Positions 1 through 64,000 of a DNA stretch of 64,000 nt are shown piece by piece. Every line of letters starts with the position of its first letter. Position 1 is the first letter of the stretch. This DNA is from Taklimakanibacter albus (lineage in GTDB: Bacteria; Pseudomonadota; Alphaproteobacteria; Rhizobiales; Aestuariivirgaceae): contig NZ_JAENHL010000007.1 of NCBI RefSeq assembly GCF_016595235.1, positions 960,419 through 1,024,418 on the forward strand, in the 5' to 3' direction. A program made the translations under genes and the position numbers. Under the pieces are notes generated by a model. The model made no database searches, was not told where the DNA came from, and saw only the letters and a program-made list of their open reading frames with translations.

Positions 1-888
1 GGCGCCTGACGCATAGGCGCTCGAATGCGCCTGGCCGACCACCTGCAGCACTTGCGGGTCCTGGCGCGGTACCCGCGCCGTCGCATGGGTGAAGGTGCGC
101 GTGCGGCGCGCTACCTGCTCCGACACCTCATCCGCCGCCGCCCGGGCGATGCCGGTCAAGGTGGCGAGATGAACGGTCTGGTAGAAGGCGGCCTGGTATT
201 TGAAGCGGTCGTCGCCCGTTTGCACATGGTCGAAGGGCAATTCGATATTTTCATAGATCGAGGTGCCGCTGCCGGTGAGCTTCTGGCCAAAACCGTTCCA
301 GTCGTCACGCTGGGTGAGGCCCGGCGCCGAGGTCGGCACCGCCGCGACGATGACCTTGTCCTCAGGCCCCGTGCCGACGAGCTCGATCCAGTCGGCGAAC
401 AGCGAGCCGGTGCTGTAGTACTTTTCGCCATTGACGACCCAGCCGCCATTGAGCCGCTTGATGGTCGTGGCGAACGTCCCCGCCTTGGCGCCGCCCCGCT
501 CGGTGAAGCCGCCGCCGAAGATGTCGCCTGCGGCGAACCGGGCGAACCATGCTTTACGGCGCTGCGCATCGCGCGACGCCAGCACATCCTCGACCGCGCC
601 ATAATGCGCCCGGAGAATCTGGGTGAAGTTGGAATCGGCGGCGGCGAGCTCGCTTAGCAATTCGAACAATTCCGGCAGGCTCGCGCCATAGCCGCCATTG
701 GCTTCCGGCACGCGCAAGGCGCCGAAACGCGCCTCCTTCAGCCAGCCGATCTCCTCGAAGGGCAGCTTGCGCTCGATCTCGCGGGCGACGGCGCCTTCGG
801 CGATCCGCGCGAAGAGGGGGCGGAATTTCTGGGCGAGTTCTTCATAACGTCTGGAAGGGCCCCTGCCCCAGGCATTGACGGTCGTCAT
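1..888 (-). CDS. DszC/SfnB-like flavin-dependent oxidoreductase (acyl-CoA dehydrogenase fold), cut by left edge
   Basis: The gene starts at ATG 888-886 and runs off the window; 296 residues are visible, so roughly the last quarter of a ~400-residue family member is missing. YYSTG at residues 157-161 and WNGFGQ at 197-202 match the DszC/SfnB group of acyl-CoA-dehydrogenase-fold proteins, which act on sulfur compounds with reduced flavin rather than on acyl-CoA. It is the last visible gene of the operon running down from 9413, 31 bases after the LIV-type ATPase and close to sfnG. The visible protein has no Cys and no Met beyond the initiator, a sign of expression under sulfur starvation. The exact substrate is unknown; a sulfone, sulfoxide or sulfinate is an inference from context. 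Confidence 0.8.
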   Translation of the reverse strand, partial: MTTVNAWGRGPSRRYEELAQKFRPLFARIAEGAVAREIERKLPFEEIGWLKEARFGALRVPEANGGYGASLPELFELLSELAAADSNFTQILRAHYGAVEDVLASRDAQRRKAWFARFAAGDIFGGGFTERGGAKAGTFATTIKRLNGGWVVNGEKYYSTGSLFADWIELVGTGPEDKVIVAAVPTSAPGLTQRDDWNGFGQKLTGSGTSIYENIELPFDHVQTGDDRFKYQAAFYQTVHLATLTGIARAAADEVSEQVARRTRTFTHATARVPRQDPQVLQVVGQAHSSAYASGA

Positions 889-919
889 ATTCGTACTTCA
901 CTCCGATGATGAGCAGGCT

Positions 920-1699
920 TCAGTGCCGCGTCGGCTTTGCAGCCGCGGCACTTCCCCCGCCCAGATAGATGTTCTTGATTTCGTCGCGCCGGGCGAGCTC
1001 GGACGCCGCCCCCGAGGCCACCACGCGCCCCGTCTCCAGCACATAGGCGTGATCGGCATAACGCAGCGCCAGATTGGCATTCTGCTCGGCGAGCAGGAAG
1101 CTGACGCCGCTGTCGCGATTGAGCTGGCGGACGATCTCGAAGATCTCCTCGACGATGAGCGGCGCCAGCCCCATGGACGGCTCATCGAGCAGCACCAAAG
1201 TCGGGCGCGTCATCAGCGCCCGGCCGATCGCCACCATCTGCTGCTCGCCGCCCGAGGTGAGCCCGGCGCGCGATTGCCGGCGGGCTTTGAGCCGCGGAAA
1301 CCACGCATAGATGCGCTCGAGATCATCGGCGATGCGCAGCTTGGACAGACCCCGCACATAGGCGCCGGTGATCAGATTCTGCTCGACGGTCAATTGCGGA
1401 AACACATGCCGGCCTTCCAGCACCTGCACCAGCCCGTCGGAGACGAGGGCGGACGGATCACGCCCGAGAATATCCCGGCCGCGCCAGCGTATCGTGCCCT
1501 GGCTCACCTGGCCGCGCTCGGCGCGGATCAGATTGGAGATCGCCTTGAGCGTCGTCGATTTTCCGGCGCCATTGGCGCCGAGAAGAGCGACGACACCGCC
1601 TTCGCCGAGCGTCAGCGAGACGCCGCGCAACGCCAGGATCGCCTGGCCGTAGACAGCTTCGACATTCTCGACGACGAGAAACGGTTCGGGCGCGTTCAT
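920..1699 (-). CDS. LIV-type (HAAT) ABC transporter ATPase, LivF-like
   Basis: This 259-residue ATPase energises a branched-chain-amino-acid-type importer. It has a Walker A motif GANGAGKST near residue 42, a signature written TSGGEQQ instead of the usual LSGGEQQ, and a Walker B motif LVLLDEPSMGLAP. The SMGLAP continuation is typical of LivF. The start codon overlaps the sfnG stop by four bases (ATGA), which implies translational coupling. It is separated from the LivG-like partner by the permeases, the binding protein and sfnG, so one operon encodes the whole importer. The neighbouring monooxygenases suggest an organosulfur substrate rather than amino acids; that is inference. Confidence 0.9.
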   Translation of the reverse strand: MNAPEPFLVVENVEAVYGQAILALRGVSLTLGEGGVVALLGANGAGKSTTLKAISNLIRAERGQVSQGTIRWRGRDILGRDPSALVSDGLVQVLEGRHVFPQLTVEQNLITGAYVRGLSKLRIADDLERIYAWFPRLKARRQSRAGLTSGGEQQMVAIGRALMTRPTLVLLDEPSMGLAPLIVEEIFEIVRQLNRDSGVSFLLAEQNANLALRYADHAYVLETGRVVASGAASELARRDEIKNIYLGGGSAAAAKPTRH

Positions 1700-2763
1700 G
1701 CGGCCTTCTCCGCGCCGATAGGATCGCTCAGAAGCGGAATGACGTCGCGCCCGAAGGCCGGCAATTCATCGGTGAAATGCAGGAAGGCGGTGAGGATCAT
1801 GTCGACGCCCACCGCCTCATATTCGCGGATGCGCCGGGCGATCTGCTCGGGCGGTCCGAAGAGACGCGTCTTGAAGCCGTCATTGGGCTGGACGAGATTG
1901 GCATAATCGGAATCGACCCACATGCCGATCCGGTCGCGTGTCGACGTGCCGGCTTCCTTGACCTGATCGCCGAAGGCCTTGACGATCTCGGGATCGGCAT
2001 GGGCGACGATCGCCTCGAGCTGCTCGAGCGCCTCTTTCTCCTTGTCACGCTGGATGACGAAGCCATTGAGGCCGAATTTCACGGTGCGTCCAGCCTTGGC
2101 CGCGAGCGCGCGCACTTCCTCGATCTGCGCCTGGACATTCTCGACGCTGTTGCCATTGAGGAAATACCAGTCGGAATGATGCGCCGCCATGCGCCGCGCC
2201 GCTTTCGAATTGCCGCCCTGGAATATCTCAGGGTAAGGCGCCGAGACCGGCGGCGGCCTGAGCCAGCCGCCATTGATGCGGTAGAAGTCGCCGCTGAAGG
2301 TGAAAGGATCCTGCGTCCACAGGCCTTTGAGCACCTGGATGAACTCTTCCGAGCGGCGATAGCGCTCGTCATGCTCGAGCCAGGGCTCGCCGAAGATGCG
2401 GAATTCGTCACGGAACCAGCCGCTCAATATGTTGATGGCGAAGCGGCCTTTAGAATAGACATCGATCGTGGCGCCCATCTTGGCGACCATGGCCGGGTGC
2501 CAGAAGCCGGTGTGAATGGCCGAGATCAGCTTGAGCTTCTTGGTCTGGGCCGCGAGGATGGCGGTGCAGGTGATCGCCTCCTGCTGCAGCTCCCAGCCGT
2601 GGCTGGCGATGAAGCGTGCCGGCGCCAGGCCATATTCGAAGCCGAGTTCCTCCGCCTGCTGCGCCAGCCTGGCATTGTAATCGAGGCTCCAGTCGGTGCG
2701 CTGCGGCAGGTTGCTGATGACGAAACCACCGCTGCCGAGCGGCATCCAATATCCAAATCTCAC
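1696..2763 (-). CDS. sfnG: Dimethyl-sulfone monooxygenase, SfnG-like (LLM class, FMNH2-dependent)
   Basis: This 355-residue protein belongs to the bacterial-luciferase-like family. Its sequence agrees throughout with Pseudomonas SfnG as I recall it: an N-terminal MRFGYWMP..GG segment, GEPWLEHDERYRRSEEFI in the middle, PEIFQGGNSKAAR, the SDWYF(L/T)NGNS block and a C-terminal FLHF near residue 330. SfnG uses FMNH2 and O2 to convert dimethyl sulfone to methanesulfinate, part of sulfur acquisition from DMS, DMSO and DMSO2. It sits inside a LIV-type transporter operon, preceded by a GC-rich hairpin and followed with a 4-base overlap by the ATPase. FMNH2 must come from a reductase encoded elsewhere; candidates lie at 17739 and 25666. 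An alternative is a related sulfone monooxygenase with a larger substrate. Confidence 0.82.
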   Translation of the reverse strand: MRFGYWMPLGSGGFVISNLPQRTDWSLDYNARLAQQAEELGFEYGLAPARFIASHGWELQQEAITCTAILAAQTKKLKLISAIHTGFWHPAMVAKMGATIDVYSKGRFAINILSGWFRDEFRIFGEPWLEHDERYRRSEEFIQVLKGLWTQDPFTFSGDFYRINGGWLRPPPVSAPYPEIFQGGNSKAARRMAAHHSDWYFLNGNSVENVQAQIEEVRALAAKAGRTVKFGLNGFVIQRDKEKEALEQLEAIVAHADPEIVKAFGDQVKEAGTSTRDRIGMWVDSDYANLVQPNDGFKTRLFGPPEQIARRIREYEAVGVDMILTAFLHFTDELPAFGRDVIPLLSDPIGAEKAA

Positions 2764-2792
2764 TGGCTTGCTCCCGTAATCGAAAGAGAAGA

Positions 2793-2822
2793 AGCCGGCC
2801 GCCCCGCAAGGGACGGCCGGCT
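2793..2822 (-). terminator. Strong GC-rich stem-loop between binding protein and sfnG
   Basis: A perfect 9-base inverted repeat (AGCCGGCCG / CGGCCGGCT) with an inner CCC/GGG step and a GCAA loop lies just after the stop of the periplasmic binding-protein gene. Read on the minus strand it is followed by a pyrimidine-rich stretch (TTCTTCTCTTTC) but not a pure U-run. It could be an attenuator or an mRNA-stabilising stem that lets the binding protein be made in excess over downstream sfnG and the ATPase. Confidence 0.6.
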
Positions 2823-2829
2823 CGCCTGT

Positions 2830-4179
2830 TCAGTTGCTGACATCCGGGCGCGGCGTGATGCCCTTTTCCTTGGCATAGGCAGCGGCGCGCTCATAGATGA
2901 GCGGCAGCAGCAATTCGCGGTCGGATCTCACCCAGCCATTGCTGACGATGTTCCACTTCTCGCCGTCCCACTGGAGGATCTTGCCGGCGCCGCCGCCTTC
3001 ATGATCCTTGATCGACAGCTCGAGCGGCTGCACCAGCCCGTCGGCGCCGATCTCCTTCAGCCGCGCTTCGTCAAGCTTCAGATTCTCGAGGCCCCATTGC
3101 GCTTCCTCGCCGGTGACCGGGCGGTTGCCGAATTTCGACTGCGCCTTGCGGATCGCCTCGACCGAGATGATCGCTTCGATAACACCCGAATTGTAATAGA
3201 CCGAGCCGAAGCTCTTCGGGTCCTTGAGGTCGCTCAGGCCTTTGTCGACGATATTGGCCTTGAGCTTCTTGAGGATCTCGAAATCGGCGCCGGCCGGGAA
3301 CGGCGTCACCGCCTTATAGCCCTTGCCGACGGCGCCCGCCGGACGGACATCCTCTTCGGAGCCCGACCAGATGCCGCCGATGATGTGATCGACCGGGAAG
3401 CCGGTCTTGGCCGCCGTCTTGATGGCCACCGGCGTCATCACGCCCCAGCCGCGCAGGAAGACATAGTCAGGCTTGAGCTGGCGGATCTTCGCCCATTGCG
3501 CCGACTGCTCATTGCCCGGATGCGGCACCGGGATCTGGATATTCTCGAAGCCATAGGTCTTGGCGAGGAAGTCGAGCGGGACCTGGGTCTCCTTGCCGTA
3601 AGGACTGTCGTGATAGACGGTCGCGATCTTGAGACCCTTGAGCTTCTCCTTGCCGCCTTCGATCTCGGCGATGTGGTTGATCACCGAAGAGGCTTCCGAC
3701 CAGAAGCTGAACAGCACCGGGAAGGAATAGGGGAAGACGCGGCCGTCGATCGACTCGGTGCGGCCATAGGCGATGGTGATCTGCGGGATCTTGTCGGCCA
3801 CCGTCTTTTCGGTGAGCGCCTTGGAGATCGGATCGCCATGCGGCAGGAAGATCGGCACCGGCGAGCCGTCCTTGCCGGCCTTGACCCGCTCATAGCATTC
3901 GACACCCTTCTCGACTTCCCATTCGGTCTCGCATTCGTCCCAGAACAGCTTGACGCCGTTGATGCCGCCTTCGACCTCGTTGATGTAACGGAAATAGTCG
4001 ATCTCGCCGGCCCACACCGGAATGCCGCTCGACGCATAGGCGCCGACCCGGAAGGTGGCGAGCGGGAAATATTGCTGCTTGGCCTCTTCGGCGGCGGCCG
4101 AGAAGACCGACGGGACGGCCGCCAGTGCGAGGGCCGCGAAAGCGAGGCCGCGCAAGGCTTTCTTCAATCTACTGGACAT
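2830..4179 (-). CDS. LIV-type ABC transporter periplasmic substrate-binding protein
   Basis: This 449-residue binding protein (Peripla_BP_6/LivK type) has an N-terminal signal peptide with a basic MSSRLKKALRG start, a hydrophobic core and a probable cleavage after FSAAA near residue 31. I chose ATG 4179 because GGAGAA stands just upstream and the signal peptide begins there; the frame stays open 22 codons further out. It lies 25 bases after the LivM-like permease gene. The mature protein has only two Cys and one Met, very low for its length. It should deliver substrate to the permeases at 4205-6155. The ligand is not deducible from sequence, but the monooxygenases in the operon point to a small organosulfur compound. 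Confidence 0.85.
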   Translation of the reverse strand: MSSRLKKALRGLAFAALALAAVPSVFSAAAEEAKQQYFPLATFRVGAYASSGIPVWAGEIDYFRYINEVEGGINGVKLFWDECETEWEVEKGVECYERVKAGKDGSPVPIFLPHGDPISKALTEKTVADKIPQITIAYGRTESIDGRVFPYSFPVLFSFWSEASSVINHIAEIEGGKEKLKGLKIATVYHDSPYGKETQVPLDFLAKTYGFENIQIPVPHPGNEQSAQWAKIRQLKPDYVFLRGWGVMTPVAIKTAAKTGFPVDHIIGGIWSGSEEDVRPAGAVGKGYKAVTPFPAGADFEILKKLKANIVDKGLSDLKDPKSFGSVYYNSGVIEAIISVEAIRKAQSKFGNRPVTGEEAQWGLENLKLDEARLKEIGADGLVQPLELSIKDHEGGGAGKILQWDGEKWNIVSNGWVRSDRELLLPLIYERAAAYAKEKGITPRPDVSN

Positions 4180-4204
4180 TCGAGTTCTCCATGATGAAAG
4201 GGGT

Positions 4205-5269
4205 TCAGGATTTGAGCGGCCACAGAGCGAGGCGCCGGCGCGCACGAAGCAGGAGCGCGTAAAGCCCGTTCGGCTCCTTGATCAGAAAATAGACGATCAG
4301 AGCGCCGAACAGGATCTTCTGCAGGTTTTCCGACTGGCCCGCATCGATGGCACCGGCGAACAGGTTCGCCGAGACATTGCTGATCAGGATCGGGACGAGG
4401 ATGACGAAGGCGGAGCCGATGAAGGCGCCGGCGATCGATCCCATGCCGCCGATAATGATGATGAACAGCACGGTGAAGGAGCGGTCGAGGTCGAAGGAGC
4501 GGGCATCGACGGTGCCGAGATAGGCGAAGGCCCAGAGCGCCCCGGCAATGGCGATGATGAAGGAGGAGATCGCAAAGGAGGCGAGCTTGTTGAAGGCGAT
4601 GGGAATGCCGGCGACCGCCGCGGCGGTATCCATGTCGCGGATCGCCATCCAGTTGCGCCCGACCTGGCTCGTCACCAGGTTCCAGGCGAGCCAGGTCAGG
4701 ATCACGACGCTGGTCAAGGTGAGGAGATAGCGCCCGAGCGGCGTCGAGAGGTCGGCCCCCAGAAACACGAGCTTGGGCGCCGAGATCGAGCCCGATGTCG
4801 TATAGTTGGAGAACCAGCCATATTGGTTGAAGAGCCAGGGCAGGAAGAACTGCGCGGCAAGCGTCGAGGCCGTCAGATAGAAGCCTTTTATCCTGAGGCT
4901 CGGCAACCCGAAGATGACGCCCGCCAGCGCGCCGAACAGGCCGCCGATCACGAGGCTCACAGGCAGTGGCAGATCCGGCAGGCGCAGCAGCACATTATAG
5001 GTGGCGAAGGCGCCGACCGACATGAAGGCGCCGGTGCCGAGCGAGGCCTGCCCGGCATAACCGGTCAGAAGATTGAGCCCGAGACCGGCCAGCGCCATGA
5101 TCAGAAACGGGATCAGGATGGCGTTGAACCAGTAGTCATGCACCACGAAGCCCAGTGCATAGAATGCAAGGACGAGACCGGCGATGGCCAATGGCCCGAC
5201 GCGCCAGCGCCGCAGCACTTCTGGGCTTTCGACGGTTTCGGGCGGTGCGGGAGCGGCGAGCGCGGTCAT
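4205..5269 (-). CDS. LIV-type ABC transporter permease, LivM-like
   Basis: This 354-residue inner-membrane protein has about nine hydrophobic segments. It carries the LivM hallmarks GLGLNLLTGYAGQ near residue 63 and IIGGMGSIAGAFIGS near residue 268. The C-terminal EPNGLYALL segment is the usual LivM ending. It follows the LivH-like permease with a 4-base gap and precedes the binding-protein gene. Together the two permeases should form the translocation pore. Confidence 0.92.
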   Translation of the reverse strand: MTALAAPAPPETVESPEVLRRWRVGPLAIAGLVLAFYALGFVVHDYWFNAILIPFLIMALAGLGLNLLTGYAGQASLGTGAFMSVGAFATYNVLLRLPDLPLPVSLVIGGLFGALAGVIFGLPSLRIKGFYLTASTLAAQFFLPWLFNQYGWFSNYTTSGSISAPKLVFLGADLSTPLGRYLLTLTSVVILTWLAWNLVTSQVGRNWMAIRDMDTAAAVAGIPIAFNKLASFAISSFIIAIAGALWAFAYLGTVDARSFDLDRSFTVLFIIIIGGMGSIAGAFIGSAFVILVPILISNVSANLFAGAIDAGQSENLQKILFGALIVYFLIKEPNGLYALLLRARRRLALWPLKS

Positions 5270-5273
5270 GGCG

Positions 5274-6155
5274 TCATACCCTTTCGATGGCGCGATCGCC
5301 GAACAGGCCGGCCGGCCGGATCAGCAGGAAGGCGAGCGCCACGACATAAGCGAACCATGTCGACACCGAGCCGCCGAGAAGATCGCCGAGATAGATCTCG
5401 GCCAGGCTTTCGCTGGCGCCGATCAGCAGGCCGCCGACAATGGCGCCGCCGATCGAGGTGAAACCGCCGATGATGAGGACGGGCAGAGCCTTCAGCACCA
5501 CCAGGGTCAGTGAGAACTGAACGCCCTGCCGCGCTCCCCACAACAGGCCCGCCACCAGCGCGACGAGCCCGGCCACACCCCACACGATCCGCCACAGCGT
5601 GGGCAATCGGATTCCGATCGACTGCGCGGCGAGCGGATCATCCGCGATCGCCCGCAAGGAGATGCCGATGCGGGTGAAGTTGAAGAACAAGGACAGCGAT
5701 ATGACCAGCGCGCCGGCGGTCGCCGCCGCGAGGAGATCGAACTGGCTGACCAGGATCGGCCCCACTTCGATCGGAATGTCGTCGATGCCGAGATTGAGCT
5801 CATGGACGCTGGCGCCCATGAACAGCTGCGCCAGGCCTTCGATGACGAAGGACAGCCCGAGCGTCGCCATGAACAGAGTGAGGTCCGACTGGCCGATCAG
5901 GGCGCGCAGTACGAAACGTTCGATGGCGATGGCGCCCGCCACCATGACGACCAGGGTGACGAGGAGTGCCGGCACGAAGTCCCAGCCCGCTTCGCGCAAG
6001 GTGACGAAAGCGAGGGCCGCGAACAGGACCATCGATCCTTGCGCGAAATTGAAGATGCCGGAGGCCTTGTAGATGAGGACGAAGCCGATCGCGACCAGCG
6101 AATACATGACGCCCGCCAGAAGGCCGCCGACCAGGGTCTCGAGGAAGAAGCTCAT
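5274..6155 (-). CDS. LIV-type ABC transporter permease, LivH-like
   Basis: This 293-residue inner-membrane protein begins MSFFLETLVGGLLAGVMYSL, a typical LivH start, and has GGFTSIGGAIVGG near residue 230, the cytoplasmic loop that contacts the ATPase. The frame is open for 38 more codons upstream but those overlap the LivG-like gene and look unlike any permease; ATG 6155 has GAGG seven to ten bases upstream. It pairs with the LivM-like permease. Confidence 0.92.
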   Translation of the reverse strand: MSFFLETLVGGLLAGVMYSLVAIGFVLIYKASGIFNFAQGSMVLFAALAFVTLREAGWDFVPALLVTLVVMVAGAIAIERFVLRALIGQSDLTLFMATLGLSFVIEGLAQLFMGASVHELNLGIDDIPIEVGPILVSQFDLLAAATAGALVISLSLFFNFTRIGISLRAIADDPLAAQSIGIRLPTLWRIVWGVAGLVALVAGLLWGARQGVQFSLTLVVLKALPVLIIGGFTSIGGAIVGGLLIGASESLAEIYLGDLLGGSVSTWFAYVVALAFLLIRPAGLFGDRAIERV

Positions 6156-6165
6156 GGGGCGATCC

Positions 6166-6936
6166 TCAATGCACGGTGCCGAGATAGGCGGTGACGACAT
6201 CGGGATTGTCGCGCACTTCTTGCGGGCTGCCGTCGCCGATCTTGCGGCCGTAATCGAGCACGACGACATGGTCCGACAGGCCCATCACCACGCCGATATC
6301 GTGCTCGATCAGCACGATGGTGGTCTTGAGGTCGCGATTGACGTCGAGGATGAAGCGGCTGATCTCCTGCTTCTCGTCGTGATTCATGCCGGCCATCGGC
6401 TCATCGAGCAGCAGAAGTCTAGGCCTTGAGACGAGAGCGCGTGCCAGTTCGACGCGCTTCTGCAGCCCATAGGGCAGCTGGCCGACGATCCAGTCGCGAT
6501 AGGCCTCGATCTCCAGAAAGGCGATCGTATCTTCGGCGAGCTCGCGGAAGTGACGGCTTTCGGATGCCGAGCGGCCTACGCGGAAAGTATGCTCGAGAAG
6601 GCTCGCGCGCGCTTTGCGGGTGAGACCGGCCAGCACATTGTCGAGCACCGTCAGCCGCTTGAACAACGCATTGTTCTGGAAGGTGCGGCCGATGCCGAGG
6701 CGCGCCGCAAGGCGCGGGCGCGGCCGGCGCAACGCCTTGCCGGCAAAGGTCAGCTCGCCTCGATCGCTGCGATAGACGCCGTTGATGACGTTCAGAAGCG
6801 AGCTCTTGCCGGCGCCGTTCGGTCCGATCAGCGCGCAGATCTCACCATCGGCGACATCGAAGGAGATGGCGGTGAGCGCCTTGATGCCCTTGAACGACAG
6901 GGACACGTCGCGGATCGAAAGCAGGGCCTCGCTCAT
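6166..6936 (-). CDS. LIV-type ABC transporter ATPase, LivG-like
   Basis: This 256-residue ATPase has a Walker A motif GPNGAGKSS near residue 38, a LivG-type signature LPYGLQKRVE near residue 154, and a Walker B motif LLLLDEPMAGMN followed by the switch histidine in LIEHDIGVV. It is the second ATPase of the LIV-type importer, the other being at 920-1699. Its start overlaps the stop of the upstream acyl-CoA-synthetase-like gene by four bases. Confidence 0.92.
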   Translation of the reverse strand: MSEALLSIRDVSLSFKGIKALTAISFDVADGEICALIGPNGAGKSSLLNVINGVYRSDRGELTFAGKALRRPRPRLAARLGIGRTFQNNALFKRLTVLDNVLAGLTRKARASLLEHTFRVGRSASESRHFRELAEDTIAFLEIEAYRDWIVGQLPYGLQKRVELARALVSRPRLLLLDEPMAGMNHDEKQEISRFILDVNRDLKTTIVLIEHDIGVVMGLSDHVVVLDYGRKIGDGSPQEVRDNPDVVTAYLGTVH

Positions 6937-7970
6937 CGCGCCGCCGCCACCGCGACAAGCCGCTCGCGCGGATAGGTTTTGGGCGGCGTCGACACGACGA
7001 CGCGTGCCGGCTGGACCGGCTGTCCGAGATTATCGAAGGCGAGACCGAGCCCACCGAACAGTCCGGGTGAACTGGTCTCCGCCGGCGCGGTGATGGCAAT
7101 GAGACGCCGGAAACCGAGGCGGTTGCGCAGAAGGGCACGCGTGAGGGCGAACCAAGGCGCCGCCCCTCCTTTCAGCGCACCGCCGACAAGCCATCCCGAC
7201 AAGGATTTACGGGCCGGCAGGCGCTCGCGGATCGCGGCGTCGTTCTGATGCAGGCGGCTCCCCGAGGCGATCCATCTTTGCGGTGCGATCTCGCGCCGGT
7301 CGCGCGTCGCGGCGGCGAGCAGCTCGGGCAGAGCAAGGGGCTCGCCCGAGGACACCCAGTGATCGAGCACGATATCGAGACCGTCGGCCCACTCGGTCGA
7401 TTCCTCCACCCAAGTCACCGGCAGTTTCGTGTCCGTCGGCTTTCTGTCGACGGATTTCGCCCAGCCGAAGGGCTTGCCCAGCATCTTGAGCAGCGGCAAG
7501 GTCACGATGCCATGGCGAGGCGGCTGGCTGTCAGGTGTCGCATGATCGAAGACGATCGGCACTTCGCGGCGATTGCGCGTCGCCTCGCTCCATTCCTCGA
7601 CCGTCTCGCGGCCCTGCCCGATCACCAGGCTGATGGTCGGATCCGCCACGACGCGGTCGAGCTCTTCAGGCGATGCCGAAAGCGGGACCGACACGATATC
7701 CGCACCCACCGCTCGTATCGCGGCGCCGGAGAGCAGCAGGCGCGCGGTGATCTCGCCGTCGATGGCGACACGGCTGCCTTCGCTGACGCCCAGATGGTGG
7801 AGCCCGCCGGCCAGACGGTCGATTTCCTCGAGCACATCGGCCCAGCGCCTGACCACCCACACGCCGCGCCTCTTATGCAGCAGAGCCGGCTGTCCGGCAT
7901 TGCGTCGCGCGGTGGCGATCAGGCGGTCGAGGAAGGAAATATCTTGCGAGAGCGCATGGGAACTTGGCAT
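6933..7970 (-). CDS. Degenerate AMP-binding (acyl-CoA-synthetase-like) protein, probably non-catalytic
   Basis: This 345-residue protein resembles the N-terminal part of long-chain acyl-CoA synthetases that often accompany LIV-type transporter operons: LLHKRRGVWVVRRWADVLEEI and GVSEGSRVAI are recognisable. It is about 250 residues shorter than a functional enzyme, and I cannot find the (T/S)SGTTGxPK phosphate loop, a YGxTE motif, or the C-terminal hinge and lysine. It therefore should not activate acids. The frame is intact with ATGA coupling to the LivG-like gene, so it is not an obvious decay product. It holds a single internal Met and no Cys. A structural or regulatory role with the importer is possible but unproven. 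Confidence 0.6.
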   Translation of the reverse strand: MPSSHALSQDISFLDRLIATARRNAGQPALLHKRRGVWVVRRWADVLEEIDRLAGGLHHLGVSEGSRVAIDGEITARLLLSGAAIRAVGADIVSVPLSASPEELDRVVADPTISLVIGQGRETVEEWSEATRNRREVPIVFDHATPDSQPPRHGIVTLPLLKMLGKPFGWAKSVDRKPTDTKLPVTWVEESTEWADGLDIVLDHWVSSGEPLALPELLAAATRDRREIAPQRWIASGSRLHQNDAAIRERLPARKSLSGWLVGGALKGGAAPWFALTRALLRNRLGFRRLIAITAPAETSSPGLFGGLGLAFDNLGQPVQPARVVVSTPPKTYPRERLVAVAAAR

Positions 7971-7979
7971 GGCTTTGCC

Positions 7980-9413
7980 TCAGACGGTTTCGGGAATACG
8001 GGAGGCGGCGCTCTTGGGCGCCAGCCGGGCGGCGGCTTCGCGGCGCTTCACCGCCTCGATGTCGCGATATTGCGCGGCGGGATGCGGCGCCTGGAGATAA
8101 GGGCCTTCGCCGAAGAGTTTGTCGCGCAGCGTCCCGGGCCGGTAGGCCGTGGGATAGACGCCGCGCCGCTGCAATTCAGGGACGATAAATTCGACGATGT
8201 CCTCGAAGCTCTCGGGCGTCACCGCATAAGCGAGATTGAAGCCGTCGACATCGGTATCCTCGACCCATTCCTGCAGCGTATCGGCGACCTTCGTCGGCGA
8301 TCCGACGAAAACCGGGCCGAGACCGCCAATGCCGCCAAATTTCGCCAGCTCTTCGATAGACCAGGGCTTGTCGCGGCTGGAGAAATGCTCGACCATCGAA
8401 ATGATGGCATTCGTTTCGACCTTCTTGACGAGGTCGTCCGGTGCATATTGGCCGAAATCGATGCCGCTCCAGCCCGACATGAAGACGAGTGAACCGTCAT
8501 AAGAGAAATATTGCTTGTAGTCGTCGAATTTGGCTTGCGCCTTGGCGTCGGTCCCGTCGGTGACGATCGAGGCGAGGTTATAGATATAGAGCTTGCGTGG
8601 ATCCCGCCCCGCCTTCGCCGCGCGGCTGCGGATCTCGCTGACATAGGCCTTGAGCAGCGACTTGGTCGGCGCGGCGACGAAGATGCATTCGGCATGGGCG
8701 GCGGCGAATTCCTTGCCGGGCCCCGAGGCACCCGCCTGATAGAGAACGGGCGTGCGCTGCGGCGACGGCTCGGTCAGCTGATAGCCCGGGACGTCGAAGA
8801 ACTTGCCTTTGTGGCCGATCTCATGGACTTTCTCGGGATGTGTGAAGATGCGCTTCTGAGCATCGCGCACCACGGCCCCTTCTTCCCAGCTTCCTTCGAG
8901 CAGCTTGTAGAGCACCTCGACATATTCGGCGGCCACCTCATAACGGTCGTGGTGACGGCGCAGACCGCCTTCACCGATATTCTTCGCACCGCTTTCAAGA
9001 TAGGAGGTGACGATGTTCCAGCCGACGCGGCCTTTCGTGTGGTGGTCGGCGGTCGCGATCCGGCGCGCGAATGTGTAAGGATGCTCGAAGGACGTCGATG
9101 CGGTGATGCCGATGCCGAGATGTTCCGTCGCCAGCGCTATCGGAGCGGCGAGCTGGAGCGGATCATTGACGGGAATCTGCGCCGCCTGCTGGATCGCGTG
9201 GTAGTTCGAGCCCTTATAGACATCGTAGTAGCCGATGACGTCGGCGATGAAGATGCCGTCGAAAATACCCTTCTCGAGAGTCCGGGCAAGATCCTGCCAA
9301 TAATCGAGATCCTTGTATTTCCAGGACTTGTCGCGCGGATGTGCCCACAGGCCGGGCGACTGATGGCCGACACAATTCATGTCGAAGGCGTTGAAACGAA
9401 GTTGGCGGGTCAT
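7980..9413 (-). CDS. NtaA/DmoA/DszA-family FMN-dependent monooxygenase
   Basis: This 477-residue luciferase-like flavoprotein starts at ATG 9413, with AGGAGT upstream; the open frame extends 37 codons further but into non-coding promoter DNA. MTRQLRFNAFDMNCVGHQSPG and the GIGITASTSFEHPY, KGRVGWNIVTS and EPSPQRTPVLYQAG blocks place it in the NtaA/SnaA/DszA/DmoA group. DmoA cleaves dimethyl sulfide to methanethiol and formaldehyde; DszA acts on sulfones. As first gene of the operon that also encodes SfnG and a LIV-type importer, it probably removes carbon from a small organosulfur compound. It needs FMNH2 from a separate reductase. A copy of the island's 37-base element lies 53 bases upstream. 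Confidence 0.85.
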   Translation of the reverse strand: MTRQLRFNAFDMNCVGHQSPGLWAHPRDKSWKYKDLDYWQDLARTLEKGIFDGIFIADVIGYYDVYKGSNYHAIQQAAQIPVNDPLQLAAPIALATEHLGIGITASTSFEHPYTFARRIATADHHTKGRVGWNIVTSYLESGAKNIGEGGLRRHHDRYEVAAEYVEVLYKLLEGSWEEGAVVRDAQKRIFTHPEKVHEIGHKGKFFDVPGYQLTEPSPQRTPVLYQAGASGPGKEFAAAHAECIFVAAPTKSLLKAYVSEIRSRAAKAGRDPRKLYIYNLASIVTDGTDAKAQAKFDDYKQYFSYDGSLVFMSGWSGIDFGQYAPDDLVKKVETNAIISMVEHFSSRDKPWSIEELAKFGGIGGLGPVFVGSPTKVADTLQEWVEDTDVDGFNLAYAVTPESFEDIVEFIVPELQRRGVYPTAYRPGTLRDKLFGEGPYLQAPHPAAQYRDIEAVKRREAAARLAPKSAASRIPETV

Positions 9414-9449
9414 CGAAATACTCCTGTGTGGTGGGTCATTGCTAAACTG

Positions 9450-9465
9450 GCCAACCCCTCGCCAA
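9450..9465 (-). promoter_or_regulatory. Possible sigma-54 (-24/-12) promoter for the 9413 operon
   Basis: On the minus strand the sequence TTGGCGAGGGGTTGGC has GG and GC twelve bases apart, the spacing of sigma-54 promoters (TGGCAC-N5-TTGC). Initiation would fall about 25 bases before ATG 9413. Three consensus positions mismatch. Sigma-54 control would fit the Pseudomonas sfn genes, which depend on the enhancer-binding protein SfnR, but no such activator is in this window. Confidence 0.3.
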
Positions 9466-9502
9466 CAATTGAGAATTGCTTGCACCCCGCACAAACAAAA
9501 CT
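9466..9502. promoter_or_regulatory. Copy C of the island's 37-base promoter element
   Basis: This element has a 13-base palindrome CAATT-GAG-AATTG followed at fixed distance by GCACAAACAAAACT. The same arrangement occurs at 17614-17650 and, less perfectly, at 17552-17588. It lies upstream of the monooxygenase operon starting at 9413. It is probably the binding site of a regulator shared by the sulfur operons. Confidence 0.65.
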
Positions 9503-9587
9503 GCGAACCACCCTGATGACGCAAAAGCGAGTGGCGCGACGGCGAACGCCGTCGCGCTTCATGCAGAGAAGTTCCCGTCTCGAAGTC

Positions 9588-9947
9588 TCAGGCGGGTGAT
9601 GCGGAGCTCACCGGCTGTGCTTCCGTTTGCAGCCATTTGAGCCAGTCGGGGTCACCCGCGACGACCGGCCAGGCCTTGATGCCCGGCGTAACGTAGCTGT
9701 GCAGCTCGCGGACACGCTGGCTCAGCCTGGAAAAATTCTCCGGCAGTGTCTTCAGGAGCAAGGTCGTCTCGGCCTTCTCTCTCACCGCGCCATCCCACCA
9801 GAAGAAGGCGGTGATGCCGGGGACGATATTGGCCGCGCCCGCGAGCCGCTCCTCGACCAGAATGCGGCCGATCTTCAACGCCTCTTCCTGGCTCGGCACG
9901 CCAATCGACACTTCGAGGGCAAGGGGAGATTTTTCCGGTTTGCTCAT
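9588..9947 (-). CDS. CutA-family protein, sulfur-free variant
   Basis: This 119-residue cytoplasmic protein has the CutA1 trimer fold signatures: RILVEERLAGAANIVPG, a FFWWDGAVREKAET segment matching the YxWxGxxxxxxE strand, and LLLKT. ATG 9947 is preceded by AGAGGA; the frame opens 12 codons earlier without a better site. CutA was linked to divalent-cation tolerance, but its biochemical role is unsettled. The usual Cys of the conserved CVNI motif is Ala here (AANI), and the protein contains no Cys and no Met apart from the initiator. That parallels its sulfur-island neighbours. It lies between the promoter of the 9413 operon and the divergent cupin gene. Confidence 0.75.
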   Translation of the reverse strand: MSKPEKSPLALEVSIGVPSQEEALKIGRILVEERLAGAANIVPGITAFFWWDGAVREKAETTLLLKTLPENFSRLSQRVRELHSYVTPGIKAWPVVAGDPDWLKWLQTEAQPVSSASPA

Positions 9948-10091
9948 ACTGAGGTCCTCTGCTTTTCTCCAAACTATGGGCAATCAGCCATCATGAGGAC
10001 GCAGAAATTCTAACGACCGCTCTTGGAAAAACTAAATTGAGCGGGCACAAACCGTGACCGCCATGTGGAAGAAGCCGTGGAGTTCCGCCAA

Positions 10092-10724
10092 ATGCCTGAT
10101 CTCGCCTCGCTCGATCGCCATGTAGATGCCTGTCGACGCCTCATTCTCGATCGCCTCGATCGCGGCAGGGATGAACCGCCCGCAACGCGCCGGGAGATCG
10201 ATACGTTACTTGCACTGTCGAGCTCCGACGCGGGGCCGCTGTCGCCCGTTTCTCCCACCCGCCTCCCGGCTTGCGACTTCCTGCCTGACGCGCTGGCGCT
10301 TGGCGATCTGGGGCCCGAAGCGGACATAGCCCGAGCGCTGTCGGCAATCGCGCCGGCATTGCACTGGACCTATTCCTATCCTGATGATCCGCGCCTGAAC
10401 GGCCTCGCCTCGGCCATCGCCTTTACCCAGATCATAGGCCGGCAGGGCCTCAAGCGGGATAACGGGCTGCTGTTGGGCCTCACCCTCATGGCGCCGCACA
10501 CGATCTATCCGCTGCACGCCCACCCGGCGGTCGAGTTCTATCTCGTGATCGCAGGGACGGCTCTATGGCAAGCGGGGCACGAGCCGGCAATGGCACGTCC
10601 GCCCGGATCGCTGATCTTTCATCCAAGTGGTGTGGCCCACGCCATGACGACGGCGGCGGAGCCGCTACTCGCCGTCTTCACCTGGCATGGCGATATCATG
10701 TCGCCCTCGGTCTATCTGACGTGA
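10092..10724 (+). CDS. DMSP-lyase-like cupin protein
   Basis: This 210-residue protein has an N-terminal helical part and a C-terminal cupin barrel. The motif IYPLHAHPAVEFY (Y139, H142, H144, E148, Y150) and a later H183 reproduce the metal-binding and catalytic pattern of the DddQ/DddL/DddK family, which splits dimethylsulfoniopropionate into DMS and acrylate. I prefer ATG 10092, nine bases after GGAG, to GTG 10065. It is transcribed away from the CutA-like gene and runs toward the monooxygenase at 12102. A DMS-releasing enzyme would suit an island that also encodes DmoA- and SfnG-like enzymes. Many family members have untested function, so the substrate may differ. Confidence 0.65.
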   Translation: MPDLASLDRHVDACRRLILDRLDRGRDEPPATRREIDTLLALSSSDAGPLSPVSPTRLPACDFLPDALALGDLGPEADIARALSAIAPALHWTYSYPDDPRLNGLASAIAFTQIIGRQGLKRDNGLLLGLTLMAPHTIYPLHAHPAVEFYLVIAGTALWQAGHEPAMARPPGSLIFHPSGVAHAMTTAAEPLLAVFTWHGDIMSPSVYLT

Positions 10725-10743
10725 TCGCCATTGACCCACCAAG

Positions 10744-12102
10744 CTATTCGGCCGCACTCACTTTGATGTGCGACCGTGCAGCCGGCCGCGGCAGACCGAG
10801 ATTCTCACGCAGCGTGACGCCTTCATACTCGGTGCGGACAAGGCCCCGCTTCTGCAAATGCGGAACGACGAGGTTCACGAAATCGTCAAAGCCGCCCGGA
10901 AGATAGGGCGGCGCCACATTATAACCATCGCAGCCTTCATTCACGAACCAGTCTTCGAGCTGATCGGCGATATCTTCGGGCGTTCCCGAGACCAGCCGGT
11001 GGCCGCTTGTCATGGCGATGTTCAGATAGAGATCGCGGAGGGTCAGCTTCTCACGGCGTGCAACTTCCACCAGAAGCCGCTGCCGGCCCTTCGGTCCATT
11101 GGTGGGCGGCAGCTCCGGCAAAGGACCATCGAGGGGATGATGCGAAAGATCGAAGGCGCCGATCAGGCCGGAAAGAAAAGCCAGACCCGGCGCCGGATGG
11201 GTCAAGGATCTGAGCCGGGCTTCCTGCTCTTGTGCCTCGGCGCGGCTTCGGCCGATCACCGTCACCACGCCCGGCATGATGTTGAGAGAATCGGGTGACC
11301 GGTCGTATTTGACCATCCGCGCCTTGACGTCGGCATAATAAGCGCGTGCGTCGGGCAATGTCGGTTGCGCCGTGAACAGAACCTCGGCGGTCTCCGCGGC
11401 GAGCTCGCGGCCATCATCCGACAAGCCTGCCTGAACCATCACCGGATATCCTTGCGGCGGGCGCGGAATATTGAGCGGCCCCTTGACCGAGAAATACGTG
11501 CCGTGATGGTTGAGGATATTGAGCTTCGCCGGATCGAAATAGATGCCGGACTGCTGATCGAACAGGAAGGCGTCATCGCTCCAGCCGTCCCACAGGCCGG
11601 TCACCACCTCGACAAATTCGCGGGCGCGCTTGTAGCGGTCGGCATGGGCGAGATGGCGATCGAGATTGAAGTTCTGCGCCTCGGCCTCGGCCGCCGAGGT
11701 GACGAGGTTCCATCCGGCGCGGCCACCGGAAAGATGATCGAGCGAGGCGAATTTCCGGGCGACCGTATAGGGCTCGTTGTATGTCGTGCTGACGGTGGCG
11801 ACGAGGCCGACCCGCTTCGTCACCATCGCCAAAGCGGAGAGAAGCGTCAGGGGTTCGAACCGCGTGCTCCAGGCGGTGCGCGCCACGGCATCGATATTCT
11901 GATCCCAGATGACGGCCGCATCGGCGAGGAAAATGAAATCGAAGCCGCCGCGCTCCGCTGCCTGGGCCAGATCCACATGATGCTGCAGGCTTATGCCACC
12001 ATCGACCTGCGCCCCCGGATAGCGCCACCCCGCCACGTGATAGCCGACGGGATAGATCGAGGCACCGAGCTTCAATCGTTTCTTTCTATGTGTATTCGCC
12101 AT
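10744..12102 (-). CDS. NtaA/SnaA/DszA-family FMN-dependent monooxygenase
   Basis: This 452-residue luciferase-like flavoprotein has LGASIYPVGYHVAGWR at the N-terminus, then DFIFLADA, STTYNEPYTVARKFASLDHL, GGRAGWNLVTS and GYPVMVQAG, all typical of the NtaA/SnaA/DszA group. Such enzymes use FMNH2 and O2 to cleave C-N or C-S bonds. It is the last gene of the dipeptide-type importer operon, 14 bases after the second ATPase gene, so it probably acts on the imported compound. The Shine-Dalgarno sequence is weak. It is only moderately similar to the paralog at 7980, so the two should have different substrates. Confidence 0.85.
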   Translation of the reverse strand: MANTHRKKRLKLGASIYPVGYHVAGWRYPGAQVDGGISLQHHVDLAQAAERGGFDFIFLADAAVIWDQNIDAVARTAWSTRFEPLTLLSALAMVTKRVGLVATVSTTYNEPYTVARKFASLDHLSGGRAGWNLVTSAAEAEAQNFNLDRHLAHADRYKRAREFVEVVTGLWDGWSDDAFLFDQQSGIYFDPAKLNILNHHGTYFSVKGPLNIPRPPQGYPVMVQAGLSDDGRELAAETAEVLFTAQPTLPDARAYYADVKARMVKYDRSPDSLNIMPGVVTVIGRSRAEAQEQEARLRSLTHPAPGLAFLSGLIGAFDLSHHPLDGPLPELPPTNGPKGRQRLLVEVARREKLTLRDLYLNIAMTSGHRLVSGTPEDIADQLEDWFVNEGCDGYNVAPPYLPGGFDDFVNLVVPHLQKRGLVRTEYEGVTLRENLGLPRPAARSHIKVSAAE

Positions 12103-12116
12103 GATAATTCACCAGT

Positions 12117-13181
12117 TCAAGATTTCTGTGCGGCCGCGACCTGAAGCCTGGCGCCCGTGGCGGCCCGGCCCGTGATCCGATTGAGGTCGGACGCCTCGAG
12201 GTGACAGCGGATCGCGTGACCCGGCGCAACCTGGCGCCATGGTGGTTCGGCGCTTCGGCATAGACCGTCGATCCGGTGGCGGCATTGGCTGGCAAAGGCG
12301 CAGCCGGTTGTCGGTGGTGACGACGTCACTGCTGGACTTGCCGCGTCGCCCGCCGCTTCACGCCGCCGGCCGAATACCGGCACGGCCTCGAGCAGCAACG
12401 ACGTATAGGGATGATAGGGTGGAGCGAAAACGCGCTCCACCGGCCCCACCTCGCACAGATGCCCGCGATAGAGGACAGCGACGCGATCCGCGAACCAGCG
12501 GACCACCGCGAGATCGTGGGTGATGAACAGCATCGACAGGCGGGTTTGCGTCTGTATCGAACGCAGGAGCTCGAGGATGGTCGCCTGGGCCGACACGTCG
12601 AGCGCCGATACGATCTCGTCGCAGAGCAGCAGGGAGGGTCGCGCCGCGAGCGCCCGCGCGATCGCCACGCGCTGGCGCTCACCGCCGCTGATCTCGCTGG
12701 GGAAACGCTCGGCATAATCGGTGGGAAGCCGCACCGCCTCGAGAAGAGAGGCAACCTCCTGCCGGCTGTCCGCATCTGACAGGCCGAAGAACAGTCGCAA
12801 AGGCCGCGCGATGATGCTCCCGATACGATGGCGGCGATTGAGGGACGCGTCCGGATTCTGAAAAATGATCTGGATCAGACGCCGCAATTCGGCCGCACGC
12901 CGCTCGACCGGGAGCGTCAGGTCGTGACCGCCATAACGCAGGCGGCCCGCGGCTGCGGGAAAGAGGCCGGCAATGGTGCGGGCGATTGTCGATTTCCCAC
13001 TGCCGCTTTCACCGACGAGCGCCAGCGTCTCACCGGCGCCGACGGCAAAGGACACATCGTCGACCGCCGGAGGCGTCTTATTTCTTCTGCCGGAGAAGAG
13101 GTGCGGGCGTTCATAGCGGCAACTGAGATTGTCGATATGCAGTTGCGGCACGATCGCGGTGCTTCTGATCATCGCCGTCAT
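12117..13181 (-). CDS. Dipeptide/oligopeptide-type ABC transporter ATPase, DppF-like
   Basis: This 354-residue ATPase has a Walker A motif GESGSGKST near residue 57, the signature ISGGERQR and a Walker B LLLCDEIVSALD. Here the usual Pro after DE is replaced by Ile. Near the end GCAFASQCRHRIDGLC carries the cysteine cluster common in Opp/Dpp ATPases. It overlaps the DppD-like gene by four bases. Together with the genes up to 17446 it completes a five-gene importer. Confidence 0.9.
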   Translation of the reverse strand: MTAMIRSTAIVPQLHIDNLSCRYERPHLFSGRRNKTPPAVDDVSFAVGAGETLALVGESGSGKSTIARTIAGLFPAAAGRLRYGGHDLTLPVERRAAELRRLIQIIFQNPDASLNRRHRIGSIIARPLRLFFGLSDADSRQEVASLLEAVRLPTDYAERFPSEISGGERQRVAIARALAARPSLLLCDEIVSALDVSAQATILELLRSIQTQTRLSMLFITHDLAVVRWFADRVAVLYRGHLCEVGPVERVFAPPYHPYTSLLLEAVPVFGRRREAAGDAASPAVTSSPPTTGCAFASQCRHRIDGLCRSAEPPWRQVAPGHAIRCHLEASDLNRITGRAATGARLQVAAAQKS

Positions 13182-14041
13182 GCCGTAATTCTCTCCGGCG
13201 TCCTGCGGCTGGCGGGCAACAGGGCCGGATCGGGCGGCGCTTCCAGACGCGGGATCGAGGCCACAAGAGCCCGTGTATAGGGATGACGCGGCCGCAGCAG
13301 GACGTCCTCCATTTGGCCGATTTCGACGATTTCTCCCGCATGCATGATGGCGATGCGGTCGCAGATTTCGCTGAGTGTCGCCAGATCATGCGAGACATAG
13401 AGCATGCTCATCCGGCTCGACAGGCGCAGCCGGATCAGAAGGTCGATGATGCCGCGCCGTGTCATGGCGTCCTGCCCGGTCGTCGGCTCGTCGAGGATCA
13501 GGAGATCCGGCATGCGGCAGAGCGCCAGGGCCAGGGCGATACGCTGCTGCTGGCCGCCGCTGAACTGATGCGGAAAACGCGCCAATGCCCCGGTGGGATC
13601 CGGAAGGCCGACCTGGCTGAGCTGGCGCCGCGCCTCGGCGGCAAGCTCGGCCTTATTCATATGGGGCCGATGCGCCCGCAGGGTTTCCGCGAACAGGCTT
13701 CCGATCCGCAATGTCGGGGTGAGCGATGCACCGCCATTTTGCGGCACCAGCGCCAGCCTGACGCCGCGAAGCCGGCGAAGCTCCCGCGCCCGGAGGGTCG
13801 AAAGATCGATCCCGTCGAACTGCACCGATCCCGCCCGCAGGCGCCGCTCGCCACGTCTCTCGCCGAGCAGCACCGAGGCGAGTGTCGACTTGCCGCAACC
13901 GGATTCGCCCGCCAGCCCGAGTATTTCGCCGCGACGGACAGCCAGGCTGAGATCACGGATGACGGAATGCCACTGCCCTTGCTGGCGATAGTCGACCGTC
14001 AGCGACGCGACGGTCATCAGATCATGCGCAGCGGCCGTCAT
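13178..14041 (-). CDS. Dipeptide/oligopeptide-type ABC transporter ATPase, DppD-like
   Basis: This 287-residue ATPase has Walker A GESGCGKST, signature FSGGQQQR and Walker B LLILDEPTTGQD. It is about 40 residues shorter than typical DppD and lacks the C-terminal cysteine cluster; it ends soon after the RHPYTRALVASIP segment that normally precedes it. It overlaps both neighbours by four bases. It should pair with the DppF-like subunit. Confidence 0.88.
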   Translation of the reverse strand: MTAAAHDLMTVASLTVDYRQQGQWHSVIRDLSLAVRRGEILGLAGESGCGKSTLASVLLGERRGERRLRAGSVQFDGIDLSTLRARELRRLRGVRLALVPQNGGASLTPTLRIGSLFAETLRAHRPHMNKAELAAEARRQLSQVGLPDPTGALARFPHQFSGGQQQRIALALALCRMPDLLILDEPTTGQDAMTRRGIIDLLIRLRLSSRMSMLYVSHDLATLSEICDRIAIMHAGEIVEIGQMEDVLLRPRHPYTRALVASIPRLEAPPDPALLPASRRTPERITA

Positions 14042-14919
14042 CGGACACCTCCCTGTTCGGCCGGACCGAAAAGGCGATTGACGCCATCGGTGAAGAGATT
14101 GACGGCGGTCACCAGCATGGCCATGCCGGCGGCCGGCGCCGCGACCGGCCAGATCGAGGCATCGATCGTGCCGCGTCCTTCATTGACCATGAGCCCCCAA
14201 TCGGCAGTCGGCGGCTGGGCGCCGAAGCCGAGAAAGCCGAGCCCCCCGATGAACAGGATGGAATAACCGGTACGTATGGAAAACTCGACGATGAGCGTGC
14301 CGGTGACATTGGGCAGGAGCTCGCGCAGCACGATCGACAGACTGGTCTCGCCACGGGCCCGCGCGGCGGTGATGAAATCCTCCGATGCCACCGACTGCGT
14401 CGCCGCGCGGACGACACGGGCGACATTGGGCACCGAAAGCAGGCCGACCGTAACGGCGACGAGCGGCGCGCTGGCGCCCAGCGATCCGACAATGAGCAAA
14501 GCGAAGATGATGGAGGGAATGCTCATGATGATCTCGAGCATGCGCATGGCGACTTCATCGAGGACGCCGCCGCGATAACCGATGAACATGCCGAGCAGAC
14601 CGCCAATCGAAGCGGACAATCCGGCCGCCGCGCCACCCATCAGGAGAATGGTACGGCTGCCATATATGGTGCGACTGAGGACATCCCGTCCCAGGCTATC
14701 CGTTCCGAGAAGGAAGGCCGCGGATGGCGGCTCGAAGGGCGAACCGACGAAAATTTCGTTGGGCGGATAGGGCGCGATGGCCGGCGCCAGCATGGCGACC
14801 GCGGCATAGGCCAGGAGCACGAGGCCGGCGACTTTCGCGCTCACCGGCAAACGTTGCAGGGCAAAGCGGCGACCGGCCGGACGCGGCCGCGATTCAAGGA
14901 GCACGGAGAGGTCCGTCAT
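14038..14919 (-). CDS. Dipeptide-type ABC transporter permease, DppC-like
   Basis: This 293-residue inner-membrane protein has the DppC layout: a cytoplasmic N-terminus, a first membrane segment, a periplasmic FLLGTDSLGRDVLSR stretch and a permease domain with ARGETSLSIVLRELLPN, the loop that docks on the ATPase. The C-terminus has PTADWGLMVNEGR. It overlaps both adjacent genes by four bases. Confidence 0.92.
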   Translation of the reverse strand: MTDLSVLLESRPRPAGRRFALQRLPVSAKVAGLVLLAYAAVAMLAPAIAPYPPNEIFVGSPFEPPSAAFLLGTDSLGRDVLSRTIYGSRTILLMGGAAAGLSASIGGLLGMFIGYRGGVLDEVAMRMLEIIMSIPSIIFALLIVGSLGASAPLVAVTVGLLSVPNVARVVRAATQSVASEDFITAARARGETSLSIVLRELLPNVTGTLIVEFSIRTGYSILFIGGLGFLGFGAQPPTADWGLMVNEGRGTIDASIWPVAAPAAGMAMLVTAVNLFTDGVNRLFGPAEQGGVR

Positions 14920-15881
14920 GCCGTTCTGGTCCGCAGTTTCGGATTGAGCAGCAGCGTCGCGATATCGGCGACGAGATTGACGGCTATGTAGGCCGCGGAC
15001 AAAGCGAGCGCCGCGCCCTGTATCATCGGAACATCGTGAAATCGGATCGACTCGACCAGCAGCCGGCCGAGTCCCGGATAGTTGAACACGACTTCGACAA
15101 CGACGATGCCGCCGACCAGCCAGGAAGCATTGAGCGCGATGGCGTTGATGGCCGGTGAAAGCGCGTTGGGCAGCGCATGGACGAAGAGGACGCGCAGCGG
15201 CGATAGGCCGCGTAACGACGCCATGCGGACATAATCGGACTTGAGCACCTCGATCATCGAATTGCGCGTCTGGCGCACGACATAGGCGGTCATCGCGAAA
15301 TTGAGGGTGATCACCGGCAGAGCCAGCATATGGATCACGTCCCCAAACGACTTCGCCTGATCGATGAGCGCCAGCGGCGGAAAGAGCTGCAGGTCGTTGG
15401 CCAGCAGCATGATGAGAAAGATGCCGACGACGAATTCCGGGATCGACATGCCGATGAGCACCGCCGCCGACAGAGCGAGGTCGGATGCCCCATCGGGCCG
15501 CGCCGCGGCCAGCAGGCCAAGCCCGATGCTCAGCGGAATGTGAATGAGGAGCGCCAAGCCCCCGAGCAGCAGGGTGCGGCCAAGATAACCTGCGATGTAG
15601 GAAAACACCGGCCGGTCGGCCACCAGCGATCGCCCGAAATCACCCTGGACGATCCCGCCAAGCCAGCGGGCATAGCGCTCCGGCGCCGGATCCGACAGAC
15701 GCAGCTGCGTGCGCAAGGCCGCGAGCGACTCCTTCGTCGCCTCGCGGCCCAATATGCGCTCGGCCGTGTCGCCCGGCAGAAGTTCGACCGCCGAGAAGAC
15801 GATCAGCGACACGACGAAGAGCGACAAAACGGAGAGCGCCAGGCGAGTGACGATCAATCTCGGAATCGGAGCGACACGCAC
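14916..15881 (-). CDS. Dipeptide-type ABC transporter permease, DppB-like
   Basis: This 321-residue inner-membrane protein has a first membrane segment (LALSVLSLFVVSLIVFSAV), the DppB-typical LLPGDTAERILGREAT stretch, and further segments with VRQTRNSMIEVLKSDYVRMA and the ASLRGLSPLRVLFVHALPNA docking loop. It lies 17 bases after the binding-protein gene and overlaps the DppC-like gene. Confidence 0.92.
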   Translation of the reverse strand: MRVAPIPRLIVTRLALSVLSLFVVSLIVFSAVELLPGDTAERILGREATKESLAALRTQLRLSDPAPERYARWLGGIVQGDFGRSLVADRPVFSYIAGYLGRTLLLGGLALLIHIPLSIGLGLLAAARPDGASDLALSAAVLIGMSIPEFVVGIFLIMLLANDLQLFPPLALIDQAKSFGDVIHMLALPVITLNFAMTAYVVRQTRNSMIEVLKSDYVRMASLRGLSPLRVLFVHALPNALSPAINAIALNASWLVGGIVVVEVVFNYPGLGRLLVESIRFHDVPMIQGAALALSAAYIAVNLVADIATLLLNPKLRTRTA

Positions 15882-15898
15882 CAGGCTATCTCACAATC

Positions 15899-17446
15899 TC
15901 AATCGACAATCGTCACATCCACATAGCTCTGCGAGAGCTTCTGCGGATGCAGCTTCCAACCCCTCACATTGGCGCGCGTCGCGCCGATGGCGTCGGCGAA
16001 CAGGAGGATCAGCGCCCCGCCATCGTCGCGCACCAGCTCCTGCGCTTTCTGATAAAGCTCACCCCGCTTCTTCTCATCGATCGTACGGCGTGCCTCGAGA
16101 ATGAGCTTGTCGAACGCGTCATTGTGCCAATGGGTCTCATTCCATTCGGCATCGGAGAGGAACGGCCGGGCGAGCGCCGCGTCGGCTCCCTTTCCACTCC
16201 AGGCGGTGACGATGAACGGCTTCTTGAGCCAGATATTCGACCAGTAATCTTCGGCAGGCGCTTGATTGATCGAGATGCGGATGCCGGCGGCTTCGGCTTG
16301 CGCCTTGTAGGCGGTGGCGAGCTCGACAAGCCCGGATCCAGACGCGGACGTGTAAAGCTCGACATCGATGCCGTCCGGATAACCGGCCTCGGCCAACAGC
16401 TTCTTGGCTTGTTCGATATCCTGCTTGCGTGGCTCGTCCGGCAGGCCGAATTTGATCCAGGGCGCCACCGGCTGGTCATTGGCGACGGAACCATGGCCGC
16501 CCAGCACGGCTTTGAGCAGTTGATCGCGGTTGGCCGCCAGCTTGAGCGCGAGCCGGACCCGCGGATCATCGAAGGGCTTGGTATCCGTCCAAGCGGCAAG
16601 GCCGAGCCAGAAGGATGTCTTTGCCGTCTGCAGGACGATGTTCTTGTCCTGCTCGAGGCGTGTCAGACCGCGCAGCGGCAGATCCCAGAAGAGATCGACC
16701 TGTCCGGAAACGAGGGCGGCGATGCGGGCGGCCTCCTCCGGGATCGAGCGCAGCTCGACGCGATCGACACCCGGCTTGCCCGGCTGCCAATATTGGTCGT
16801 GGCGCACATAGGTGCTCGGCTCCTCACCCGGCACGAAGCGCTCGACCTTGAAGGCACCGGTACCGATGCCGGCGGTACGCACCTGCTCATTGGTCTGGCC
16901 GGCCTTGACGACCTTGTGGCTGTAAATGAGCTCGGGAAATTCGACGACCGGTTCGCGCAGCTTGAACTCGACCGTCAGGTCGTCGACGGCCTTGATATTC
17001 TCCGGATCGATCGGCGCGAGCCACGCGGCGGACGGCGACGGAGTCTTCGGATCGAACAGGCGGCGGAAGCTGAAGATGACATCGGTCGCCGTGAACGGAC
17101 TGCCGTCATGAAACTTGACGCCCGGACGCAGGTTGAAAGTCCATACGCTGCCATCGTCATTCGGCTTCCAGGCGGTCGCGAGGCTCGGCTGAACGGCGAA
17201 GGCCTCGTCGAGCTTGACCAGTCCCTCGAATACGAGTCCGGCCCGCGCGGCATCGGGATCATTGGTGCCATAGGCCGGGTCGAGCGTCCCCTTCACGCCA
17301 TCCGCCTCACCTGAGGCAATGCGAAGGGTTTTGATGCCGCCGGCAGCCTTGACCTGCTCGATGGGAAACAGCGCGCTGCCGCCAAGCACGGCGGCACCGG
17401 CAAGCAGAGTGCGGCGCGACACGCCGGTCCTGGTCTGATTTGTCAT
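15899..17446 (-). CDS. Dipeptide-type ABC transporter substrate-binding protein with Tat signal, free of sulfur amino acids
   Basis: This 515-residue SBP_bac_5 protein is probably exported by the twin-arginine route: GVSRRTLLAGAAVLGG lies at the N-terminus and a cleavage site near VKAAG. ATG 17446 has CCGGAGAC upstream; 46 further codons are open but run through the divergent promoter. The body has the family features NLRPGVKFHDGSPFTATDV and WSGKGAD. Apart from the initiator I find no Met and no Cys in the whole protein, although a few percent would be normal. That strongly suggests it is made abundantly when sulfur is scarce. It heads the operon ending in the 10744 monooxygenase. The ligand is unknown, probably a sulfur-containing peptide-like or other organosulfur compound. 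Confidence 0.9.
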   Translation of the reverse strand: MTNQTRTGVSRRTLLAGAAVLGGSALFPIEQVKAAGGIKTLRIASGEADGVKGTLDPAYGTNDPDAARAGLVFEGLVKLDEAFAVQPSLATAWKPNDDGSVWTFNLRPGVKFHDGSPFTATDVIFSFRRLFDPKTPSPSAAWLAPIDPENIKAVDDLTVEFKLREPVVEFPELIYSHKVVKAGQTNEQVRTAGIGTGAFKVERFVPGEEPSTYVRHDQYWQPGKPGVDRVELRSIPEEAARIAALVSGQVDLFWDLPLRGLTRLEQDKNIVLQTAKTSFWLGLAAWTDTKPFDDPRVRLALKLAANRDQLLKAVLGGHGSVANDQPVAPWIKFGLPDEPRKQDIEQAKKLLAEAGYPDGIDVELYTSASGSGLVELATAYKAQAEAAGIRISINQAPAEDYWSNIWLKKPFIVTAWSGKGADAALARPFLSDAEWNETHWHNDAFDKLILEARRTIDEKKRGELYQKAQELVRDDGGALILLFADAIGATRANVRGWKLHPQKLSQSYVDVTIVD

Positions 17447-17551
17447 TCTCGTCTCCGGAAATGGATGAGGTGGCTCGATCATCACAGCCATCCTCATTTG
17501 AGGAAGCCTGCGCACCGATGAAGCGAGTGTGGCCTTCCGATACGTGTTGAA

Positions 17552-17588
17552 AAACTGAGTAATTCTGCCGGCGAGGACAAACAAAACT
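17552..17588. promoter_or_regulatory. Copy A of the 37-base promoter element (degenerate palindrome)
   Basis: GAG at 17557 is followed eighteen bases later by GGACAAACAAAACT (17575-17588), the same spacing as in the other two copies. The AATT arms around GAG are imperfect here. It lies 106 bases upstream of the binding-protein start at 17446. Confidence 0.55.
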
Positions 17589-17613
17589 CACAGGCCCCGC
17601 GCCAAGGGGAGGA

Positions 17614-17650
17614 CAATTGAGAATTGCTAAAGCACCGGACAAACAAAACT
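17614..17650. promoter_or_regulatory. Copy B of the 37-base promoter element
   Basis: The palindrome CAATT-GAG-AATTG at 17614-17626 is followed by CT, a variable stretch, and GGACAAACAAAACT at 17637-17650. It is 62 bases from copy A. It lies between the divergent importer and ssuD operons, 88 bases upstream of the flavin reductase start, so the pair of copies could control both directions. Confidence 0.65.
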
Positions 17651-17738
17651 GAGACCCGGGATCGGCGGCGATGAACTAATCTCCGGCATCGAAACGCGCC
17701 GACCGCGTGATCGCGCGCGCAAGGGAACAGAGCAGATC

Positions 17739-18251
17739 ATGACCATTGCCGTGAAGTCGCCGCAGGATTTCACCCATCATCCCACGACGCTGCGCGACGC
17801 GATGCGCCATCTTGCCGGCAGCGTCAGTGTCATCACCGCCGGCACCGGCGAGGACCGCACCGGCTTGACCGTCACTTCGGCGATTTCGCTTTCGGTCGAG
17901 CCGCCGACCATGATCGTCTGCGTCAATCGCGGCGCATCGTCCTGGCCGGTCATCCAGAAATACCGCCATTTCTGCGTGAACATCCTGGGCAGCACACATC
18001 GCGACGTCGCGGAACGTTTTTCCGGCCGCGGCGGCATCAAGGGGCCCGCCCGTTATGACGGCGCCTCCTGGAATACGCTCGTGACGCAAGCTTCCGTGCT
18101 TGAAGACGCCGTCGCCGCGATCGATTGCGCGGTGGAGGAATTCATCGAGCGCCACAGCCACGCGATCGTCATCGGCGCGGTCAAAGCCATCACCGTCAAG
18201 GGCGGCGCACCGCTGGTCTATGGCGGCGGCCGTTATGGCGGATTCATTTGA
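17739..18251 (+). CDS. Flavin reductase (HpaC/DIM6-NTAB type)
   Basis: This 170-residue protein belongs to the Flavin_Reduct domain family. Signatures are TLRDAMRHLAGSVSVITAG at the N-terminus, GLTVTSAISLSVEPPTMIVCVNR, and HAIVIGAVKAI before a C-terminal GGGRYGGF. It uses NAD(P)H to reduce free FMN or FAD. As first gene of the operon with an SfnB-like enzyme and SsuD, it very likely supplies FMNH2 to them and possibly to the other luciferase-like enzymes in the island. Its stop overlaps the Shine-Dalgarno sequence of the next gene. Confidence 0.88.
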   Translation: MTIAVKSPQDFTHHPTTLRDAMRHLAGSVSVITAGTGEDRTGLTVTSAISLSVEPPTMIVCVNRGASSWPVIQKYRHFCVNILGSTHRDVAERFSGRGGIKGPARYDGASWNTLVTQASVLEDAVAAIDCAVEEFIERHSHAIVIGAVKAITVKGGAPLVYGGGRYGGFI

Positions 18252-18265
18252 GGAGCGTCGCCACC

Positions 18266-19504
18266 ATGACCGTACAACCCGCCAAAGCCATCGCCGCCTT
18301 TCCCGTGCCGAAACCGCGCGACAAGCATGCCCATGTCATCCGCACTGACAGCGAGGCGATCGAGATCGCCCATGACGTGGCGGCGATCCTGGCCGAAGGC
18401 GCCGCCGAGCGCGACCGCGAGCGCAAGCTTCCCTATGCCGAGATGGATCTCCTCTCTGACCGGGGCCTTCTCGCCATCACCGTGCCTAAAGAGTTCGGCG
18501 GCGCCGGCGTCGCCACCGGCACGCTGGCCGAGGTGATCGCCATCATTTCCGCCGCCGACGGATCGATCGGGCAGATTCCACAGAATCACTTCTTCATGCT
18601 GGAAGGCCTGCGGCTCCAGGGCTCGCCCGAGCAGAAGCAGTTCTTCTACAAGGCCGTGCTGGCGGGCGAGCGGCTCGGCAATGCGCTGTCCGAGATCGGC
18701 ACCAAGACGGCACAGGATCACGCCACCCGCATCACCCGCGACGGCGATGGCTTCCGCCTCAACGGCCGGAAGTTCTATTCCACTGGCGCCCTCTTCGCCC
18801 ATTGGATCGCGGTCATCGCGAATAATGACGACGGCAAAAGCACGCTCGCCATCGTGCCGCGCGAGACCGAAGGCATCACCATTATCGACGACTGGTCGGG
18901 CTTCGGCCAGCGCACCACCGGATCCGGCACGACCATTCTCGACAATGTCGCCGTTCATCCCTTCTCGGTCGTCCCCTTCCATCTTCTTTTCGAGACGCCC
19001 TCGTCGATGGGGCCGCATGCCCAGATCATGCATGCCGCCGTCGATCAGGGAATTGCGCGCGGCGCTTTTACCGAGGCCGTGCGTTTCGTGCGCCAATATA
19101 CGCGGCCGTGGAAGGAAAGCGGCCTCGAGCACGGCTATGAGGACCCGCATATCATCTCTGATATCGGCGAGGTGAAGATCAGGCTCGATGCCGCCGACGC
19201 ACTCCTCGGGCGCGCCGCGCGTTTCGTCGACGAGGCCACCGCCAACCCGACAGCCGAGACCGTCGCCGCCGCCTCGATCGCCGTGGCGTCGGCCAAGGTC
19301 GCCGCCACCGAAGTGTCGCTCCTCGCCGGCAGCAAGCTCATCGAACTCGGCGGCTCGCGCTCGACCCTCGCAGAATTCAATCTCGACCGCTACTGGCGCA
19401 ATGCCCGCACCCATACGGTGCATGACCCGGTGCGCTGGAAATACCGGGTCATCGGCAATTACTGGCTCAACGGCATCAATCCGCCGCGCCACGGCGCCAT
19501 CTGA
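18266..19504 (+). CDS. SfnB-family flavin-dependent oxidoreductase (sulfur acquisition)
   Basis: This 412-residue protein has the acyl-CoA dehydrogenase fold and the SfnB/DszC subgroup motifs [28 protein letters not shown] and [20 protein letters not shown] 18266 follows AGGAG by ten bases; the open frame upstream overlaps the flavin reductase. Members are induced by sulfate limitation and include DszC-like C-S oxidising monooxygenases; SfnB itself was found in the dimethyl-sulfone pathway. It lies between a flavin reductase and SsuD. It has four internal Met and no Cys. It closely resembles the convergent paralog at 20706. Confidence 0.85.
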   Translation: MTVQPAKAIAAFPVPKPRDKHAHVIRTDSEAIEIAHDVAAILAEGAAERDRERKLPYAEMDLLSDRGLLAITVPKEFGGAGVATGTLAEVIAIISAADGSIGQIPQNHFFMLEGLRLQGSPEQKQFFYKAVLAGERLGNALSEIGTKTAQDHATRITRDGDGFRLNGRKFYSTGALFAHWIAVIANNDDGKSTLAIVPRETEGITIIDDWSGFGQRTTGSGTTILDNVAVHPFSVVPFHLLFETPSSMGPHAQIMHAAVDQGIARGAFTEAVRFVRQYTRPWKESGLEHGYEDPHIISDIGEVKIRLDAADALLGRAARFVDEATANPTAETVAAASIAVASAKVAATEVSLLAGSKLIELGGSRSTLAEFNLDRYWRNARTHTVHDPVRWKYRVIGNYWLNGINPPRHGAI

Positions 19505-19515
19505 AAGCATAGATC

Positions 19516-20709
19516 ATGACAGCCAAGCTCGACCTTCCCCCTTTGGCGCAGGCCGCCGATATCCTCTGGTTTCTGCCGACCCATGGCGACGGCCGTTATC
19601 TCGGCAGCGAGATCGGCGCCCGTCACGTCTCACTCTCCTATCTGAGCCAGATAGCGCGCGCCGCCGATGAGCTCGGCTATTATGGCGTGCTCCTGCCCAC
19701 CGGGCGCTCCTGCGAGGATTCCTGGGTCATCGCTTCGGCGATGGTGCCGCTCACACAACGCCTGCGTTATCTCGTGGCGGTGCGGCCCGGCATGACCGAG
19801 CCGGCTTTCGCCGCGCGCATGGCGGCGACGCTCGACCGCCTGTCCAACGGACGCCTGCTCATCAACGTGGTGACGGGCGGCGATCCCCTGGAGCTCAAGG
19901 GCGACGGCGTCTTCCTCGATCATGACGAGCGCTATGAAGTGACGGACGAGTTCCTCACCGTCTGGCGCCGCCTGCTGCAGGGCGAGGACGTCACCTTCAC
20001 CGGCAAGCACCTGAAGATCGAGAACGGCAAGCTCCTCTATCCGCCCGAGCAGAAGCCTTATCCGCCGCTCTATTTCGGTGGGTCCTCTGACGCCGGCAAC
20101 CAGGTGGCCGCCAATCACGTCGATGTCTATCTGACCTGGGGCGAGCCGCCGCAGGACGTCGCCAAGAAGCTCGCCAAGGCCAAAGCCCATGCGGCGGCCC
20201 GAGGGCGCAGCTTCTCTTATGGCATCCGCCTGCATGTCATCGTGCGCGAGACCTCGGCCGAGGCCTGGAAAGCCGCCGACGAGCTGATTTCCAAGCTCGA
20301 TGACGAAACGATCGCCACGGCGCAGAAGGCGTTTGCGCGCTTCGACTCAGTCGGCCAGCAGCGCATGTCGCAGCTCCATGGCGGGCGGCGCGACAAGCTC
20401 GAAGTGAGCCCTAATCTCTGGGCCGGCGTCGGCCTCGTGCGGGGCGGCGCCGGCACCGCTCTGGTCGGTAATCCGGACGAGGTCGCGGCCCGGATCAAGG
20501 GCTATATGGCACTCGGCATCGACCGTTTCATCCTCTCGGGCTATCCACATCTCGAGGAATGCTACCGCTTTGCCGAGCTGGTCTTCCCTAAGCTGCCGCT
20601 GAAAGCGACCACCGGCAATGATCTTGGCCCGGCCCGCAATGCAGGACCCTTCGGCGAGGTGATCGCCAATGTCGCTGCCCCGTCGCAGCGCAGGAGCGCC
20701 GCCGGCTAG
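19516..20709 (+). CDS. ssuD: FMNH2-dependent alkanesulfonate monooxygenase
   Basis: This 397-residue luciferase-like enzyme matches SsuD closely: [10 protein letters not shown] at the N-terminus, [14 protein letters not shown] with the conserved Cys (residue 66), [43 protein letters not shown] with the active-site Arg/His pair, and [10 protein letters not shown] with the conserved Tyr. SsuD converts alkanesulfonates to aldehyde and sulfite in the cytoplasm. It comes third after flavin reductase and SfnB; no ssuABC importer is present, so alkanesulfonates may enter through another system here. An N-terminal extension of about a dozen residues is present. Its stop codon shares CTAG with the converging gene. 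Confidence 0.93.
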
Positions 20710-21971
20710 ATCCAGGAATGGAGCGGCGGCTTGACGCCGTTCAGATAGAACTGCCCGATGGCGTGATATTTCCAGCGCACCGGGTCATGCAGCGTGTGCG
20801 TGCGGGCATCGCGCCAGATGCGGTCGAGATTGTGCCGGCCGAGCGTCGAGCGGGTGCCGGCAAGCTCGAACAGCTTGTTGGCGGCAAGGATGGCGATATC
20901 GGTGCTCAGCACCTTGGCCTCGGCGACGGCGATCTTGGCGAGCGCGATCGTCTCCTCGGTGGTCTCGGCAATGGTCGCGTCGAGCTGCCGGCCGGCCCGC
21001 TCGAGCAGGGCTTCCGCCGCATGGAGTCGGATTTTCAGGTCGCCGATCGCGGCGATCGTATAGGGATCCTCATGCGCATGTTCGCGGCCGCTGTCGATCC
21101 AGGGCCTGGCTTTCGTGCGCACGAAGTCGATAGCGAGCGCGATGGCACCCCGGCCGATGCCGGCGTCTATGGCGGCATGGATGAGCTGGCTCTGCGGCCC
21201 GACCGCGCTTTGCTGCTCATAGACGATATGTGCCGGCAGCACCCGCTCGGTCGGAATATGGACATTGTCGAGGGTGACCGTGCCGCTCGCGGTGGTGCGC
21301 TGGCCGAAGGCCGACCAGTCATTGACGACGGTGAGGCCTTTGCTCTCGCGATCGGCGATGGCGACGACCACGTGATTGTCCTCATCGAGCGCCACGATCG
21401 GCACCAGATGGGCGAAGAGCGCACCGGTCGAATAGAATTTCCGGCCGGACACGCTGTAGCCGGCGCTCGTCTTGACGATACGCGTCTCGAAGGTCTCGAC
21501 ATTCTTGCCGTGGAATTCCGAGAAGGCATTGCCGAGCCGCAAGCCCGACAGGATGGCGCCGAACAGCTCCCTCTTCTGCGCCTCGCTGCCAGTCGAGCGG
21601 ATGACGTCGACGATCTCGAAGTGATTCTGCGGGATCTGGGCGATCGAAGCGTCGGCCGCCGCCAGAATGGCGAAGACCTTGGCCAGCGTCGCTTGCGAGA
21701 CCTGGGCGCCGCCATAGGCCTTGGGGACAGTGATGCCCCACAGCCCGCTTTGCGAGAAGAGGTCGAGCTCCTCGATCGGCAGGCGGCGCTCGCGATCACG
21801 CTCCCCCGCTTCCTCGGCGAAGCGCACCGCGAGCTTTTCGGCGACATCGATCGCCTCCTCATCGCTTCTGATGCGATGCGCCGGCACGGCCGGGCGCGGC
21901 GCCGCGGCCGCCGCCTCCCCGGCGAAGACCGGGGCGACGGTGGCGAGCGGCTCGGAATGGACGAGTTTCAT
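20706..21971 (-). CDS. SfnB-family flavin-dependent oxidoreductase, sulfur-amino-acid-free paralog
   Basis: This 421-residue acyl-CoA-dehydrogenase-fold protein carries [27 protein letters not shown] and [17 protein letters not shown], almost the same motifs as the 18266 protein. It is the fourth gene after MetN, MetI and MetQ, 11 bases after the MetQ stop, so its substrate is likely what that importer delivers. Except for the initiator it has no Met and no Cys in 421 residues. The same-fold enzyme at 39434, outside the island, has 18 internal ones. The stop overlaps that of ssuD in a shared CTAG. Confidence 0.85.
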
Positions 21972-21982
21972 CGAGTGATACC

Positions 21983-22801
21983 TCAGAACGCCGGATAGAT
22001 CTGGCCCTGGTAGCGCGTCTTGATGAACTCACGCGTCGCGTCGCTGTTGAGCGCCTTGGCGAGGATGGCGATCTCCGGCCGGTCCTTGTCCTCGGGCCGC
22101 GTGACCAGATATTCGCCCCAGATATTCTTGCCGTCCTGGCCGCGATCGATGAAAAGCGACTTGTTCACGTCGAGCTTGGCTTCAAGGACATAATTGCCGT
22201 TGAGGGCGGCGAGTTCCACTTGCGACAGCGCGCGGGGCAGCATCGCGGATTCGAGCTCGATGATCTTGAGATGCTTCGGATTTTCGACGATGTCCTTCTG
22301 CGTCGGCAGCGGATCTTCCGGTGTCTCGAGATCGGGCTTGCCATTGAGCTTGATGAGCCCGACCTTCTGCAGCAGCAGAAGCCCACGTCCGCCATTGACC
22401 GGGTCGTTGGGGATCGCCACCGTCGCCCCGTCGGCGATCTGGTCGACGGCGCTGATCTTGGTCGAATAGGCGACGAAAGGCTCGACATGCACCGGCACGA
22501 TCGGCACGAGATGGGTGCCGCGCTCGCGGTTGTAGTCGTTGAGGAAGGGCCGATACTGGAAATAATTGGCGTCGAGCTGCTTGGAGACGAGCTGGACATT
22601 GGGCTGGATGTAATCCGAGAACACCTTGATCTCGAGATCGAGGCCTTCCTTGGCGACGATCGGCTTCACGAATTCCAGGATCTCGGCATGGGGAACCGCG
22701 GTGGCGCCGACAACGAGCTTCTCGGCGGCCTGAGCCTGCACCACGCCGAACAGAAGCGCGGCTGTAACGGTGGTGGCAATAGTCTTGAACAGTTTCATCA
22801 T
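21983..22801 (-). CDS. metQ: MetQ-family ABC transporter substrate-binding protein
   Basis: This 272-residue protein of the NlpA/MetQ family has a signal peptide ending AQAAEK; there is no lipobox Cys, so it should be soluble in the periplasm. GATAVPHAEILE, SDYIQPNVQL, DANYFQ(Y)RPFL and IAIPNDPVNGGRGLLLLQ-like blocks are diagnostic. Two adjacent ATGs (22801, 22798) follow GAGAGGAC; the second has better spacing. The mature part has one Met and no Cys. Classic MetNIQ imports methionine, but coupling to an SfnB-like enzyme suggests an oxidised or alternative organosulfur ligand. Confidence 0.88.
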   Translation of the reverse strand: MMKLFKTIATTVTAALLFGVVQAQAAEKLVVGATAVPHAEILEFVKPIVAKEGLDLEIKVFSDYIQPNVQLVSKQLDANYFQYRPFLNDYNRERGTHLVPIVPVHVEPFVAYSTKISAVDQIADGATVAIPNDPVNGGRGLLLLQKVGLIKLNGKPDLETPEDPLPTQKDIVENPKHLKIIELESAMLPRALSQVELAALNGNYVLEAKLDVNKSLFIDRGQDGKNIWGEYLVTRPEDKDRPEIAILAKALNSDATREFIKTRYQGQIYPAF

Positions 22802-22821
22802 GTCCTCTCGGCGTGAAGTTG

Positions 22822-23490
22822 TCATTTGCGGGAAAAATGCGCGACGAGCCGGTTGCCCGACGCCTGCAGAAGCTGGACGAGCAGGATGAGGATGACGACC
22901 GTCACCACCATCACCTCGGTCTGGAATCGCTGATAGCCGTAGCGGATAGCGAGATCGCCGATGCCGCCACCGCCGATGGCGCCCGACATCGCGGTATAAT
23001 CGACGAGCACGATCGATGTGACGGTCACCGCGGCGATGAGGCCGGGCAGCGCTTCCGGCAGCAGAGCGCGGAAGACGATCTGGAAGGTCGAGCCGCCCAT
23101 GGCCTGCGAGGCCTCGATGATGCCGCGATCGACCTCACGCAGCGCCGCCTCGACCAGGCGCGCGAAGAAGGGCGCGGTGCCGAAGACCAGAGGCGGGATG
23201 ACGCCGCGGACGCCAAGCGAAGTGCCGGTCAACAGCACCGTCACCGGCATCAACATGATGAGGAGGATGATGAACGGCACCGAGCGCAGGATGTTGAGAA
23301 CGAAGGACAGGATCCCGTAGAAGACCGGCTGCTGCAGCATCTGCTGGCGACCGGTGAGGAAGAGCAGGATGCCGAGCGGCAAGCCAAAGAGAATGGTGAA
23401 GCCGAGCGCGCCGCCGAGCATCGACAGCGTGTCGATGGCGGCGATTCCGATATCTCCCCAATCAATGGCGTCAAAGGACATCGCCGTCAC
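22822..23490 (-). CDS. metI: MetI-family ABC transporter permease
   Basis: This 222-residue inner-membrane protein has five predicted segments and the MetI pattern: NILRSVPFIILLIMLMP, a long loop with FARLVEAALREVDRGIIEASQAMG that contacts the ATPase, and SGAIGGGGIGDLAIRYGYQRF at the end of the domain. It overlaps the MetN stop by four bases and precedes metQ. Confidence 0.92.
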   Translation of the reverse strand: MTAMSFDAIDWGDIGIAAIDTLSMLGGALGFTILFGLPLGILLFLTGRQQMLQQPVFYGILSFVLNILRSVPFIILLIMLMPVTVLLTGTSLGVRGVIPPLVFGTAPFFARLVEAALREVDRGIIEASQAMGGSTFQIVFRALLPEALPGLIAAVTVTSIVLVDYTAMSGAIGGGGIGDLAIRYGYQRFQTEVMVVTVVILILLVQLLQASGNRLVAHFSRK

Positions 23491-24530
23491 CCATTGACCG
23501 CGCGCGGGGTGACACTCAAGGCGCCGTCGCTCAGCCTTTCGGCGACGACACCTGCTGCCTGCAGCCGGTTGACGGCGCCGAAGGCGCTGCCGCCGACCAG
23601 AGCCACCGTCAGCTGGGCGAAAGGCAGGTTTCTGATATGGCCGACGCGGCCGGCCAGGATGCTGTAATCCACCCCGAATTCACGCGCCGTGGCGCCGAGG
23701 ATCGGCCTTTGCGTATCGTCGCCGAGAAAGGTGAAGCGATAGACGGGACCGGGAGCTTGCGCCAGGTCGAGACCGTTCTCAGCCTCATCGCCTTCCGACT
23801 CGCGCACGAGTCTCAGCGTCGCGGGGTGACGCGGATGCAGAAAGACCTCTTCGACGGCACCCTTTTCGACGATCCGGCCGCCATCGAGGACGGCGACCCG
23901 GTCGCAGATGCGGCGTACCACATCCATCTCATGGGTGATGAGAATGATAGTGATGCCGATGTCACGGTTGATCTCGGACAGCAGGCGCAGCACCGATTGC
24001 GTGGTCTGCGGATCGAGCGCGCTGGTCGCCTCGTCGCTGAGCAGGATCTTTGGCCTGCCCGCCAGCGCGCGGGCGATGCCGACCCGCTGCTTCTGGCCGC
24101 CTGACAGCTGACGCGGATATTTGTTCGCATGATCGAGAAGCCCGACCCGTTCGAGCAGTTCCTGGACCCGGGCTTTGATCTGCGGGCGCGCAAGCTCGCC
24201 CGCGAGCTCAAGCGGAAAGGCGATGTTCTGGGCAACAGTCTTGGCGTTGAGCAGGTTGAAATGCTGAAACACCATGCCGATGTCACGGCGCAGTGCCCGG
24301 AGTTCCTTGCCGTTTGCGGCGGCCGTCGCCCGGCCATCGACCTGGATTTCACCGCTACTCGGGCTTTCGAGCAGATTGATGAGACGGACCAGGGTCGATT
24401 TACCGGCGCCCGATGCGCCGATGATGCCGAATATCTCGCCTTTGACGATATCGAGATCGATATCGGCCAAAGCGCGCACATTTCGTTCCGCGGCCGGATA
24501 GGCCTTGGAGATATTTCTGAGACTGATCAT
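23487..24530 (-). CDS. metN: MetN-family ABC transporter ATPase with C-terminal NIL domain
   Basis: This 347-residue ATPase has Walker A GASGAGKST near residue 36, signature LSGGQKQR, Walker B ILLSDEATSALDP and the H-loop ITHEMDV. A C-terminal NIL domain (about residues 265-345) follows; in E. coli it binds methionine and inhibits transport. ATG 24530 has AGAGG upstream; a much longer open frame runs antisense through the LysR gene and is not coding. Only three Met/Cys occur beyond the start. The gene lies 67 bases downstream of the LysR gene on the same strand. Confidence 0.92.
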   Translation of the reverse strand: MISLRNISKAYPAAERNVRALADIDLDIVKGEIFGIIGASGAGKSTLVRLINLLESPSSGEIQVDGRATAAANGKELRALRRDIGMVFQHFNLLNAKTVAQNIAFPLELAGELARPQIKARVQELLERVGLLDHANKYPRQLSGGQKQRVGIARALAGRPKILLSDEATSALDPQTTQSVLRLLSEINRDIGITIILITHEMDVVRRICDRVAVLDGGRIVEKGAVEEVFLHPRHPATLRLVRESEGDEAENGLDLAQAPGPVYRFTFLGDDTQRPILGATAREFGVDYSILAGRVGHIRNLPFAQLTVALVGGSAFGAVNRLQAAGVVAERLSDGALSVTPRAVNG

Positions 24531-24597
24531 CCAGCCTCTGTCATATCGGCGGCCGGCCGGGGGGAGGAGTGAGCAATATTTGGCGGGAAAGTTAGTT

Positions 24598-25557
24598 TTA
24601 TTCGACCCGGGCAGCCTCGCGCCGGATCCAGCCGATGAACGCCTTGATCCCGCTTTCCGTGAGGCGATCCTTGCGGCAGAGGAGCCAGAAGCCGTTCGGA
24701 TCGACGAGGCTGGTGGCGAAAGGCTGTATGAGGCGGCCGGCGGCGATATCGGCTGCAACCAATATGCGGGGCGCCAGGGCGATGCCACGCCCGGCGATCG
24801 CCGCCTCGATCGACAGATGAGTGGTGCTGAAGAACGGTCCGGTGAGCGCCCGGCGCAACGCCGCATCCACCGGGATTCCGGCCGCCTTGAACCAGGCATT
24901 CCAGTCGGCCGACGGAGGACTGCGATTGGCCGGCGTCTTCGGCGGTGCAGTGCGGATCAGCATGTGGCGGGCAAGATCGATGGGCGGGCGTTTGGCGAGC
25001 TTGCGCGCGATCGGCTTGCCGCAGACGGCGATGACCTCCGTCTCCGGCCACAGGCGCTCCGCATGGATCCCCCTCTCCGCTCTGGCCGGCCCATAACGCA
25101 AGGCGATGTCGACCGTCTTGTCGCCTTTGAGATCGGCCAACGCTTCGTCGGCGATGATCCTGAGGCCGATACGCGGATGCCTTTCCTGAAAACCATGGAG
25201 CCGTGGCGTCAGCCATTTGCCGGCGAGCGACGGTACGACGCTGATCGCCAGATCATGCGCGGCGCCGGCATGTCCTTCGACCTGCAGCCGGTCGATGGTG
25301 CGCGCCAGGCCGCTGAAGGCCTTCTGCGTCTCCCGTGCCAGAATTCTGCCGGCCGGCGTGAGCTTCAACGCACGGTGCAGGCGCTCGAACAGCCGGCTGC
25401 CGAGATGCTCCTCCAGCCGCTTGATCTGATGGCTGATCGCGGTCGGCGTCACCGACAGCTCGCGCGATGCGGCCAGGAAGCTGCCGAGGCGCGAGGCCGC
25501 CTCGAAGCTCCTGAGCGCCGTCCACGGCAGGAAAGCAACGGAATTGGTATTGGTCAT
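24598..25557 (-). CDS. LysR-family transcriptional regulator (GcvA-like)
   Basis: This 319-residue regulator has an N-terminal winged helix with WTALRSFEAASRLGSFLAAS and TPTAISHQIKRLEEHLG (about residues 11-55), then a LysR substrate domain. RLFERLHRALKLTPAGR is typical of the GcvA branch. ATG 25557 follows GAGAAGG; upstream codons belong to the divergent promoter. It is divergent from the FMN reductase gene and precedes the MetNIQ/SfnB operon on the same strand, so it may regulate either. It is not an obvious CysB or Cbl relative. Confidence 0.85.
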   Translation of the reverse strand: MTNTNSVAFLPWTALRSFEAASRLGSFLAASRELSVTPTAISHQIKRLEEHLGSRLFERLHRALKLTPAGRILARETQKAFSGLARTIDRLQVEGHAGAAHDLAISVVPSLAGKWLTPRLHGFQERHPRIGLRIIADEALADLKGDKTVDIALRYGPARAERGIHAERLWPETEVIAVCGKPIARKLAKRPPIDLARHMLIRTAPPKTPANRSPPSADWNAWFKAAGIPVDAALRRALTGPFFSTTHLSIEAAIAGRGIALAPRILVAADIAAGRLIQPFATSLVDPNGFWLLCRKDRLTESGIKAFIGWIRREAARVE

Positions 25558-25665
25558 CCTTCTCAGATGAATTGATTTCATCCGAAGATCAAGAGATGTC
25601 ATTTGCGTCGCGCCCGGCGCCGCCGCATGGTCCATTGCGTCGTCCATCGCACCCGGAGAAATCCC

Positions 25666-26223
25666 TTGGCATCCCGCCATTTCACTTTCGTGCTGTCGAG
25701 CGCCCGCCGCGACGGCAATACCGAGCTTCTGGCGCGCAAGGCAGCCGAGCATCTGCCTGCCGGAAGTGCGCATGAATGGCTCAATCTGATCGACCTGCCG
25801 GTGCCGCCCTTCGAGGACATCCGTCACTCGGTCGGTGTCTATCCCGAGCCCCAGGGCAATGAGCGTGTGCTGTTCGACGCCACCTTGAAGGCCACCGACC
25901 TCGTCTTCGTCGTGCCACTCTACTGGTACAGCGTGCCGGCCAGCGCCAAGCTCTATCTCGATTACTGGAGCGGCTGGCTGCGCGTGAAGGGCGCCGACTT
26001 CAAGGCGCGCATGGCCGGCAAGACGATGTGGGGCGTGTCGGTGCTGTCAGACGAGGATCCCAAACGCGCCGACCCGCTCGTCGGGACACTCGCCATCACC
26101 GCCGACTATCTTGCCATGAAATTTGGCGGCGTCCTGCTCGGCTACGGCAACCGCCCCGACGACGTGCTGAACGATCAGGACGCGTTGACGCGCGCCCGGA
26201 CATTTTTTCAGCCAATTGCCTGA
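25666..26223 (+). CDS. NAD(P)H-dependent FMN reductase / flavodoxin-fold oxidoreductase
   Basis: This 185-residue protein has a flavodoxin-like fold: FTFVLSSARRDGNTELLARK binds flavin phosphate, and DLVFVVPLYWYSVPASAKLYLDYW is the second flavin loop. No ATG fits; TTG 25666 with GGAG seven bases upstream gives the right N-terminus. It could reduce FMN for the monooxygenases, as SsuE does, though it is not a close SsuE match. It is divergent from the LysR gene. Confidence 0.75.
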   Translation: MASRHFTFVLSSARRDGNTELLARKAAEHLPAGSAHEWLNLIDLPVPPFEDIRHSVGVYPEPQGNERVLFDATLKATDLVFVVPLYWYSVPASAKLYLDYWSGWLRVKGADFKARMAGKTMWGVSVLSDEDPKRADPLVGTLAITADYLAMKFGGVLLGYGNRPDDVLNDQDALTRARTFFQPIA

Positions 26224-26349
26224 AGCTTTCCACATTTCCGTTGCCGACTTTCCCCGCAGCGAACGCCATGTGATCAAAAGTCACTCGACGCCGCCGGCCC
26301 GCCTCGCCAGACCAATAGCCCGAACAAAAGACGATCCGGGGGAAATGTC

Positions 26350-27654
26350 ATGGCAGAGGCGAGCGTCGCGGGACAGGTTGTGATCGGCACCAGGGAGCGC
26401 GCGAAGGTGGCGCTGTCCTGCTTCCTGGGTTCCGCCATCGAGTGGTACGACTTCATGCTCTATGGCTTCCTGGCCCCGCTCGTCTTCGACAAACTGTTCT
26501 TCCCCAATGCCGATCCGCTGGTCGGCACCATCGCCGTGCTCGGCATCTTCGCGATCGGTTTCGTCGCCCGTCCCTTGGGTGGCCTGTTCTTCGGCCATTT
26601 CGGCGACCGCCTTGGCCGTAAGCCGGTCATGGCCGCCACCTTGATCCTGATGGGCCTGTCGACGACCGCCATCGGCCTCTTGCCCACATATGAGAGCTTA
26701 GGGCTGGGAGCCGCCATCCTGCTCCTCGCCTTGCGCTTCCTGCAGGGCTTCGCGCTCGGCGGTGAATCGACCGGCGCCCCGGTGCTGATGCTGGAATCGG
26801 CGCCCGACGGCAAACGCGGCTTCTTCGCCTCGATCGCCCAGTCCGGGAATTTCGCCGGCGTGGTGCTGGCAACACTCGCCGTCTCCGTCGTGGCGGCTCT
26901 TCCCAATGACGTGCTGCTCGGCTGGGCGTGGCGCGTGCCGTTCCTGCTCAGCGTGGTGCTGGTGGGCCTCGGCTTCTTCGTCCGCCGCAGGGTGGAGGAA
27001 TCACCGGTGTTCCAGGCGGCGCGTCCCGCCCCTGCCCGCGTGCCGCTGCTCGAGGTATTGGCGAAATACAAGCGTCCGGCGCTGCTCGTCTTCTGCTGCG
27101 CGCTCGCCGAGTCAGGCGTCTTCTATCTCACTTCCATCTTCGGCCTTTCCTATGGCGTGAAGACACTCGGCATCGACAAGGCGGTGCTGCTGCAAGGCGT
27201 GCTCATCGGCAATGTCATCGCCATCGCCATGGTGCCGATCTTCGGTGCGCTGTCCGACCGCATCGGCAGGCGCTGGGTGCTGGGCACCGGCTTCGTGCTG
27301 GCGGGGCTCTATGTCGCTTTCCTGTTCTTCCCGCTGCTCGAAACCAGGGAGACGCTCGCCATCATCCTCGCCATGGCCATTCCGGGCGCCCTCATCCAGC
27401 CCATGCATATCGGCACGACCTCGAGTTTCTATCCGGAGCTCTTTCCCGATACGCGGGTGCGCTTCAGCGGAGTCTCGCTCGGCCGCCAGTTCGGCACCAT
27501 CTTCGGCGGCGGGCTGATGCCGGTCGTGGCCGCCAGCCTCCTCGCCTGGAGCGGCGGCGATCTTCTTCCCGTTCTGCTCTATTTCAGCGTCGTCTCGGTC
27601 ATCGCCGTCACCGCCGTGATCCTCGCCGAGGAGACCCGGCAGCGCGCCATCTGA
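26350..27654 (+). CDS. MFS transporter, metabolite:H+ symporter (MHS) family
   Basis: This 434-residue inner-membrane protein has twelve predicted segments. SAIEWYDFMLYGFLAPLVF at the first segment, GHFGDRLGRKPVM in the first cytoplasmic loop, RFLQGFALGGESTGAPVLM and the central RRRVEESPVF are hallmarks of ProP/ShiA/KgtP relatives. It should take up a small organic acid or osmolyte by proton symport. The substrate is not evident. It ends 43 bases before the LacI-family gene. Confidence 0.9.
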   Translation: MAEASVAGQVVIGTRERAKVALSCFLGSAIEWYDFMLYGFLAPLVFDKLFFPNADPLVGTIAVLGIFAIGFVARPLGGLFFGHFGDRLGRKPVMAATLILMGLSTTAIGLLPTYESLGLGAAILLLALRFLQGFALGGESTGAPVLMLESAPDGKRGFFASIAQSGNFAGVVLATLAVSVVAALPNDVLLGWAWRVPFLLSVVLVGLGFFVRRRVEESPVFQAARPAPARVPLLEVLAKYKRPALLVFCCALAESGVFYLTSIFGLSYGVKTLGIDKAVLLQGVLIGNVIAIAMVPIFGALSDRIGRRWVLGTGFVLAGLYVAFLFFPLLETRETLAIILAMAIPGALIQPMHIGTTSSFYPELFPDTRVRFSGVSLGRQFGTIFGGGLMPVVAASLLAWSGGDLLPVLLYFSVVSVIAVTAVILAEETRQRAI

Positions 27655-27682
27655 GATCAGCCCTTGCCAAGCGTGCAAAATC

Positions 27683-27698
27683 TTGCACACTTGTGCAA
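27683..27698. promoter_or_regulatory. LacI-family operator overlapping the regulator's start codon
   Basis: The 16-base perfect palindrome TTGCAC-ACTT-GTGCAA ends on the A of ATG 27698. A further half-site GTGCAA lies four bases before it (27673-27678). The same TTGCAC-N4-GTGCAA design occurs at 38243-38260 and 38300-38315. Binding here would block its own gene. Confidence 0.8.
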
Positions 27699-28702
27699 TG
27701 GTTCAGAACAAGACCTTTGTCAGCGCCCAGCAGGTCGCCGAGTTCGCCGGCGTGTCGCGCTCCGCCGTATCGCGCACCTTCACCGAAGGCGCGAGTGTTT
27801 CGGAAGCGACCCGCAAGAAGGTTCTGCATGCGGCCGAGACACTCGGCTATCACGTCAATCATCTGGCGCGCAGCCTGATCAACGAGAAGAGCGGCATCGT
27901 CTGCCTGATCGGCGCCGATATCAGCACGCCCTATCAGGGCCGCATCGTCGAGACGATGACGCGGCGCCTGCAGGCCATCAACCGCGTCGCCATGATCATC
28001 AACACCTCGAGCACCAGCGAAAGCGTCGAGGCGGCCTTGCGGCAGACCTTGAACTACCGCGCCGAGGCCACCATCGTTCTCTCCGGCAAGCCACCGGCCT
28101 CGCTCATCAAGACCTGCGTCAACAGCGGCCAGCATGTCATCCTGATCAACCGCGACGATCCGGTGAGCGGACCGACCAGCATCACCCTCGACAACCAAGG
28201 CGCGGCGCGCGAGGCCTTCCACATGCTGAAGCGCGCCGGCTGCCGCAATTTCGCGGTGATCTCGTCGGAGGCCGGCACGCCGAGCCTTGTCGGGCGTGAG
28301 ACGGCTTTCGTCAAAGCCGCCAAGGACGCGGGCTTCACCGCCTCCGCCACGCGGCTAGGGCCGACCGCTTATGCCTCGGGCTACGAAGCGGGCCGCCTCG
28401 TGCTGGCGCGGCATGACCGGCCCGACGGCGTCTTCTGTGTAACCGATCTCATGGCCTGCGGATTCATGGATGCGGCACGCACCGAATTCGCGCTCGCCAT
28501 CCCGGAGGATCTCTGCGTCGTCGGCTTCGACGACATCGACCAGGCGAGCTGGGCTTCCTACAATCTGACGACCTTCCGCCAGCCGATCGAGCAGATCGCC
28601 GATCATGCGGTGGCGCTGCTGAGCGCCGACGAGCCCGAGGCCCGAGGCCCTATCGCGTTTCAGGCGCCACCGGTCTGGCGGCGTTCCGTGCGGCCGCGGT
28701 GA
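27698..28702 (+). CDS. LacI-family transcriptional regulator
   Basis: This 334-residue regulator has an N-terminal LacI helix-turn-helix (SAQQVAEFAGVSRSAVSR, about residues 9-26, with EATRKKVLHAAETLGY as hinge helix) and a periplasmic-binding-protein-like effector domain (SGIVCLIGADISTPYQG onward). No Shine-Dalgarno sequence is seen before ATG 27698, and the operator palindrome abuts it, so the transcript may be leaderless. Sharing of operator sequence with the 38157 promoter suggests it represses the phosphate-ester-type importer operon and itself. Its 3' end overlaps the converging metallophosphoesterase gene by 43 bases. Confidence 0.9.
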   Translation: MVQNKTFVSAQQVAEFAGVSRSAVSRTFTEGASVSEATRKKVLHAAETLGYHVNHLARSLINEKSGIVCLIGADISTPYQGRIVETMTRRLQAINRVAMIINTSSTSESVEAALRQTLNYRAEATIVLSGKPPASLIKTCVNSGQHVILINRDDPVSGPTSITLDNQGAAREAFHMLKRAGCRNFAVISSEAGTPSLVGRETAFVKAAKDAGFTASATRLGPTAYASGYEAGRLVLARHDRPDGVFCVTDLMACGFMDAARTEFALAIPEDLCVVGFDDIDQASWASYNLTTFRQPIEQIADHAVALLSADEPEARGPIAFQAPPVWRRSVRPR

Positions 28703-30345
28703 CGCGACAGATCCTCGACCGCGCCATCGCGCAGATCGATGGTGAAATCGGCTGACGGATTGCCGTCGAGTCCAGCACTCATGAGACGCATGAATTTCGC
28801 CAGTTGCGCCTGCAGGCTGCCCGGCAGCCAGGATCTGTCCGTCCGAAAGCGCCGGACGAGTGCCCGATAGCGCGCGATGCGCTCCGGCGGAATGAAATCC
28901 AGCGCCAGACTGTTGGCCTTGCGCAGGCGATACCAGTCAGTGATCATGTCGAGCAAGGTCAGTTGGCCGTCCGAGACACGCGGCCCGATCTCTTCCGCCA
29001 GCAAAGACCGCGGATCGCCGGCGAGCCGGTCGAGCTCGACGAGGCTCAGCATCGGCGCCAGACGTGCCAGATCAGCCGGCCATTCCTTGGGCAGATAACG
29101 CTCGCGGACCAGAAGCGCCAGATGGCGGTCGAGAAAATCGACATGATCCGCTGCGCCCGTCAGACCTTCGCTGTCCGTTTCCGCGCGATAGAAGGGAAAG
29201 GCCACGTCATAGCCAGGAACATCGCCGATCAGCGCCGTCTCGACGGTGAGTCTCTCCGCCTCGATCCCCACCACCTTATAGGCCGGGGGAAAAGCGACCA
29301 TGGACGGCACCGCGACATTCACCAGGAATCCGTCACTGTCATGATAGACCGCCGTGTGATTGACATGCAGATGGCCGCCGAAATGTACCTTGATGCCGGT
29401 TGCAGCCACCGTTTCGGCGACGGCCCGGACCGGCACCCGGCGCAATGAATCGCTCATGCCAAACAACGCCATTTCATCGGCGAGCGCGCCGTTCGACGGG
29501 TTGATCATCGGGTAATGCGAGAAGACGATCAGCTTTTTCTTCTGTGCGCGGGCCCGGCGCGCGACATCGCTCATCCAGTCGAAAATGAAAGGCTTGTGGC
29601 GCAGCATCGCGTTCCAGCCGGCGCTGGTGCTGTCATGATAGCTCGCCTCGGCGACAGGATCGAGATCGCCATTACGCGGCTCGAATACATTGGCGTCGAG
29701 AGAAAGGACCCAGAGCCCGGCGACAGGTTCGACCAGATAGGAGGCATCGATCATATTCCGCTCGGTCGCGCCATCGGCGGAGCGGATGACGAAGCGACGA
29801 TTGTCGAGATCGTCGTCGCTTCCGAAGGGAGATTCCCAATGGAGATCGGAAGCCTGCCGAAAGAAACCGAAAGACGCCATGTCGGCGAGCGCCTGGGCAT
29901 AGCCGCCGCAATACATGTCATCGGTGACGAGACGCGCGACCGAGTCTCCTTGCGGCATCTCCGCATCGCTGGTCACCAGCACATGGCTTCCGTCCGCGTT
30001 GAGGAACCGCTTGCTCTGATGCCGGCCATGGATGGCATAGAGATCGTGATTGCCGGGAGTCGCCAGGAAACGCAGTCCGTGTCGGCGCGTATAATCATCG
30101 AGGAGCGCGGCCGTCTTCGCCATGGCGGCACGCTGCCCGTCATCGCTGAGATCGCCGGCGATGATGACGAGCGAGATGCCGTGCCGGACGATATCGTCCA
30201 GCAGCGCCTTCAGCGCCGGACTGCTTTCATTGAAGACCCGCGTCGAGGCGATGCTGTCGGCGAAGCTGCGGAATGCCGGTCCTTCCAGGCCGGGCCAGGA
30301 TACGACATCGTGGAAATGCGGGTCGGCGATGACGGCGATCTTCAT
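28660..30345 (-). CDS. Metallophosphoesterase (calcineurin-like, cytoplasmic)
   Basis: This 561-residue protein begins MKIAVIADPHFHD and has the whole two-metal phosphoesterase set: DxH in ADPHFHD, D in IIAGDLSDDG, NH in ATPGNHDLY, H in FSHYPM and the pair in FGGHLHVNH. The catalytic domain covers about residues 1-390; a helical C-terminal extension of ~170 residues has no motif I recognise. No signal peptide is seen. The closest functional class is GpdQ/CpdA-type phosphodiesterases. It is the last gene of the importer operon, one base after the phosphatase gene at 30347. It could split a phosphodiester taken up by the importer; that is inference. Confidence 0.8.
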   Translation of the reverse strand: MKIAVIADPHFHDVVSWPGLEGPAFRSFADSIASTRVFNESSPALKALLDDIVRHGISLVIIAGDLSDDGQRAAMAKTAALLDDYTRRHGLRFLATPGNHDLYAIHGRHQSKRFLNADGSHVLVTSDAEMPQGDSVARLVTDDMYCGGYAQALADMASFGFFRQASDLHWESPFGSDDDLDNRRFVIRSADGATERNMIDASYLVEPVAGLWVLSLDANVFEPRNGDLDPVAEASYHDSTSAGWNAMLRHKPFIFDWMSDVARRARAQKKKLIVFSHYPMINPSNGALADEMALFGMSDSLRRVPVRAVAETVAATGIKVHFGGHLHVNHTAVYHDSDGFLVNVAVPSMVAFPPAYKVVGIEAERLTVETALIGDVPGYDVAFPFYRAETDSEGLTGAADHVDFLDRHLALLVRERYLPKEWPADLARLAPMLSLVELDRLAGDPRSLLAEEIGPRVSDGQLTLLDMITDWYRLRKANSLALDFIPPERIARYRALVRRFRTDRSWLPGSLQAQLAKFMRLMSAGLDGNPSADFTIDLRDGAVEDLSRHRGRTERRQTGGA

Positions 30346-30346
30346 G

Positions 30347-31126
30347 TCATTCGAGCGCGATGCCGGTCGCCGCACTGATGCCGGCCGCGATGCCGGGGGC
30401 GGCGGCGAGAACCGCGCCGCCTCGCGTGAGACCGTCCGGATGCAGGAAAGGCCCCACGAGACCACCCGCCTCCTTCACCAGCAACAGGCCGGCGAGACAG
30501 TCCCAGGGATGCATATGCAGCTCGGCATAGGCATCCGAGCGGCCATCGGCGACGAAAGCGAGCCCCAGTGCGCCGGAAGCTGCCCGCCGCACATTGGCGC
30601 CGCGCCGCAGGATCTCGGCCACCGCATTCAGGAAGAGCGAGTCGGGCCGGCGATTGGACCAGCCGAGCTCGACCGACGCCGCATCGAAGTTGGTCGTCGC
30701 GGCGACGGCGATCGGCGCGCCATTACGCGTGGCGCCCCGGCCGCGCTTGGCGAAATAAAGCTCATCGACGCTCGGATTATAGATGGCGCCGATCTCGGTG
30801 GCACCATCGCTGACGAAAGCGATGGATATGCAGAAATGCGGAATGCCGCGCGCGAAATTCGCGGTACCGTCGATCGGGTCGAGCACCCAGCAGTCAGGCC
30901 TGATCAAGCCGCCGGTCTCCTCGCCGAGAAAACCGTCTTCCGGAAAGGCTTCGGCGAGACGCGCCTTGAAATGCGCCTCCACCGCCATGTCGGTTTCGGT
31001 GAGGAAATCCTGCGGCCCCTTCATGCCGAAGCCCGGCGCGCGGCGCGCAAAGCCGTCACGGGCAATGGCGCCGGCGCTGAGCGCCACGTCACGGCAGAAG
31101 TCGGCGCGTCGGTCGAGATCGATCAT
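30347..31126 (-). CDS. Inositol-monophosphatase-family phosphatase (first of two)
   Basis: This 259-residue enzyme has the metal-binding set of the IMPase/FBPase superfamily: GEETGG, VLDPIDGTANFARG and HPWDCLAGLLL. It hydrolyses phosphate monoesters of a polyol, sugar or nucleotide in the cytoplasm. ATG 31126 overlaps the stop of its paralog by four bases; the frame upstream belongs to that gene. Substrate could be inositol phosphate, histidinol phosphate or a sugar phosphate; the transporter context favours an imported phosphate ester. Confidence 0.87.
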   Translation of the reverse strand: MIDLDRRADFCRDVALSAGAIARDGFARRAPGFGMKGPQDFLTETDMAVEAHFKARLAEAFPEDGFLGEETGGLIRPDCWVLDPIDGTANFARGIPHFCISIAFVSDGATEIGAIYNPSVDELYFAKRGRGATRNGAPIAVAATTNFDAASVELGWSNRRPDSLFLNAVAEILRRGANVRRAASGALGLAFVADGRSDAYAELHMHPWDCLAGLLLVKEAGGLVGPFLHPDGLTRGGAVLAAAPGIAAGISAATGIALE

Positions 31127-31956
31127 GCCGGCACCACCGCATCGATGTCCCGCGCGATCCGCTGCAAGGTCGGATAATTTGCACCGGCGCCCGTGGCGAC
31201 ATAGCCAGGACACAGAAAGTCCGGCGTGCCTTTCGCCGCCTTGCCGAGGCCGAGCGGCTCATAACGTCCGCCGGCCTGGCGCAGGATGAGAATGCCCGCC
31301 GTCACATCCCAGGGACTGACGCCGGTGCCCATGGCCGCGTCCATCCACCCGGCCGCGATATGGGCAAGCGCCAGCGCCGCACTTCCCGGCCGCCGGAGCG
31401 TCGAGAAATTCTCGACGAGGTCGGCGAAATTGGCGAGCGCTGCGTCGCGCCCATCACGGCGGAAGTCGCGCCCGACCGGATAGCCGGTGATCAGCGTCGC
31501 CTGCTTCTCATCCGCGATCGCCCGCGAGCGCAGCTTCTCGCCATTGAGATAGGCGCCGGACAGGTCGCCCCGGAACAGGAGATTTGCGACCGGATCATAG
31601 ATCGCGCCGGCGACGATCTCGTCATCGATCACCGCGCCGACCGAAACGCACCAAAAAGCGAGGCCACGCGCGAAATTCGACGTGCCGTCGATCGGATCGA
31701 CATACCAGCGGATCCGGCCAGTGCCGCTCGTCCCCGCCTCCTCACCGACCACCACCGAATCCGGCACTTCGGCGAGAATAAATTCGCGGATCGCCGCTTC
31801 CGACTGGCGGTCATACTGGGTGACCACGTCATGCAGGTCACGCTTGTAATCGACTTCGATCGTCGAACGGAAGGCAGCGAGCAGCGGCTCGCGCATCAAT
31901 TGCGCCGCCCGGCAGGCGACATCGGCCAGGCGCTGAGATCGGGTGATGTCCGTCAT
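31123..31956 (-). CDS. Inositol-monophosphatase-family phosphatase (second of two)
   Basis: This 277-residue paralog has GEEAGTSG, YVDPIDGTSNFARG and SPWDVTAGILI. Sequence similarity to the 30347 product is moderate, so this is an old duplication or two separate recruitments rather than a recent copy. It overlaps the HAD gene (ATGA) and the other phosphatase. The two may act on different regioisomers or on successive intermediates; nothing in the sequence decides this. Confidence 0.87.
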   Translation of the reverse strand: MTDITRSQRLADVACRAAQLMREPLLAAFRSTIEVDYKRDLHDVVTQYDRQSEAAIREFILAEVPDSVVVGEEAGTSGTGRIRWYVDPIDGTSNFARGLAFWCVSVGAVIDDEIVAGAIYDPVANLLFRGDLSGAYLNGEKLRSRAIADEKQATLITGYPVGRDFRRDGRDAALANFADLVENFSTLRRPGSAALALAHIAAGWMDAAMGTGVSPWDVTAGILILRQAGGRYEPLGLGKAAKGTPDFLCPGYVATGAGANYPTLQRIARDIDAVVPA

Positions 31957-32744
31957 GCTGCGATCTCGCGCAATACCGCCTTGAACAACTCCAGCAGGCC
32001 CACGGGGTCGGCGACCACCGCATCGGGATGAAGCTTCAATTCGTAAGGCATTTTGTACGTATCGTTCGCTTCCATGAGAATGGCGCTGCCGATGCCGGCG
32101 CGCCTGCCGCACAGGACATCACGGTCGAAATTGTCGCCGACATACCAGGCTTCGGCGGGATCGACGCCGAGCGCCCGCGTCGCCAGCAGGATCATTTCCG
32201 GATTGGGCTTGCGCACGCGCACCTTGTCGCTGTGGATCTCGACCGCGAAACGCCGGGTAAGTCCATGGGCTTCGAGGTAGTCGAGATGCACCTGCCCCGA
32301 CAGCGCATTGCTGACGATGCCGACCGGGACGTTGGCCGCATCCGCCGCGTCGAGAAGGTCGAGCAAGCCCCTTCTGATCTCGCGATGGCTCTTCATATGG
32401 CCCATCTGCCGGCAGAGTTCGGCGGCATTCGCCACCACGGCATCGCGCGCCGCTTTAGGCCAGTCGCCGGCGACGAAATCGCCCCAGAATTCCTCATGCG
32501 TCAGCTCGCGCGGCGCGAAAGGACGCGACATGGCGTCCTTCCAATGCGAATCCGCCTTGGCTCCCGCCTTGATGTCATCGGCGATCTGCTCAGCCGCCGG
32601 CACCGCGATGCCCGCCTGGTCGAGCAGGCCGCGCACATGCTCGGCGAGCTTGCCCTCCCAGCCGGGTCGATGCGAGGTCAGCACGATGACGCCACCGAAA
32701 TCGAGAAGCAAAGCGCGCGGGCGAACGAGTTTTTTTACAGTCAC
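31953..32744 (-). CDS. HAD-superfamily hydrolase
   Basis: This 263-residue protein has the four HAD motifs: LLLDFGGVIV (motif I, nucleophile Asp, with Gly where phosphatases usually have a second Asp), VGIVSNALSG (II), the Lys in VRVRKPNPEM (III) and YVGDNFDRDV (IV). The DFGG form occurs in several HAD-IA hydrolases. The start appears to be GTG 32744, with AAGGAGAT upstream. It opens the enzyme part of the operon after the palindromic repeats. Likely a phosphatase for a small phosphorylated compound. Confidence 0.8.
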   Translation of the reverse strand: MTVKKLVRPRALLLDFGGVIVLTSHRPGWEGKLAEHVRGLLDQAGIAVPAAEQIADDIKAGAKADSHWKDAMSRPFAPRELTHEEFWGDFVAGDWPKAARDAVVANAAELCRQMGHMKSHREIRRGLLDLLDAADAANVPVGIVSNALSGQVHLDYLEAHGLTRRFAVEIHSDKVRVRKPNPEMILLATRALGVDPAEAWYVGDNFDRDVLCGRRAGIGSAILMEANDTYKMPYELKLHPDAVVADPVGLLELFKAVLREIAA

Positions 32745-32777
32745 CTTAGAGAAATCTCCTTATCAACAATTAGGGAA

Positions 32778-32816
32778 GCCGGGATGCAAGGGGAGGACAA
32801 CCTCTTCCATCCCGGC
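32778..32816. repeat. Palindromic stem-loop after tandem binding-protein genes
   Basis: GCCGGGATG at 32778 pairs with CATCCCGGC at 32808, and an inner AGGGGAGG/CCTCTT step pairs further around an ACAA loop. It is the third of three palindromes between the binding-protein stop and the HAD gene. It may stabilise or terminate the upstream mRNA. Confidence 0.6.
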
Positions 32817-32820
32817 ATAG

Positions 32821-32866
32821 ATCACGATGAGTTTGGATTGAACCAATCCAAACTCATGAGCGTGAT
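32821..32866. repeat. Perfect 13-base hairpin inside a rhizobial-type repeat
   Basis: TGAGTTTGGATTG pairs perfectly with CAATCCAAACTCA around a three-base loop, and ATCACG / CGTGAT extend the stem at the outside. The right part, TCATGAGCGTGATCGATTC, resembles short interspersed repeats common in Rhizobiales genomes as I recall them. Confidence 0.65.
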
Positions 32867-32879
32867 CGATTCTATAGTT

Positions 32880-32930
32880 AGCGCGGGATTCTCGCGAAAA
32901 ACCGGCATCCACTTTTTCGCATCCCGCGCT
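32880..32930. repeat. Nested palindromic repeat of rhizobial type
   Basis: AGCGCGGGAT / ATCCCGCGCT form the outer stem and GCGAAAAA / TTTTTCGC the inner one. The layout (CGAAAAACCGG ... CCACTTTTTCGCATCCCG) matches a widespread interspersed palindrome of rhizobia. It starts seven bases after the binding-protein stop and, with the two neighbouring palindromes, may raise the level of binding protein relative to downstream enzymes. Confidence 0.7.
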
Positions 32931-32936
32931 CGGCGC

Positions 32937-34046
32937 CTATTTTTTGTAATTGACGCGCCACAGATCCTGCCAATCCTGACGCGTGTCCCAATCGGCGAGC
33001 GCCGAGGACGTGTCATATTGCTGCAGTTTGTCGAGCACCTTGCCGATGCCGGAGGGCTCGTCCGCCGGCAGCTTGATATCGGGATTGGTCGGCAGCTTGC
33101 CGTCCTTGACTTGCGGCGCTATGCCTTCCTCGGTCAGCACATAGTGGATGAACAGCTTCGATGCATTGGGGCTCTTGGTCCCGCTGGCGATCAGACCGAG
33201 CTTCACATAGGTCCAGCCCGGCCACGGCGCCAGATCGGCGCAGAGGCCGAGCTTGTAGCCCTTGTCGGCATTATCGCGGAACTTGGCCGAGCTCATCAGG
33301 CCGAAGAACGGCTCCCTCTGGCCCGGCGCCCCGACCGCCTCCGAGATTGCATCGTCACTGTCGGCGATGAGCGGTGCATTGGCGGCGAAGGTCTTCACCC
33401 AGATTGCCATGGCGCTGTCCGACCCGGCTTCGATCTCCTTGCCGAAATGCGCTTTATAAGCGGTCTTCATCTGGCCGTCGTCATGCATCGCGGTCTGATT
33501 GAACCAGTCCGTATAGGTGCCCTTGGACAGCGGATCAAAGAAAGCGACCTTGCCCTTCCACTTGGCCTCGGTCAGTTCCCAGATGTTCTTCACCGGACAG
33601 GTTTCATGGACCTCGGCATTGTACGCCCAGACGCTGGCATTGGTGGTGACGGCGAGCGGGTTCTGGAATTTCGCCGGGATCTTGGCTTCCATGTCGGGCG
33701 GCAGCCAGCTCTCGACGAATTTCTGCGGCAGAAGCTGCGCCAGTCCAGCCGGCGCGTCGCTGATCAGCACGACATCGCCTTTGACGTTCTTCGCCTGTCC
33801 TTCGCGGATGATCATTTCCAGCTGGCCGCTGGCCGATACCTTGATGCCCGTCGCCTGCACACCGTATTTCTTGCTGAAATTCTCGGCCATCTCGACGATC
33901 TTGCCGGTGCTGTCATAGATGTTGATCGGCGCCTCCTTCTTCGCCGCGGCAATCAGCGCCTCGAGATCGAACTCCTCGGCGCCAGCCGAAGCGGCGGGGA
34001 TGGTGAGGAACGCAACCAGTGCGGCCGACAGATATGCTTGCTTCAT
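32937..34046 (-). CDS. Fbp/Afu-type ABC transporter substrate-binding protein (tandem copy 2)
   Basis: This 369-residue periplasmic protein has a signal peptide ending ASAGAEE. It is a type II binding protein of the FbpA/AfuA/phosphonate group: KYGVQATGIKVSASGQLEMIIREG and the SPNASKLFIHYVLTEEG block are typical. ATG 34046 follows GGAGGAG. It closely resembles the 34058 product, including near-identical C-termini (WDTRQDWQDLWR). Two binding proteins on one importer suggest two related ligands. Members of this group bind ferric iron, hexose phosphates or other anions. Confidence 0.85.
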   Translation of the reverse strand: MKQAYLSAALVAFLTIPAASAGAEEFDLEALIAAAKKEAPINIYDSTGKIVEMAENFSKKYGVQATGIKVSASGQLEMIIREGQAKNVKGDVVLISDAPAGLAQLLPQKFVESWLPPDMEAKIPAKFQNPLAVTTNASVWAYNAEVHETCPVKNIWELTEAKWKGKVAFFDPLSKGTYTDWFNQTAMHDDGQMKTAYKAHFGKEIEAGSDSAMAIWVKTFAANAPLIADSDDAISEAVGAPGQREPFFGLMSSAKFRDNADKGYKLGLCADLAPWPGWTYVKLGLIASGTKSPNASKLFIHYVLTEEGIAPQVKDGKLPTNPDIKLPADEPSGIGKVLDKLQQYDTSSALADWDTRQDWQDLWRVNYKK

Positions 34047-34057
34047 GGTCTCCTCCC

Positions 34058-35170
34058 TTATTTTTTGTAGTTGATGCGCCAGAGATCCTGCCAGTCCTGG
34101 CGAGTGTCCCAATCACTGACCGCGCTCGCCGAGTCATAGGGAAAGATCTGATCCAGCACCTTGCCGATACCCGACGGCTCGTCTTCAGGCAGCTTGGCAT
34201 CGCTGTTGGTCGATATCTTGCCGTCATCGGCCTGCGGCGCGATGCCTTCTTCGGTCAGCAGATAATGGATGAAGAGCTTCGACGCATTGGGACTGTCGGT
34301 GCCTTTGGCGATGAAGCCGAGGCTCGGATAGAGCCAGCCGGCAAAGGGCTGCAGACCGATGCACAGACCGAGCTTGGCGCCGTCCTTGTTATTGCGGAAC
34401 TTCGCCGAGCTGACGAGGCCGACGAACTGCTCCTTCTGGTCGGGCGCACCGACGGCCTGCGCCGCCGCCTCGTCGGCATCGGTCAGAAGCGGACCGTTGG
34501 CGGCGAGCGCCTTGACCCAGGCGCCGGTCGCGCCATCCTCATCGGCCGGCATGTCCTTGCCGAAATGCGCCTTGTAGGCGGCCGCCACTTTGTCGTCGGC
34601 ATGGCTCTTCAGCTGGTTGAACCAGTCGACATAGGACGCCTTGCCGAGCGGGTCCTGCATGGCGACCTTGCCCTTCCATTTCGGCTCGGTGAGTTCCCAG
34701 ATATTCTTGACCGGGCATTCCTTGTTGAGCTCGGTATTATAGGCCCACACATTCGCCTCGTTGGAGACGGTGAGCGGATTCTGGTAGCGCGCCGGGATCT
34801 TGCCGGCGAGATCGGGCGGCACCCAGCTCTCGACGAAACCCTGCGGCACGAGTTGCGCCACGCCCGCCGGCACGTCGCTGATCTGGATGACGTCGCCCTG
34901 CACATTCTTCGCCTGGCCCTCACGGATCACCATTTCGAGCTGGGCGGCCGCATTGGCCTTGGTGCCGGTCGCCTGCACGCCGTATTTCTTGGTGAATTTC
35001 TCGGCCTGCTTCACGATCTTGCCGGTGCTCGAATGGACATTGATCGGCGGCTCCTTCTTGGCCGCGGCGACCAGCGCCTCGAGGTCGAATTTTTCCTCGG
35101 CTTGCGCCGGGACGCTCACGAGGGTCGATAAGGCGACTGCCGTCAACAAAAGTCTGACTTTGATCTTCAT
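34058..35170 (-). CDS. Fbp/Afu-type ABC transporter substrate-binding protein (tandem copy 1)
   Basis: This 370-residue protein has a signal peptide ending PAQAEE, then the same architecture as its downstream twin: FDLEALVAAAKKEPPINVHSSTG, KYGVQATGTKANAAAQLEMV and SPNASKLFIHYLLTEEG. It lies 13 bases after the ATPase gene and 11 before the paralog. The two differ most around residues 195-250, which could alter ligand choice. No obvious iron-binding tyrosine pair can be assigned by eye. Confidence 0.85.
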   Translation of the reverse strand: MKIKVRLLLTAVALSTLVSVPAQAEEKFDLEALVAAAKKEPPINVHSSTGKIVKQAEKFTKKYGVQATGTKANAAAQLEMVIREGQAKNVQGDVIQISDVPAGVAQLVPQGFVESWVPPDLAGKIPARYQNPLTVSNEANVWAYNTELNKECPVKNIWELTEPKWKGKVAMQDPLGKASYVDWFNQLKSHADDKVAAAYKAHFGKDMPADEDGATGAWVKALAANGPLLTDADEAAAQAVGAPDQKEQFVGLVSSAKFRNNKDGAKLGLCIGLQPFAGWLYPSLGFIAKGTDSPNASKLFIHYLLTEEGIAPQADDGKISTNSDAKLPEDEPSGIGKVLDQIFPYDSASAVSDWDTRQDWQDLWRINYKK

Positions 35171-35183
35171 GGCTTCTCCTCCC

Positions 35184-36320
35184 TTATGAATTGAGTTTGC
35201 GCTCAGGCCTCAGCAGCCGGTCCGCCGCGTCGAGACGGTTGCCGGCTGCATCGAAGACATGCAGCGCCTTAGGCTTGGCCCAATAGGTGATCGCCTCGCC
35301 GACTTCGGCATCAGGCGGCTGATGGGTGATCAGGAACAGCTTCTCCGCCCCGCAAGTGAGCTCGATGATCCAGCTGCCGCCGGTCGGCAGGATGCCCGTC
35401 ACCTGCACCTCTCCCGCAAGGACGCCCGCCGGCACGTCATCGCCCTGGCGCGCGATGCGGATGGCCTCGGGCCTGAGCGCGATCGCCGATGCGCCGGCAA
35501 GCTCAGCTCCGTACGCGCTCAGGAAGCGGCCGGCACTGGCGGAGAGCATCGAGTTTTTCTGCCCGAGCTCCACGATATTGATTGGCGGATTACCGACGAA
35601 ACGGGCCACGAAGCGGTTGGCTGGCCGGTCATAGATGTCATTGGGCGTGCCGACCTGCTGCAGCCTTCCGTCGCTCATCACCGCGATCGTGGTGGCGAGC
35701 GTCATCGCCTCCCATTGGTCATGCGTCACGAAGACGATCGTCGTCTTGAATTCCTGATGCAGGCGTTTGAGCTCGGCGCGCATTTCGAGCCGCAGCGCCG
35801 CATCGAGATTGGACAAGGGCTCATCGAGCAGCAGCACTTCCGGATTGACGGCGAGCATGCGGGCGAGCGCCACGCGCTGCTGCTGGCCGCCGGAGAGCTG
35901 CGAGGGATAACGCTCGCGGTATTTTTCGATGCCGAGCGTCTTCATCACGCTCGCCACGCGGGCCTCACGCTCGGGGGGCGGCATGTTGCGCAGCCGGAGG
36001 CCGAAATCGATATTGCGCTCGATGGTCAGATGCGGCCACAGCGCGTAGCTCTGGAAGACGAGCCCCATCTGGCGCTTCTCCGGCGGCACGAAGACGCCTT
36101 GCGCGATCGAATCGACCACCCGCGGGCCGACCGTGATCTCGCCGGCGCTCAGATGCTCGAGCCCGGCGATCATGCGCAAGGTCGTCGTCTTGCCGCAACC
36201 CGAGGGCCCGAGCAGGCACATGAATTCGCCATCGCCGATCTCGAGATCGAGATCGGCCACCGCATTGGCGGCATTGCCGCCATAGTTCTTTTCGACGCCG
36301 CTGAGATTGATCTTCGGCAT
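35184..36320 (-). CDS. Fbp/Pot-type ABC transporter ATPase with TOBE domain
   Basis: This 378-residue ATPase has Walker A GPSGCGKTT near residue 38, signature LSGGQQQRVALARML, Walker B VLLLDEPLSNLDAALR and the H-loop VTHDQWEAM. The C-terminal ~120 residues form the regulatory TOBE domain (SAIALRPEAIRI). It energises the fused permease encoded one base upstream. The class includes FbpC, AfuC, PotA and UgpC. Confidence 0.92.
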   Translation of the reverse strand: MPKINLSGVEKNYGGNAANAVADLDLEIGDGEFMCLLGPSGCGKTTTLRMIAGLEHLSAGEITVGPRVVDSIAQGVFVPPEKRQMGLVFQSYALWPHLTIERNIDFGLRLRNMPPPEREARVASVMKTLGIEKYRERYPSQLSGGQQQRVALARMLAVNPEVLLLDEPLSNLDAALRLEMRAELKRLHQEFKTTIVFVTHDQWEAMTLATTIAVMSDGRLQQVGTPNDIYDRPANRFVARFVGNPPINIVELGQKNSMLSASAGRFLSAYGAELAGASAIALRPEAIRIARQGDDVPAGVLAGEVQVTGILPTGGSWIIELTCGAEKLFLITHQPPDAEVGEAITYWAKPKALHVFDAAGNRLDAADRLLRPERKLNS

Positions 36321-36321
36321 T

Positions 36322-38157
36322 TCAGCTTCCGAGTCCTTCCGCGAGATTGGTCCGGGTGAGTTTCTGGCCGAGCAGCGCGCCGAAATAAGCGAGCGCGGCG
36401 ATGATCAGCACGACGGCATTGGCGGCCTGCGTGTAGTTATAGTCGACGAGGCGCAGCGAATAGGTGGTGAGCACATCGGTGCTCGGCACCGCCAGCACCA
36501 CGAAGAGGCTCAGGCCCTTGATGCCGGAGATGAAGGGCAGGAGGATGCCGGTGGTGAGCGATCCCTTCTGGATGGGCACGACGATCAGCATCATGCGGCG
36601 CAGCCATCCGGCGCCTGCGACCTGTGCGGCTTCCTCCGGTTCCTTGCCGAGCTGCATCATGGCGCTGATGCCGGCGCGCGAGGCATAGGGCATCTGGTCG
36701 GCAATGAGCGCCAGCACCAGGATCAGCGTCGTGCCGTAAAGCGCCGGAATCGGCCCGCGCGGCACGGCGAAGAGCGAGAGATAGGCGGTGGCGAAGGCGA
36801 TGCCCGGCACGAGATAAGGCAGGAAGGTCACCTGGCGCAGGAAGGTGGCGAGCGGCCGCACCGGCGTGCGCACCACCACATAACCGACGAGCAGGCCGAG
36901 CAGGCCTGAGACGATCGAGGCGGTGCCGACGATGGTGAGGCTGTTCCAGGCGGCGCTCCACAATTCCGGGCTGAGCAATATGCCGGTGGTCAGCGCCACG
37001 GTCTTGAGATCGGTGCCGATCCAGTAGTCTAGGGTGAAATTGTCGAGGGTGAACTGCGCCGGCACCTTCATCACCGTCGACAGGAACAAGGTGGCGATCG
37101 GCAGGCCGACGCTGAACAGGAACATGAGTGCCGCGAACAGCGTCGCCGGCATCCGCCAGGGCCCGAGCGGGCTCAGGCGGTTCATCGATCCCTTGGAGCC
37201 GACGGTGACGAAGCGGCGCGCCTCTTTCATCAGCCGGGCGTCGATGGTGATGGTGATGATGCCGATCAGCATGATGGCGCCCGCCAGCACGGCGCCGACG
37301 CCACTCTGGCGCGAGGCGATGTTGCGGTAGAGGGACGTCGCCAGCACGTCGAAATCGACCGGCAGGCCCAGCACATAGGGAACGCCGAACTCGCCGAGGC
37401 ATTTGGCGAAGATCAGCACCATCGCCGACATCAGCGCCGGGCGCATCAGCGGCAGGATGATCTTGCGCGTCACCGTCAACCGGCTCGCCCCCAGGATGCG
37501 GGCCGAATCCTCGAGCTGCAAGTCGAAGCGGCGCAGCGCATTGCCGAACAGGAGGATGACGAAAGGCGAATAATGCAGCGCCAGGATGATGATCACCGGC
37601 ACCTGGCCATAGGAGAGCCAGTCGGGCGGCGTGAAGCCGAGCGATTCCATCCAGCCCGGCTGGCCGCCGACGGTGCGATTCTTGAACAAGGTCGTCCAGG
37701 CGAGTGCGAAGGTCCAGGCCGGCAGCATGTAGGGCACGATCAGCGCGGTGGCGAACCAGCGCCGGCCGAACATGTCGCTGCGGCTGAGGAGCCAGGCGAG
37801 CGTGCCGCCGACCAGCATCGACAGAACGATCGCGCCGAAAGCGACGGTAAGCGTGTTGCGAAGCGGCTCCCAGAACATGTCATGCGAGATGCGCGAGCTG
37901 AAAACGCGCTCGAGATAATAAGAGGTGAAGGCGCCCACATCCTGCTTGATGCGGCGCTCGTCGCCGAACTGGACCTGGACTGCGTCGACCAGCAGCGACA
38001 GGATCGGGACGATGATCAGATAAGCGAACAGCGCCGCCGCGAGAACGCCGATAATGGTGGTCGGCTCGCGCAGGATGATCTTCAGCCGGTAACGCAGACG
38101 ATGGAGACGCCCCCTCGCCGGTCGATCCAGGCCGGTCGCGCTCTGTTCGAGCGTCAT
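36322..38157 (-). CDS. Fbp/Afu-type ABC transporter fused permease
   Basis: This 611-residue inner-membrane protein contains two permease domains in one chain, about residues 80-310 and 380-600. Docking loops are SARILGASRLTVTRKIILPLM and PEEAAQVAGAGWLRRMMLIVV. ATG 38157 has GGGAGGAAG upstream; nine further in-frame codons upstream are less likely. FbpB, AfuB, ThiP and phosphonate-type permeases share this layout. It is the first gene of the operon and lies directly downstream of two LacI-type operator palindromes. Confidence 0.9.
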   Translation of the reverse strand: MTLEQSATGLDRPARGRLHRLRYRLKIILREPTTIIGVLAAALFAYLIIVPILSLLVDAVQVQFGDERRIKQDVGAFTSYYLERVFSSRISHDMFWEPLRNTLTVAFGAIVLSMLVGGTLAWLLSRSDMFGRRWFATALIVPYMLPAWTFALAWTTLFKNRTVGGQPGWMESLGFTPPDWLSYGQVPVIIILALHYSPFVILLFGNALRRFDLQLEDSARILGASRLTVTRKIILPLMRPALMSAMVLIFAKCLGEFGVPYVLGLPVDFDVLATSLYRNIASRQSGVGAVLAGAIMLIGIITITIDARLMKEARRFVTVGSKGSMNRLSPLGPWRMPATLFAALMFLFSVGLPIATLFLSTVMKVPAQFTLDNFTLDYWIGTDLKTVALTTGILLSPELWSAAWNSLTIVGTASIVSGLLGLLVGYVVVRTPVRPLATFLRQVTFLPYLVPGIAFATAYLSLFAVPRGPIPALYGTTLILVLALIADQMPYASRAGISAMMQLGKEPEEAAQVAGAGWLRRMMLIVVPIQKGSLTTGILLPFISGIKGLSLFVVLAVPSTDVLTTYSLRLVDYNYTQAANAVVLIIAALAYFGALLGQKLTRTNLAEGLGS

Positions 38158-38242
38158 TCTTCCTCCCAAAAACGCCCGCCTCATGCAGATGACCTCGGCG
38201 CTTCCATTATCCTTTCATCGGACCGGCCCTTCGTCAATCATT

Positions 38243-38260
38243 TTTGCACAGGAGTGCAAA
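38243..38260. promoter_or_regulatory. LacI-family operator before the importer operon (site 1)
   Basis: TTTGCAC-AGGA-GTGCAAA is an 18-base perfect palindrome with the same core and spacing as the palindrome over the LacI start codon at 27683. It lies 86 bases upstream of the permease start. Confidence 0.8.
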
Positions 38261-38299
38261 GCCATTATAAACGCACATATTGATTGATTTGTGCAAATA

Positions 38300-38315
38300 T
38301 TGCACAGGCGTGCAG
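38300..38315. promoter_or_regulatory. LacI-family operator before the importer operon (site 2)
   Basis: TTGCAC-AGGC-GTGCAG is one base short of perfect symmetry. A reversed half-site GTGCAA lies three bases before it (38291-38296), as also seen at 27673. It is 57 bases (centre to centre) from site 1, and ends just beyond the CoA-transferase stop codon. Paired sites would suit a tetrameric or looping repressor. Confidence 0.7.
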
Positions 38316-38316
38316 A

Positions 38317-39426
38317 TCAGTGGAATTCGCGCCGGACAGCGTCTGTATGCGCGCCGAGCGCCGGCACAGTGGCCGTAGCCAGATCGGGATGCAAAGGCGG
38401 CGCCGCAAGCGAGAATGTTCCGCCGGGCACTTCGCAGCTGATGCGCCGCAGGGCCGGATGCGCTGAAAGATCCGCCACGGTGGAGACGCGGCCCCAGGCA
38501 AGGCCCGCTGCCGCCAGACGCGCGATAGCTTCGTCCACGGTCCATCCCGCGAAGACCGGCACAATTTCAGCGTCGAGCGCGTCGCGATACGTGAGCCGCG
38601 CCGTATTGCTGGCGAAACGCGGATCATCGACGAGATTCGGCCGGTTGAGGACTCGCCGACACAGCCGCCCCCATTCATCGGCATTCTGGGCGACGATCAC
38701 CACCTCGCCGTCCCGGCAGGCGAAAGGCCGATAGGGATAGATCGCGGCATGGGCGAGCCCGTGCCGGAGCGTGGCGCGGCCGGCATAGTCATGATGCAGC
38801 AGCGGAACATTCATCCAGTCGGCCAGTCCGTCGAACATCGCCATTTCGATGGCCCTGCCCCGGCCGGTCCGCTCGCGCTCATAAAGCGCTTCGACGATCG
38901 CCGCATGGGCATTCATGCCGGTGGCGATATCCGCCGCCGACACGCCGACCTTGGCCGGCGCCTCGGGCGATCCGGTGACCGAGCAGAGCCCTGATTCCGC
39001 CTGAACCAGGAGATCGTAGGCGCGCAAATCCCCGCTTGGCGTATCCCGGCCATAACCGACGATGTCGAGCGCGACCAGCTTGGGAAAGCGGCAGGTGAGC
39101 TGTGCTGCGCCGAGTTCAAGTCGCTCGGTCGCGCCTGGCGCCAGATTCTGGACGAACACATCGGCCTTGCCGAGTATGGTCTCGACGAGACGCCGGTCAT
39201 CCGCCACCTTGAGATCGAGAACGATGCTTTCCTTGCCGCGATTGAGCCAGGCGAAATAGGCGCTCGTCCCATGCACCGCAGCATCATAGTGTCGCGCCGT
39301 GTCGCCTTCCGGGCGTTCGATCTTGATGACGCGAGCACCCGCATCGGCGAGCCGCGCCGTGCACATCGGGGCGGCCACCGCCTGCTCGATGGCGACCACG
39401 AGGAGACCGGCGAGCGGACGTGTCAT
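38317..39426 (-). CDS. CaiB/BaiF-type (class III) CoA-transferase
   Basis: This 369-residue enzyme has the class III features: LVVAIEQAVAAPMCTARLADAGARVIKIERPEGD at the start (shown in parts only as the family's N-terminal helix and strand), YFAWLNRGKESIVLDLK, and VGVSAADIATGM, where the Asp is the expected catalytic residue. It moves CoA between carboxylic acids. ATG 39426 lies seven bases after the acyl-CoA dehydrogenase stop. The substrate is unknown; with a dehydrogenase next to it, activation of a carboxylic acid for oxidation is likely. Confidence 0.88.
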   Translation of the reverse strand: MTRPLAGLLVVAIEQAVAAPMCTARLADAGARVIKIERPEGDTARHYDAAVHGTSAYFAWLNRGKESIVLDLKVADDRRLVETILGKADVFVQNLAPGATERLELGAAQLTCRFPKLVALDIVGYGRDTPSGDLRAYDLLVQAESGLCSVTGSPEAPAKVGVSAADIATGMNAHAAIVEALYERERTGRGRAIEMAMFDGLADWMNVPLLHHDYAGRATLRHGLAHAAIYPYRPFACRDGEVVIVAQNADEWGRLCRRVLNRPNLVDDPRFASNTARLTYRDALDAEIVPVFAGWTVDEAIARLAAAGLAWGRVSTVADLSAHPALRRISCEVPGGTFSLAAPPLHPDLATATVPALGAHTDAVRREFH

Positions 39427-39433
39427 CTGAGCC

Positions 39434-40600
39434 TCAATAGGAGCGCGGCAGGCCGAGCACATGCTCGGCGAGATAGCTCAGGATCATGTTGGTCGAGATC
39501 GGCGCCACCTGATAGAGCCGCGTTTCGCGGAATTTCCGTTCGATGTCGAAATCCTCGGCGAAGCCGAAGCCGCCATGCGTCTGCAGGCAGACATTGGCCG
39601 CTTCCCAGGCCGCATCCGCCGCGAGCAGCTTCGACATGTTCGCCTCGGCGCCGCAATCACGTCCCGCCTCGAACAACCGCGCCGCCTCGGCGACCATGAG
39701 CTCGGCGGCGCGCATCGCCGCATAGGCCTTGGCGATCGGAAACTGCACGCCTTGATTCTGCCCGATCGGCCGGCCGAAGACGGCGCGTTCGCTGGCATAG
39801 GCGCAGGCCTTGGCGATGAACCATTTGGCATCGCCGACACATTCGGCGGCGATGAGAATGCGCTCGGCATTCATGCCGGACAGGATGTAGCGGAAACCTT
39901 TGCCTTCCTCGCCGATGAGATTGGCGGCCGGTATGCGCAAGGCGTCGAAGAACACTTCGGTGGTCGCGTGATTCATCATCGTGCGGATCGGCTTTACTGT
40001 CAGACCATGCCCGAGCGCCGCCGCCATATCGACGAGAAAGACCGACAGCCCATCGGTCCGCTTGGCCACCTCGTCGTGTGGCGTGGTGCGCGCCAGGAGC
40101 AGCATCAGATCCGAATGTTCGGCGCGCGACGTCCACACCTTCTGCCCGGTGACGACATAGGCGTCACCGTCGCGCCGTGCAAAGGTCTTGATCGATGTCG
40201 TGTCGGTGCCGCTGCCGGGCTCGGTCACGCCGAAAGCCTGGAGGCGCAATTCACCCGATGCGATGCGCGGCAGATAGGCTTGCTTCTGCGCGTCGCTGCC
40301 ATGCCGGAGCAACGTGCCCATGATATACATCTGCGCATGGGCGGCGGCGCCATTGCAGCCATTGCGCTGCACTTCCTCGAGAATGGCGGCGGCGGCCGAC
40401 AGCGGCAGGCCCGAGCCGCCAAAGGATTCCGGGATCAGCGCCGCGAGCCACCCCGCTTCGGTCAGCGCCTCGACGAATTCCGTCGGATAATGCCGCTCGC
40501 GGTCGAGCGTGCGCCAATACTCACCGGGAAAGCGCCGGCACAGCTTGCGGATCTCCTGGCGGATCTCGCCGTAGGTTTCGTTTTCCTCCATCGGATCCAT
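39434..40600 (-). CDS. Acyl-CoA dehydrogenase
   Basis: This 388-residue FAD enzyme has LQAFGVTEPGSGTDTTSI, VTGQKVWTSRAEHSD, GEEGKGFRYILSGMNAERI and QTHGGFGFAEDFDIERKFRE, all conserved in true acyl-CoA dehydrogenases. It differs clearly from the DszC/SfnB-like enzymes of the left half. ATG 40600 is the most likely start; ATG 40591 is an alternative. It lies between the pirin and CoA-transferase genes with gaps of 11 and 7 bases. Unlike the sulfur-island proteins, it has normal Met and Cys content (18 beyond the initiator). Confidence 0.9.
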   Translation of the reverse strand: MDPMEENETYGEIRQEIRKLCRRFPGEYWRTLDRERHYPTEFVEALTEAGWLAALIPESFGGSGLPLSAAAAILEEVQRNGCNGAAAHAQMYIMGTLLRHGSDAQKQAYLPRIASGELRLQAFGVTEPGSGTDTTSIKTFARRDGDAYVVTGQKVWTSRAEHSDLMLLLARTTPHDEVAKRTDGLSVFLVDMAAALGHGLTVKPIRTMMNHATTEVFFDALRIPAANLIGEEGKGFRYILSGMNAERILIAAECVGDAKWFIAKACAYASERAVFGRPIGQNQGVQFPIAKAYAAMRAAELMVAEAARLFEAGRDCGAEANMSKLLAADAAWEAANVCLQTHGGFGFAEDFDIERKFRETRLYQVAPISTNMILSYLAEHVLGLPRSY

Positions 40601-40611
40601 TCTGAGGGCGA

Positions 40612-41532
40612 TCACTTCTCCGGCAGCGGGATGAATTCCGTCTCGTTGGGGACCCGGCCGAAGCGTCCGGTCTTCCAGTCCTCCTTCGCCGCCTCGATGC
40701 GCTCCTTGCGCGAGGAGACGAAGTTCCACCAGATATGGCGCGGGCCTTCCATGGCCGTTCCACCTAGAAACATCATGCGCGTCTTCGTTACCGGCTTGAT
40801 AGTGATGCGGTCGCCGGGGCGGAAGATCAACATCTGCGGGGCGGCGAATTTGTCGCCGGCGATATCGACCTCGCCATCGACCAGATATATGGCGCGCTCC
40901 TCATACGTGGTATCGAGCGGCACCGCGACGCCGGCATCGGCCGTGACTTCGACATAAAACCAGTCCGACACCATGCTGACGGCCGCCGTGGCGCCGAAAG
41001 CCGAGCCGGCGATGATGCGGGCTTTGAGCCCCTTGTCCTCGACGATCGGCAGTGTCGCCGCGCCGAAATGCTGGAAGGACGGATCGATCTCTTCCTTGCC
41101 GGCGGGCAGCGCGATCCAGCTCTGGAGGCCGAGCATCTGCTGCCCGGTCGCACGCTGCACGTCAGGCGTGCGCTCGGAATGGGCGATGCCGCGCCCGGCG
41201 GTCATCAGATTCATGGCGCCGGGCACGATCTCCTGGATATTGCCTTCGCTGTCGCGATGCAGGATCGAACCGTCAAAAAGATAAGTGACGGTGGCGAGCC
41301 CGATATGCGGATGCGGCCTGACATCCATGCCGTGGCCGGCGATGAACTGCACCGGCCCGAAATGATCGAAGAAGATGAACGGCCCGACCATCTGGCGGCG
41401 CCCATGCGGCAGAGCCCGCCTGACATTGAAGCCGTCGCCCAGGTCGCGCACGCGCGGCACGATGACGAGGTCGAGCGCATTGCAGGATTTGACGTCGCCC
41501 AGTACGGGATCGCTTGTCGGAAGCCAGCTCAT
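40612..41532 (-). CDS. Pirin-family protein
   Basis: This 306-residue bicupin protein has GPFIFFDHFGPVQF, DVRPHPHIGLATVTYLFDG with the metal-binding histidines, and GRGIAHSERTP with further conserved His and Glu. Pirins can act as quercetinases or redox-sensing regulators; the role here is unknown. GAGGAGAG precedes ATG 41532. It is first in the operon with the acyl-CoA dehydrogenase and CoA-transferase. Confidence 0.9.
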   Translation of the reverse strand: MSWLPTSDPVLGDVKSCNALDLVIVPRVRDLGDGFNVRRALPHGRRQMVGPFIFFDHFGPVQFIAGHGMDVRPHPHIGLATVTYLFDGSILHRDSEGNIQEIVPGAMNLMTAGRGIAHSERTPDVQRATGQQMLGLQSWIALPAGKEEIDPSFQHFGAATLPIVEDKGLKARIIAGSAFGATAAVSMVSDWFYVEVTADAGVAVPLDTTYEERAIYLVDGEVDIAGDKFAAPQMLIFRPGDRITIKPVTKTRMMFLGGTAMEGPRHIWWNFVSSRKERIEAAKEDWKTGRFGRVPNETEFIPLPEK

Positions 41533-41558
41533 GTCACTCTCCTCGTCACTGTTTTACA

Positions 41559-41601
41559 CATCGGATTATCCGAAAACCGCTGCGCACTTTTCGGTCCGAT
41601 G
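41559..41601. repeat. Rhizobial-type palindromic repeat
   Basis: CATCGG / CCGATG form the outer stem and CCGAAAA / TTTTCGG the inner one, around CCGCTGCGCAC. This small palindrome type is scattered through many rhizobial genomes. It fills the 76-base gap between the amidase stop and pirin start. Confidence 0.7.
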
Positions 41602-41608
41602 CGCTAGA

Positions 41609-43093
41609 CTATGATAGTTTGCGCGCGCGGCAAATATCGTAAGTCTGCTCCCAAGGACGCAGGCGCTCGAAGGCAGCACTCACCGCCAGCACATCGGCAT
41701 CGGCGTAGCGTTTGCCGATGATCTGCATGCCGACCGGCATGCCCTTGGCGAGGCCGGCCGGGATCGACGCCGCCGGATTGCCGGTGAAGTTGATCGGGAA
41801 AGTGAGGCACCAGCCGATGAGCCGGTTGACCTTTTCGCCCGCCACCGTCTCCGGTCCCAGCGTATTGCCGTCCTTGGCATTGGTGACCGGCAGGCAGCCT
41901 AGCGTCGGCGAGATCAGAATGTCGTGATCGGCGAAGACATTCTGCACCGCGTCATAGATCTCGGTGCGCACGATCTGCGCCTCGTTGAGCGCCGCCGCCG
42001 TCATGTCCTTGTAACGGTCGAACCAATAGAGATATTCGGGCGGCAGGTCGGCGCGGTGTTTGCCGAGAAGATCGTAGCCCGCCGCCTTCAGGCTGGCGAC
42101 GCCGCTCACATTGAGCGGCATGATGATCTGGCACCACAGATCGGACAGCTCCATATGCGAGCGTTTGATGCCGAGCTTGACGTCGGTGATGACGGCGCCC
42201 GCCTCGCGCAGCGCTTCTACCGCCTTGCGTGTCGTTTCGGCGACTTCCGGATCGACCGGGAAGACATCGAAATTGGGACTGTAGGCGATGCGCATGCCCT
42301 TGATCGGGCGATCGAGCGCGCCGAGGAAGTCCACCGTCTCATCGAGCGCGTAAGGATCGCGCCGGTCATAGCCGGCGAGCGCCGTCAGCGCCAAGGCGGC
42401 GTCCTTCACATTGCGGGTGATCGGGCCCTCGAAGATGAAGGGCGTCTCGGCCGAAAAAGCATTGGGCCGGTTCCACAAAGGCAGGCGCCCGAAAGCAGCC
42501 TTGTAGCCATAGACGCCGCACCAGGAGGCCGGGATGCGGATCGAGCCGCCGCCATCGGTGCCTTCCGCCAGCGGCAACAGGCCGTCGGCCACCGCCGCGG
42601 CGCTGCCGCCCGACGAGCCGCCGGGATTTTTCGTCGTGTCGAAGGGATTGCCGGTCGGCCCGAACAGATAATTGTCGGTGACGCCGCGAAAGCCCATGAC
42701 CGGGCTGTTGGTCTTGCCGACGATGATGGCGCCACCGCGCTGTTCGATGCGCTCGGCGAAGGGACAGGTGAAAGGCGGCTTGAAGTCCTTGAGCGCCCGG
42801 ATGCCGCCAAGCGTCGCCGGCCAGCCCGGCTTGAAATCGAAGAGATCCTTGATCGCCACCGGCACGCCATGAAGGGGGCCGAGCGTCTTGCCGTCCATCA
42901 CTGCCTGCTCGGCCGCCTTGGCGGCCTTGCGGGCCTCTTCCGGCGCCAGATGCACCACCGCATTGAGGCTCGGATTGCGTGTCTCGATGCGTTTGATGAA
43001 GTGGTCGACCACTTCGACCGGTGAAAGCTTCTTGGTCTTGATCGCCTCAGCGATGCTGCCCGCCGAAGCATAAGAGAGATCGTCGCCCGCCAT
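41609..43093 (-). CDS. Amidase (amidase-signature family)
   Basis: This 494-residue hydrolase has the amidase signature: the catalytic Lys in VPVAIKDLFDFKPG, and NPGGSSGGSAAAVADGLLPL with the Ser-cisSer pair, followed by GTDGGGSIRIPASWCGVYG. It hydrolyses a carboxamide, possibly linear amides or an N-acyl compound. GGAGGAACC precedes ATG 43093. It stands alone on its transcript, separated from the GST gene by a 199-base divergent region in which I see no clear operator. Confidence 0.9.
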   Translation of the reverse strand: MAGDDLSYASAGSIAEAIKTKKLSPVEVVDHFIKRIETRNPSLNAVVHLAPEEARKAAKAAEQAVMDGKTLGPLHGVPVAIKDLFDFKPGWPATLGGIRALKDFKPPFTCPFAERIEQRGGAIIVGKTNSPVMGFRGVTDNYLFGPTGNPFDTTKNPGGSSGGSAAAVADGLLPLAEGTDGGGSIRIPASWCGVYGYKAAFGRLPLWNRPNAFSAETPFIFEGPITRNVKDAALALTALAGYDRRDPYALDETVDFLGALDRPIKGMRIAYSPNFDVFPVDPEVAETTRKAVEALREAGAVITDVKLGIKRSHMELSDLWCQIIMPLNVSGVASLKAAGYDLLGKHRADLPPEYLYWFDRYKDMTAAALNEAQIVRTEIYDAVQNVFADHDILISPTLGCLPVTNAKDGNTLGPETVAGEKVNRLIGWCLTFPINFTGNPAASIPAGLAKGMPVGMQIIGKRYADADVLAVSAAFERLRPWEQTYDICRARKLS

Positions 43094-43292
43094 GGTTCCT
43101 CCGCATATTAGTTTAGGACTGCAATCTTAGCCGTCGTTCGCCATTCGACACAATGCGCCAACGCATATCAGGCATACGTCCGGCCGGCTGGAAAGAACTG
43201 GCTTTGGCCCACTCCGATACGTCATTTTTGGTGCTGTCACGGTGCACCGCATCACCGCATTGTGACACGGGAAACGAAATACGGACCAGGAA

Positions 43293-43985
43293 ATGATCGA
43301 TCTTTATTATTGCGGCACACCCAACGGTCTCAAGATGAAGCTGTTCTTCGAGGAGACACAGCTTCCGCATCGCGTCATCAAGGTCGATATCGGCAAGGGC
43401 GAGCAGTTCAGGCCGGACTTCCTTAAGGTTTCGCCCAACAACAAGATCCCGGCTTTGGTCGACCACGCCCCCGTCGATGGCGGCAAGCCGATCGCCCTGT
43501 TCGAATCGGGCGCCATGCTGCTTTATCTTGCCGACAAGATCGGCCGCTTCCTGCCGAAGGACCTCAGGGGCCGCAACGACGTGATCAAGTGGCTGTTCTG
43601 GCAGATGGGCGGGCTCGGCCCGATGGCCGGCCAGATCGGCCACTTCAATGTCTATGCGCCGGAGAAAGTGCCTTATGCGATCGACCGTTATGCGCGCGAG
43701 ACGACCCGGCTGTACAAGGTGCTGGACAGGCAGCTCGCCGACCGCGACTTCATCGCCGGCGATTATTCGATCGCCGACATGGCCTGTTATCCCTGGATCG
43801 TCCCGCATAAGGGCCATCTCCAGTCGCTCGACGATCACCCGCATCTCCAGCGCTGGTTCGAGACCATCGCGAGGCGCCCGGCAGTGATCAGGGCCTATGC
43901 CGGTATTCACGATTCCTATTCGTCGCCGAAACCGATCTCGGCGGCGGAGCGCAAGATTCTGTTCGGGACGCAAACCGCTTCATGA
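43293..43985 (+). CDS. yfcG: Glutathione-transferase-family disulfide-bond oxidoreductase, YfcG-like
   Basis: This 230-residue protein matches E. coli YfcG along its length: MIDLYYCGTPNGLKMKLFFE with the Thr and Asn that contact glutathione, KVSPNNKIPALVDH, GKPIALFESGAMLLYLADK, WLFWQMGGLGPMAGQ and DYSIADMACYPW. YfcG reduces disulfides using two glutathione molecules. The C-terminus is slightly longer. It overlaps the EamA gene by four bases. Confidence 0.85.
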   Translation: MIDLYYCGTPNGLKMKLFFEETQLPHRVIKVDIGKGEQFRPDFLKVSPNNKIPALVDHAPVDGGKPIALFESGAMLLYLADKIGRFLPKDLRGRNDVIKWLFWQMGGLGPMAGQIGHFNVYAPEKVPYAIDRYARETTRLYKVLDRQLADRDFIAGDYSIADMACYPWIVPHKGHLQSLDDHPHLQRWFETIARRPAVIRAYAGIHDSYSSPKPISAAERKILFGTQTAS

Positions 43986-44899
43986 ACACTGAGACGCTGG
44001 CTTTGGAGAGAGCCGCAAGCCGCTCGCCGGTTCTGGCGCAGATGCTGCTCTGCTCCTTTCTCTGGGCCACCTCCTTTCTCCTGATGAAGCTGATCGGCGC
44101 CGATCTGGCGCCGCTGCCGCTCACCGCCTTGCGCGGCCTGATGGGCGGCGGCCTCCTGGCGCTCTGGGTCATGTGGCGTGGGCAACCCGTCCTGCCCAAG
44201 GGGCGCGAATGGCGCGATTGGGCGGTGCTCGGTCTGCTGCAGGGCCTCATCCCCAACACGCTCACCGCCTATGCACTGACCCAGATCGCCGCCGGCCTCA
44301 CCTCGATGATGCAGGCGACGGCGCCTTTGATGGTGGCAGTCCTCGCGCATTTCCTCTTCGCCGATGAGCGCCTCAGCCCCAGGCGTCTCTGCGGCGTGCT
44401 GGTCGGCTTCGCCGGCATGGCCGTCCTGATCGGGCCTTCGGGCGACAGCCTGCAGTCGGGCAGCTTTTGGGGACCGCTCGCGATGATCGTCACCGCCGTC
44501 AGCTATGCGCTCGGCTCCCTCTATGTGCGCTCCATACCCGTCGCCGAGCCGGCGCGCCTGGCATTGGGCCAGCAGGCTTTCTCCGGCATTCCGGCCACAC
44601 TCGCCGTTCTGGTGTTCTTCGGGCCGCAAGCCTTCGCCGCCGCGCCCGAGCATCTGCTCGCCTTGTCGGCGCTCGGCATCTTCGCCACCGCGCTGCCGAT
44701 CGTGCTGTTCATGAGCATTCTGCGCCGCGCCGGCCCGACACTCGGCTCGATGAACGGCTATCTGACGCCGGCCTGGACGGTGCTGCTCGGCTTTCTCGTC
44801 CTCGGCGAGACGACAAGCCTGCATGAAATCGCCGGCGGCATCATCGTTCTGCTCGGTGTTCTGCTGGCCAATGAAAGACGGCCCATCCGGCCGAAATGA
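43982..44899 (+). CDS. EamA/DMT-family transporter
   Basis: This 305-residue inner-membrane protein has about ten segments in two EamA repeats (about residues 15-145 and 160-295). TALRGLMGGGLLALWV and GYLTPAWTVLLGFLVLGET are typical. Members export amino acids or related metabolites. Start ATG 43982 overlaps the YfcG stop, so the two are translated together. Confidence 0.88.
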   Translation: MNTETLALERAASRSPVLAQMLLCSFLWATSFLLMKLIGADLAPLPLTALRGLMGGGLLALWVMWRGQPVLPKGREWRDWAVLGLLQGLIPNTLTAYALTQIAAGLTSMMQATAPLMVAVLAHFLFADERLSPRRLCGVLVGFAGMAVLIGPSGDSLQSGSFWGPLAMIVTAVSYALGSLYVRSIPVAEPARLALGQQAFSGIPATLAVLVFFGPQAFAAAPEHLLALSALGIFATALPIVLFMSILRRAGPTLGSMNGYLTPAWTVLLGFLVLGETTSLHEIAGGIIVLLGVLLANERRPIRPK

Positions 44900-44905
44900 C
44901 GGCGC

Positions 44906-46150
44906 TCACTTGCCCGGCATCACCAGGAGCTCGCGCGGCAGGCGGTTCATCGAAACCGGTCCGTCCTCGGTGATCAGGAACTGGTCTTCGAGATTGTAGC
45001 TCGCCAAGCCTTCGACATAGAGCGGGATCTCATAGGCCAGCACCATGCCGGGCTCGATCTCGACCGCGCTGTCGGCGGCGATGAACGGCCATTGCTCGGA
45101 GAATACCGAATAGCCGACGCCATGGCCGAAATGCCCGCGGCGATAGGAGGCAAGGCCCTCGCGCGCCAGCCACTGCGTTGCCGCATCATGGACTTGCGAC
45201 AATTTCCTGCCAGGCCTCAATTGCGCCAACCCCGCCTCGAAAGCGCGCTCGGCGATGGCGTGCAGCTCACGCTGATCGGCGCTGGGTGGGCCGAGCACGA
45301 AATTCCGCGACATGTCGGATGCGTAGCCATTCACCGTGCAGATCATGTCGGCCTTGATCGGGTCTCCCACTTCCAAAGGCATGTCCGCCGCTTTGGCATT
45401 GGCGCCGACGGTGAGATATTCGGCGGTCGAAATCTGTATCCCCTGGGCGCTCGCCGCCTCTCCAGCACCTTGGCGATAGAGCGCGACAAGATCGGCTTGC
45501 CGCATGCCCGGCCGCGCGCCGTCCTTGAGCCGGATCATCCCCGCCTCCGAAAAGGCGAGGCCCTGCCGCAGAAGCTCGATCTCGCGCGCCGACTTCACGG
45601 CACGCAGTTGCTCGAAGACCGGCGAGCCGTTGACGATGATGCAATCCGGCAGCAAGGACTTGATCGCCTCGAGATCGGCGGCGGGAATGAAATCGAGATC
45701 GAAGCCGATCCGCGCGCGGCCGAGCCCATAGTCGGCGAGCAACGTCTTCAGCTGGGCCATCGAGCGGGCGAGATCGAAAGTCGCCGGGCGCGTGAAATCA
45801 GGGGCGCGGCCAAGCGCCCTGAGACCGGCTTCGATACGCGCACCGAGCGGCGCTGCCGCTTCTGCCTCGGGCAGCCTGGCCGTCTCTATCCAGATCGGGT
45901 GAGTCAGCACGCGGTTCGCGGGCGATTGCGCCTGCTTTGCATTGAAGTCGGCGATGATGACGCCGATCGGCAGGCTCGCATCGCGGCCGATGACGCCAAA
46001 TCCGGCCCCGGCGCGCCGGAACAGGCCGGCCGGCCCCATGGGCGCGCCGGTGGCATAATGGAAAGATTCAGGCTCGCACAGGACCAGGGCATCCATGCCA
46101 GCTCCCGCGAGCAGCCGCGTCGCACGTTCCCTATCCACAAAACCAGTCAT
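44906..46150 (-). CDS. M24-family metallopeptidase (Xaa-Pro peptidase / ectoine-hydrolase type)
   Basis: This 414-residue protein has a creatinase-like N-terminal domain and a pita-bread C-terminal domain. Metal ligands can be traced: Asp in KADMICTVNGYASD (two Asp eleven residues apart), His in FGHGVGY, Glu in VLAYEIPLY and Glu in EDQFLIT. ATG 46150 is nine bases after GGAG. The family includes prolidases and the ectoine hydrolase EutD/DoeA. It is last in the operon with an Ehu-like importer, so the imported compound may be a cyclic amino-acid derivative or a short peptide. Confidence 0.82.
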   Translation of the reverse strand: MTGFVDRERATRLLAGAGMDALVLCEPESFHYATGAPMGPAGLFRRAGAGFGVIGRDASLPIGVIIADFNAKQAQSPANRVLTHPIWIETARLPEAEAAAPLGARIEAGLRALGRAPDFTRPATFDLARSMAQLKTLLADYGLGRARIGFDLDFIPAADLEAIKSLLPDCIIVNGSPVFEQLRAVKSAREIELLRQGLAFSEAGMIRLKDGARPGMRQADLVALYRQGAGEAASAQGIQISTAEYLTVGANAKAADMPLEVGDPIKADMICTVNGYASDMSRNFVLGPPSADQRELHAIAERAFEAGLAQLRPGRKLSQVHDAATQWLAREGLASYRRGHFGHGVGYSVFSEQWPFIAADSAVEIEPGMVLAYEIPLYVEGLASYNLEDQFLITEDGPVSMNRLPRELLVMPGK

Positions 46151-46205
46151 CACGTCATGCTCCGAAAGGATCAAAAAGAAGACAATAGCAGATTCTCATG
46201 CGTCT

Positions 46206-46859
46206 TCAGGCCCGCCCCCGTGTGGTATCGAGCCTTCTGACGACCAGGGAGCAGGGAATGCTGATCAGGAGGAAGATGACCGCCACCAGCGTATAAGGTT
46301 CGTTGTAGCGATAGGTCTTGCCGGCGATATCCTGCGCCGCCCCGAAGAGCTCGATGATCGTGATCGCCGCGAGAATAGGCGTCTCCTTGAACATGCCGAT
46401 CAGATAATTGCCGAGCACCGGCAGTACCGGCCTGATCGCCTGTGGTGCGACGACCAGCACCCATTTGTGCCAGAGATTGAGGCCGAGGGCATCGGCGGCT
46501 TCGAACTGTCCCCGCGGAACGGCGCCGATGCCGGCGCGATAGATCTCGGCGGTGAAGGCGGAATAGTGGATCGACAAGCCCAATATGCCCGCCGCCAGAG
46601 CATCGATCGTGATGCCGAAACCCGGCAGCACGTAAAACACGAAATAAAGCTGCACCAGCAGCGGCGTGTTACGTACGACATAGACGAAGACGCGGGCGAA
46701 GAGGCGCAAGACGAGCAGGCGCGAGCGGTTGGCCGCGGCGACGACGGCGCCACCGACCAGCGCCCCGGCAAAACCGCCGAAAGTCGCGATCACCGTCACC
46801 ACCGCGCCCTTGAGGAGGATCGGCAGGATGCTGAGCGCGAAGCCGAAATCAAACGGCAT
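46206..46859 (-). CDS. Polar amino-acid-type ABC transporter permease, EhuD-like
   Basis: This 217-residue inner-membrane protein has the HisMQ layout with VRNTPLLVQLYFVFYVLP and the docking loop EAADALGLNLWHKWVLVVAPQ. ATG 46859 lies inside the end of the preceding permease gene (11-base overlap). It forms a pair with the 46849 product. Confidence 0.88.
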   Translation of the reverse strand: MPFDFGFALSILPILLKGAVVTVIATFGGFAGALVGGAVVAAANRSRLLVLRLFARVFVYVVRNTPLLVQLYFVFYVLPGFGITIDALAAGILGLSIHYSAFTAEIYRAGIGAVPRGQFEAADALGLNLWHKWVLVVAPQAIRPVLPVLGNYLIGMFKETPILAAITIIELFGAAQDIAGKTYRYNEPYTLVAVIFLLISIPCSLVVRRLDTTRGRA

Positions 46860-47535
46860 TGGACTTTCCCCGCCGAGACCGGCTGGCCCATTTCTCCGCC
46901 CAGGACACGAAAAGATTGAGCGGCGTGTTGATGAGGAGATAGATCAACAGGATGATCAGCCAGACCAGCGAGGTCTCGCCTGTCGCGGTGATGAGATTGT
47001 GCCCGGTCTGGGTGAGATCGGTGATGGTGATGAGAGAGACTAGCGCGGTCGCCTTGGCGATCTCGATGGCGAGATTGCCGAAGCTCGGCAGCATGATCAT
47101 CAAAGCTTGCGGAAGGATGACGCGCGAGAAGGTGATCCAGCGCGGCAACGACAGGCTCAAGGCCGCCTCGATCTGCCCTTTGCCGATGCTCTTAATGGCG
47201 GAGCGCACGATCTCGGAGCCATAAGCGCCGAGATTGAGCCCGATCGCCAGGACCGCCGTCGCCTCGGCGCTGAGGCGCACATCATGCAGCGGCAGGATGA
47301 AATAGAAGAAGAACAGCTGCACGACCAATGACGTGCCGCGGAAGATCTCGAGGAAGACCAGGGCCGCGACACGGATGGCGGATATGGCCGAAAGCCGGGC
47401 CGTTCCGACGACGAAGGCGACCAAAATCGCCGCGACGAGAGACATCGCGGCGATCTCGAGCGTGACCAGGGCGCCCTGCGCGAGGAGCGGCAGGAGCGCC
47501 CCTGCCCTGGTCAAGACATCGACGACGTCCGTCAC
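46849..47535 (-). CDS. Polar amino-acid-type ABC transporter permease, EhuC-like
   Basis: This 228-residue inner-membrane protein has FLEIFRGTSLVVQLFFFYF and the loop EAALSLSLPRWITFSRVILPQ, both typical of the family. It overlaps the binding-protein stop by four bases. No ATPase gene of the HisP/GlnQ type exists in this cluster, so the pair must borrow one. Confidence 0.88.
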   Translation of the reverse strand: MTDVVDVLTRAGALLPLLAQGALVTLEIAAMSLVAAILVAFVVGTARLSAISAIRVAALVFLEIFRGTSLVVQLFFFYFILPLHDVRLSAEATAVLAIGLNLGAYGSEIVRSAIKSIGKGQIEAALSLSLPRWITFSRVILPQALMIMLPSFGNLAIEIAKATALVSLITITDLTQTGHNLITATGETSLVWLIILLIYLLINTPLNLFVSWAEKWASRSRRGKSNAV

Positions 47536-48404
47536 GTTCCGGCGCAGATCTTGTCGGCGGTGATGGCGAGGTCGGGCAGATCCTGCGCGACGAAGCCGAA
47601 AGGCTTCAGGATCTCGACGAGCTTGCCCAAGCTGTGCAAGGCGGCGATCTGCTCATTGAGGGCGGCGATGAAGTCCTTGTCCTCCTTGCGGAAGCCGAGC
47701 GACTGAAAATTGAGCAAGGGCTTGCCGTCGGGGCCTTTGGCAATCGTGAAAGGCTCCACGCGCTCGACCTCGTTGCCGCCGTTCTTGGCGATGAGCTCGC
47801 CGAGCTCGAGGGCCGGATAGTAGATCGCATCGACACGCCCGGCGCGCAGGCCCGCCATCGCCTCGACATCGCGCGAGAACAGCACGATCCGGTCGTCGGG
47901 AATGCCGGCCCGGTGCAGGTCCTCCACTTGCGCGGTGCCGACCTGGCTGCCGATCTTGAGCGTCGGCGAGGCGGCGATATCTTCGAGCGAATGGATCTTG
48001 TTCGGATTGCCGGCGGGTGCGGCGAGGACCGTGGCGATCTGCGTCAGCGGGTTGGTGAAGGCGATGCTTTCGCAGCGTTTGGGCGTCACATACATGCCGG
48101 CGCCGATGATGTCGAAGCGGCTTGCCATGACGCCGGGCACCAGCGCCGAAAACTCGCTCACGCTCGCCTCGATCTGCGTGATGCCGAGCGGCGCCAAAGC
48201 GGCGCGCAGTACCTCGATGATGGCGCCCGTCAGCTTGCCGTCGACCTCGATATAGGCATAGGGCTTCTCATTGGCGAGACCGACGGTGATCTTGCCCGTC
48301 TCCTTGGCGGTTTCGAGCGTTGAGGCTGCCTCGGCCAGGGGAAGTGACGCGAACAGCGCCGTCGCCAGTGCCGCATATTTCAATCGAGCCAGTTTGCCGG
48401 TCAT
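47532..48404 (-). CDS. Polar amino-acid-type ABC transporter binding protein, EhuB-like
   Basis: This 290-residue periplasmic protein has a signal peptide (cleavage near PLAEA). It aligns with the ectoine-binding EhuB group as I recall it: ETGKITVGLANEKPYAYIE, VPGVMASRFDIIGAGMYVTP-like and PKRCESIAFTNP, and a C-terminal PFGFVAQDLPDLAITADKIC. AAGGAGG precedes ATG 48404, which overlaps the racemase stop. Ectoine, hydroxyectoine or a similar zwitterion is the most likely ligand, but key aromatic residues cannot be assigned by eye. Confidence 0.75.
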   Translation of the reverse strand: MTGKLARLKYAALATALFASLPLAEAASTLETAKETGKITVGLANEKPYAYIEVDGKLTGAIIEVLRAALAPLGITQIEASVSEFSALVPGVMASRFDIIGAGMYVTPKRCESIAFTNPLTQIATVLAAPAGNPNKIHSLEDIAASPTLKIGSQVGTAQVEDLHRAGIPDDRIVLFSRDVEAMAGLRAGRVDAIYYPALELGELIAKNGGNEVERVEPFTIAKGPDGKPLLNFQSLGFRKEDKDFIAALNEQIAALHSLGKLVEILKPFGFVAQDLPDLAITADKICAGT

Positions 48405-49129
48405 GCCGTTTCCTCCTTGTGTTTTCTTGGAAGCCCGCCGCCCAACGCGAAGTCCATGGCGGCCTTGGAATGGAGCCAGGTCGTGTCGAATACGGGAATG
48501 TTGAAATCGTCCTGCCCGATCAGCATGGTGATCTCGGTGCAGCCGAGGATCACGCCGTCGGCGCCCTGCTGGCGCAGCCGCGCCACCTCGGCCACATATT
48601 GACGTTTGGACTCCGGCTTGACGATGCCTTCGCACAGCTCCTCATAGATGATGCGATGGATCGCCAGGCGCGCCGTCTCCTCCGGGATGATGGTGGGGAG
48701 GCCGTGCGCAGCCTGCAGCCGGCCGCGATAGAAATCGCGCTCCATGGTGAAGCGGGTGGCGAGCAAGGCCGGATGGCGCGATGGCGAGTGGCGGATGGCG
48801 GAGGCCGTCGCATCGGCGATGTGAATGAGCGGGATCGCAACCGCCGCCTCGATGCGCTCGGCCAGGAGATGCATCGTATTGGTGCACAGAACCAGCGCCG
48901 CGGCGCCGGCTTTTTCGAGATCACGGCCGGCCGCGACGAGAATGTCGGCAAGCCCGTCCCAGTCGCCGCTGTGTTGACGTTCGGCAACCTGGGCGAAATC
49001 GAGCGAGCGCAGGATGAGATCGGCCGAATGGAGATCGCCCAGCCTTTGCCGCGCGATCTCGTTCATATGCCGATAATATATCGCCGTGCTTTGCCAACTC
49101 ATTCCACCGATCAAACCAAGCTTCTGCAT
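48401..49129 (-). CDS. Aspartate/glutamate racemase family protein, YgeA-like
   Basis: This 242-residue enzyme has LGLIGGMSWQSTAIYYR at the start and two catalytic cysteines in LVLCTNTMH and ILGCTEIT. It is a PLP-independent amino-acid racemase. GAGGAGTT precedes ATG 49129. It is first gene of the Ehu-like operon and divergent from the MocR regulator. It might racemise the imported amino acid or its breakdown product. Confidence 0.87.
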   Translation of the reverse strand: MQKLGLIGGMSWQSTAIYYRHMNEIARQRLGDLHSADLILRSLDFAQVAERQHSGDWDGLADILVAAGRDLEKAGAAALVLCTNTMHLLAERIEAAVAIPLIHIADATASAIRHSPSRHPALLATRFTMERDFYRGRLQAAHGLPTIIPEETARLAIHRIIYEELCEGIVKPESKRQYVAEVARLRQQGADGVILGCTEITMLIGQDDFNIPVFDTTWLHSKAAMDFALGGGLPRKHKEETA

Positions 49130-49206
49130 GACAACTCCTCTTTCCGGCACCGTAGAGCTTGGTGACGCCACCAAACAATGTTATTGATTGAGTGATAGCC
49201 TAGAGA

Positions 49207-49223
49207 ATTGTGTGGCATACAAT
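49207..49223. promoter_or_regulatory. Candidate operator overlapping the MocR start codon
   Basis: ATTGTGTGGCATACAAT is a 17-base palindrome with one mismatched pair, and its last two bases are the A and T of ATG 49222. It lies in the 92-base region between the divergent racemase and MocR genes, as expected of an autoregulated GntR-type regulator. Confidence 0.55.
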
Positions 49224-50583
49224 GTGGACACCCAAGCTTCAGCCCTCGGCGGGCCCCAAATACGCCGCGCTGGCGCAGGCCATCGCCCAGGCCGTGCGCG
49301 CCGGCGAATTATTGCCGGGCACCCGCCTGCCGCCGCGCCGCACCGTTGCCCGTCGCCTGAAGATGAATCTCTCCACGGTGTCGAAGGCCTATGACCTCGC
49401 CGCCGAGATGGGGGTCGTCGCGGGCGAGGTCGGCCGCGGCACTTTCGTGCGCATGTCATCGGTTCCCGAGCGCATCCCCTGGCCGAAGACCGGCGGCGCC
49501 GGCGCGCTCGATCTGAGCTCCAACTTCCCGTTTCCGTCGGTGGCGCGCGAGGAGCTCAGCCAGACCTTTACGGCGCTCGAATCCCTGCCCTTCTCCGCCG
49601 ACCTGCTGCGGTATCATCCGAGCAGTGCCCATCCCGCCCATCTCGCCGCCGGCGCCGCCTGGATGAAGTCGCTAGGCGTCGAGGCCGCCGCCGAGCGCGT
49701 CTTGATGACATCGGGCGCCATCCATGGCGTCTTCGTGTCGCTGCTCGCCGTCGCGCGGCCGGGTGATCTGGTGCTGCTCGAGGAGTTGACCTCTCCCGCC
49801 GTGATCGGCGCCTGCCGCACCCTTGGCCTGCGCGTCATCGCCTTGCCGCTCGACCAGCACGGTGTCCGCGCCGAGGCCTTGGAGGCGATCGCCACGCGCG
49901 AGCGCCCGAAAGCGATGGTCCTCGTCCCCAATCTGCAGAATCCGACACTCGGCATCCTGCCGGAAGACCGCCGCCGGCAGATTGCCGAGATCGCGCGCAA
50001 GCACAATCTGATCATCATCGAGGATGATGTTTACGGCCCCCTTCTCAAGCCGGCGGAACGTCCGGCACCGCTTGCGGCCTTCGCGCCCGAGCGCACCTGC
50101 TTCTGCACCAGCCTGTCGAAATCCGTGGCGCCAGGCTTGCGCGTCGGCTTCCTGCTGGTGCCGCCGTCGCTGCGCGCCGATACGTTGAACGCCATCAGGG
50201 TTTCGACCTGGATGACCTCGCCTTTGCTGGGCCAGATCGCCGCCAACTGGATACTCGATGGAACGGCGAAGAAGCTCGTCGAGCGGCAGCGCGCGATCAC
50301 GCTGCGGCGCCAGACCATGGCCCGCCGCATCCTCGCTGGTTTCGACATCATCACCCATGATGCCGGGCTGCATCTGCTCCTCCGCCTGCCCGAGCCGTGG
50401 CGCTCCGAGCAGTTCTCAACTCATATGCAGCAACAGGGCGTGGCGGTGCTGCCGAGCTCCGAAATGTCGGCCGATCCGGGCGGCCGGCAGAATCTCGTTC
50501 GCCTCAGCCTGTGCACGGTCGACACCGAGGAAGCGCTCCAGTCGGCGCTTTCCAGCTGCCGGACCGTTCTTCTCGGCGGCTGA
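49222..50583 (+). CDS. MocR/GabR-type regulator (GntR helix-turn-helix fused to aminotransferase domain)
   Basis: This 453-residue protein has a GntR winged helix at about residues 10-75 (LPPRRTVARRLKMNLSTVSK) and a class I aminotransferase domain with the PLP lysine in SLSKSVAPGLRVGF. MocR proteins sense an amine or amino acid through PLP. The divergent Ehu-like importer operon is the likely target. EnuR, the ectoine regulator, belongs to the same family, so the combination is suggestive. GTG 49210 is an alternative start. Confidence 0.87.
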   Translation: MWTPKLQPSAGPKYAALAQAIAQAVRAGELLPGTRLPPRRTVARRLKMNLSTVSKAYDLAAEMGVVAGEVGRGTFVRMSSVPERIPWPKTGGAGALDLSSNFPFPSVAREELSQTFTALESLPFSADLLRYHPSSAHPAHLAAGAAWMKSLGVEAAAERVLMTSGAIHGVFVSLLAVARPGDLVLLEELTSPAVIGACRTLGLRVIALPLDQHGVRAEALEAIATRERPKAMVLVPNLQNPTLGILPEDRRRQIAEIARKHNLIIIEDDVYGPLLKPAERPAPLAAFAPERTCFCTSLSKSVAPGLRVGFLLVPPSLRADTLNAIRVSTWMTSPLLGQIAANWILDGTAKKLVERQRAITLRRQTMARRILAGFDIITHDAGLHLLLRLPEPWRSEQFSTHMQQQGVAVLPSSEMSADPGGRQNLVRLSLCTVDTEEALQSALSSCRTVLLGG

Positions 50584-50614
50584 TCTTCTCCAAATCCCTG
50601 CAAGCGGAAACATC

Positions 50615-51802
50615 ATGGCAAATGACGCATTTCACCTGAACGACATCTCGGTCGCGACACTGCTCGAGCGCCAGAGCCTCAAATGGCGCCGCTATGAGCC
50701 GGATGTCATTCCACTCTGGGTCGCCGACATGGATTTTCCCGTTGCCCCGTGCGTGCAGCGTGTGATGGAGAAGTCCACCGCCAAGGGCGATTATGGCTAT
50801 GCGCTGCGCGACGGCGATCAGCCCGCGATGGCGGCGAGCAAGGCCTTTGCCTGCCGCATGGAGCAGAAATTCGGCTGGCGCGTCGATCCGGCCGACACGC
50901 TCGTCATCAACGATCTCGTGCAGGCTCTGTTTGCCTCCGTGATCGCCTTCACCGATCCAGGCGATGCCGTCGCCATGCAGACGCCGATCTACCCGCCCTT
51001 TCGCGATGCCGTCCGCGACACCGGCCGGCGCATCGTCGCCAATCCGATGCCAGATGACGGCCGGCGTTTTGTCATCGATGCCAAAGATCTTGCCGAACGA
51101 CTGGACGGCAATGTGAAGCTGCTCTTCCTGTGCAACCCGCATAATCCGACCGGCCGGGTGCTCGAGCGTGCGGAGCTGGAGAAGCTCGCGCAGCTGGCGG
51201 CCGAGAAGGATCTCATCGTCATTTCGGACGAGATCCACAGCGATATCATCTTCGACGGCCGCCGCCATATTCCCTTTGCCAGCATCTCAGACGAAGCTGC
51301 GTCGCGCACCGTGACGCTCACCTCCGCCACCAAGAGCTACGGCTTTGCGGGCTTGCGCTGCGGCGTCGTCCATTTCGGCTCGAAATCCCTGAAGCAGCGC
51401 TTCGAGGCGCGCATCCATCCGCGGCTCCTGGGCACGCCCGGCGTCACCGGCATCGATGCGACGGTGGCGGCCTGGACGAGCGGCGAGCCGTGGTTTGCCG
51501 GCGCGCTGGATCATCTCCAGTCGAATCGCGACGAGCTCATCGCCACGATCGGGCGCGACCTGCCCGAGGTGAAAGTCCGCTCACCCGAAGCAACCTATCT
51601 CGCCTGGCTCGATTTCTCCGCCCTCGATCTAACCGAGACGCCTTACGACTTCTTCCTGAACAAGGCGCGTGTCGCGCTGAGCCCCGGCGCCGCCTTCGAT
51701 CCGGCCTGCGAGCGCTTCGCGCGGCTGAATTTCGCGACGACGCGGCCGATCCTCGCCGAAGCGCTGGCGCGCATGGTGCGCGCGGTGCGCGGCCGGAGCT
51801 AG
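50615..51802 (+). CDS. PatB/MalY-type PLP-dependent aminotransferase or C-S lyase
   Basis: This 395-residue fold-type I enzyme has PLWVADMDFPVAPCVQ, typical of MalY/PatB, then FLCNPHNPTGRV, VISDEIHSD and the PLP lysine in TSATKSYGFAGLR. Relatives are cystathionine beta-lyases or C-S lyases and some transaminases. It lies 31 bases after the MocR gene, probably in the same transcript. The stop codon shares CTAG with the converging DUF3088 gene. Confidence 0.85.
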   Translation: MANDAFHLNDISVATLLERQSLKWRRYEPDVIPLWVADMDFPVAPCVQRVMEKSTAKGDYGYALRDGDQPAMAASKAFACRMEQKFGWRVDPADTLVINDLVQALFASVIAFTDPGDAVAMQTPIYPPFRDAVRDTGRRIVANPMPDDGRRFVIDAKDLAERLDGNVKLLFLCNPHNPTGRVLERAELEKLAQLAAEKDLIVISDEIHSDIIFDGRRHIPFASISDEAASRTVTLTSATKSYGFAGLRCGVVHFGSKSLKQRFEARIHPRLLGTPGVTGIDATVAAWTSGEPWFAGALDHLQSNRDELIATIGRDLPEVKVRSPEATYLAWLDFSALDLTETPYDFFLNKARVALSPGAAFDPACERFARLNFATTRPILAEALARMVRAVRGRS

Positions 51803-52137
51803 TGCTGCCGCGGGAAGCCGTGCCGATCGGACAGGAGCGCCAGAATACGCTCGATGTCACTCGCAAATCGCTTGCCGTTGGCCACGGGGAGATCGGCCGG
51901 CGCATCGCCGGACAGGATGAGCACCGGCAGGCTTTGACTGTCCTCGCCGATCTCGGCGATCACCTGCCGGCGCGGACGCGGGAAAGCGACGCGCTCGACA
52001 TCGAGCTGCGCCGCAAGCTCGGGAAAGCTCCGCAGCAGGCCCTCGACCCGATTGCAGGACGGGCAGACGAAGCGTTGTCCGGGTCTTTCCGCATCGCTGA
52101 AACCCGGTTCGATCAGATAAAGCTTGTCGCGCGCCAT
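51799..52137 (-). CDS. DUF3088 family protein (thioredoxin-like, unknown function)
   Basis: This 112-residue cytoplasmic protein begins MARDKLYLIEPGF, and FVCPSCNRVEGLL holds a CxxC pair near residues 25-28. I recognise it as DUF3088; no function is established. GGGAGAT precedes ATG 52137, and the longer frame upstream is unlikely. The CxxC position and the RFVCPSC helix start resemble thioredoxin-fold proteins. Confidence 0.7.
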   Translation of the reverse strand: MARDKLYLIEPGFSDAERPGQRFVCPSCNRVEGLLRSFPELAAQLDVERVAFPRPRRQVIAEIGEDSQSLPVLILSGDAPADLPVANGKRFASDIERILALLSDRHGFPRQH

Positions 52138-52234
52138 GATATCTCCCATCATCTTCCGATGTACCGCAGAATAGGAAGCCGGACCAAGCGCTGACAAGGC
52201 GATTGCGGGGCATCCTTTCAAAAGAAATGTATGG

Positions 52235-53506
52235 TCAGTCTTCGCCACCGGTGATGAGCCGGGCGCCGCGCGCGAAGGAGAAATAGGCGACGACCCAGTC
52301 GAGAAAGACGATGATCCGGTTGCGGAAGCCGATCAGGAACCAGATATGGGCGAAGCACCATACGACCCAGGCGAAGAAGCCGGAAAGCCGGAAGCTGCCG
52401 AAATCAGCGACAGCCGATTTGCGCCCGATCGTCGCGAGATTCCCATAGTTGCGATATTTGAACGGCCCGACCGGCCGCTGCGCGATCCGGGTGATGATGG
52501 CGCGCGCCGCATAATGGCCCATCTGCTTGGCGGCGGGCGCAATACCTGGCGCCACCACGCCATTTCCGTCGGTCACCGTCGCGGTGTCACCGATCACGAA
52601 GATATTCTCTAAGCCGGCCGGGTGCAGCATCGCATCGACGACGACGCGGCCAGCGCGGTCGCTGTCAACCTTGAGCCACCTGGCGGCTGGCGACGCTGTA
52701 ACGCCCGCTGCCCAGATGATGGTGCCGGCGCCGATGCGGCTGCCATCCTTGAGATCGATGCCCGTCGCATCGACGCCGGTGACGGCGGCGCCCGTGCTGA
52801 CTGTGACGCCGAGCTTCGCCAGCTGCTCGGCCGCCGATTGCGAGAGGCTTTCCGGAAAGGCGGACAACACGCGGGGACCTGCCTCGATGAGGATGATCCG
52901 GCTTTCGGTCGGATCGATATGACGGAAATCGCGCCGCAAGGTGCGGTGCGCGAGCTCGGCGATGGCGCCCGCCATCTCGACGCCGGTCGGCCCGCCGCCG
53001 ACGACGATGAAAGTCAGCAGCCGGCGGCGCTCGGCCTCGTCCGTCGCCGTCTCCGCTTTTTCGAAGGCCAGCAGAATCCGCCGGCGGATCTCGGTCGCCT
53101 CGTCGATCTGCTTGAGCCCGGGGGCGAATTCCTCCCATTGATCATTGCCGAAATAAGCATGCCGGGCGCCAGTGGCGACGATCAGATAATCGAAGGGCAG
53201 CCGGCGCGTCGCGGTCACCACTTCATGCTGGAGCGGATCGATATCGACGACCTTGTCCATCAGGACGGTGACGTTCTTCTGGCGCGCCACGATGCGCCGG
53301 ATCGGCGAGGCGATCTGCGCCGGTGAAAGCCCGGCGGTCGCCACCTGGTAGAGCAAAGGCTGGAACAGATGGTAGTTGTGCTGGTCGAGCAAGGTCACAT
53401 CGACGGGTGCCTTGCGCAGCGTTATGGCCGCCGTCAGCCCGCCGAATCCGGCACCGATGATGACGACCCGAGGCCGCTTCGAGAAACCGGGATTGTCGCT
53501 CAACAC
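52235..53506 (-). CDS. ndh: Type II NADH dehydrogenase
   Basis: This 423-residue flavoprotein has two dinucleotide-binding motifs, VVIIGAGFGGLTAA (FAD) and FIVVGGGPTGVEMAG (NADH), the HLFQPLLYQVATAGLSP quinone-site block, and a hydrophobic C-terminus (FFAWVVWCFAHIWFLIGF) that anchors it to the inner face of the membrane. It passes electrons from NADH to quinone without pumping protons. It is monocistronic by appearance. Confidence 0.93.
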   Translation of the reverse strand: MLSDNPGFSKRPRVVIIGAGFGGLTAAITLRKAPVDVTLLDQHNYHLFQPLLYQVATAGLSPAQIASPIRRIVARQKNVTVLMDKVVDIDPLQHEVVTATRRLPFDYLIVATGARHAYFGNDQWEEFAPGLKQIDEATEIRRRILLAFEKAETATDEAERRRLLTFIVVGGGPTGVEMAGAIAELAHRTLRRDFRHIDPTESRIILIEAGPRVLSAFPESLSQSAAEQLAKLGVTVSTGAAVTGVDATGIDLKDGSRIGAGTIIWAAGVTASPAARWLKVDSDRAGRVVVDAMLHPAGLENIFVIGDTATVTDGNGVVAPGIAPAAKQMGHYAARAIITRIAQRPVGPFKYRNYGNLATIGRKSAVADFGSFRLSGFFAWVVWCFAHIWFLIGFRNRIIVFLDWVVAYFSFARGARLITGGED

Positions 53507-53595
53507 TTCACCCTATCGCTGGTTTCGCGAAGGAGAATGAGCGATCGGCTGCGGCTAAGCAACCTGTAAGGACACTAAAGCCTGTTCCCTCATTT

Positions 53596-53647
53596 CCCCT
53601 TCTCCCGCTTGCGGGAGAAGGTGCCCAGTAGGGCGGATGAGGGTGTT
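53596..53647. repeat. Interspersed repeat, copy 1 (CTTCTCCCGC palindrome with GGATGAGGGTGTT tail)
   Basis: CTTCTCCCGC-TT-GCGGGAGAAG forms a 10-base stem with a two-base centre, followed by a linker and GGATGAGGGTGTT. It is the reverse complement of the copy at 53732. This repeat type is very common between genes in Rhizobiales. Confidence 0.75.
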
Positions 53648-53731
53648 GGTTCAGTTCACGACAGCTCGTCAGGAGAATAAGACAGTAAGCCTCAACACTT
53701 CCCATACTTGCGATTTTACAGAAGCTGAGAG

Positions 53732-53781
53732 AACACCCTCATCCGGCCTTCGGCCACCTTCTCCCGCAAGCGGGAGAAGGG
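53732..53781. repeat. Interspersed repeat, copy 2 (inverted)
   Basis: AACACCCTCATCC, a GGCCTTCGGCC hairpin, then CCTTCTCCCGC-AA-GCGGGAGAAGG. With copy 1 it could fold the 84 bases between them into a long loop, and it may act as a two-way terminator. Confidence 0.75.
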
Positions 53782-53817
53782 AAAGTCAGCCTAATGGAGA
53801 GATGCTGGGTGCTGAAT

Positions 53818-54063
53818 TTACCCACCGGCAATGCGCGGCAGGAGATACACTTCGGCATTTTCCGGGATTCGTTCATCCCACGAATCCCGGAAGATGCGTC
53901 CATTGATGGAAACGGCGATGCCGCGTTTGATATGGGGCTCGAGACCGGGATATTCGGTCTCGAGCTTATTGAACAAACTGCGGATATTGCCGGCCTCGAC
54001 CTCGACGGCCTCCGTGCCCCCGGCGGCCGCCCTGAGCGACCCCCAGAGCACGACTTTGACCAT
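53818..54063 (-). CDS. MoaD/ThiS-type sulfur-carrier protein
   Basis: This 81-residue protein starts MVKVVLWGSLRAAAGG and ends RIAGG, the diglycine tail on which MoaD or ThiS carries a thiocarboxylate. INGRIFRDSWDERI is a typical central part. Its place after a molybdenum-hydroxylase operon suggests a role in cofactor maturation rather than thiamine synthesis. Two 75-base palindromes lie between it and that operon, the first one directly touching its ATG. Confidence 0.8.
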   Translation of the reverse strand: MVKVVLWGSLRAAAGGTEAVEVEAGNIRSLFNKLETEYPGLEPHIKRGIAVSINGRIFRDSWDERIPENAEVYLLPRIAGG

Positions 54064-54138
54064 CTAGTGTCTCGAATCCGAAGTTCGCACTACAGCGCCG
54101 CACCTTCCGAGCGAACTTCGGATTCGAAAGGACACTAG
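54064..54138. repeat. 75-base palindromic element 1
   Basis: The arms CTAGTGTC..TCGAATCCGAAGTTCGC and their complement (54111-54138) form a stem of about 25 pairs around a 22-base loop. It begins at the base after the MoaD-like start codon on the upstream side. The termini are the same as those of the element at 54152. Confidence 0.8.
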
Positions 54139-54151
54139 TAAATTTATAGTT

Positions 54152-54227
54152 CTAGTGTGCTTTTGAACGCGAAGTTACTGTCGGCACGTGTGGCCAGATT
54201 TCAGGAACTTCGCGTTCAGCACACTAG
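54152..54227. repeat. 76-base palindromic element 2
   Basis: Arms CTAGTGTGC..TGAACGCGAAGTT and the complement (54206-54227) pair around a ~29-base loop. Its right end covers the TAG stop of the molybdenum subunit gene. It shares CTAGTGT termini and a CGAAGTT core with element 1 but has a different loop, so the two are members of one family and not a simple duplication. Confidence 0.8.
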
Positions 54228-56503
54228 GCGGCCTTCGCCTTCGTTTTCGCCTGGTCGTCGAGCGCCTTGAGAATGCGCGGCGGCGACATCGGGATATGCG
54301 TCATGCGCACGCCCGCGGCGTTGGAGACGGCATTGGCGATCGCGGCCAAGGGCGGAACGATCGATGTTTCGCCCACGCCACGCACGCCATAGGGATGGTT
54401 CGGATTGGGAATCTCCAGAATGACCGTATCGATCATCGGCAGGTCCGAGCAGACCGGGATACGATAATCGAGATAGCCGGCATTCTGCAGCCGCCCGTCC
54501 TTGCCGTAGACATATTCCTCGTTGAGCGCCCAGCCGATGCCTTGCGCGGCACCGCCCTGATACTGGCCCTCGACATAGGACGGATGGATCGCCTTGCCAG
54601 CATCCTGGATCACCGTATAGCGGATGATCTTGGTGGCGCCGGTTTCCGGATCGAGCTCGACGTCGCAGATATGAGTGGCGAAGCTGACACCCGCGCCGTC
54701 GGCCACGAACTCATTGTGGCCGGCGATCGGACCGCCGGTATTGCCGGCGGCCGCCGCGATCTCCTTGAGCGAGAGCGGCGGGAAGTTGCCGGCATTGGCG
54801 CCGGCGGGCTTCGCGTGGCCGTCTTCCCAGGTGACTGCTTCTTCCGGGATATCCCACATCTTGGCGGCGCGCTGGATGAGCACCTTCTTGGCATTGCGCG
54901 CGGCGATCACCGTGTTCATGCCGGAGGAGAAGGTCACGCGACTGCCGTCGCTCATGTCGTTGTGGCCGAGCGAGCTCGTATCCGCCACGACGCAGCGCAC
55001 ATTCTCATAAGGCACGCCCAGCTCCTCGGCGGCGATGAGCGCCATGGAGGCGCGCGAGCCGCCGACATCGATCGTGCCGACCGATACGTTCACCGAGCCG
55101 TCGGGCGTGACGTTCAGTGACGTGGAGGTCTGGCCGCCGAAATTGAACCAGAAGCCGCAAGCCATGCCGCGTCCCTGATTCTTCTTGAGCGGCGCCTTCA
55201 TATGCGGGTGGTTCTTGGCCGCTTCGAGCGTCGGGCCGATGCCGATCGGACCATAGGTCGGGCCGTAGGAGGATTTGGTGCCCTCCTTGGCGGCGTTCTT
55301 GATGCGGAACGCGACCGCATCCATGCCGATCTTATGGGCAAGCTCGTCGACCACGCTTTCGACCGCGAAGGCGGCCATCGGCGCCGAGGGTGCGCGATAG
55401 GCGGCGACCTTCGGCCGGTTGACCACGACTTCATAGCCGACCGTCTTCACGTTCTTGAGGTCGTAGCAGGCATAGGAGGTCATGGCGCCGAGCTCGGCCC
55501 ACATGCCGAGGAACGGGCCGCCCTGATAGCGCAACGTCGCGGTGGCCGCGGTGATGCGGCCGTCCTTGGTGGCGCCGATCTTGACGTCGATCGAGGTCGA
55601 GCTCGTCGGACCCGAGGCCTTGAACACCTCATCGCGGGTCATCACCAGCTTGACCGGCCGGTTGGCCTTGCGCGACAGCGCGAGCGCCAGAGGTTCGGCC
55701 CAGACATGGGTCTTGCCGCCGAAGCCGCCGCCGATCTCCGACGCCGTCACGCGCAGCTTCGCGGCATCGAGGCCGAGAAGCGTGGCGCAGGTATTGCGAT
55801 AGACGAAGTGGCCTTGCGTGCACACCCACATCTCACCCTGGCCGTCGGACCCGAGATTGGCGAGGCAGGCATGCGGCTCGATATAGCCCTGATGCGTCTG
55901 CTCGGTCTTGAAGCTGCGCTCGACGATGACATCGGCCTCCTTGAAGCCCTTCTCGACATCGCCATGGCCGAATTCGGTCCGCTTGGCGACATTGGAGGCC
56001 TTCGTCGGCTTGGGCTCGACGCCGTCGGTGAACATTTTCGAATGCAGCACCGGGGCGCCGGGCTTCACCGCCTCGTCGACATCGGTCACATGCGGGAGGA
56101 TCTTGTATTCGACATTGATGAGCTTGAGCGCCTTGCGCGCCGTCGCGGCATCGACCGCGGCAACGGCGGCCACCGCGTGGCCGTCATAGAGCGCTTTCCC
56201 GCGCGCCATGCAGTTGACCAGGATGTCGTACATCCCGGCATCGCCATTGGTGAGATCGGGCAGATCGGCGCTGGTGATGACCGCCTTCACGCCGGGAAGC
56301 TTTTCGGCTTTCGACGTGTCGATCTTGACGATCTTGGCATGGGCATGCGGCGAGCGCAGCACGCGGCCCACGAGCTGGCCCGGCGCGGAAACATCGGCAC
56401 CGTAGCGGGCGCGGCCCGTCACCTTGTCGAGGCCGTCGGGACGCAGCGGACGGGTGCCGACGACTTTGAACTTCTGGCCGGTAAAGTTGGTGTCATAAGC
56501 CAT
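54224..56503 (-). CDS. Xanthine-dehydrogenase-family molybdenum hydroxylase, large (molybdopterin) subunit
   Basis: This 759-residue subunit starts with the a/b-hammerhead domain (about residues 25-135: VTGRARYGADVSAPGQLVGRV) and continues with two molybdopterin domains (GGGFGGKT, AYRAPSAPMAAFAVES and PYGVRGVGETSIVPPLAAI). The Glu of GVGE is the expected catalytic base. The active-site loop is neither the AYxCSFR nor the AYRGAGR form of CO dehydrogenases. It hydroxylates an unknown heterocycle, aldehyde or similar compound. It is third in the FAD / 2Fe-2S / Mo operon. Confidence 0.9.
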   Translation of the reverse strand: MAYDTNFTGQKFKVVGTRPLRPDGLDKVTGRARYGADVSAPGQLVGRVLRSPHAHAKIVKIDTSKAEKLPGVKAVITSADLPDLTNGDAGMYDILVNCMARGKALYDGHAVAAVAAVDAATARKALKLINVEYKILPHVTDVDEAVKPGAPVLHSKMFTDGVEPKPTKASNVAKRTEFGHGDVEKGFKEADVIVERSFKTEQTHQGYIEPHACLANLGSDGQGEMWVCTQGHFVYRNTCATLLGLDAAKLRVTASEIGGGFGGKTHVWAEPLALALSRKANRPVKLVMTRDEVFKASGPTSSTSIDVKIGATKDGRITAATATLRYQGGPFLGMWAELGAMTSYACYDLKNVKTVGYEVVVNRPKVAAYRAPSAPMAAFAVESVVDELAHKIGMDAVAFRIKNAAKEGTKSSYGPTYGPIGIGPTLEAAKNHPHMKAPLKKNQGRGMACGFWFNFGGQTSTSLNVTPDGSVNVSVGTIDVGGSRASMALIAAEELGVPYENVRCVVADTSSLGHNDMSDGSRVTFSSGMNTVIAARNAKKVLIQRAAKMWDIPEEAVTWEDGHAKPAGANAGNFPPLSLKEIAAAAGNTGGPIAGHNEFVADGAGVSFATHICDVELDPETGATKIIRYTVIQDAGKAIHPSYVEGQYQGGAAQGIGWALNEEYVYGKDGRLQNAGYLDYRIPVCSDLPMIDTVILEIPNPNHPYGVRGVGETSIVPPLAAIANAVSNAAGVRMTHIPMSPPRILKALDDQAKTKAKAA

Positions 56504-56506
56504 GGA

Positions 56507-56983
56507 TCAGGCTCCTCTCATCTCACGGGCGGCGTCCTGCACGGCGCGCACGATCTTGTCATAGCCGGTGCAACGGCAAAGATTGCCGGCGAGTCCGAAG
56601 CGGATTTCCTCTTCGGTCGGGTTGGCATTTTTCTTGAGGAGTGCGCGCGCCGCGATCAGGAAACCGGGCGTGCAGATGCCGCACTGAAGAGCGGCATGCT
56701 CGATGAACTTGCGCTGCAGCGGGTGCAGCTTGTCGCCATCCGCCATGCCCTCGATGGTCTCGATCTTGCGGCCTTCCACTTCGGCGCCGAGAACGAGGCA
56801 GGAGCAGACGAGCTCGCCATCGACGGTGACGCTGCAAGCGCCGCAATCGCCGGTGCCGCAGCCTTCCTTGGCGCCGGTGAGGCCGAGACGGTTGCGCAGC
56901 ACATCGAGCAGCGGCTCATCCGGATCGCAGACGAATTCGGCCGGATCGCCGTTGACGGTGGTGGATACGTGAACGCCAGCCAT
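56507..56983 (-). CDS. Molybdenum hydroxylase 2Fe-2S subunit
   Basis: This 158-residue subunit has the plant-type cluster motif EGCGTGDCGACSV with a fourth Cys in ELVCSC (about residues 42-62), and the second cluster in QCGICTPGF and LCRCTGY. AGGAGG precedes ATG 56983; the frame extends upstream into the FAD subunit gene but that part is not coding. It passes electrons from molybdenum to FAD. Confidence 0.93.
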   Translation of the reverse strand: MAGVHVSTTVNGDPAEFVCDPDEPLLDVLRNRLGLTGAKEGCGTGDCGACSVTVDGELVCSCLVLGAEVEGRKIETIEGMADGDKLHPLQRKFIEHAALQCGICTPGFLIAARALLKKNANPTEEEIRFGLAGNLCRCTGYDKIVRAVQDAAREMRGA

Positions 56984-56984
56984 A

Positions 56985-57842
56985 TTATTTGCCTCCTGCG
57001 CGCTGATACGCGATTTTTGCAGCCCGCTTTGCCAGCACGCCTGCGACTTTGGTTCTGAATTCGATGGTGCCGCGCTTGTCGTCGATCGGCGAGCAGGCGG
57101 CCGAGCACGCGGCGGCGAGCTTGTCGAGCGCCGCATCGTCGAGCTTGCTGCCGATGATCGCCTTGGCGGCGGGCGCCACGAGCAGCACGGTCGGCGCGAC
57201 CGCACCAAGCGCCACACGGGCTTCCTTGACCACGCCCTTGGCGTCGAGCACGAGGCTGACGCCGGCCGACACCACCGCGATGTCCATTTCGGAACGCGGG
57301 ATGAAGCGCAGATAGGCGTCACCGGCGCGCGCCGGACGCTTCGGCAGCAGCAGTGATTCGACGATCTCGCCCTTGGCGAGGCTGGTGCGGCCCGGTCCCG
57401 TCGCGATCTTCTCGACCGGAACGGTGCGCTTCTTCTTGGGGCCGACGATCACGGCCTGGGCGCCCGCGGCGACCAGCGCCGGCACGCTGTCGGCGGCGGG
57501 CGAGGCGTTGCAGAGATTACCCACCATGGTGCAGCGGCCCTGCACCTGCTTGGAGCCGATGAGGTTGGCCGCTTCGACAACTCCGGGCCAGGCCTTCTTG
57601 ACGACGCTGGCGCCGAGCTCATTGCCCGATACCGCGGCGCCGACCTGGAAGCCGGAGGCTGTCTTCTTGATTTCGCGCATGGCCGGAATGCGCTTGATGT
57701 CGACGATGAGATCAGGCTCGACGAAACCACCCTTCAGGCGGACGAGGAGATCGGTTCCTCCCGCGAGGATGGCTGACTTGCCTTTTTCTTTCGTGAGGAG
57801 GGTAACCGCGGCCTTGGTCGAGCTGGGTGCTTCGTATCGCAT
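56985..57842 (-). CDS. Molybdenum hydroxylase FAD-binding subunit
   Basis: This 285-residue subunit has AILAGGTDLLVRLKGG near residue 24 and TMVGNLCNASPAADSVPAL near residue 104, the two FAD-binding loops of CoxM/XdhB-like proteins. It begins the operon, and the 2Fe-2S gene starts one base after its stop. Confidence 0.92.
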   Translation of the reverse strand: MRYEAPSSTKAAVTLLTKEKGKSAILAGGTDLLVRLKGGFVEPDLIVDIKRIPAMREIKKTASGFQVGAAVSGNELGASVVKKAWPGVVEAANLIGSKQVQGRCTMVGNLCNASPAADSVPALVAAGAQAVIVGPKKKRTVPVEKIATGPGRTSLAKGEIVESLLLPKRPARAGDAYLRFIPRSEMDIAVVSAGVSLVLDAKGVVKEARVALGAVAPTVLLVAPAAKAIIGSKLDDAALDKLAAACSAACSPIDDKRGTIEFRTKVAGVLAKRAAKIAYQRAGGK

Positions 57843-58222
57843 AAATCCTATCCACCTGGGTTGCTTGCGTGCGGATCACGCTGGAACGTTCAGGGCTTGG
57901 AGAAAGCACCGCCCCATTCCGAAGCGCGATTGTCATCCACCAGCCCCTTGGCCGTCAATACAAGCCGGCGAAGATTGCGTGTGGTGAGACTTTTCGTCCG
58001 ACGGATACGCTGCAAGAATGCACTACGACATGTCATTGCTGCATCACGTACCCGGTTTTCTTACGACATTGTCGGATGAAAGCGAGCGATCAGTTTGAAC
58101 GGCTCCGCTACCGCCTCGAAGTCTGCATCTTCCGTGAAGATTTCAGGGACAACTGATTCTCACTTGTTTTTATATTTTATACAATGTACAAATCTGAAAA
58201 ACTGAGCTTTACGAGCTAAGTC
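57843..58222. other. Divergent promoter region between the molybdenum hydroxylase and epimerase operons
   Basis: I find no supportable gene in these 380 bases. The last 60 bases before the epimerase are notably AT-rich (TTGTTTTTATATTTTATACAATG) and contain a TACAAT/TACAAA direct repeat around TGTACA (58189-58201), which could hold the promoter and an operator. No regulator gene is adjacent to it. Confidence 0.5.
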
Positions 58223-59227
58223 ATGGCAAAATCTACATTTTTCTGTATCGACGGGCATACTTGCGGCAATCCGGTCCGCGTGGTTACGGGCGGCAGCGTG
58301 CCGCGGCTCGCCGGCGCCACCATGTTCGAGCGCCGTCAGGATTTTCTGAAGCGCTATGACTGGATCCGCACCGGACTGATGTTCGAGCCGCGCGGCCACG
58401 ACATGATGTCGGGCTCGATTCTCTATCCGCCGACACGCGAAGATTGTGACGTCGCGATTCTCTTCATCGAAACCTCGGGTTGCCTGCCGATGTGCGGCCA
58501 CGGCACGATCGGCACCGTCACCTTCATTCTCGAGCAAGGTCTCGTCACGCCGAGGACGCCGGGCGTTCTGAAGCTCGACACGCCGGCGGGTCTCGTCGAG
58601 GCGCATTACGAGAAGAACGGCGATATCGTCGAGCGTGTGCGCATCGTCAATGTCCCCTCTTTCCTGCTGGGCCGCGGCTACACGGTCACGGTCGAAGGCC
58701 TGGGCGAGCTCACCGTCGATGTCGCCTATGGTGGCAATTTCTACGCCATCGTCGAGGCACAGGAGAATTATCGCGATCTGGCCGACGTAAAGCCGGCCGA
58801 CATACTGCGCTGGTCGCCCAAGCTCCGTGACGCCTTCAATACCCGCCACAAGATCGCGCATCCGGAGAATCCAGCGATCGACCGCCTGACCCATGTGCTG
58901 TGGACCGGCAAAGCGCAGACGGCTGAAGGAACGGCCCGCAACGCCGTCTTCTATGGCGACAAGGCCATCGACCGCTCGCCTTGCGGCACCGGCACCTCGG
59001 CGCGCATGGCGCAGCTCGCCGCCACCGGCCGGCTCGGCGACAAGGACGTCTTCGTCCATGAATCGATCATCGGCTCGACCTTCAAAGGCCGCATCGAAGG
59101 CCGCGCCAAGGTCGGCGGCCTTGACGCGATCATCCCCTCGATCGAAGGCTGGGCCCGCATCACTGGCTTCAACACGATCTTCCTCGACGACCGCGATCCC
59201 TATGTGAAAGGCTTCCAGGTCGTCTAG
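58223..59227 (+). CDS. 4-hydroxyproline 2-epimerase (proline racemase family)
   Basis: This 334-residue enzyme begins FFCIDGHTCGNPVRVV and has both catalytic cysteines: C91 in LPMCGHGTIG and C254 in RSPCGTGTSA. Both being Cys points to an epimerase or racemase rather than the 3-hydroxyproline dehydratase relatives, which replace one with Thr or Ser. It should convert trans-4-hydroxy-L-proline to cis-4-hydroxy-D-proline. The stop shares CTAG with the converging gene. Confidence 0.88.
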   Translation: MAKSTFFCIDGHTCGNPVRVVTGGSVPRLAGATMFERRQDFLKRYDWIRTGLMFEPRGHDMMSGSILYPPTREDCDVAILFIETSGCLPMCGHGTIGTVTFILEQGLVTPRTPGVLKLDTPAGLVEAHYEKNGDIVERVRIVNVPSFLLGRGYTVTVEGLGELTVDVAYGGNFYAIVEAQENYRDLADVKPADILRWSPKLRDAFNTRHKIAHPENPAIDRLTHVLWTGKAQTAEGTARNAVFYGDKAIDRSPCGTGTSARMAQLAATGRLGDKDVFVHESIIGSTFKGRIEGRAKVGGLDAIIPSIEGWARITGFNTIFLDDRDPYVKGFQVV

Positions 59228-59559
59228 AGCGACAGGCTGACCCGCCCGCCGAAGACGCGGTAGTGATCGACATTGGGCGGCCGCTCGACGAGAAAGCGAT
59301 CATCTTCCGGGTAATAGCGGGCGACTTCCGGCGCATCGCCGGCAAAGGCCTTGATCGCCTCCATCGATTCCCACCAGCTCAGCGTCGTGACCTCGCTGAC
59401 ACCGTCGCCCAGCGCGCGCATGATGATCTGGAAGCCGAGATTTCCGGGCGTGCGGCCGTAATCGACGGCGCCCGTCCGGTTGAAGTAGACGAGATAATCG
59501 TCTTCATCGGCGGTCCTGAGGCGCCCACTCCAGCGGCGCAGTATGATCTTCGCAGTCAT
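59224..59559 (-). CDS. Small dimeric alpha-beta barrel (ABM-like) protein of unknown function
   Basis: This 111-residue protein (MTAKIILRRWSGRLRT ... FAGDAPEVARYYPEDDRFLVERPPNVDHY) resembles antibiotic-biosynthesis-monooxygenase-like ferredoxin-fold proteins in the SWWESMEAIKAFAG block. I do not recognise a specific family. It comes 35 bases after the amino-acid-type permease gene and may belong to that operon. Confidence 0.6.
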   Translation of the reverse strand: MTAKIILRRWSGRLRTADEDDYLVYFNRTGAVDYGRTPGNLGFQIIMRALGDGVSEVTTLSWWESMEAIKAFAGDAPEVARYYPEDDRFLVERPPNVDHYRVFGGRVSLSL

Positions 59560-59594
59560 GGCGTCCTCCTTGGGATGTCGAGTTCAGGGTCGGG

Positions 59595-60395
59595 TCATCT
59601 GATCGTGCTCCGTGCGAGTCTTTGCTCGAGAGCATGACTGAATGCCGTCAGCAATGTCGTCAGTGTCAGATAGATGCCGGCCACCGCGATGAAGACCGGC
59701 ACCGGCCGGAAGCTTTCTGCCTGGACGCGGTTGCCGATCAGTGAAAGCTCGACCACACCGATCACATAGGCCAGGCTCGAATCCTTGAGCAGCGACACCA
59801 TGTTATTGACGAGCGGGGGCAGGCAGAGCCGGATCGCCTGCGGCAGGATCACCAGCGCCAGTGCATAGATGGGCGACAAGCCGAGCGCCTGCGCCGCCTC
59901 GCGCTGGCCCTTCGGCACGCCGAGCAGCCCGGCGCGAATGACCTCGGAATTGTAAGCGCCGACATTGAGCGAAAGCGCCAGCACGGCCGACCAGAAATCG
60001 GACAGCTCGAGCCCCGGCAGGAGCGCCGGCAAGGCGAAATAGACGAAGAGGATCTGGACCAGGAGCGGTGTCCCGCGAATGATCCAGAGATAGAAGCCGG
60101 CAATATGCTGGAGCCCGCGGTTGCGCGAGAGCCGCATGAGGGCGACGACGACGCCCGCGAGAAGGCCGAGGCTGCCCGAGGTGACGGTGAGCAGGATCGT
60201 CATGCGCGCGCCATTGCCGAATTGCGCCGCCGCCGGCCCGATGGGCTCGGGCATCGCCGCCAGCGGCACCGGCAGGATCCACAGCACGAGGAACATGGCG
60301 GCGGCCGCGCCGATCATGACGCGGCCTTCAGGATCAGGGAGCCAATCGAGGAGCGTGCTTCGGCGCGGCGCGGATATCATCAGCTCTGGCGGCAT
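59595..60395 (-). CDS. Polar amino-acid-type ABC transporter permease
   Basis: This 266-residue inner-membrane protein has IIRGTPLLVQILFVYFALP and the loop EAAQALGLSPIYALALVILPQ. ATG 60395 with GGAGGAGG upstream. It is the only permease in this cluster, so it may work as a homodimer, and no ATPase gene accompanies it. Confidence 0.88.
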   Translation of the reverse strand: MPPELMISAPRRSTLLDWLPDPEGRVMIGAAAAMFLVLWILPVPLAAMPEPIGPAAAQFGNGARMTILLTVTSGSLGLLAGVVVALMRLSRNRGLQHIAGFYLWIIRGTPLLVQILFVYFALPALLPGLELSDFWSAVLALSLNVGAYNSEVIRAGLLGVPKGQREAAQALGLSPIYALALVILPQAIRLCLPPLVNNMVSLLKDSSLAYVIGVVELSLIGNRVQAESFRPVPVFIAVAGIYLTLTTLLTAFSHALEQRLARSTIR

Positions 60396-60418
60396 GGGCG
60401 CCTCCTCCCTCGATGCCG

Positions 60419-61180
60419 TCACGGGCATCGGATGTCCTGCTTGAAATAATGCTCGGATATCCGCTTGTAGCCGCCATCGGCCAGCATGTCGCGCACGGCC
60501 GCATCGACCGCATCGCGCAGCGTGTCATTGCCCTTCTTAAAAGCCATGCCGTAACGTTCCTCATAGAGAAGATCGCCGATCTGCAGTTTGGCGTCCGGCG
60601 CCTTCTCGGCGGCGGTGAGCGCGGTCAGCTTGTCGGAGATCCACACATCGGTGCGGCCGGAGACCAGGTTCTGCAGCGCATCCGTGTCCTTCGGAAAGGT
60701 CTTGACCTCCTTCACACCCGGCACGTCGCGCACCGCGGTCAGATAGGTTGTGCCCACCTGCACGCCGACCATCTTGCCGGCGAGATCGGCGACGGTCCGC
60801 GCCCCACCCTCCTTGGCGACGATGGCGGCGCCGCTGCACACATAGGGCGTGCTGAAATCGACCGCCTTCTGGCGCTCGGGCGTGATGCCGTGGCCGGCGA
60901 CGACGATATCGTAGCGATCATGATCGAGCCCGACGAGCAAACCGTCGAAAGCGAGCGTCACCCATTCCACCTTGAGGCCGAGCTTTTCAGCGACGGCACT
61001 GCCGAGATCGACATCGAAGCCGGTGAGCTTCTCGCCTTCGAAATAGTTGAAGGGCGGTGTGGCGCCTTCGGTGGCGATCCTGATCGTTCCCGTGGCCTTG
61101 ATCTCCGCCAGGTCGCGCGCTCCCGCCGGCGCGATGGCCGTCAGGACCAGCGCAAGCGCCATCCATAGTGCAGACTTCAT
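60419..61180 (-). CDS. Polar amino-acid-type ABC transporter binding protein
   Basis: This 253-residue periplasmic protein has a short signal peptide (cleavage near PAGA), then GTIRIATEGATPPFNYFEGEKLTGFDVDL, typical of SBP_bac_3, and the FDGLLVGLDHDRYDIVVAGHGITPERQKAVDFSTPY block, of which parts are canonical. Ligand probably an amino acid; context with an epimerase and an N-methyl-amino-acid-oxidase-like enzyme suggests a hydroxyproline- or N-methyl-amino-acid type ligand. Confidence 0.85.
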   Translation of the reverse strand: MKSALWMALALVLTAIAPAGARDLAEIKATGTIRIATEGATPPFNYFEGEKLTGFDVDLGSAVAEKLGLKVEWVTLAFDGLLVGLDHDRYDIVVAGHGITPERQKAVDFSTPYVCSGAAIVAKEGGARTVADLAGKMVGVQVGTTYLTAVRDVPGVKEVKTFPKDTDALQNLVSGRTDVWISDKLTALTAAEKAPDAKLQIGDLLYEERYGMAFKKGNDTLRDAVDAAVRDMLADGGYKRISEHYFKQDIRCP

Positions 61181-62361
61181 GACGATCTCCTCCTGTTGCC
61201 GACATCCTCACTTGCCGTGAGGTTTTGCTTGAGCGCCGGACGATCGATCCGGAACGGACCGAGGTCGATCGACGGCGTCCTGTGCGTGCTGAGATCGGCG
61301 ACCGCTTCGCCGAACAGCGGCGCGAATTTGAAGCCATGGCCGGAGCAGGCCGAAATGACGGTGATCCGCGGATCGCGCGGATGCCGGTCGATGATGAAAT
61401 CCTCATCCGGGGTGAGCGTGTAGCGGCAGGTCTCCACCCGCGCCGCTTCCGGGTAAAGGCCCGGCAATATGCGCCGGACCTGTCTTTCGAGATCGACGAG
61501 AAGCCGGAGATCCGGCGCGTCGTCATCATCCGCCGCCGCGCGTTTATTCTCGATCATGAGCTTCATGCCGTCCTCGCGGATGAGCGGGAAGCCGGAGCTC
61601 AGCAATTTGCCGCCGAGATGAAGGATGAAGACGGGAAATGTTCCGGCGACGAAGTGAGCACGCTCGCGCGGCTGGAAATAAGCGACCTGCTCCTTCGAGA
61701 CGGTGAGCGGCAGATCGAGTGCCAATCCACAGAGCATTTCATTCGTACGGACGCCCGCGGCGACCACCAGGCGATCGGCGCGATAGCTGCCTTTCCTCGT
61801 CTTGATCTCGAAGCCCGCCGCGACCGGCCGCACCGAAAGAACCGCTTCATATTCCTTGAAGGTCGCACCTGATTGCCGGGCATTGTCTGCCAGGGCGGCA
61901 AGGCAGCGATCGGCATGCAGGACAGCCGCATCGGGCTGGAACAGACCCACCGCGTCATCCGGAAGCCGGAACTGCGGAAAGCGGCGGGCGAGGCCAGCGC
62001 GGTCGAGCACTTCATGCGGCACCTCTGCCACCTTCATCGCGGCGGCTGTCGCCTGCCAGGACGGCACATCCCCCATCGCGATATCGAGGCCACCGGAAAC
62101 ATGGAGAAGCGGTTCGCCCGCTTCCGCTTCGAGCCGCCGCCATGCCGGATAGGCGGCGCGGCACAACGGGATATAGAAGGGATCGCTATAGGCGAGGCGA
62201 ATGATGCGGGTCTGGCCCTGGGAGCTGCCCTTCTTATGTCCGACCTCCGCCGCTTCGAAGAGGACGACACGTTCGTTTCGGGCCGCCATCGCGCGGGCGG
62301 CGGCACAGCCCATAACGCCGCCGCCGATCACCGCCACATGGAAATTCATTGCATCGTTCAT
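61177..62361 (-). CDS. Sarcosine-oxidase / N-methyltryptophan-oxidase family flavoenzyme
   Basis: This 394-residue protein has the FAD motif VAVIGGGVMGCAAARAMA at the N-terminus and SSQGQTRIIRLAYSDP, typical of monomeric sarcosine oxidase and SolA. SACSGHGFKFAP contains the Cys that carries covalent FAD in these enzymes. It oxidises a secondary or N-methyl amino acid. It overlaps the binding-protein gene by four bases, so the importer probably delivers the substrate. It is divergent from the LysR gene. Confidence 0.88.
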   Translation of the reverse strand: MNDAMNFHVAVIGGGVMGCAAARAMAARNERVVLFEAAEVGHKKGSSQGQTRIIRLAYSDPFYIPLCRAAYPAWRRLEAEAGEPLLHVSGGLDIAMGDVPSWQATAAAMKVAEVPHEVLDRAGLARRFPQFRLPDDAVGLFQPDAAVLHADRCLAALADNARQSGATFKEYEAVLSVRPVAAGFEIKTRKGSYRADRLVVAAGVRTNEMLCGLALDLPLTVSKEQVAYFQPRERAHFVAGTFPVFILHLGGKLLSSGFPLIREDGMKLMIENKRAAADDDDAPDLRLLVDLERQVRRILPGLYPEAARVETCRYTLTPDEDFIIDRHPRDPRITVISACSGHGFKFAPLFGEAVADLSTHRTPSIDLGPFRIDRPALKQNLTASEDVGNRRRSS

Positions 62362-62418
62362 GCGCTATAGGCACGCGATCCGGCCCGGCTTGACAAACGG
62401 CGATTCCTGATCACCATG

Positions 62419-62435
62419 CATAAGCAATGCTTATG
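62419..62435. promoter_or_regulatory. Perfect palindrome, candidate LysR site
   Basis: CATAAGC-AAT-GCTTATG is perfectly symmetric with 7-base arms. It lies between the divergent oxidase gene (start 62361) and the LysR gene (start 62452). A site just before its own gene is usual for LysR autoregulation. Confidence 0.65.
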
Positions 62436-62451
62436 GATGAGATTTCCTGAT

Positions 62452-63342
62452 ATGCGCCGGCTGCCGCCTTTGCAGACCCTGCGGGCTTTCGAGGCCGCCG
62501 CCCGGCTGCGCAGCTTCACGGCTGCCGCCCGTGAGCTGAACATCACCCAATCCGCGGTGAGCCAGCAGGTGCAGCTCCTCGAGGAATCACTCGGCAAGAC
62601 GCTGTTCGACCGGCTGACCCGCCGCCTCGCTCTGACCCGCGCCGGCGAGCTTTTTGCCCCCACTGTCCGGCAAGCGCTCGAGATGATCGCGGAAGTGACC
62701 GGCCATGTCTGCGCCGACGCGCCGGCGAGCGACCTGTCGCTGGCGGTCATTCCCTCACTGTCGACCCGCTGGCTGGTCGCGAGGCTGCCACGCTTTCGCG
62801 GACGTCATCCCGATATCGATCTCGCCCTCTTCCCGGCCATCGAGGCGAGCGAGATCCAGGAATGCGGCGCCGATCTCGGCATACTCTACGGCACCGGCCG
62901 CTGGCGCGGCTTCCGCTCGGAAGAACTGTTGCGCGAGACGATCTTTCCGGTCTGCAGCCCCGATCTGCTCGCCGCGAGCTTCCATGACGTCGATGATATC
63001 TTCGGCTGCACCTTGCTGCGCGATGCGGATGTGAAACACGAATATTGGCCGGCCTGGCTCGCCGCGGCCGGCACCCGCAAGCGCGTGGTGACACAAGGAC
63101 CTCGCTTTGATAGCCTGAGCGACATGATCGCGGCGGCCATCGACGGGCAAGGCATAGCGCTCGTGCGCGGCCTCCTCGTTGCCGACGATCTCAAGGTCGG
63201 CCGACTGGTGAAGCCTTTCAAGACCGAGATCCCATCGCGCTACGCCTATCATCTCGTCTGGTCCAAGACGCCCCGGAACCGGATCGCCGCCCTCGCCTTC
63301 CGCGAATGGATCACCGAGGAAATGACGGCCCATACCGCCTGA
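62452..63342 (+). CDS. LysR-family transcriptional regulator (GcvA-like)
   Basis: This 296-residue regulator has the helix-turn-helix LQTLRAFEAAARLRSFTAAARELNITQSAVSQQVQLLEE (about residues 6-45, parts given as landmarks) and RLTRRLALTRAGE, followed by the effector domain. ATG 62452 is preferred because earlier in-frame ATGs (62416, 62437) lie in or next to the palindrome. It most likely controls the oxidase and importer operon on the other strand. Confidence 0.87.
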   Translation: MRRLPPLQTLRAFEAAARLRSFTAAARELNITQSAVSQQVQLLEESLGKTLFDRLTRRLALTRAGELFAPTVRQALEMIAEVTGHVCADAPASDLSLAVIPSLSTRWLVARLPRFRGRHPDIDLALFPAIEASEIQECGADLGILYGTGRWRGFRSEELLRETIFPVCSPDLLAASFHDVDDIFGCTLLRDADVKHEYWPAWLAAAGTRKRVVTQGPRFDSLSDMIAAAIDGQGIALVRGLLVADDLKVGRLVKPFKTEIPSRYAYHLVWSKTPRNRIAALAFREWITEEMTAHTA

Positions 63343-63361
63343 CATCCCCAGAACAGAAGCA

Positions 63362-64000
63362 ATGACTGAAGACATCACACTCTATCGCGACGCCGTCCTT
63401 CGTGCCTTTCCCGAACTCGCGGGAGCGAGCTTCCGCCCGCTGACCATGGGCTTTCATTCGCTGGCGCTCGACGTCGACGACCGCCTGATCTTCAAATTTC
63501 CGAAGGGGCCCGAGGCCGAGCGCGCCTTGCGCCGCGAGGCGCGGATCCTCGCGGCGGTGCGCCCGCATCTGTCGATGCCGGTACCGGATCTCGCGCTCAT
63601 CGAGGACCCGATGCTGTTCTCGCGCCACACGAAGATCAAAGGCGAGCACCTGCTGAGAGAGCATTATGAAAAGCTCAGGCCTGCGGCGCGCGAAAAGCTC
63701 GCCGAGGAGCTGGCGCGCTTCTATGCCGAGATCCACGCGCTCGATCCGCTATCGATGCGCCAGGCCGGCGCAACAGAGATACTCCCCTGGCGCCCGGTAT
63801 CGGAGATTCGCGCCAAGGCGCTGCCGCTGATGCCCGATGAGCTTCGCCTTTTGTGCGAGAGAACGATCACCGCTTATGAGGAACTGCCGGCCGATCCCTT
63901 GGGCATGACTTACGGCTTCTTCGACGGCCATGGCTGGAACATGGCGTTCGACCACGGGACGCAGCGCCTCAACGGCGTCTACGACTTCGCCGATTCAGGT
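63362..64000 (+). CDS. Aminoglycoside-phosphotransferase-like kinase, cut by right edge
   Basis: The gene starts at ATG 63362 and 213 residues are visible. LIFKFPKGPEAERALRREARIL is the N-lobe, with Lys for ATP; the catalytic loop reads GFFDGHGWNMAF, keeping Asp, His and Asn of the HGDxHxxN pattern but with Phe-Phe for His-Gly. YDFADSG is the metal-binding DFG equivalent. It probably phosphorylates a small molecule, not necessarily an antibiotic. It follows the LysR gene by 19 bases. Confidence 0.75.
   Translation, partial: MTEDITLYRDAVLRAFPELAGASFRPLTMGFHSLALDVDDRLIFKFPKGPEAERALRREARILAAVRPHLSMPVPDLALIEDPMLFSRHTKIKGEHLLREHYEKLRPAAREKLAEELARFYAEIHALDPLSMRQAGATEILPWRPVSEIRAKALPLMPDELRLLCERTITAYEELPADPLGMTYGFFDGHGWNMAFDHGTQRLNGVYDFADSG

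Follow-up and report, generated by a model that had tools for sequence, protein, structure and literature searches.

The sparing of sulfur in proteins is a long-known principle, and a passage in PMC5513900 credits element economy to Mazel and Marliere 1989 and Baudouin-Cornu 2001. In Escherichia coli K-12, TauA, Sbp, SsuE, TauD and SsuA contain zero or few Met and Cys residues: beyond the start, 0 of 320 are found in TauA, 0 of 191 in SsuE and 1 of 283 in TauD, and Sbp has neither residue after residue 30. The permeases and ATPases of these sulfur systems have a Met+Cys content of 1.6 to 4.1%, and GsiB, the family-5 protein for glutathione, contains 11 such residues. For sulfate-starved Rhodococcus qingshengii IGTS8, the section on the sparing response in PMC8557817 describes SfnG, TauD, AtsA, MetY and Dsz proteins that contain few Cys and Met residues or none, and the abundance of which was measured by proteomics. 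In Acinetobacter baylyi, as laid out in an excerpt of PMC13352529, acyl-CoA-dehydrogenase-fold monooxygenases convert DMS to DMSO and then to dimethylsulfone, from which SfnG, MsuC and MsuD/SsuD lead to sulfite. Finally, the marine-bacterial DMSP importer DmpXWV, as presented in an excerpt of PMC10030565, is an ABC importer for an organosulfur compound that comprises three genes and has a ProX/ChoX-like binding protein.

The locus described here lies in a 64,000-nucleotide stretch of the Taklimakanibacter albus genome, referred to as the window, and shares features with each of these systems. Similar to the E. coli proteins, several of its binding proteins and enzymes contain zero or few Met and Cys, whereas the sulfate-starvation binding proteins of E. 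coli have other folds and 320 to 329 aa and that of the window is a 515-aa Opp/Dpp-type protein. In likeness to the A. baylyi pathway, the window contains two SfnB genes, SfnG, SsuD, a DszC/MsuC-like gene and flavin reductases, which provide family-level candidates for each DMS-to-sulfite step. Unlike that pathway, it adds three importers and a DMSP-lyase-like cupin, and SfnB is likened to Dms1-3 by family only. The importer of the window is an ABC system, as is DmpXWV, although it is of the Opp/Dpp type and its ligand is putative. Rhodococcus is an actinobacterium, whereas the window is alphaproteobacterial; ortholog and simulation tests are absent from the section on the sparing response in PMC8557817, and the name SfnB occurs 0 times in that paper. 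Given the precedents of E. coli TauA, SsuE and Sbp (after residue 30) and of Rhodococcus, the principle itself is not new, and the complete absence, which the first-pass annotation of this DNA called striking, is not without precedent. The binding protein is a further case that is unusually complete.

The binding-protein gene occupies 15899..17446 on the minus strand, with an ATG at 17446 and a stop codon that ends at 15899; the plus-strand reading of this interval is ruled out by a stop inside it. Its 515-residue product matches PF00496 with 299.9 bits and contains one Met, the start, and no Cys, exactly as first annotated. At the genome-average Met+Cys content of 2.92%, taken from 675 genes that were called across 39 stretches of 20 kb each, about 15 such residues would be expected, in keeping with the initial estimate of well over ten. 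A GGAG is located six bases 5′ of the ATG, the start is directly followed by SRRTLLAGA, which we take to be a twin-arginine-type (Tat-type) signal motif that predicts export, and the orthologs L066 and L068 start at about the same place. Based on these three features the ATG start looks sound, and the caveat that a longer real start might add Met is unlikely to apply. The alternative TTG-started frame, of 561 aa, would contribute 46 aa and three Met. With the putative signal removed, the mature protein would therefore contain no sulfur. The PF00496 domain is accompanied by permeases and ATPases of its own, consistent with family 5. Scores against individual NCBIfam members remain below the cut-offs for DppA (125.2 bits, cut-off 1005), GsiB (150.4 bits, cut-off 594), OppA (131.1 bits, cut-off 947) and NikA (138.6 bits, cut-off 393); because the DppA cut-off is missed, the name DppA does not fit.

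The 7.17-Mb host genome contains 50 PF00496 matches. Met and Cys were counted from the start of the domain to the stop codon, a 431-aa part in the binding protein, and the count is thus independent of the chosen start codon. The first-pass annotation had proposed such a count over the binding proteins of the genome. The protein at 15899-17446 has 0 Met+Cys and is the sole one of the 50 without both residues, as compared with 3 to 19 (median 11) in the other 49 paralogs. As Met is absent in 0 of these 49 and Cys in 12, the absence of Met is the telling half of the observation. If the 431 aa followed the rate seen in these paralogs, 9.9 Met+Cys residues would be expected, and the probability of zero is 4.5e-5. 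Among 450 background proteins of at least 250 aa, zero is found once, in a 252-aa putative gene call. The binding protein also has the lowest Tyr content of the 50 paralogs, a low Asn content and the second highest Trp content; its composition is therefore odd beyond sulfur.

Judged by its gene families, the region from 0.9 to 25.6 kb is an organosulfur-acquisition cluster, with SfnG, two SfnB, SsuD, two NtaA/DmoA-type monooxygenases, a cupin and three ABC importers. On the minus strand, the binding-protein gene is followed by two permease genes (14038..15857; dppB-like 14916-15857 and dppC-like 14038-14919; PF00528), whose products contain 7 and 9 Met+Cys, and two ATPase genes (12117..14041; dppD-like 13178-14041 and dppF-like 12117-13181; PF00005 and PF08352), with 11 and 9. 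The last gene of this importer operon encodes an NtaA/DmoA-subfamily flavin monooxygenase (10744..12102, minus strand; TIGR03860, 565 bits, cut-off 279.7). The DMSP-lyase-like cupin gene (10092..10724, plus strand; PF16867, 114.9 bits) is convergent with the operon. Farther to the left, all on the minus strand, are genes for a CutA1-like protein of 119 aa without Met or Cys after the start (9588..9947; PF03091), a second NtaA/DmoA-subfamily monooxygenase (7980..9413; TIGR03860, 526.8 bits; Met+Cys 5 of 477), a protein with a partial AMP-binding domain (6933..7970; PF00501, 39.4 bits; 1 in 345 aa) and no NCBIfam match, and a branched-chain-type ABC importer (2830..6936) composed of an ATPase, two permeases and a Peripla_BP_6 binding protein (2830-4179; 3 of 449). 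These are followed by the dimethylsulfone monooxygenase SfnG (1696..2745; TIGR04021, 519.3 bits, cut-off 382.95) and a further ATPase of the branched-chain type (920..1699; PF00005; 3 of 259). The DszC/MsuC-like monooxygenase gene (1..888, minus strand; PF02771) runs off the left window edge, and its 296 codons include none for Met or Cys after the start; just beyond the edge, the genome sequence turns to N, as in masked DNA or a gap.

To the right of the binding protein, the plus strand encodes a flavin reductase (17739..18251; PF01613), the second copy of SfnB (18266..19504; TIGR04022, 619.3 bits, cut-off 430.9; Met+Cys 4 in 412) and the alkanesulfonate monooxygenase SsuD (19516..20709; TIGR03565, 628.3 bits, cut-off 518.2; 7 in 397). 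On the minus strand, the first copy of SfnB (20706..21971; TIGR04022, 615.2 bits, cut-off 430.9) has 421 aa and neither Met nor Cys after the start. It is followed by a MetQ/MetI/MetN-like importer (21983..24530), the binding protein of which (21983-22798) contains 1 Met+Cys in 271, and by a LysR-type regulator (24598..25557; PF00126, PF03466; 3 in 319) at the right end of the cluster.

The binding protein is not a lone oddity, and the depletion belongs to its neighborhood. Across the cluster (24 genes, 7857 aa) Met+Cys amounts to 1.40%, versus 2.94% in the 36 other genes of the window, which lie to the right. Relative to background, Met is present at 0.50x and Cys at 0.42x, and the other 18 amino acids range from 0.88x to 1.11x. 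A content of 0.5% or less is observed in 4 of the 20 cluster proteins of at least 250 aa as compared with 4 of 450 in the background, and with genes treated as independent the depletion has a Mann-Whitney p of 4e-8. The four lowest are the binding protein, SfnB (0 of 421), the AMP-binding-domain protein (1 of 345) and the MetQ-like protein (1 of 271). The permeases and ATPases of the importer operon have 2.2 to 3.8%. One of the 39 background stretches, L096, falls below the cluster with 1.24%, and contains three proteins of 1014 to 1569 aa. The equally depleted neighboring enzymes, one of them at zero, had been missed in the first-pass annotation. Outside the sulfur cluster, a family-3 amino-acid-type ABC importer at 46206-48404 has 0.92, 1.32 and 1.72% Met+Cys. 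The cobalamin-independent methionine synthase MetE (L106:3957-6278), which is encoded about 13 kb to the left of the window, has an ordinary content of 2.72%.

At E <= 1e-120, an ortholog of the binding protein was detected in 8 of the 397 genomes sampled from the order; this number includes the host genome, and the other orthologs have identities of 49 to 63%. The class sample (385 genomes) and the phylum sample (398 genomes, E <= 1e-100) yielded none apart from the host genome itself. A plasmid search returned only relatives below 60% identity (45 records), five of which were used as outgroups. A scan of genome contigs added one relative, L051, and L072, being the same record, was left out. 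For L067, the ATG that fits the other orthologs was used; the automatic start further upstream would add 2 residues. The sequences of the window, L066, L067, L068 and L069 form one clade with a support of 100/100 that spans four taxonomic families. Its members have 0, 0, 0, 0 and 1 Met+Cys beyond the start, and the single residue is located in the signal region. In contrast, the sister sequences L070, L071 and L073 contain 10, 7 and 9, and the counts in the ten sequences of the outgroup, of which two are truncated by contig ends, range from 11 to 20. Among these sequences, the near-complete absence is thus limited to one ortholog clade, in a contrast with its sisters that is based on few sequences. 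In the 14 columns in which L070, L071 or L073 carries Met or Cys, the clade shows Leu in 31 of 70 cells, and given how widely these residues are shared, 10 of the 14 columns are probably ancestral.

Evolution from a sulfur-free ancestor, with the sequence of the window as the root, was simulated under three models in 500 runs each. The simulated Met+Cys totals for the five tips have means of 23, 33 and 20 and minima of 7, 11 and 8. The observed total is 1, which indicates that the sulfur-free state has been kept rather than merely inherited.

Gene context follows the same division. A monooxygenase gene is present 3′ of dppF in the window, L067, L068 and L069, that is, in four of the five clade members; the contig of L066 ends early, and linkage therefore cannot be judged there. 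No monooxygenase is found in the operons of L070, L071 and L073. The initial suggestion to compare homologs with and without the linked monooxygenase is thereby borne out for the clade (0 or 1) and its sisters. It fails for L051 (Pleomorphomonas), which has 1 or 2 Met+Cys depending on the choice of start, no monooxygenase or dpp permeases among the genes called within 10 kb, and hydantoinase-like and amino-acid-oxidase-like genes as neighbors. The related concern that homologs in non-sulfur contexts might show the same absence is answered in part by the 7 to 10 residues of the sisters, but the contexts of L070 and L071, both beside a GcvT-like demethylase gene, are not cleanly non-sulfur and L051 is nearly free. 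About 2.9 kb past the last shown operon gene of L070 lies a methionine gamma-lyase gene (TIGR01328, 572.2 bits, cut-off 549.7), and the contrast is therefore one between operons with and without the monooxygenase rather than between sulfur and non-sulfur settings. At a distance of some 5 to 8 kb, the L071 gene has Met/Cys-poor neighbors, namely MetNIQ-like genes (1 to 6 Met+Cys each) and a monooxygenase gene (4 of 449). Both neighborhoods speak against a strict rule, as L070 and L071 carry 10 and 7 such residues all the same. In addition, the Met/Cys-free ortholog L066 stands beside genes (L066:1002-8711) whose products have 1 Met+Cys of 323, 1 of 655 and 2 of 343. The 655-aa protein matches D-apionate lactonase with 563.8 bits, below the cut-off of 750, and by such resemblance these look like sugar genes, perhaps for D-apionate, rather than sulfur genes. 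The trait is thus possibly not limited to sulfur genes.

The absence of Met and Cys recurs in SfnB, which has an unrelated fold. A search at E <= 1e-100 in 297 sampled genomes of the order gave matches in 28 genomes at 44 places, and 30 loci were fetched (L126 to L155). From domain start to stop, SfnB (TIGR04022) is Met/Cys-free in 21 of these 30 loci, with a maximum of 7, at pairwise identities of 41 to 97% (median 58%). When SfnB evolution was simulated in 300 runs that used the amino acid composition of the host's ordinary acyl-CoA dehydrogenases (4.51% Met+Cys), the mean total was 272, the minimum 151, and at most 1 sequence was free, as compared with an observed total of 26 and 21 free sequences. 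In the phylum sample, which includes L190, a sequence below the family cut-off, 7 of 20 readable new loci are Met/Cys-free and the rest have 1 to 3; a twenty-first locus, L180, was left out. The 13 ordinary acyl-CoA dehydrogenases of the host genome contain 3.45 to 5.56% Met+Cys. No statement of Met/Cys absence in SfnB was encountered in searches of an open-access library. A second, unlinked sulfur locus of the host genome, L200 (G000:C8:1385000-1404900), which includes MetNIQ-like genes, repeats the depletion pattern in part. Its poor products are a MetQ-like protein (1 of 267), SfnB (1 of 406), an SsuD-like protein (3 of 358) and a 2OG oxygenase (2 of 351); less poor are the enzymes that resemble DmoA (10 of 462) and DszC (6 of 401). 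The intervening genes are mostly ordinary (1.6 to 4.5%), save for an outer-membrane protein with 1 of 240.

A repeated element was observed in the promoters of the cluster. The divergent promoter region from which the importer operon is read contains two exact copies of the sequence GGACAAACAAAACT, at 17575-17590 and 17637-17652 (plus strand), with a spacing of 62 bases. A copy with one mismatch is located at 9489-9504, 76 bases 5′ of the second monooxygenase gene, and a further similar match lies in the promoter region at 10025-10040. With up to three mismatches, the 16-base form has 4 matches in the window versus 0.21 expected, a number that 0 of 100 shuffles reached. With up to two mismatches, it was found neither in 780 kb of background nor in L200 or the ortholog loci. 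These repeats are a candidate regulator site. When the divergent region was scanned for promoters and terminators, no signal exceeded the chance level, and a PADLOC scan gave no match.

Taken together, the data are best explained by a maintained sparing of sulfur in starvation proteins, with an importer that brings organosulfur in when sulfate is scarce, a reading that we consider likely. The exported binding protein of the Opp/Dpp-type importer would capture an organosulfur compound under sulfate scarcity, and the linked flavin monooxygenases would then release its sulfur. The binding protein would be abundant and induced by sulfur starvation, and thus needed in bulk exactly when Met and Cys are scarce, so that selection would have removed both residues and excluded them since. 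The same pressure would act on the soluble enzymes and the other binding proteins of the cluster, and more weakly on permeases and ATPases. The sulfur-scavenging role proposed at first is strengthened by the organosulfur cluster, the extreme position among the paralogs and the clade with its monooxygenase, but composition alone cannot name the substrate. Candidates would be a methylated sulfonium compound such as DMSP, an S-alkylated cysteine or a small sulfur peptide. The operon monooxygenase (10744-12102) belongs to subfamily TIGR03860 but is not assignable to DmoA itself, as its nearest relatives of solved structure, 7e36, YtnJ and MoxC, match it better than the solved DMS monooxygenase 6ak1. 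The likeness to YtnJ and MoxC would presumably fit an S-alkylated cysteine. The cupin at 10092-10724 can be aligned with solved DMSP lyases, and its HxH, E, Y and later H match those of 5cu1, which we take to be metal ligands; its domain (PF16867) and these residues thus agree with a DMSP lyase, and DMSP cleavage is predicted.

It is possible, though we think it unlikely, that the depletion does reflect sulfur sparing while the importer is merely co-regulated and carries a peptide or a sulfur-free methylated compound. Peptides are common ligands of family 5, the solved structures nearest to the binding protein include GsiB, DppA, OppA and heme-binding proteins, and the relatives L083 and L085 adjoin metallo-hydrolases and peptidases. 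GcvT-like genes directly follow the importer ATPases in L070 (L070:14957-16147) and L071 (L071:4577-5770), and their products reach 260 and 271 bits with trimethylamine N-oxide demethylase (cut-off 1100) and 195 and 185 bits with DMSP demethylase (cut-off 410); GcvT also scores above DMSP demethylase, all below cut-off. From these scores, one may fairly guess that the wider importer family has a methylated sulfonium or ammonium compound as its ligand. Against such a cargo, a sulfur-type monooxygenase ends the operon in all four members of the free clade that can be judged. Moreover, a DMSP-lyase-family cupin adjoins the operon in the window, L067 and L068, and the same family is found within related operons of plasmids from Sinorhizobium and Ensifer.

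Organosulfur import with sulfur sparing may also be set against a rather improbable alternative, namely that Met and Cys were lost as oxidation-prone residues under peroxide leak from reduced-flavin monooxygenases and the oxidative stress of sulfur starvation, with sulfur economy as a side effect. Met and Cys are prime targets of oxidation, and the low Tyr content of the binding protein would agree with such a loss. The oxidisable Trp, however, is close to its highest level among the 50 paralogs, and in the cluster as a whole the levels of Tyr (0.98x), Trp (1.09x) and His (1.05x) do not change. Antioxidant genes of Pseudomonas aeruginosa are induced by sulfur starvation, according to an excerpt of PMC12581299, but in E. 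coli both SsuE and TauA, the binding protein of a dioxygenase pathway, are equally free of Met and Cys. The depletion can hardly be due to chance, G+C bias or drift: although 4 of 450 background proteins also reach 0.5% or less, zero is too rare at the paralog rate, the controls share the G+C content of the genome, the clade has stayed free although simulations predict 20 to 33 residues, and the unrelated SfnB fold shows the same absence.

Beyond this locus, we lean modestly toward the view that unrelated folds, namely the Opp/Dpp-type clade, SfnB and the MetQ-like proteins, have been held near zero sulfur over the long term, that SfnB is a nearly sulfur-free family, and that Met+Cys content could report a function in sulfur starvation. 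The less expected result is that many members of the SfnB enzyme family can do without Met and Cys after the start residue. In the binding protein, selection on element cost could be studied under control, with same-genome paralogs, sister orthologs and an unlinked second locus for comparison. If this view is true, a low Met+Cys content could flag sulfur-starvation genes such as that for the AMP-binding-domain protein at 6933-7970; the D-apionate-lactonase-like protein of L066 would then be another example, or else a sign that such a reporter is unspecific. Sulfur-scavenging genes that have gone unrecognised might thus be sought across whole genomes at little cost.
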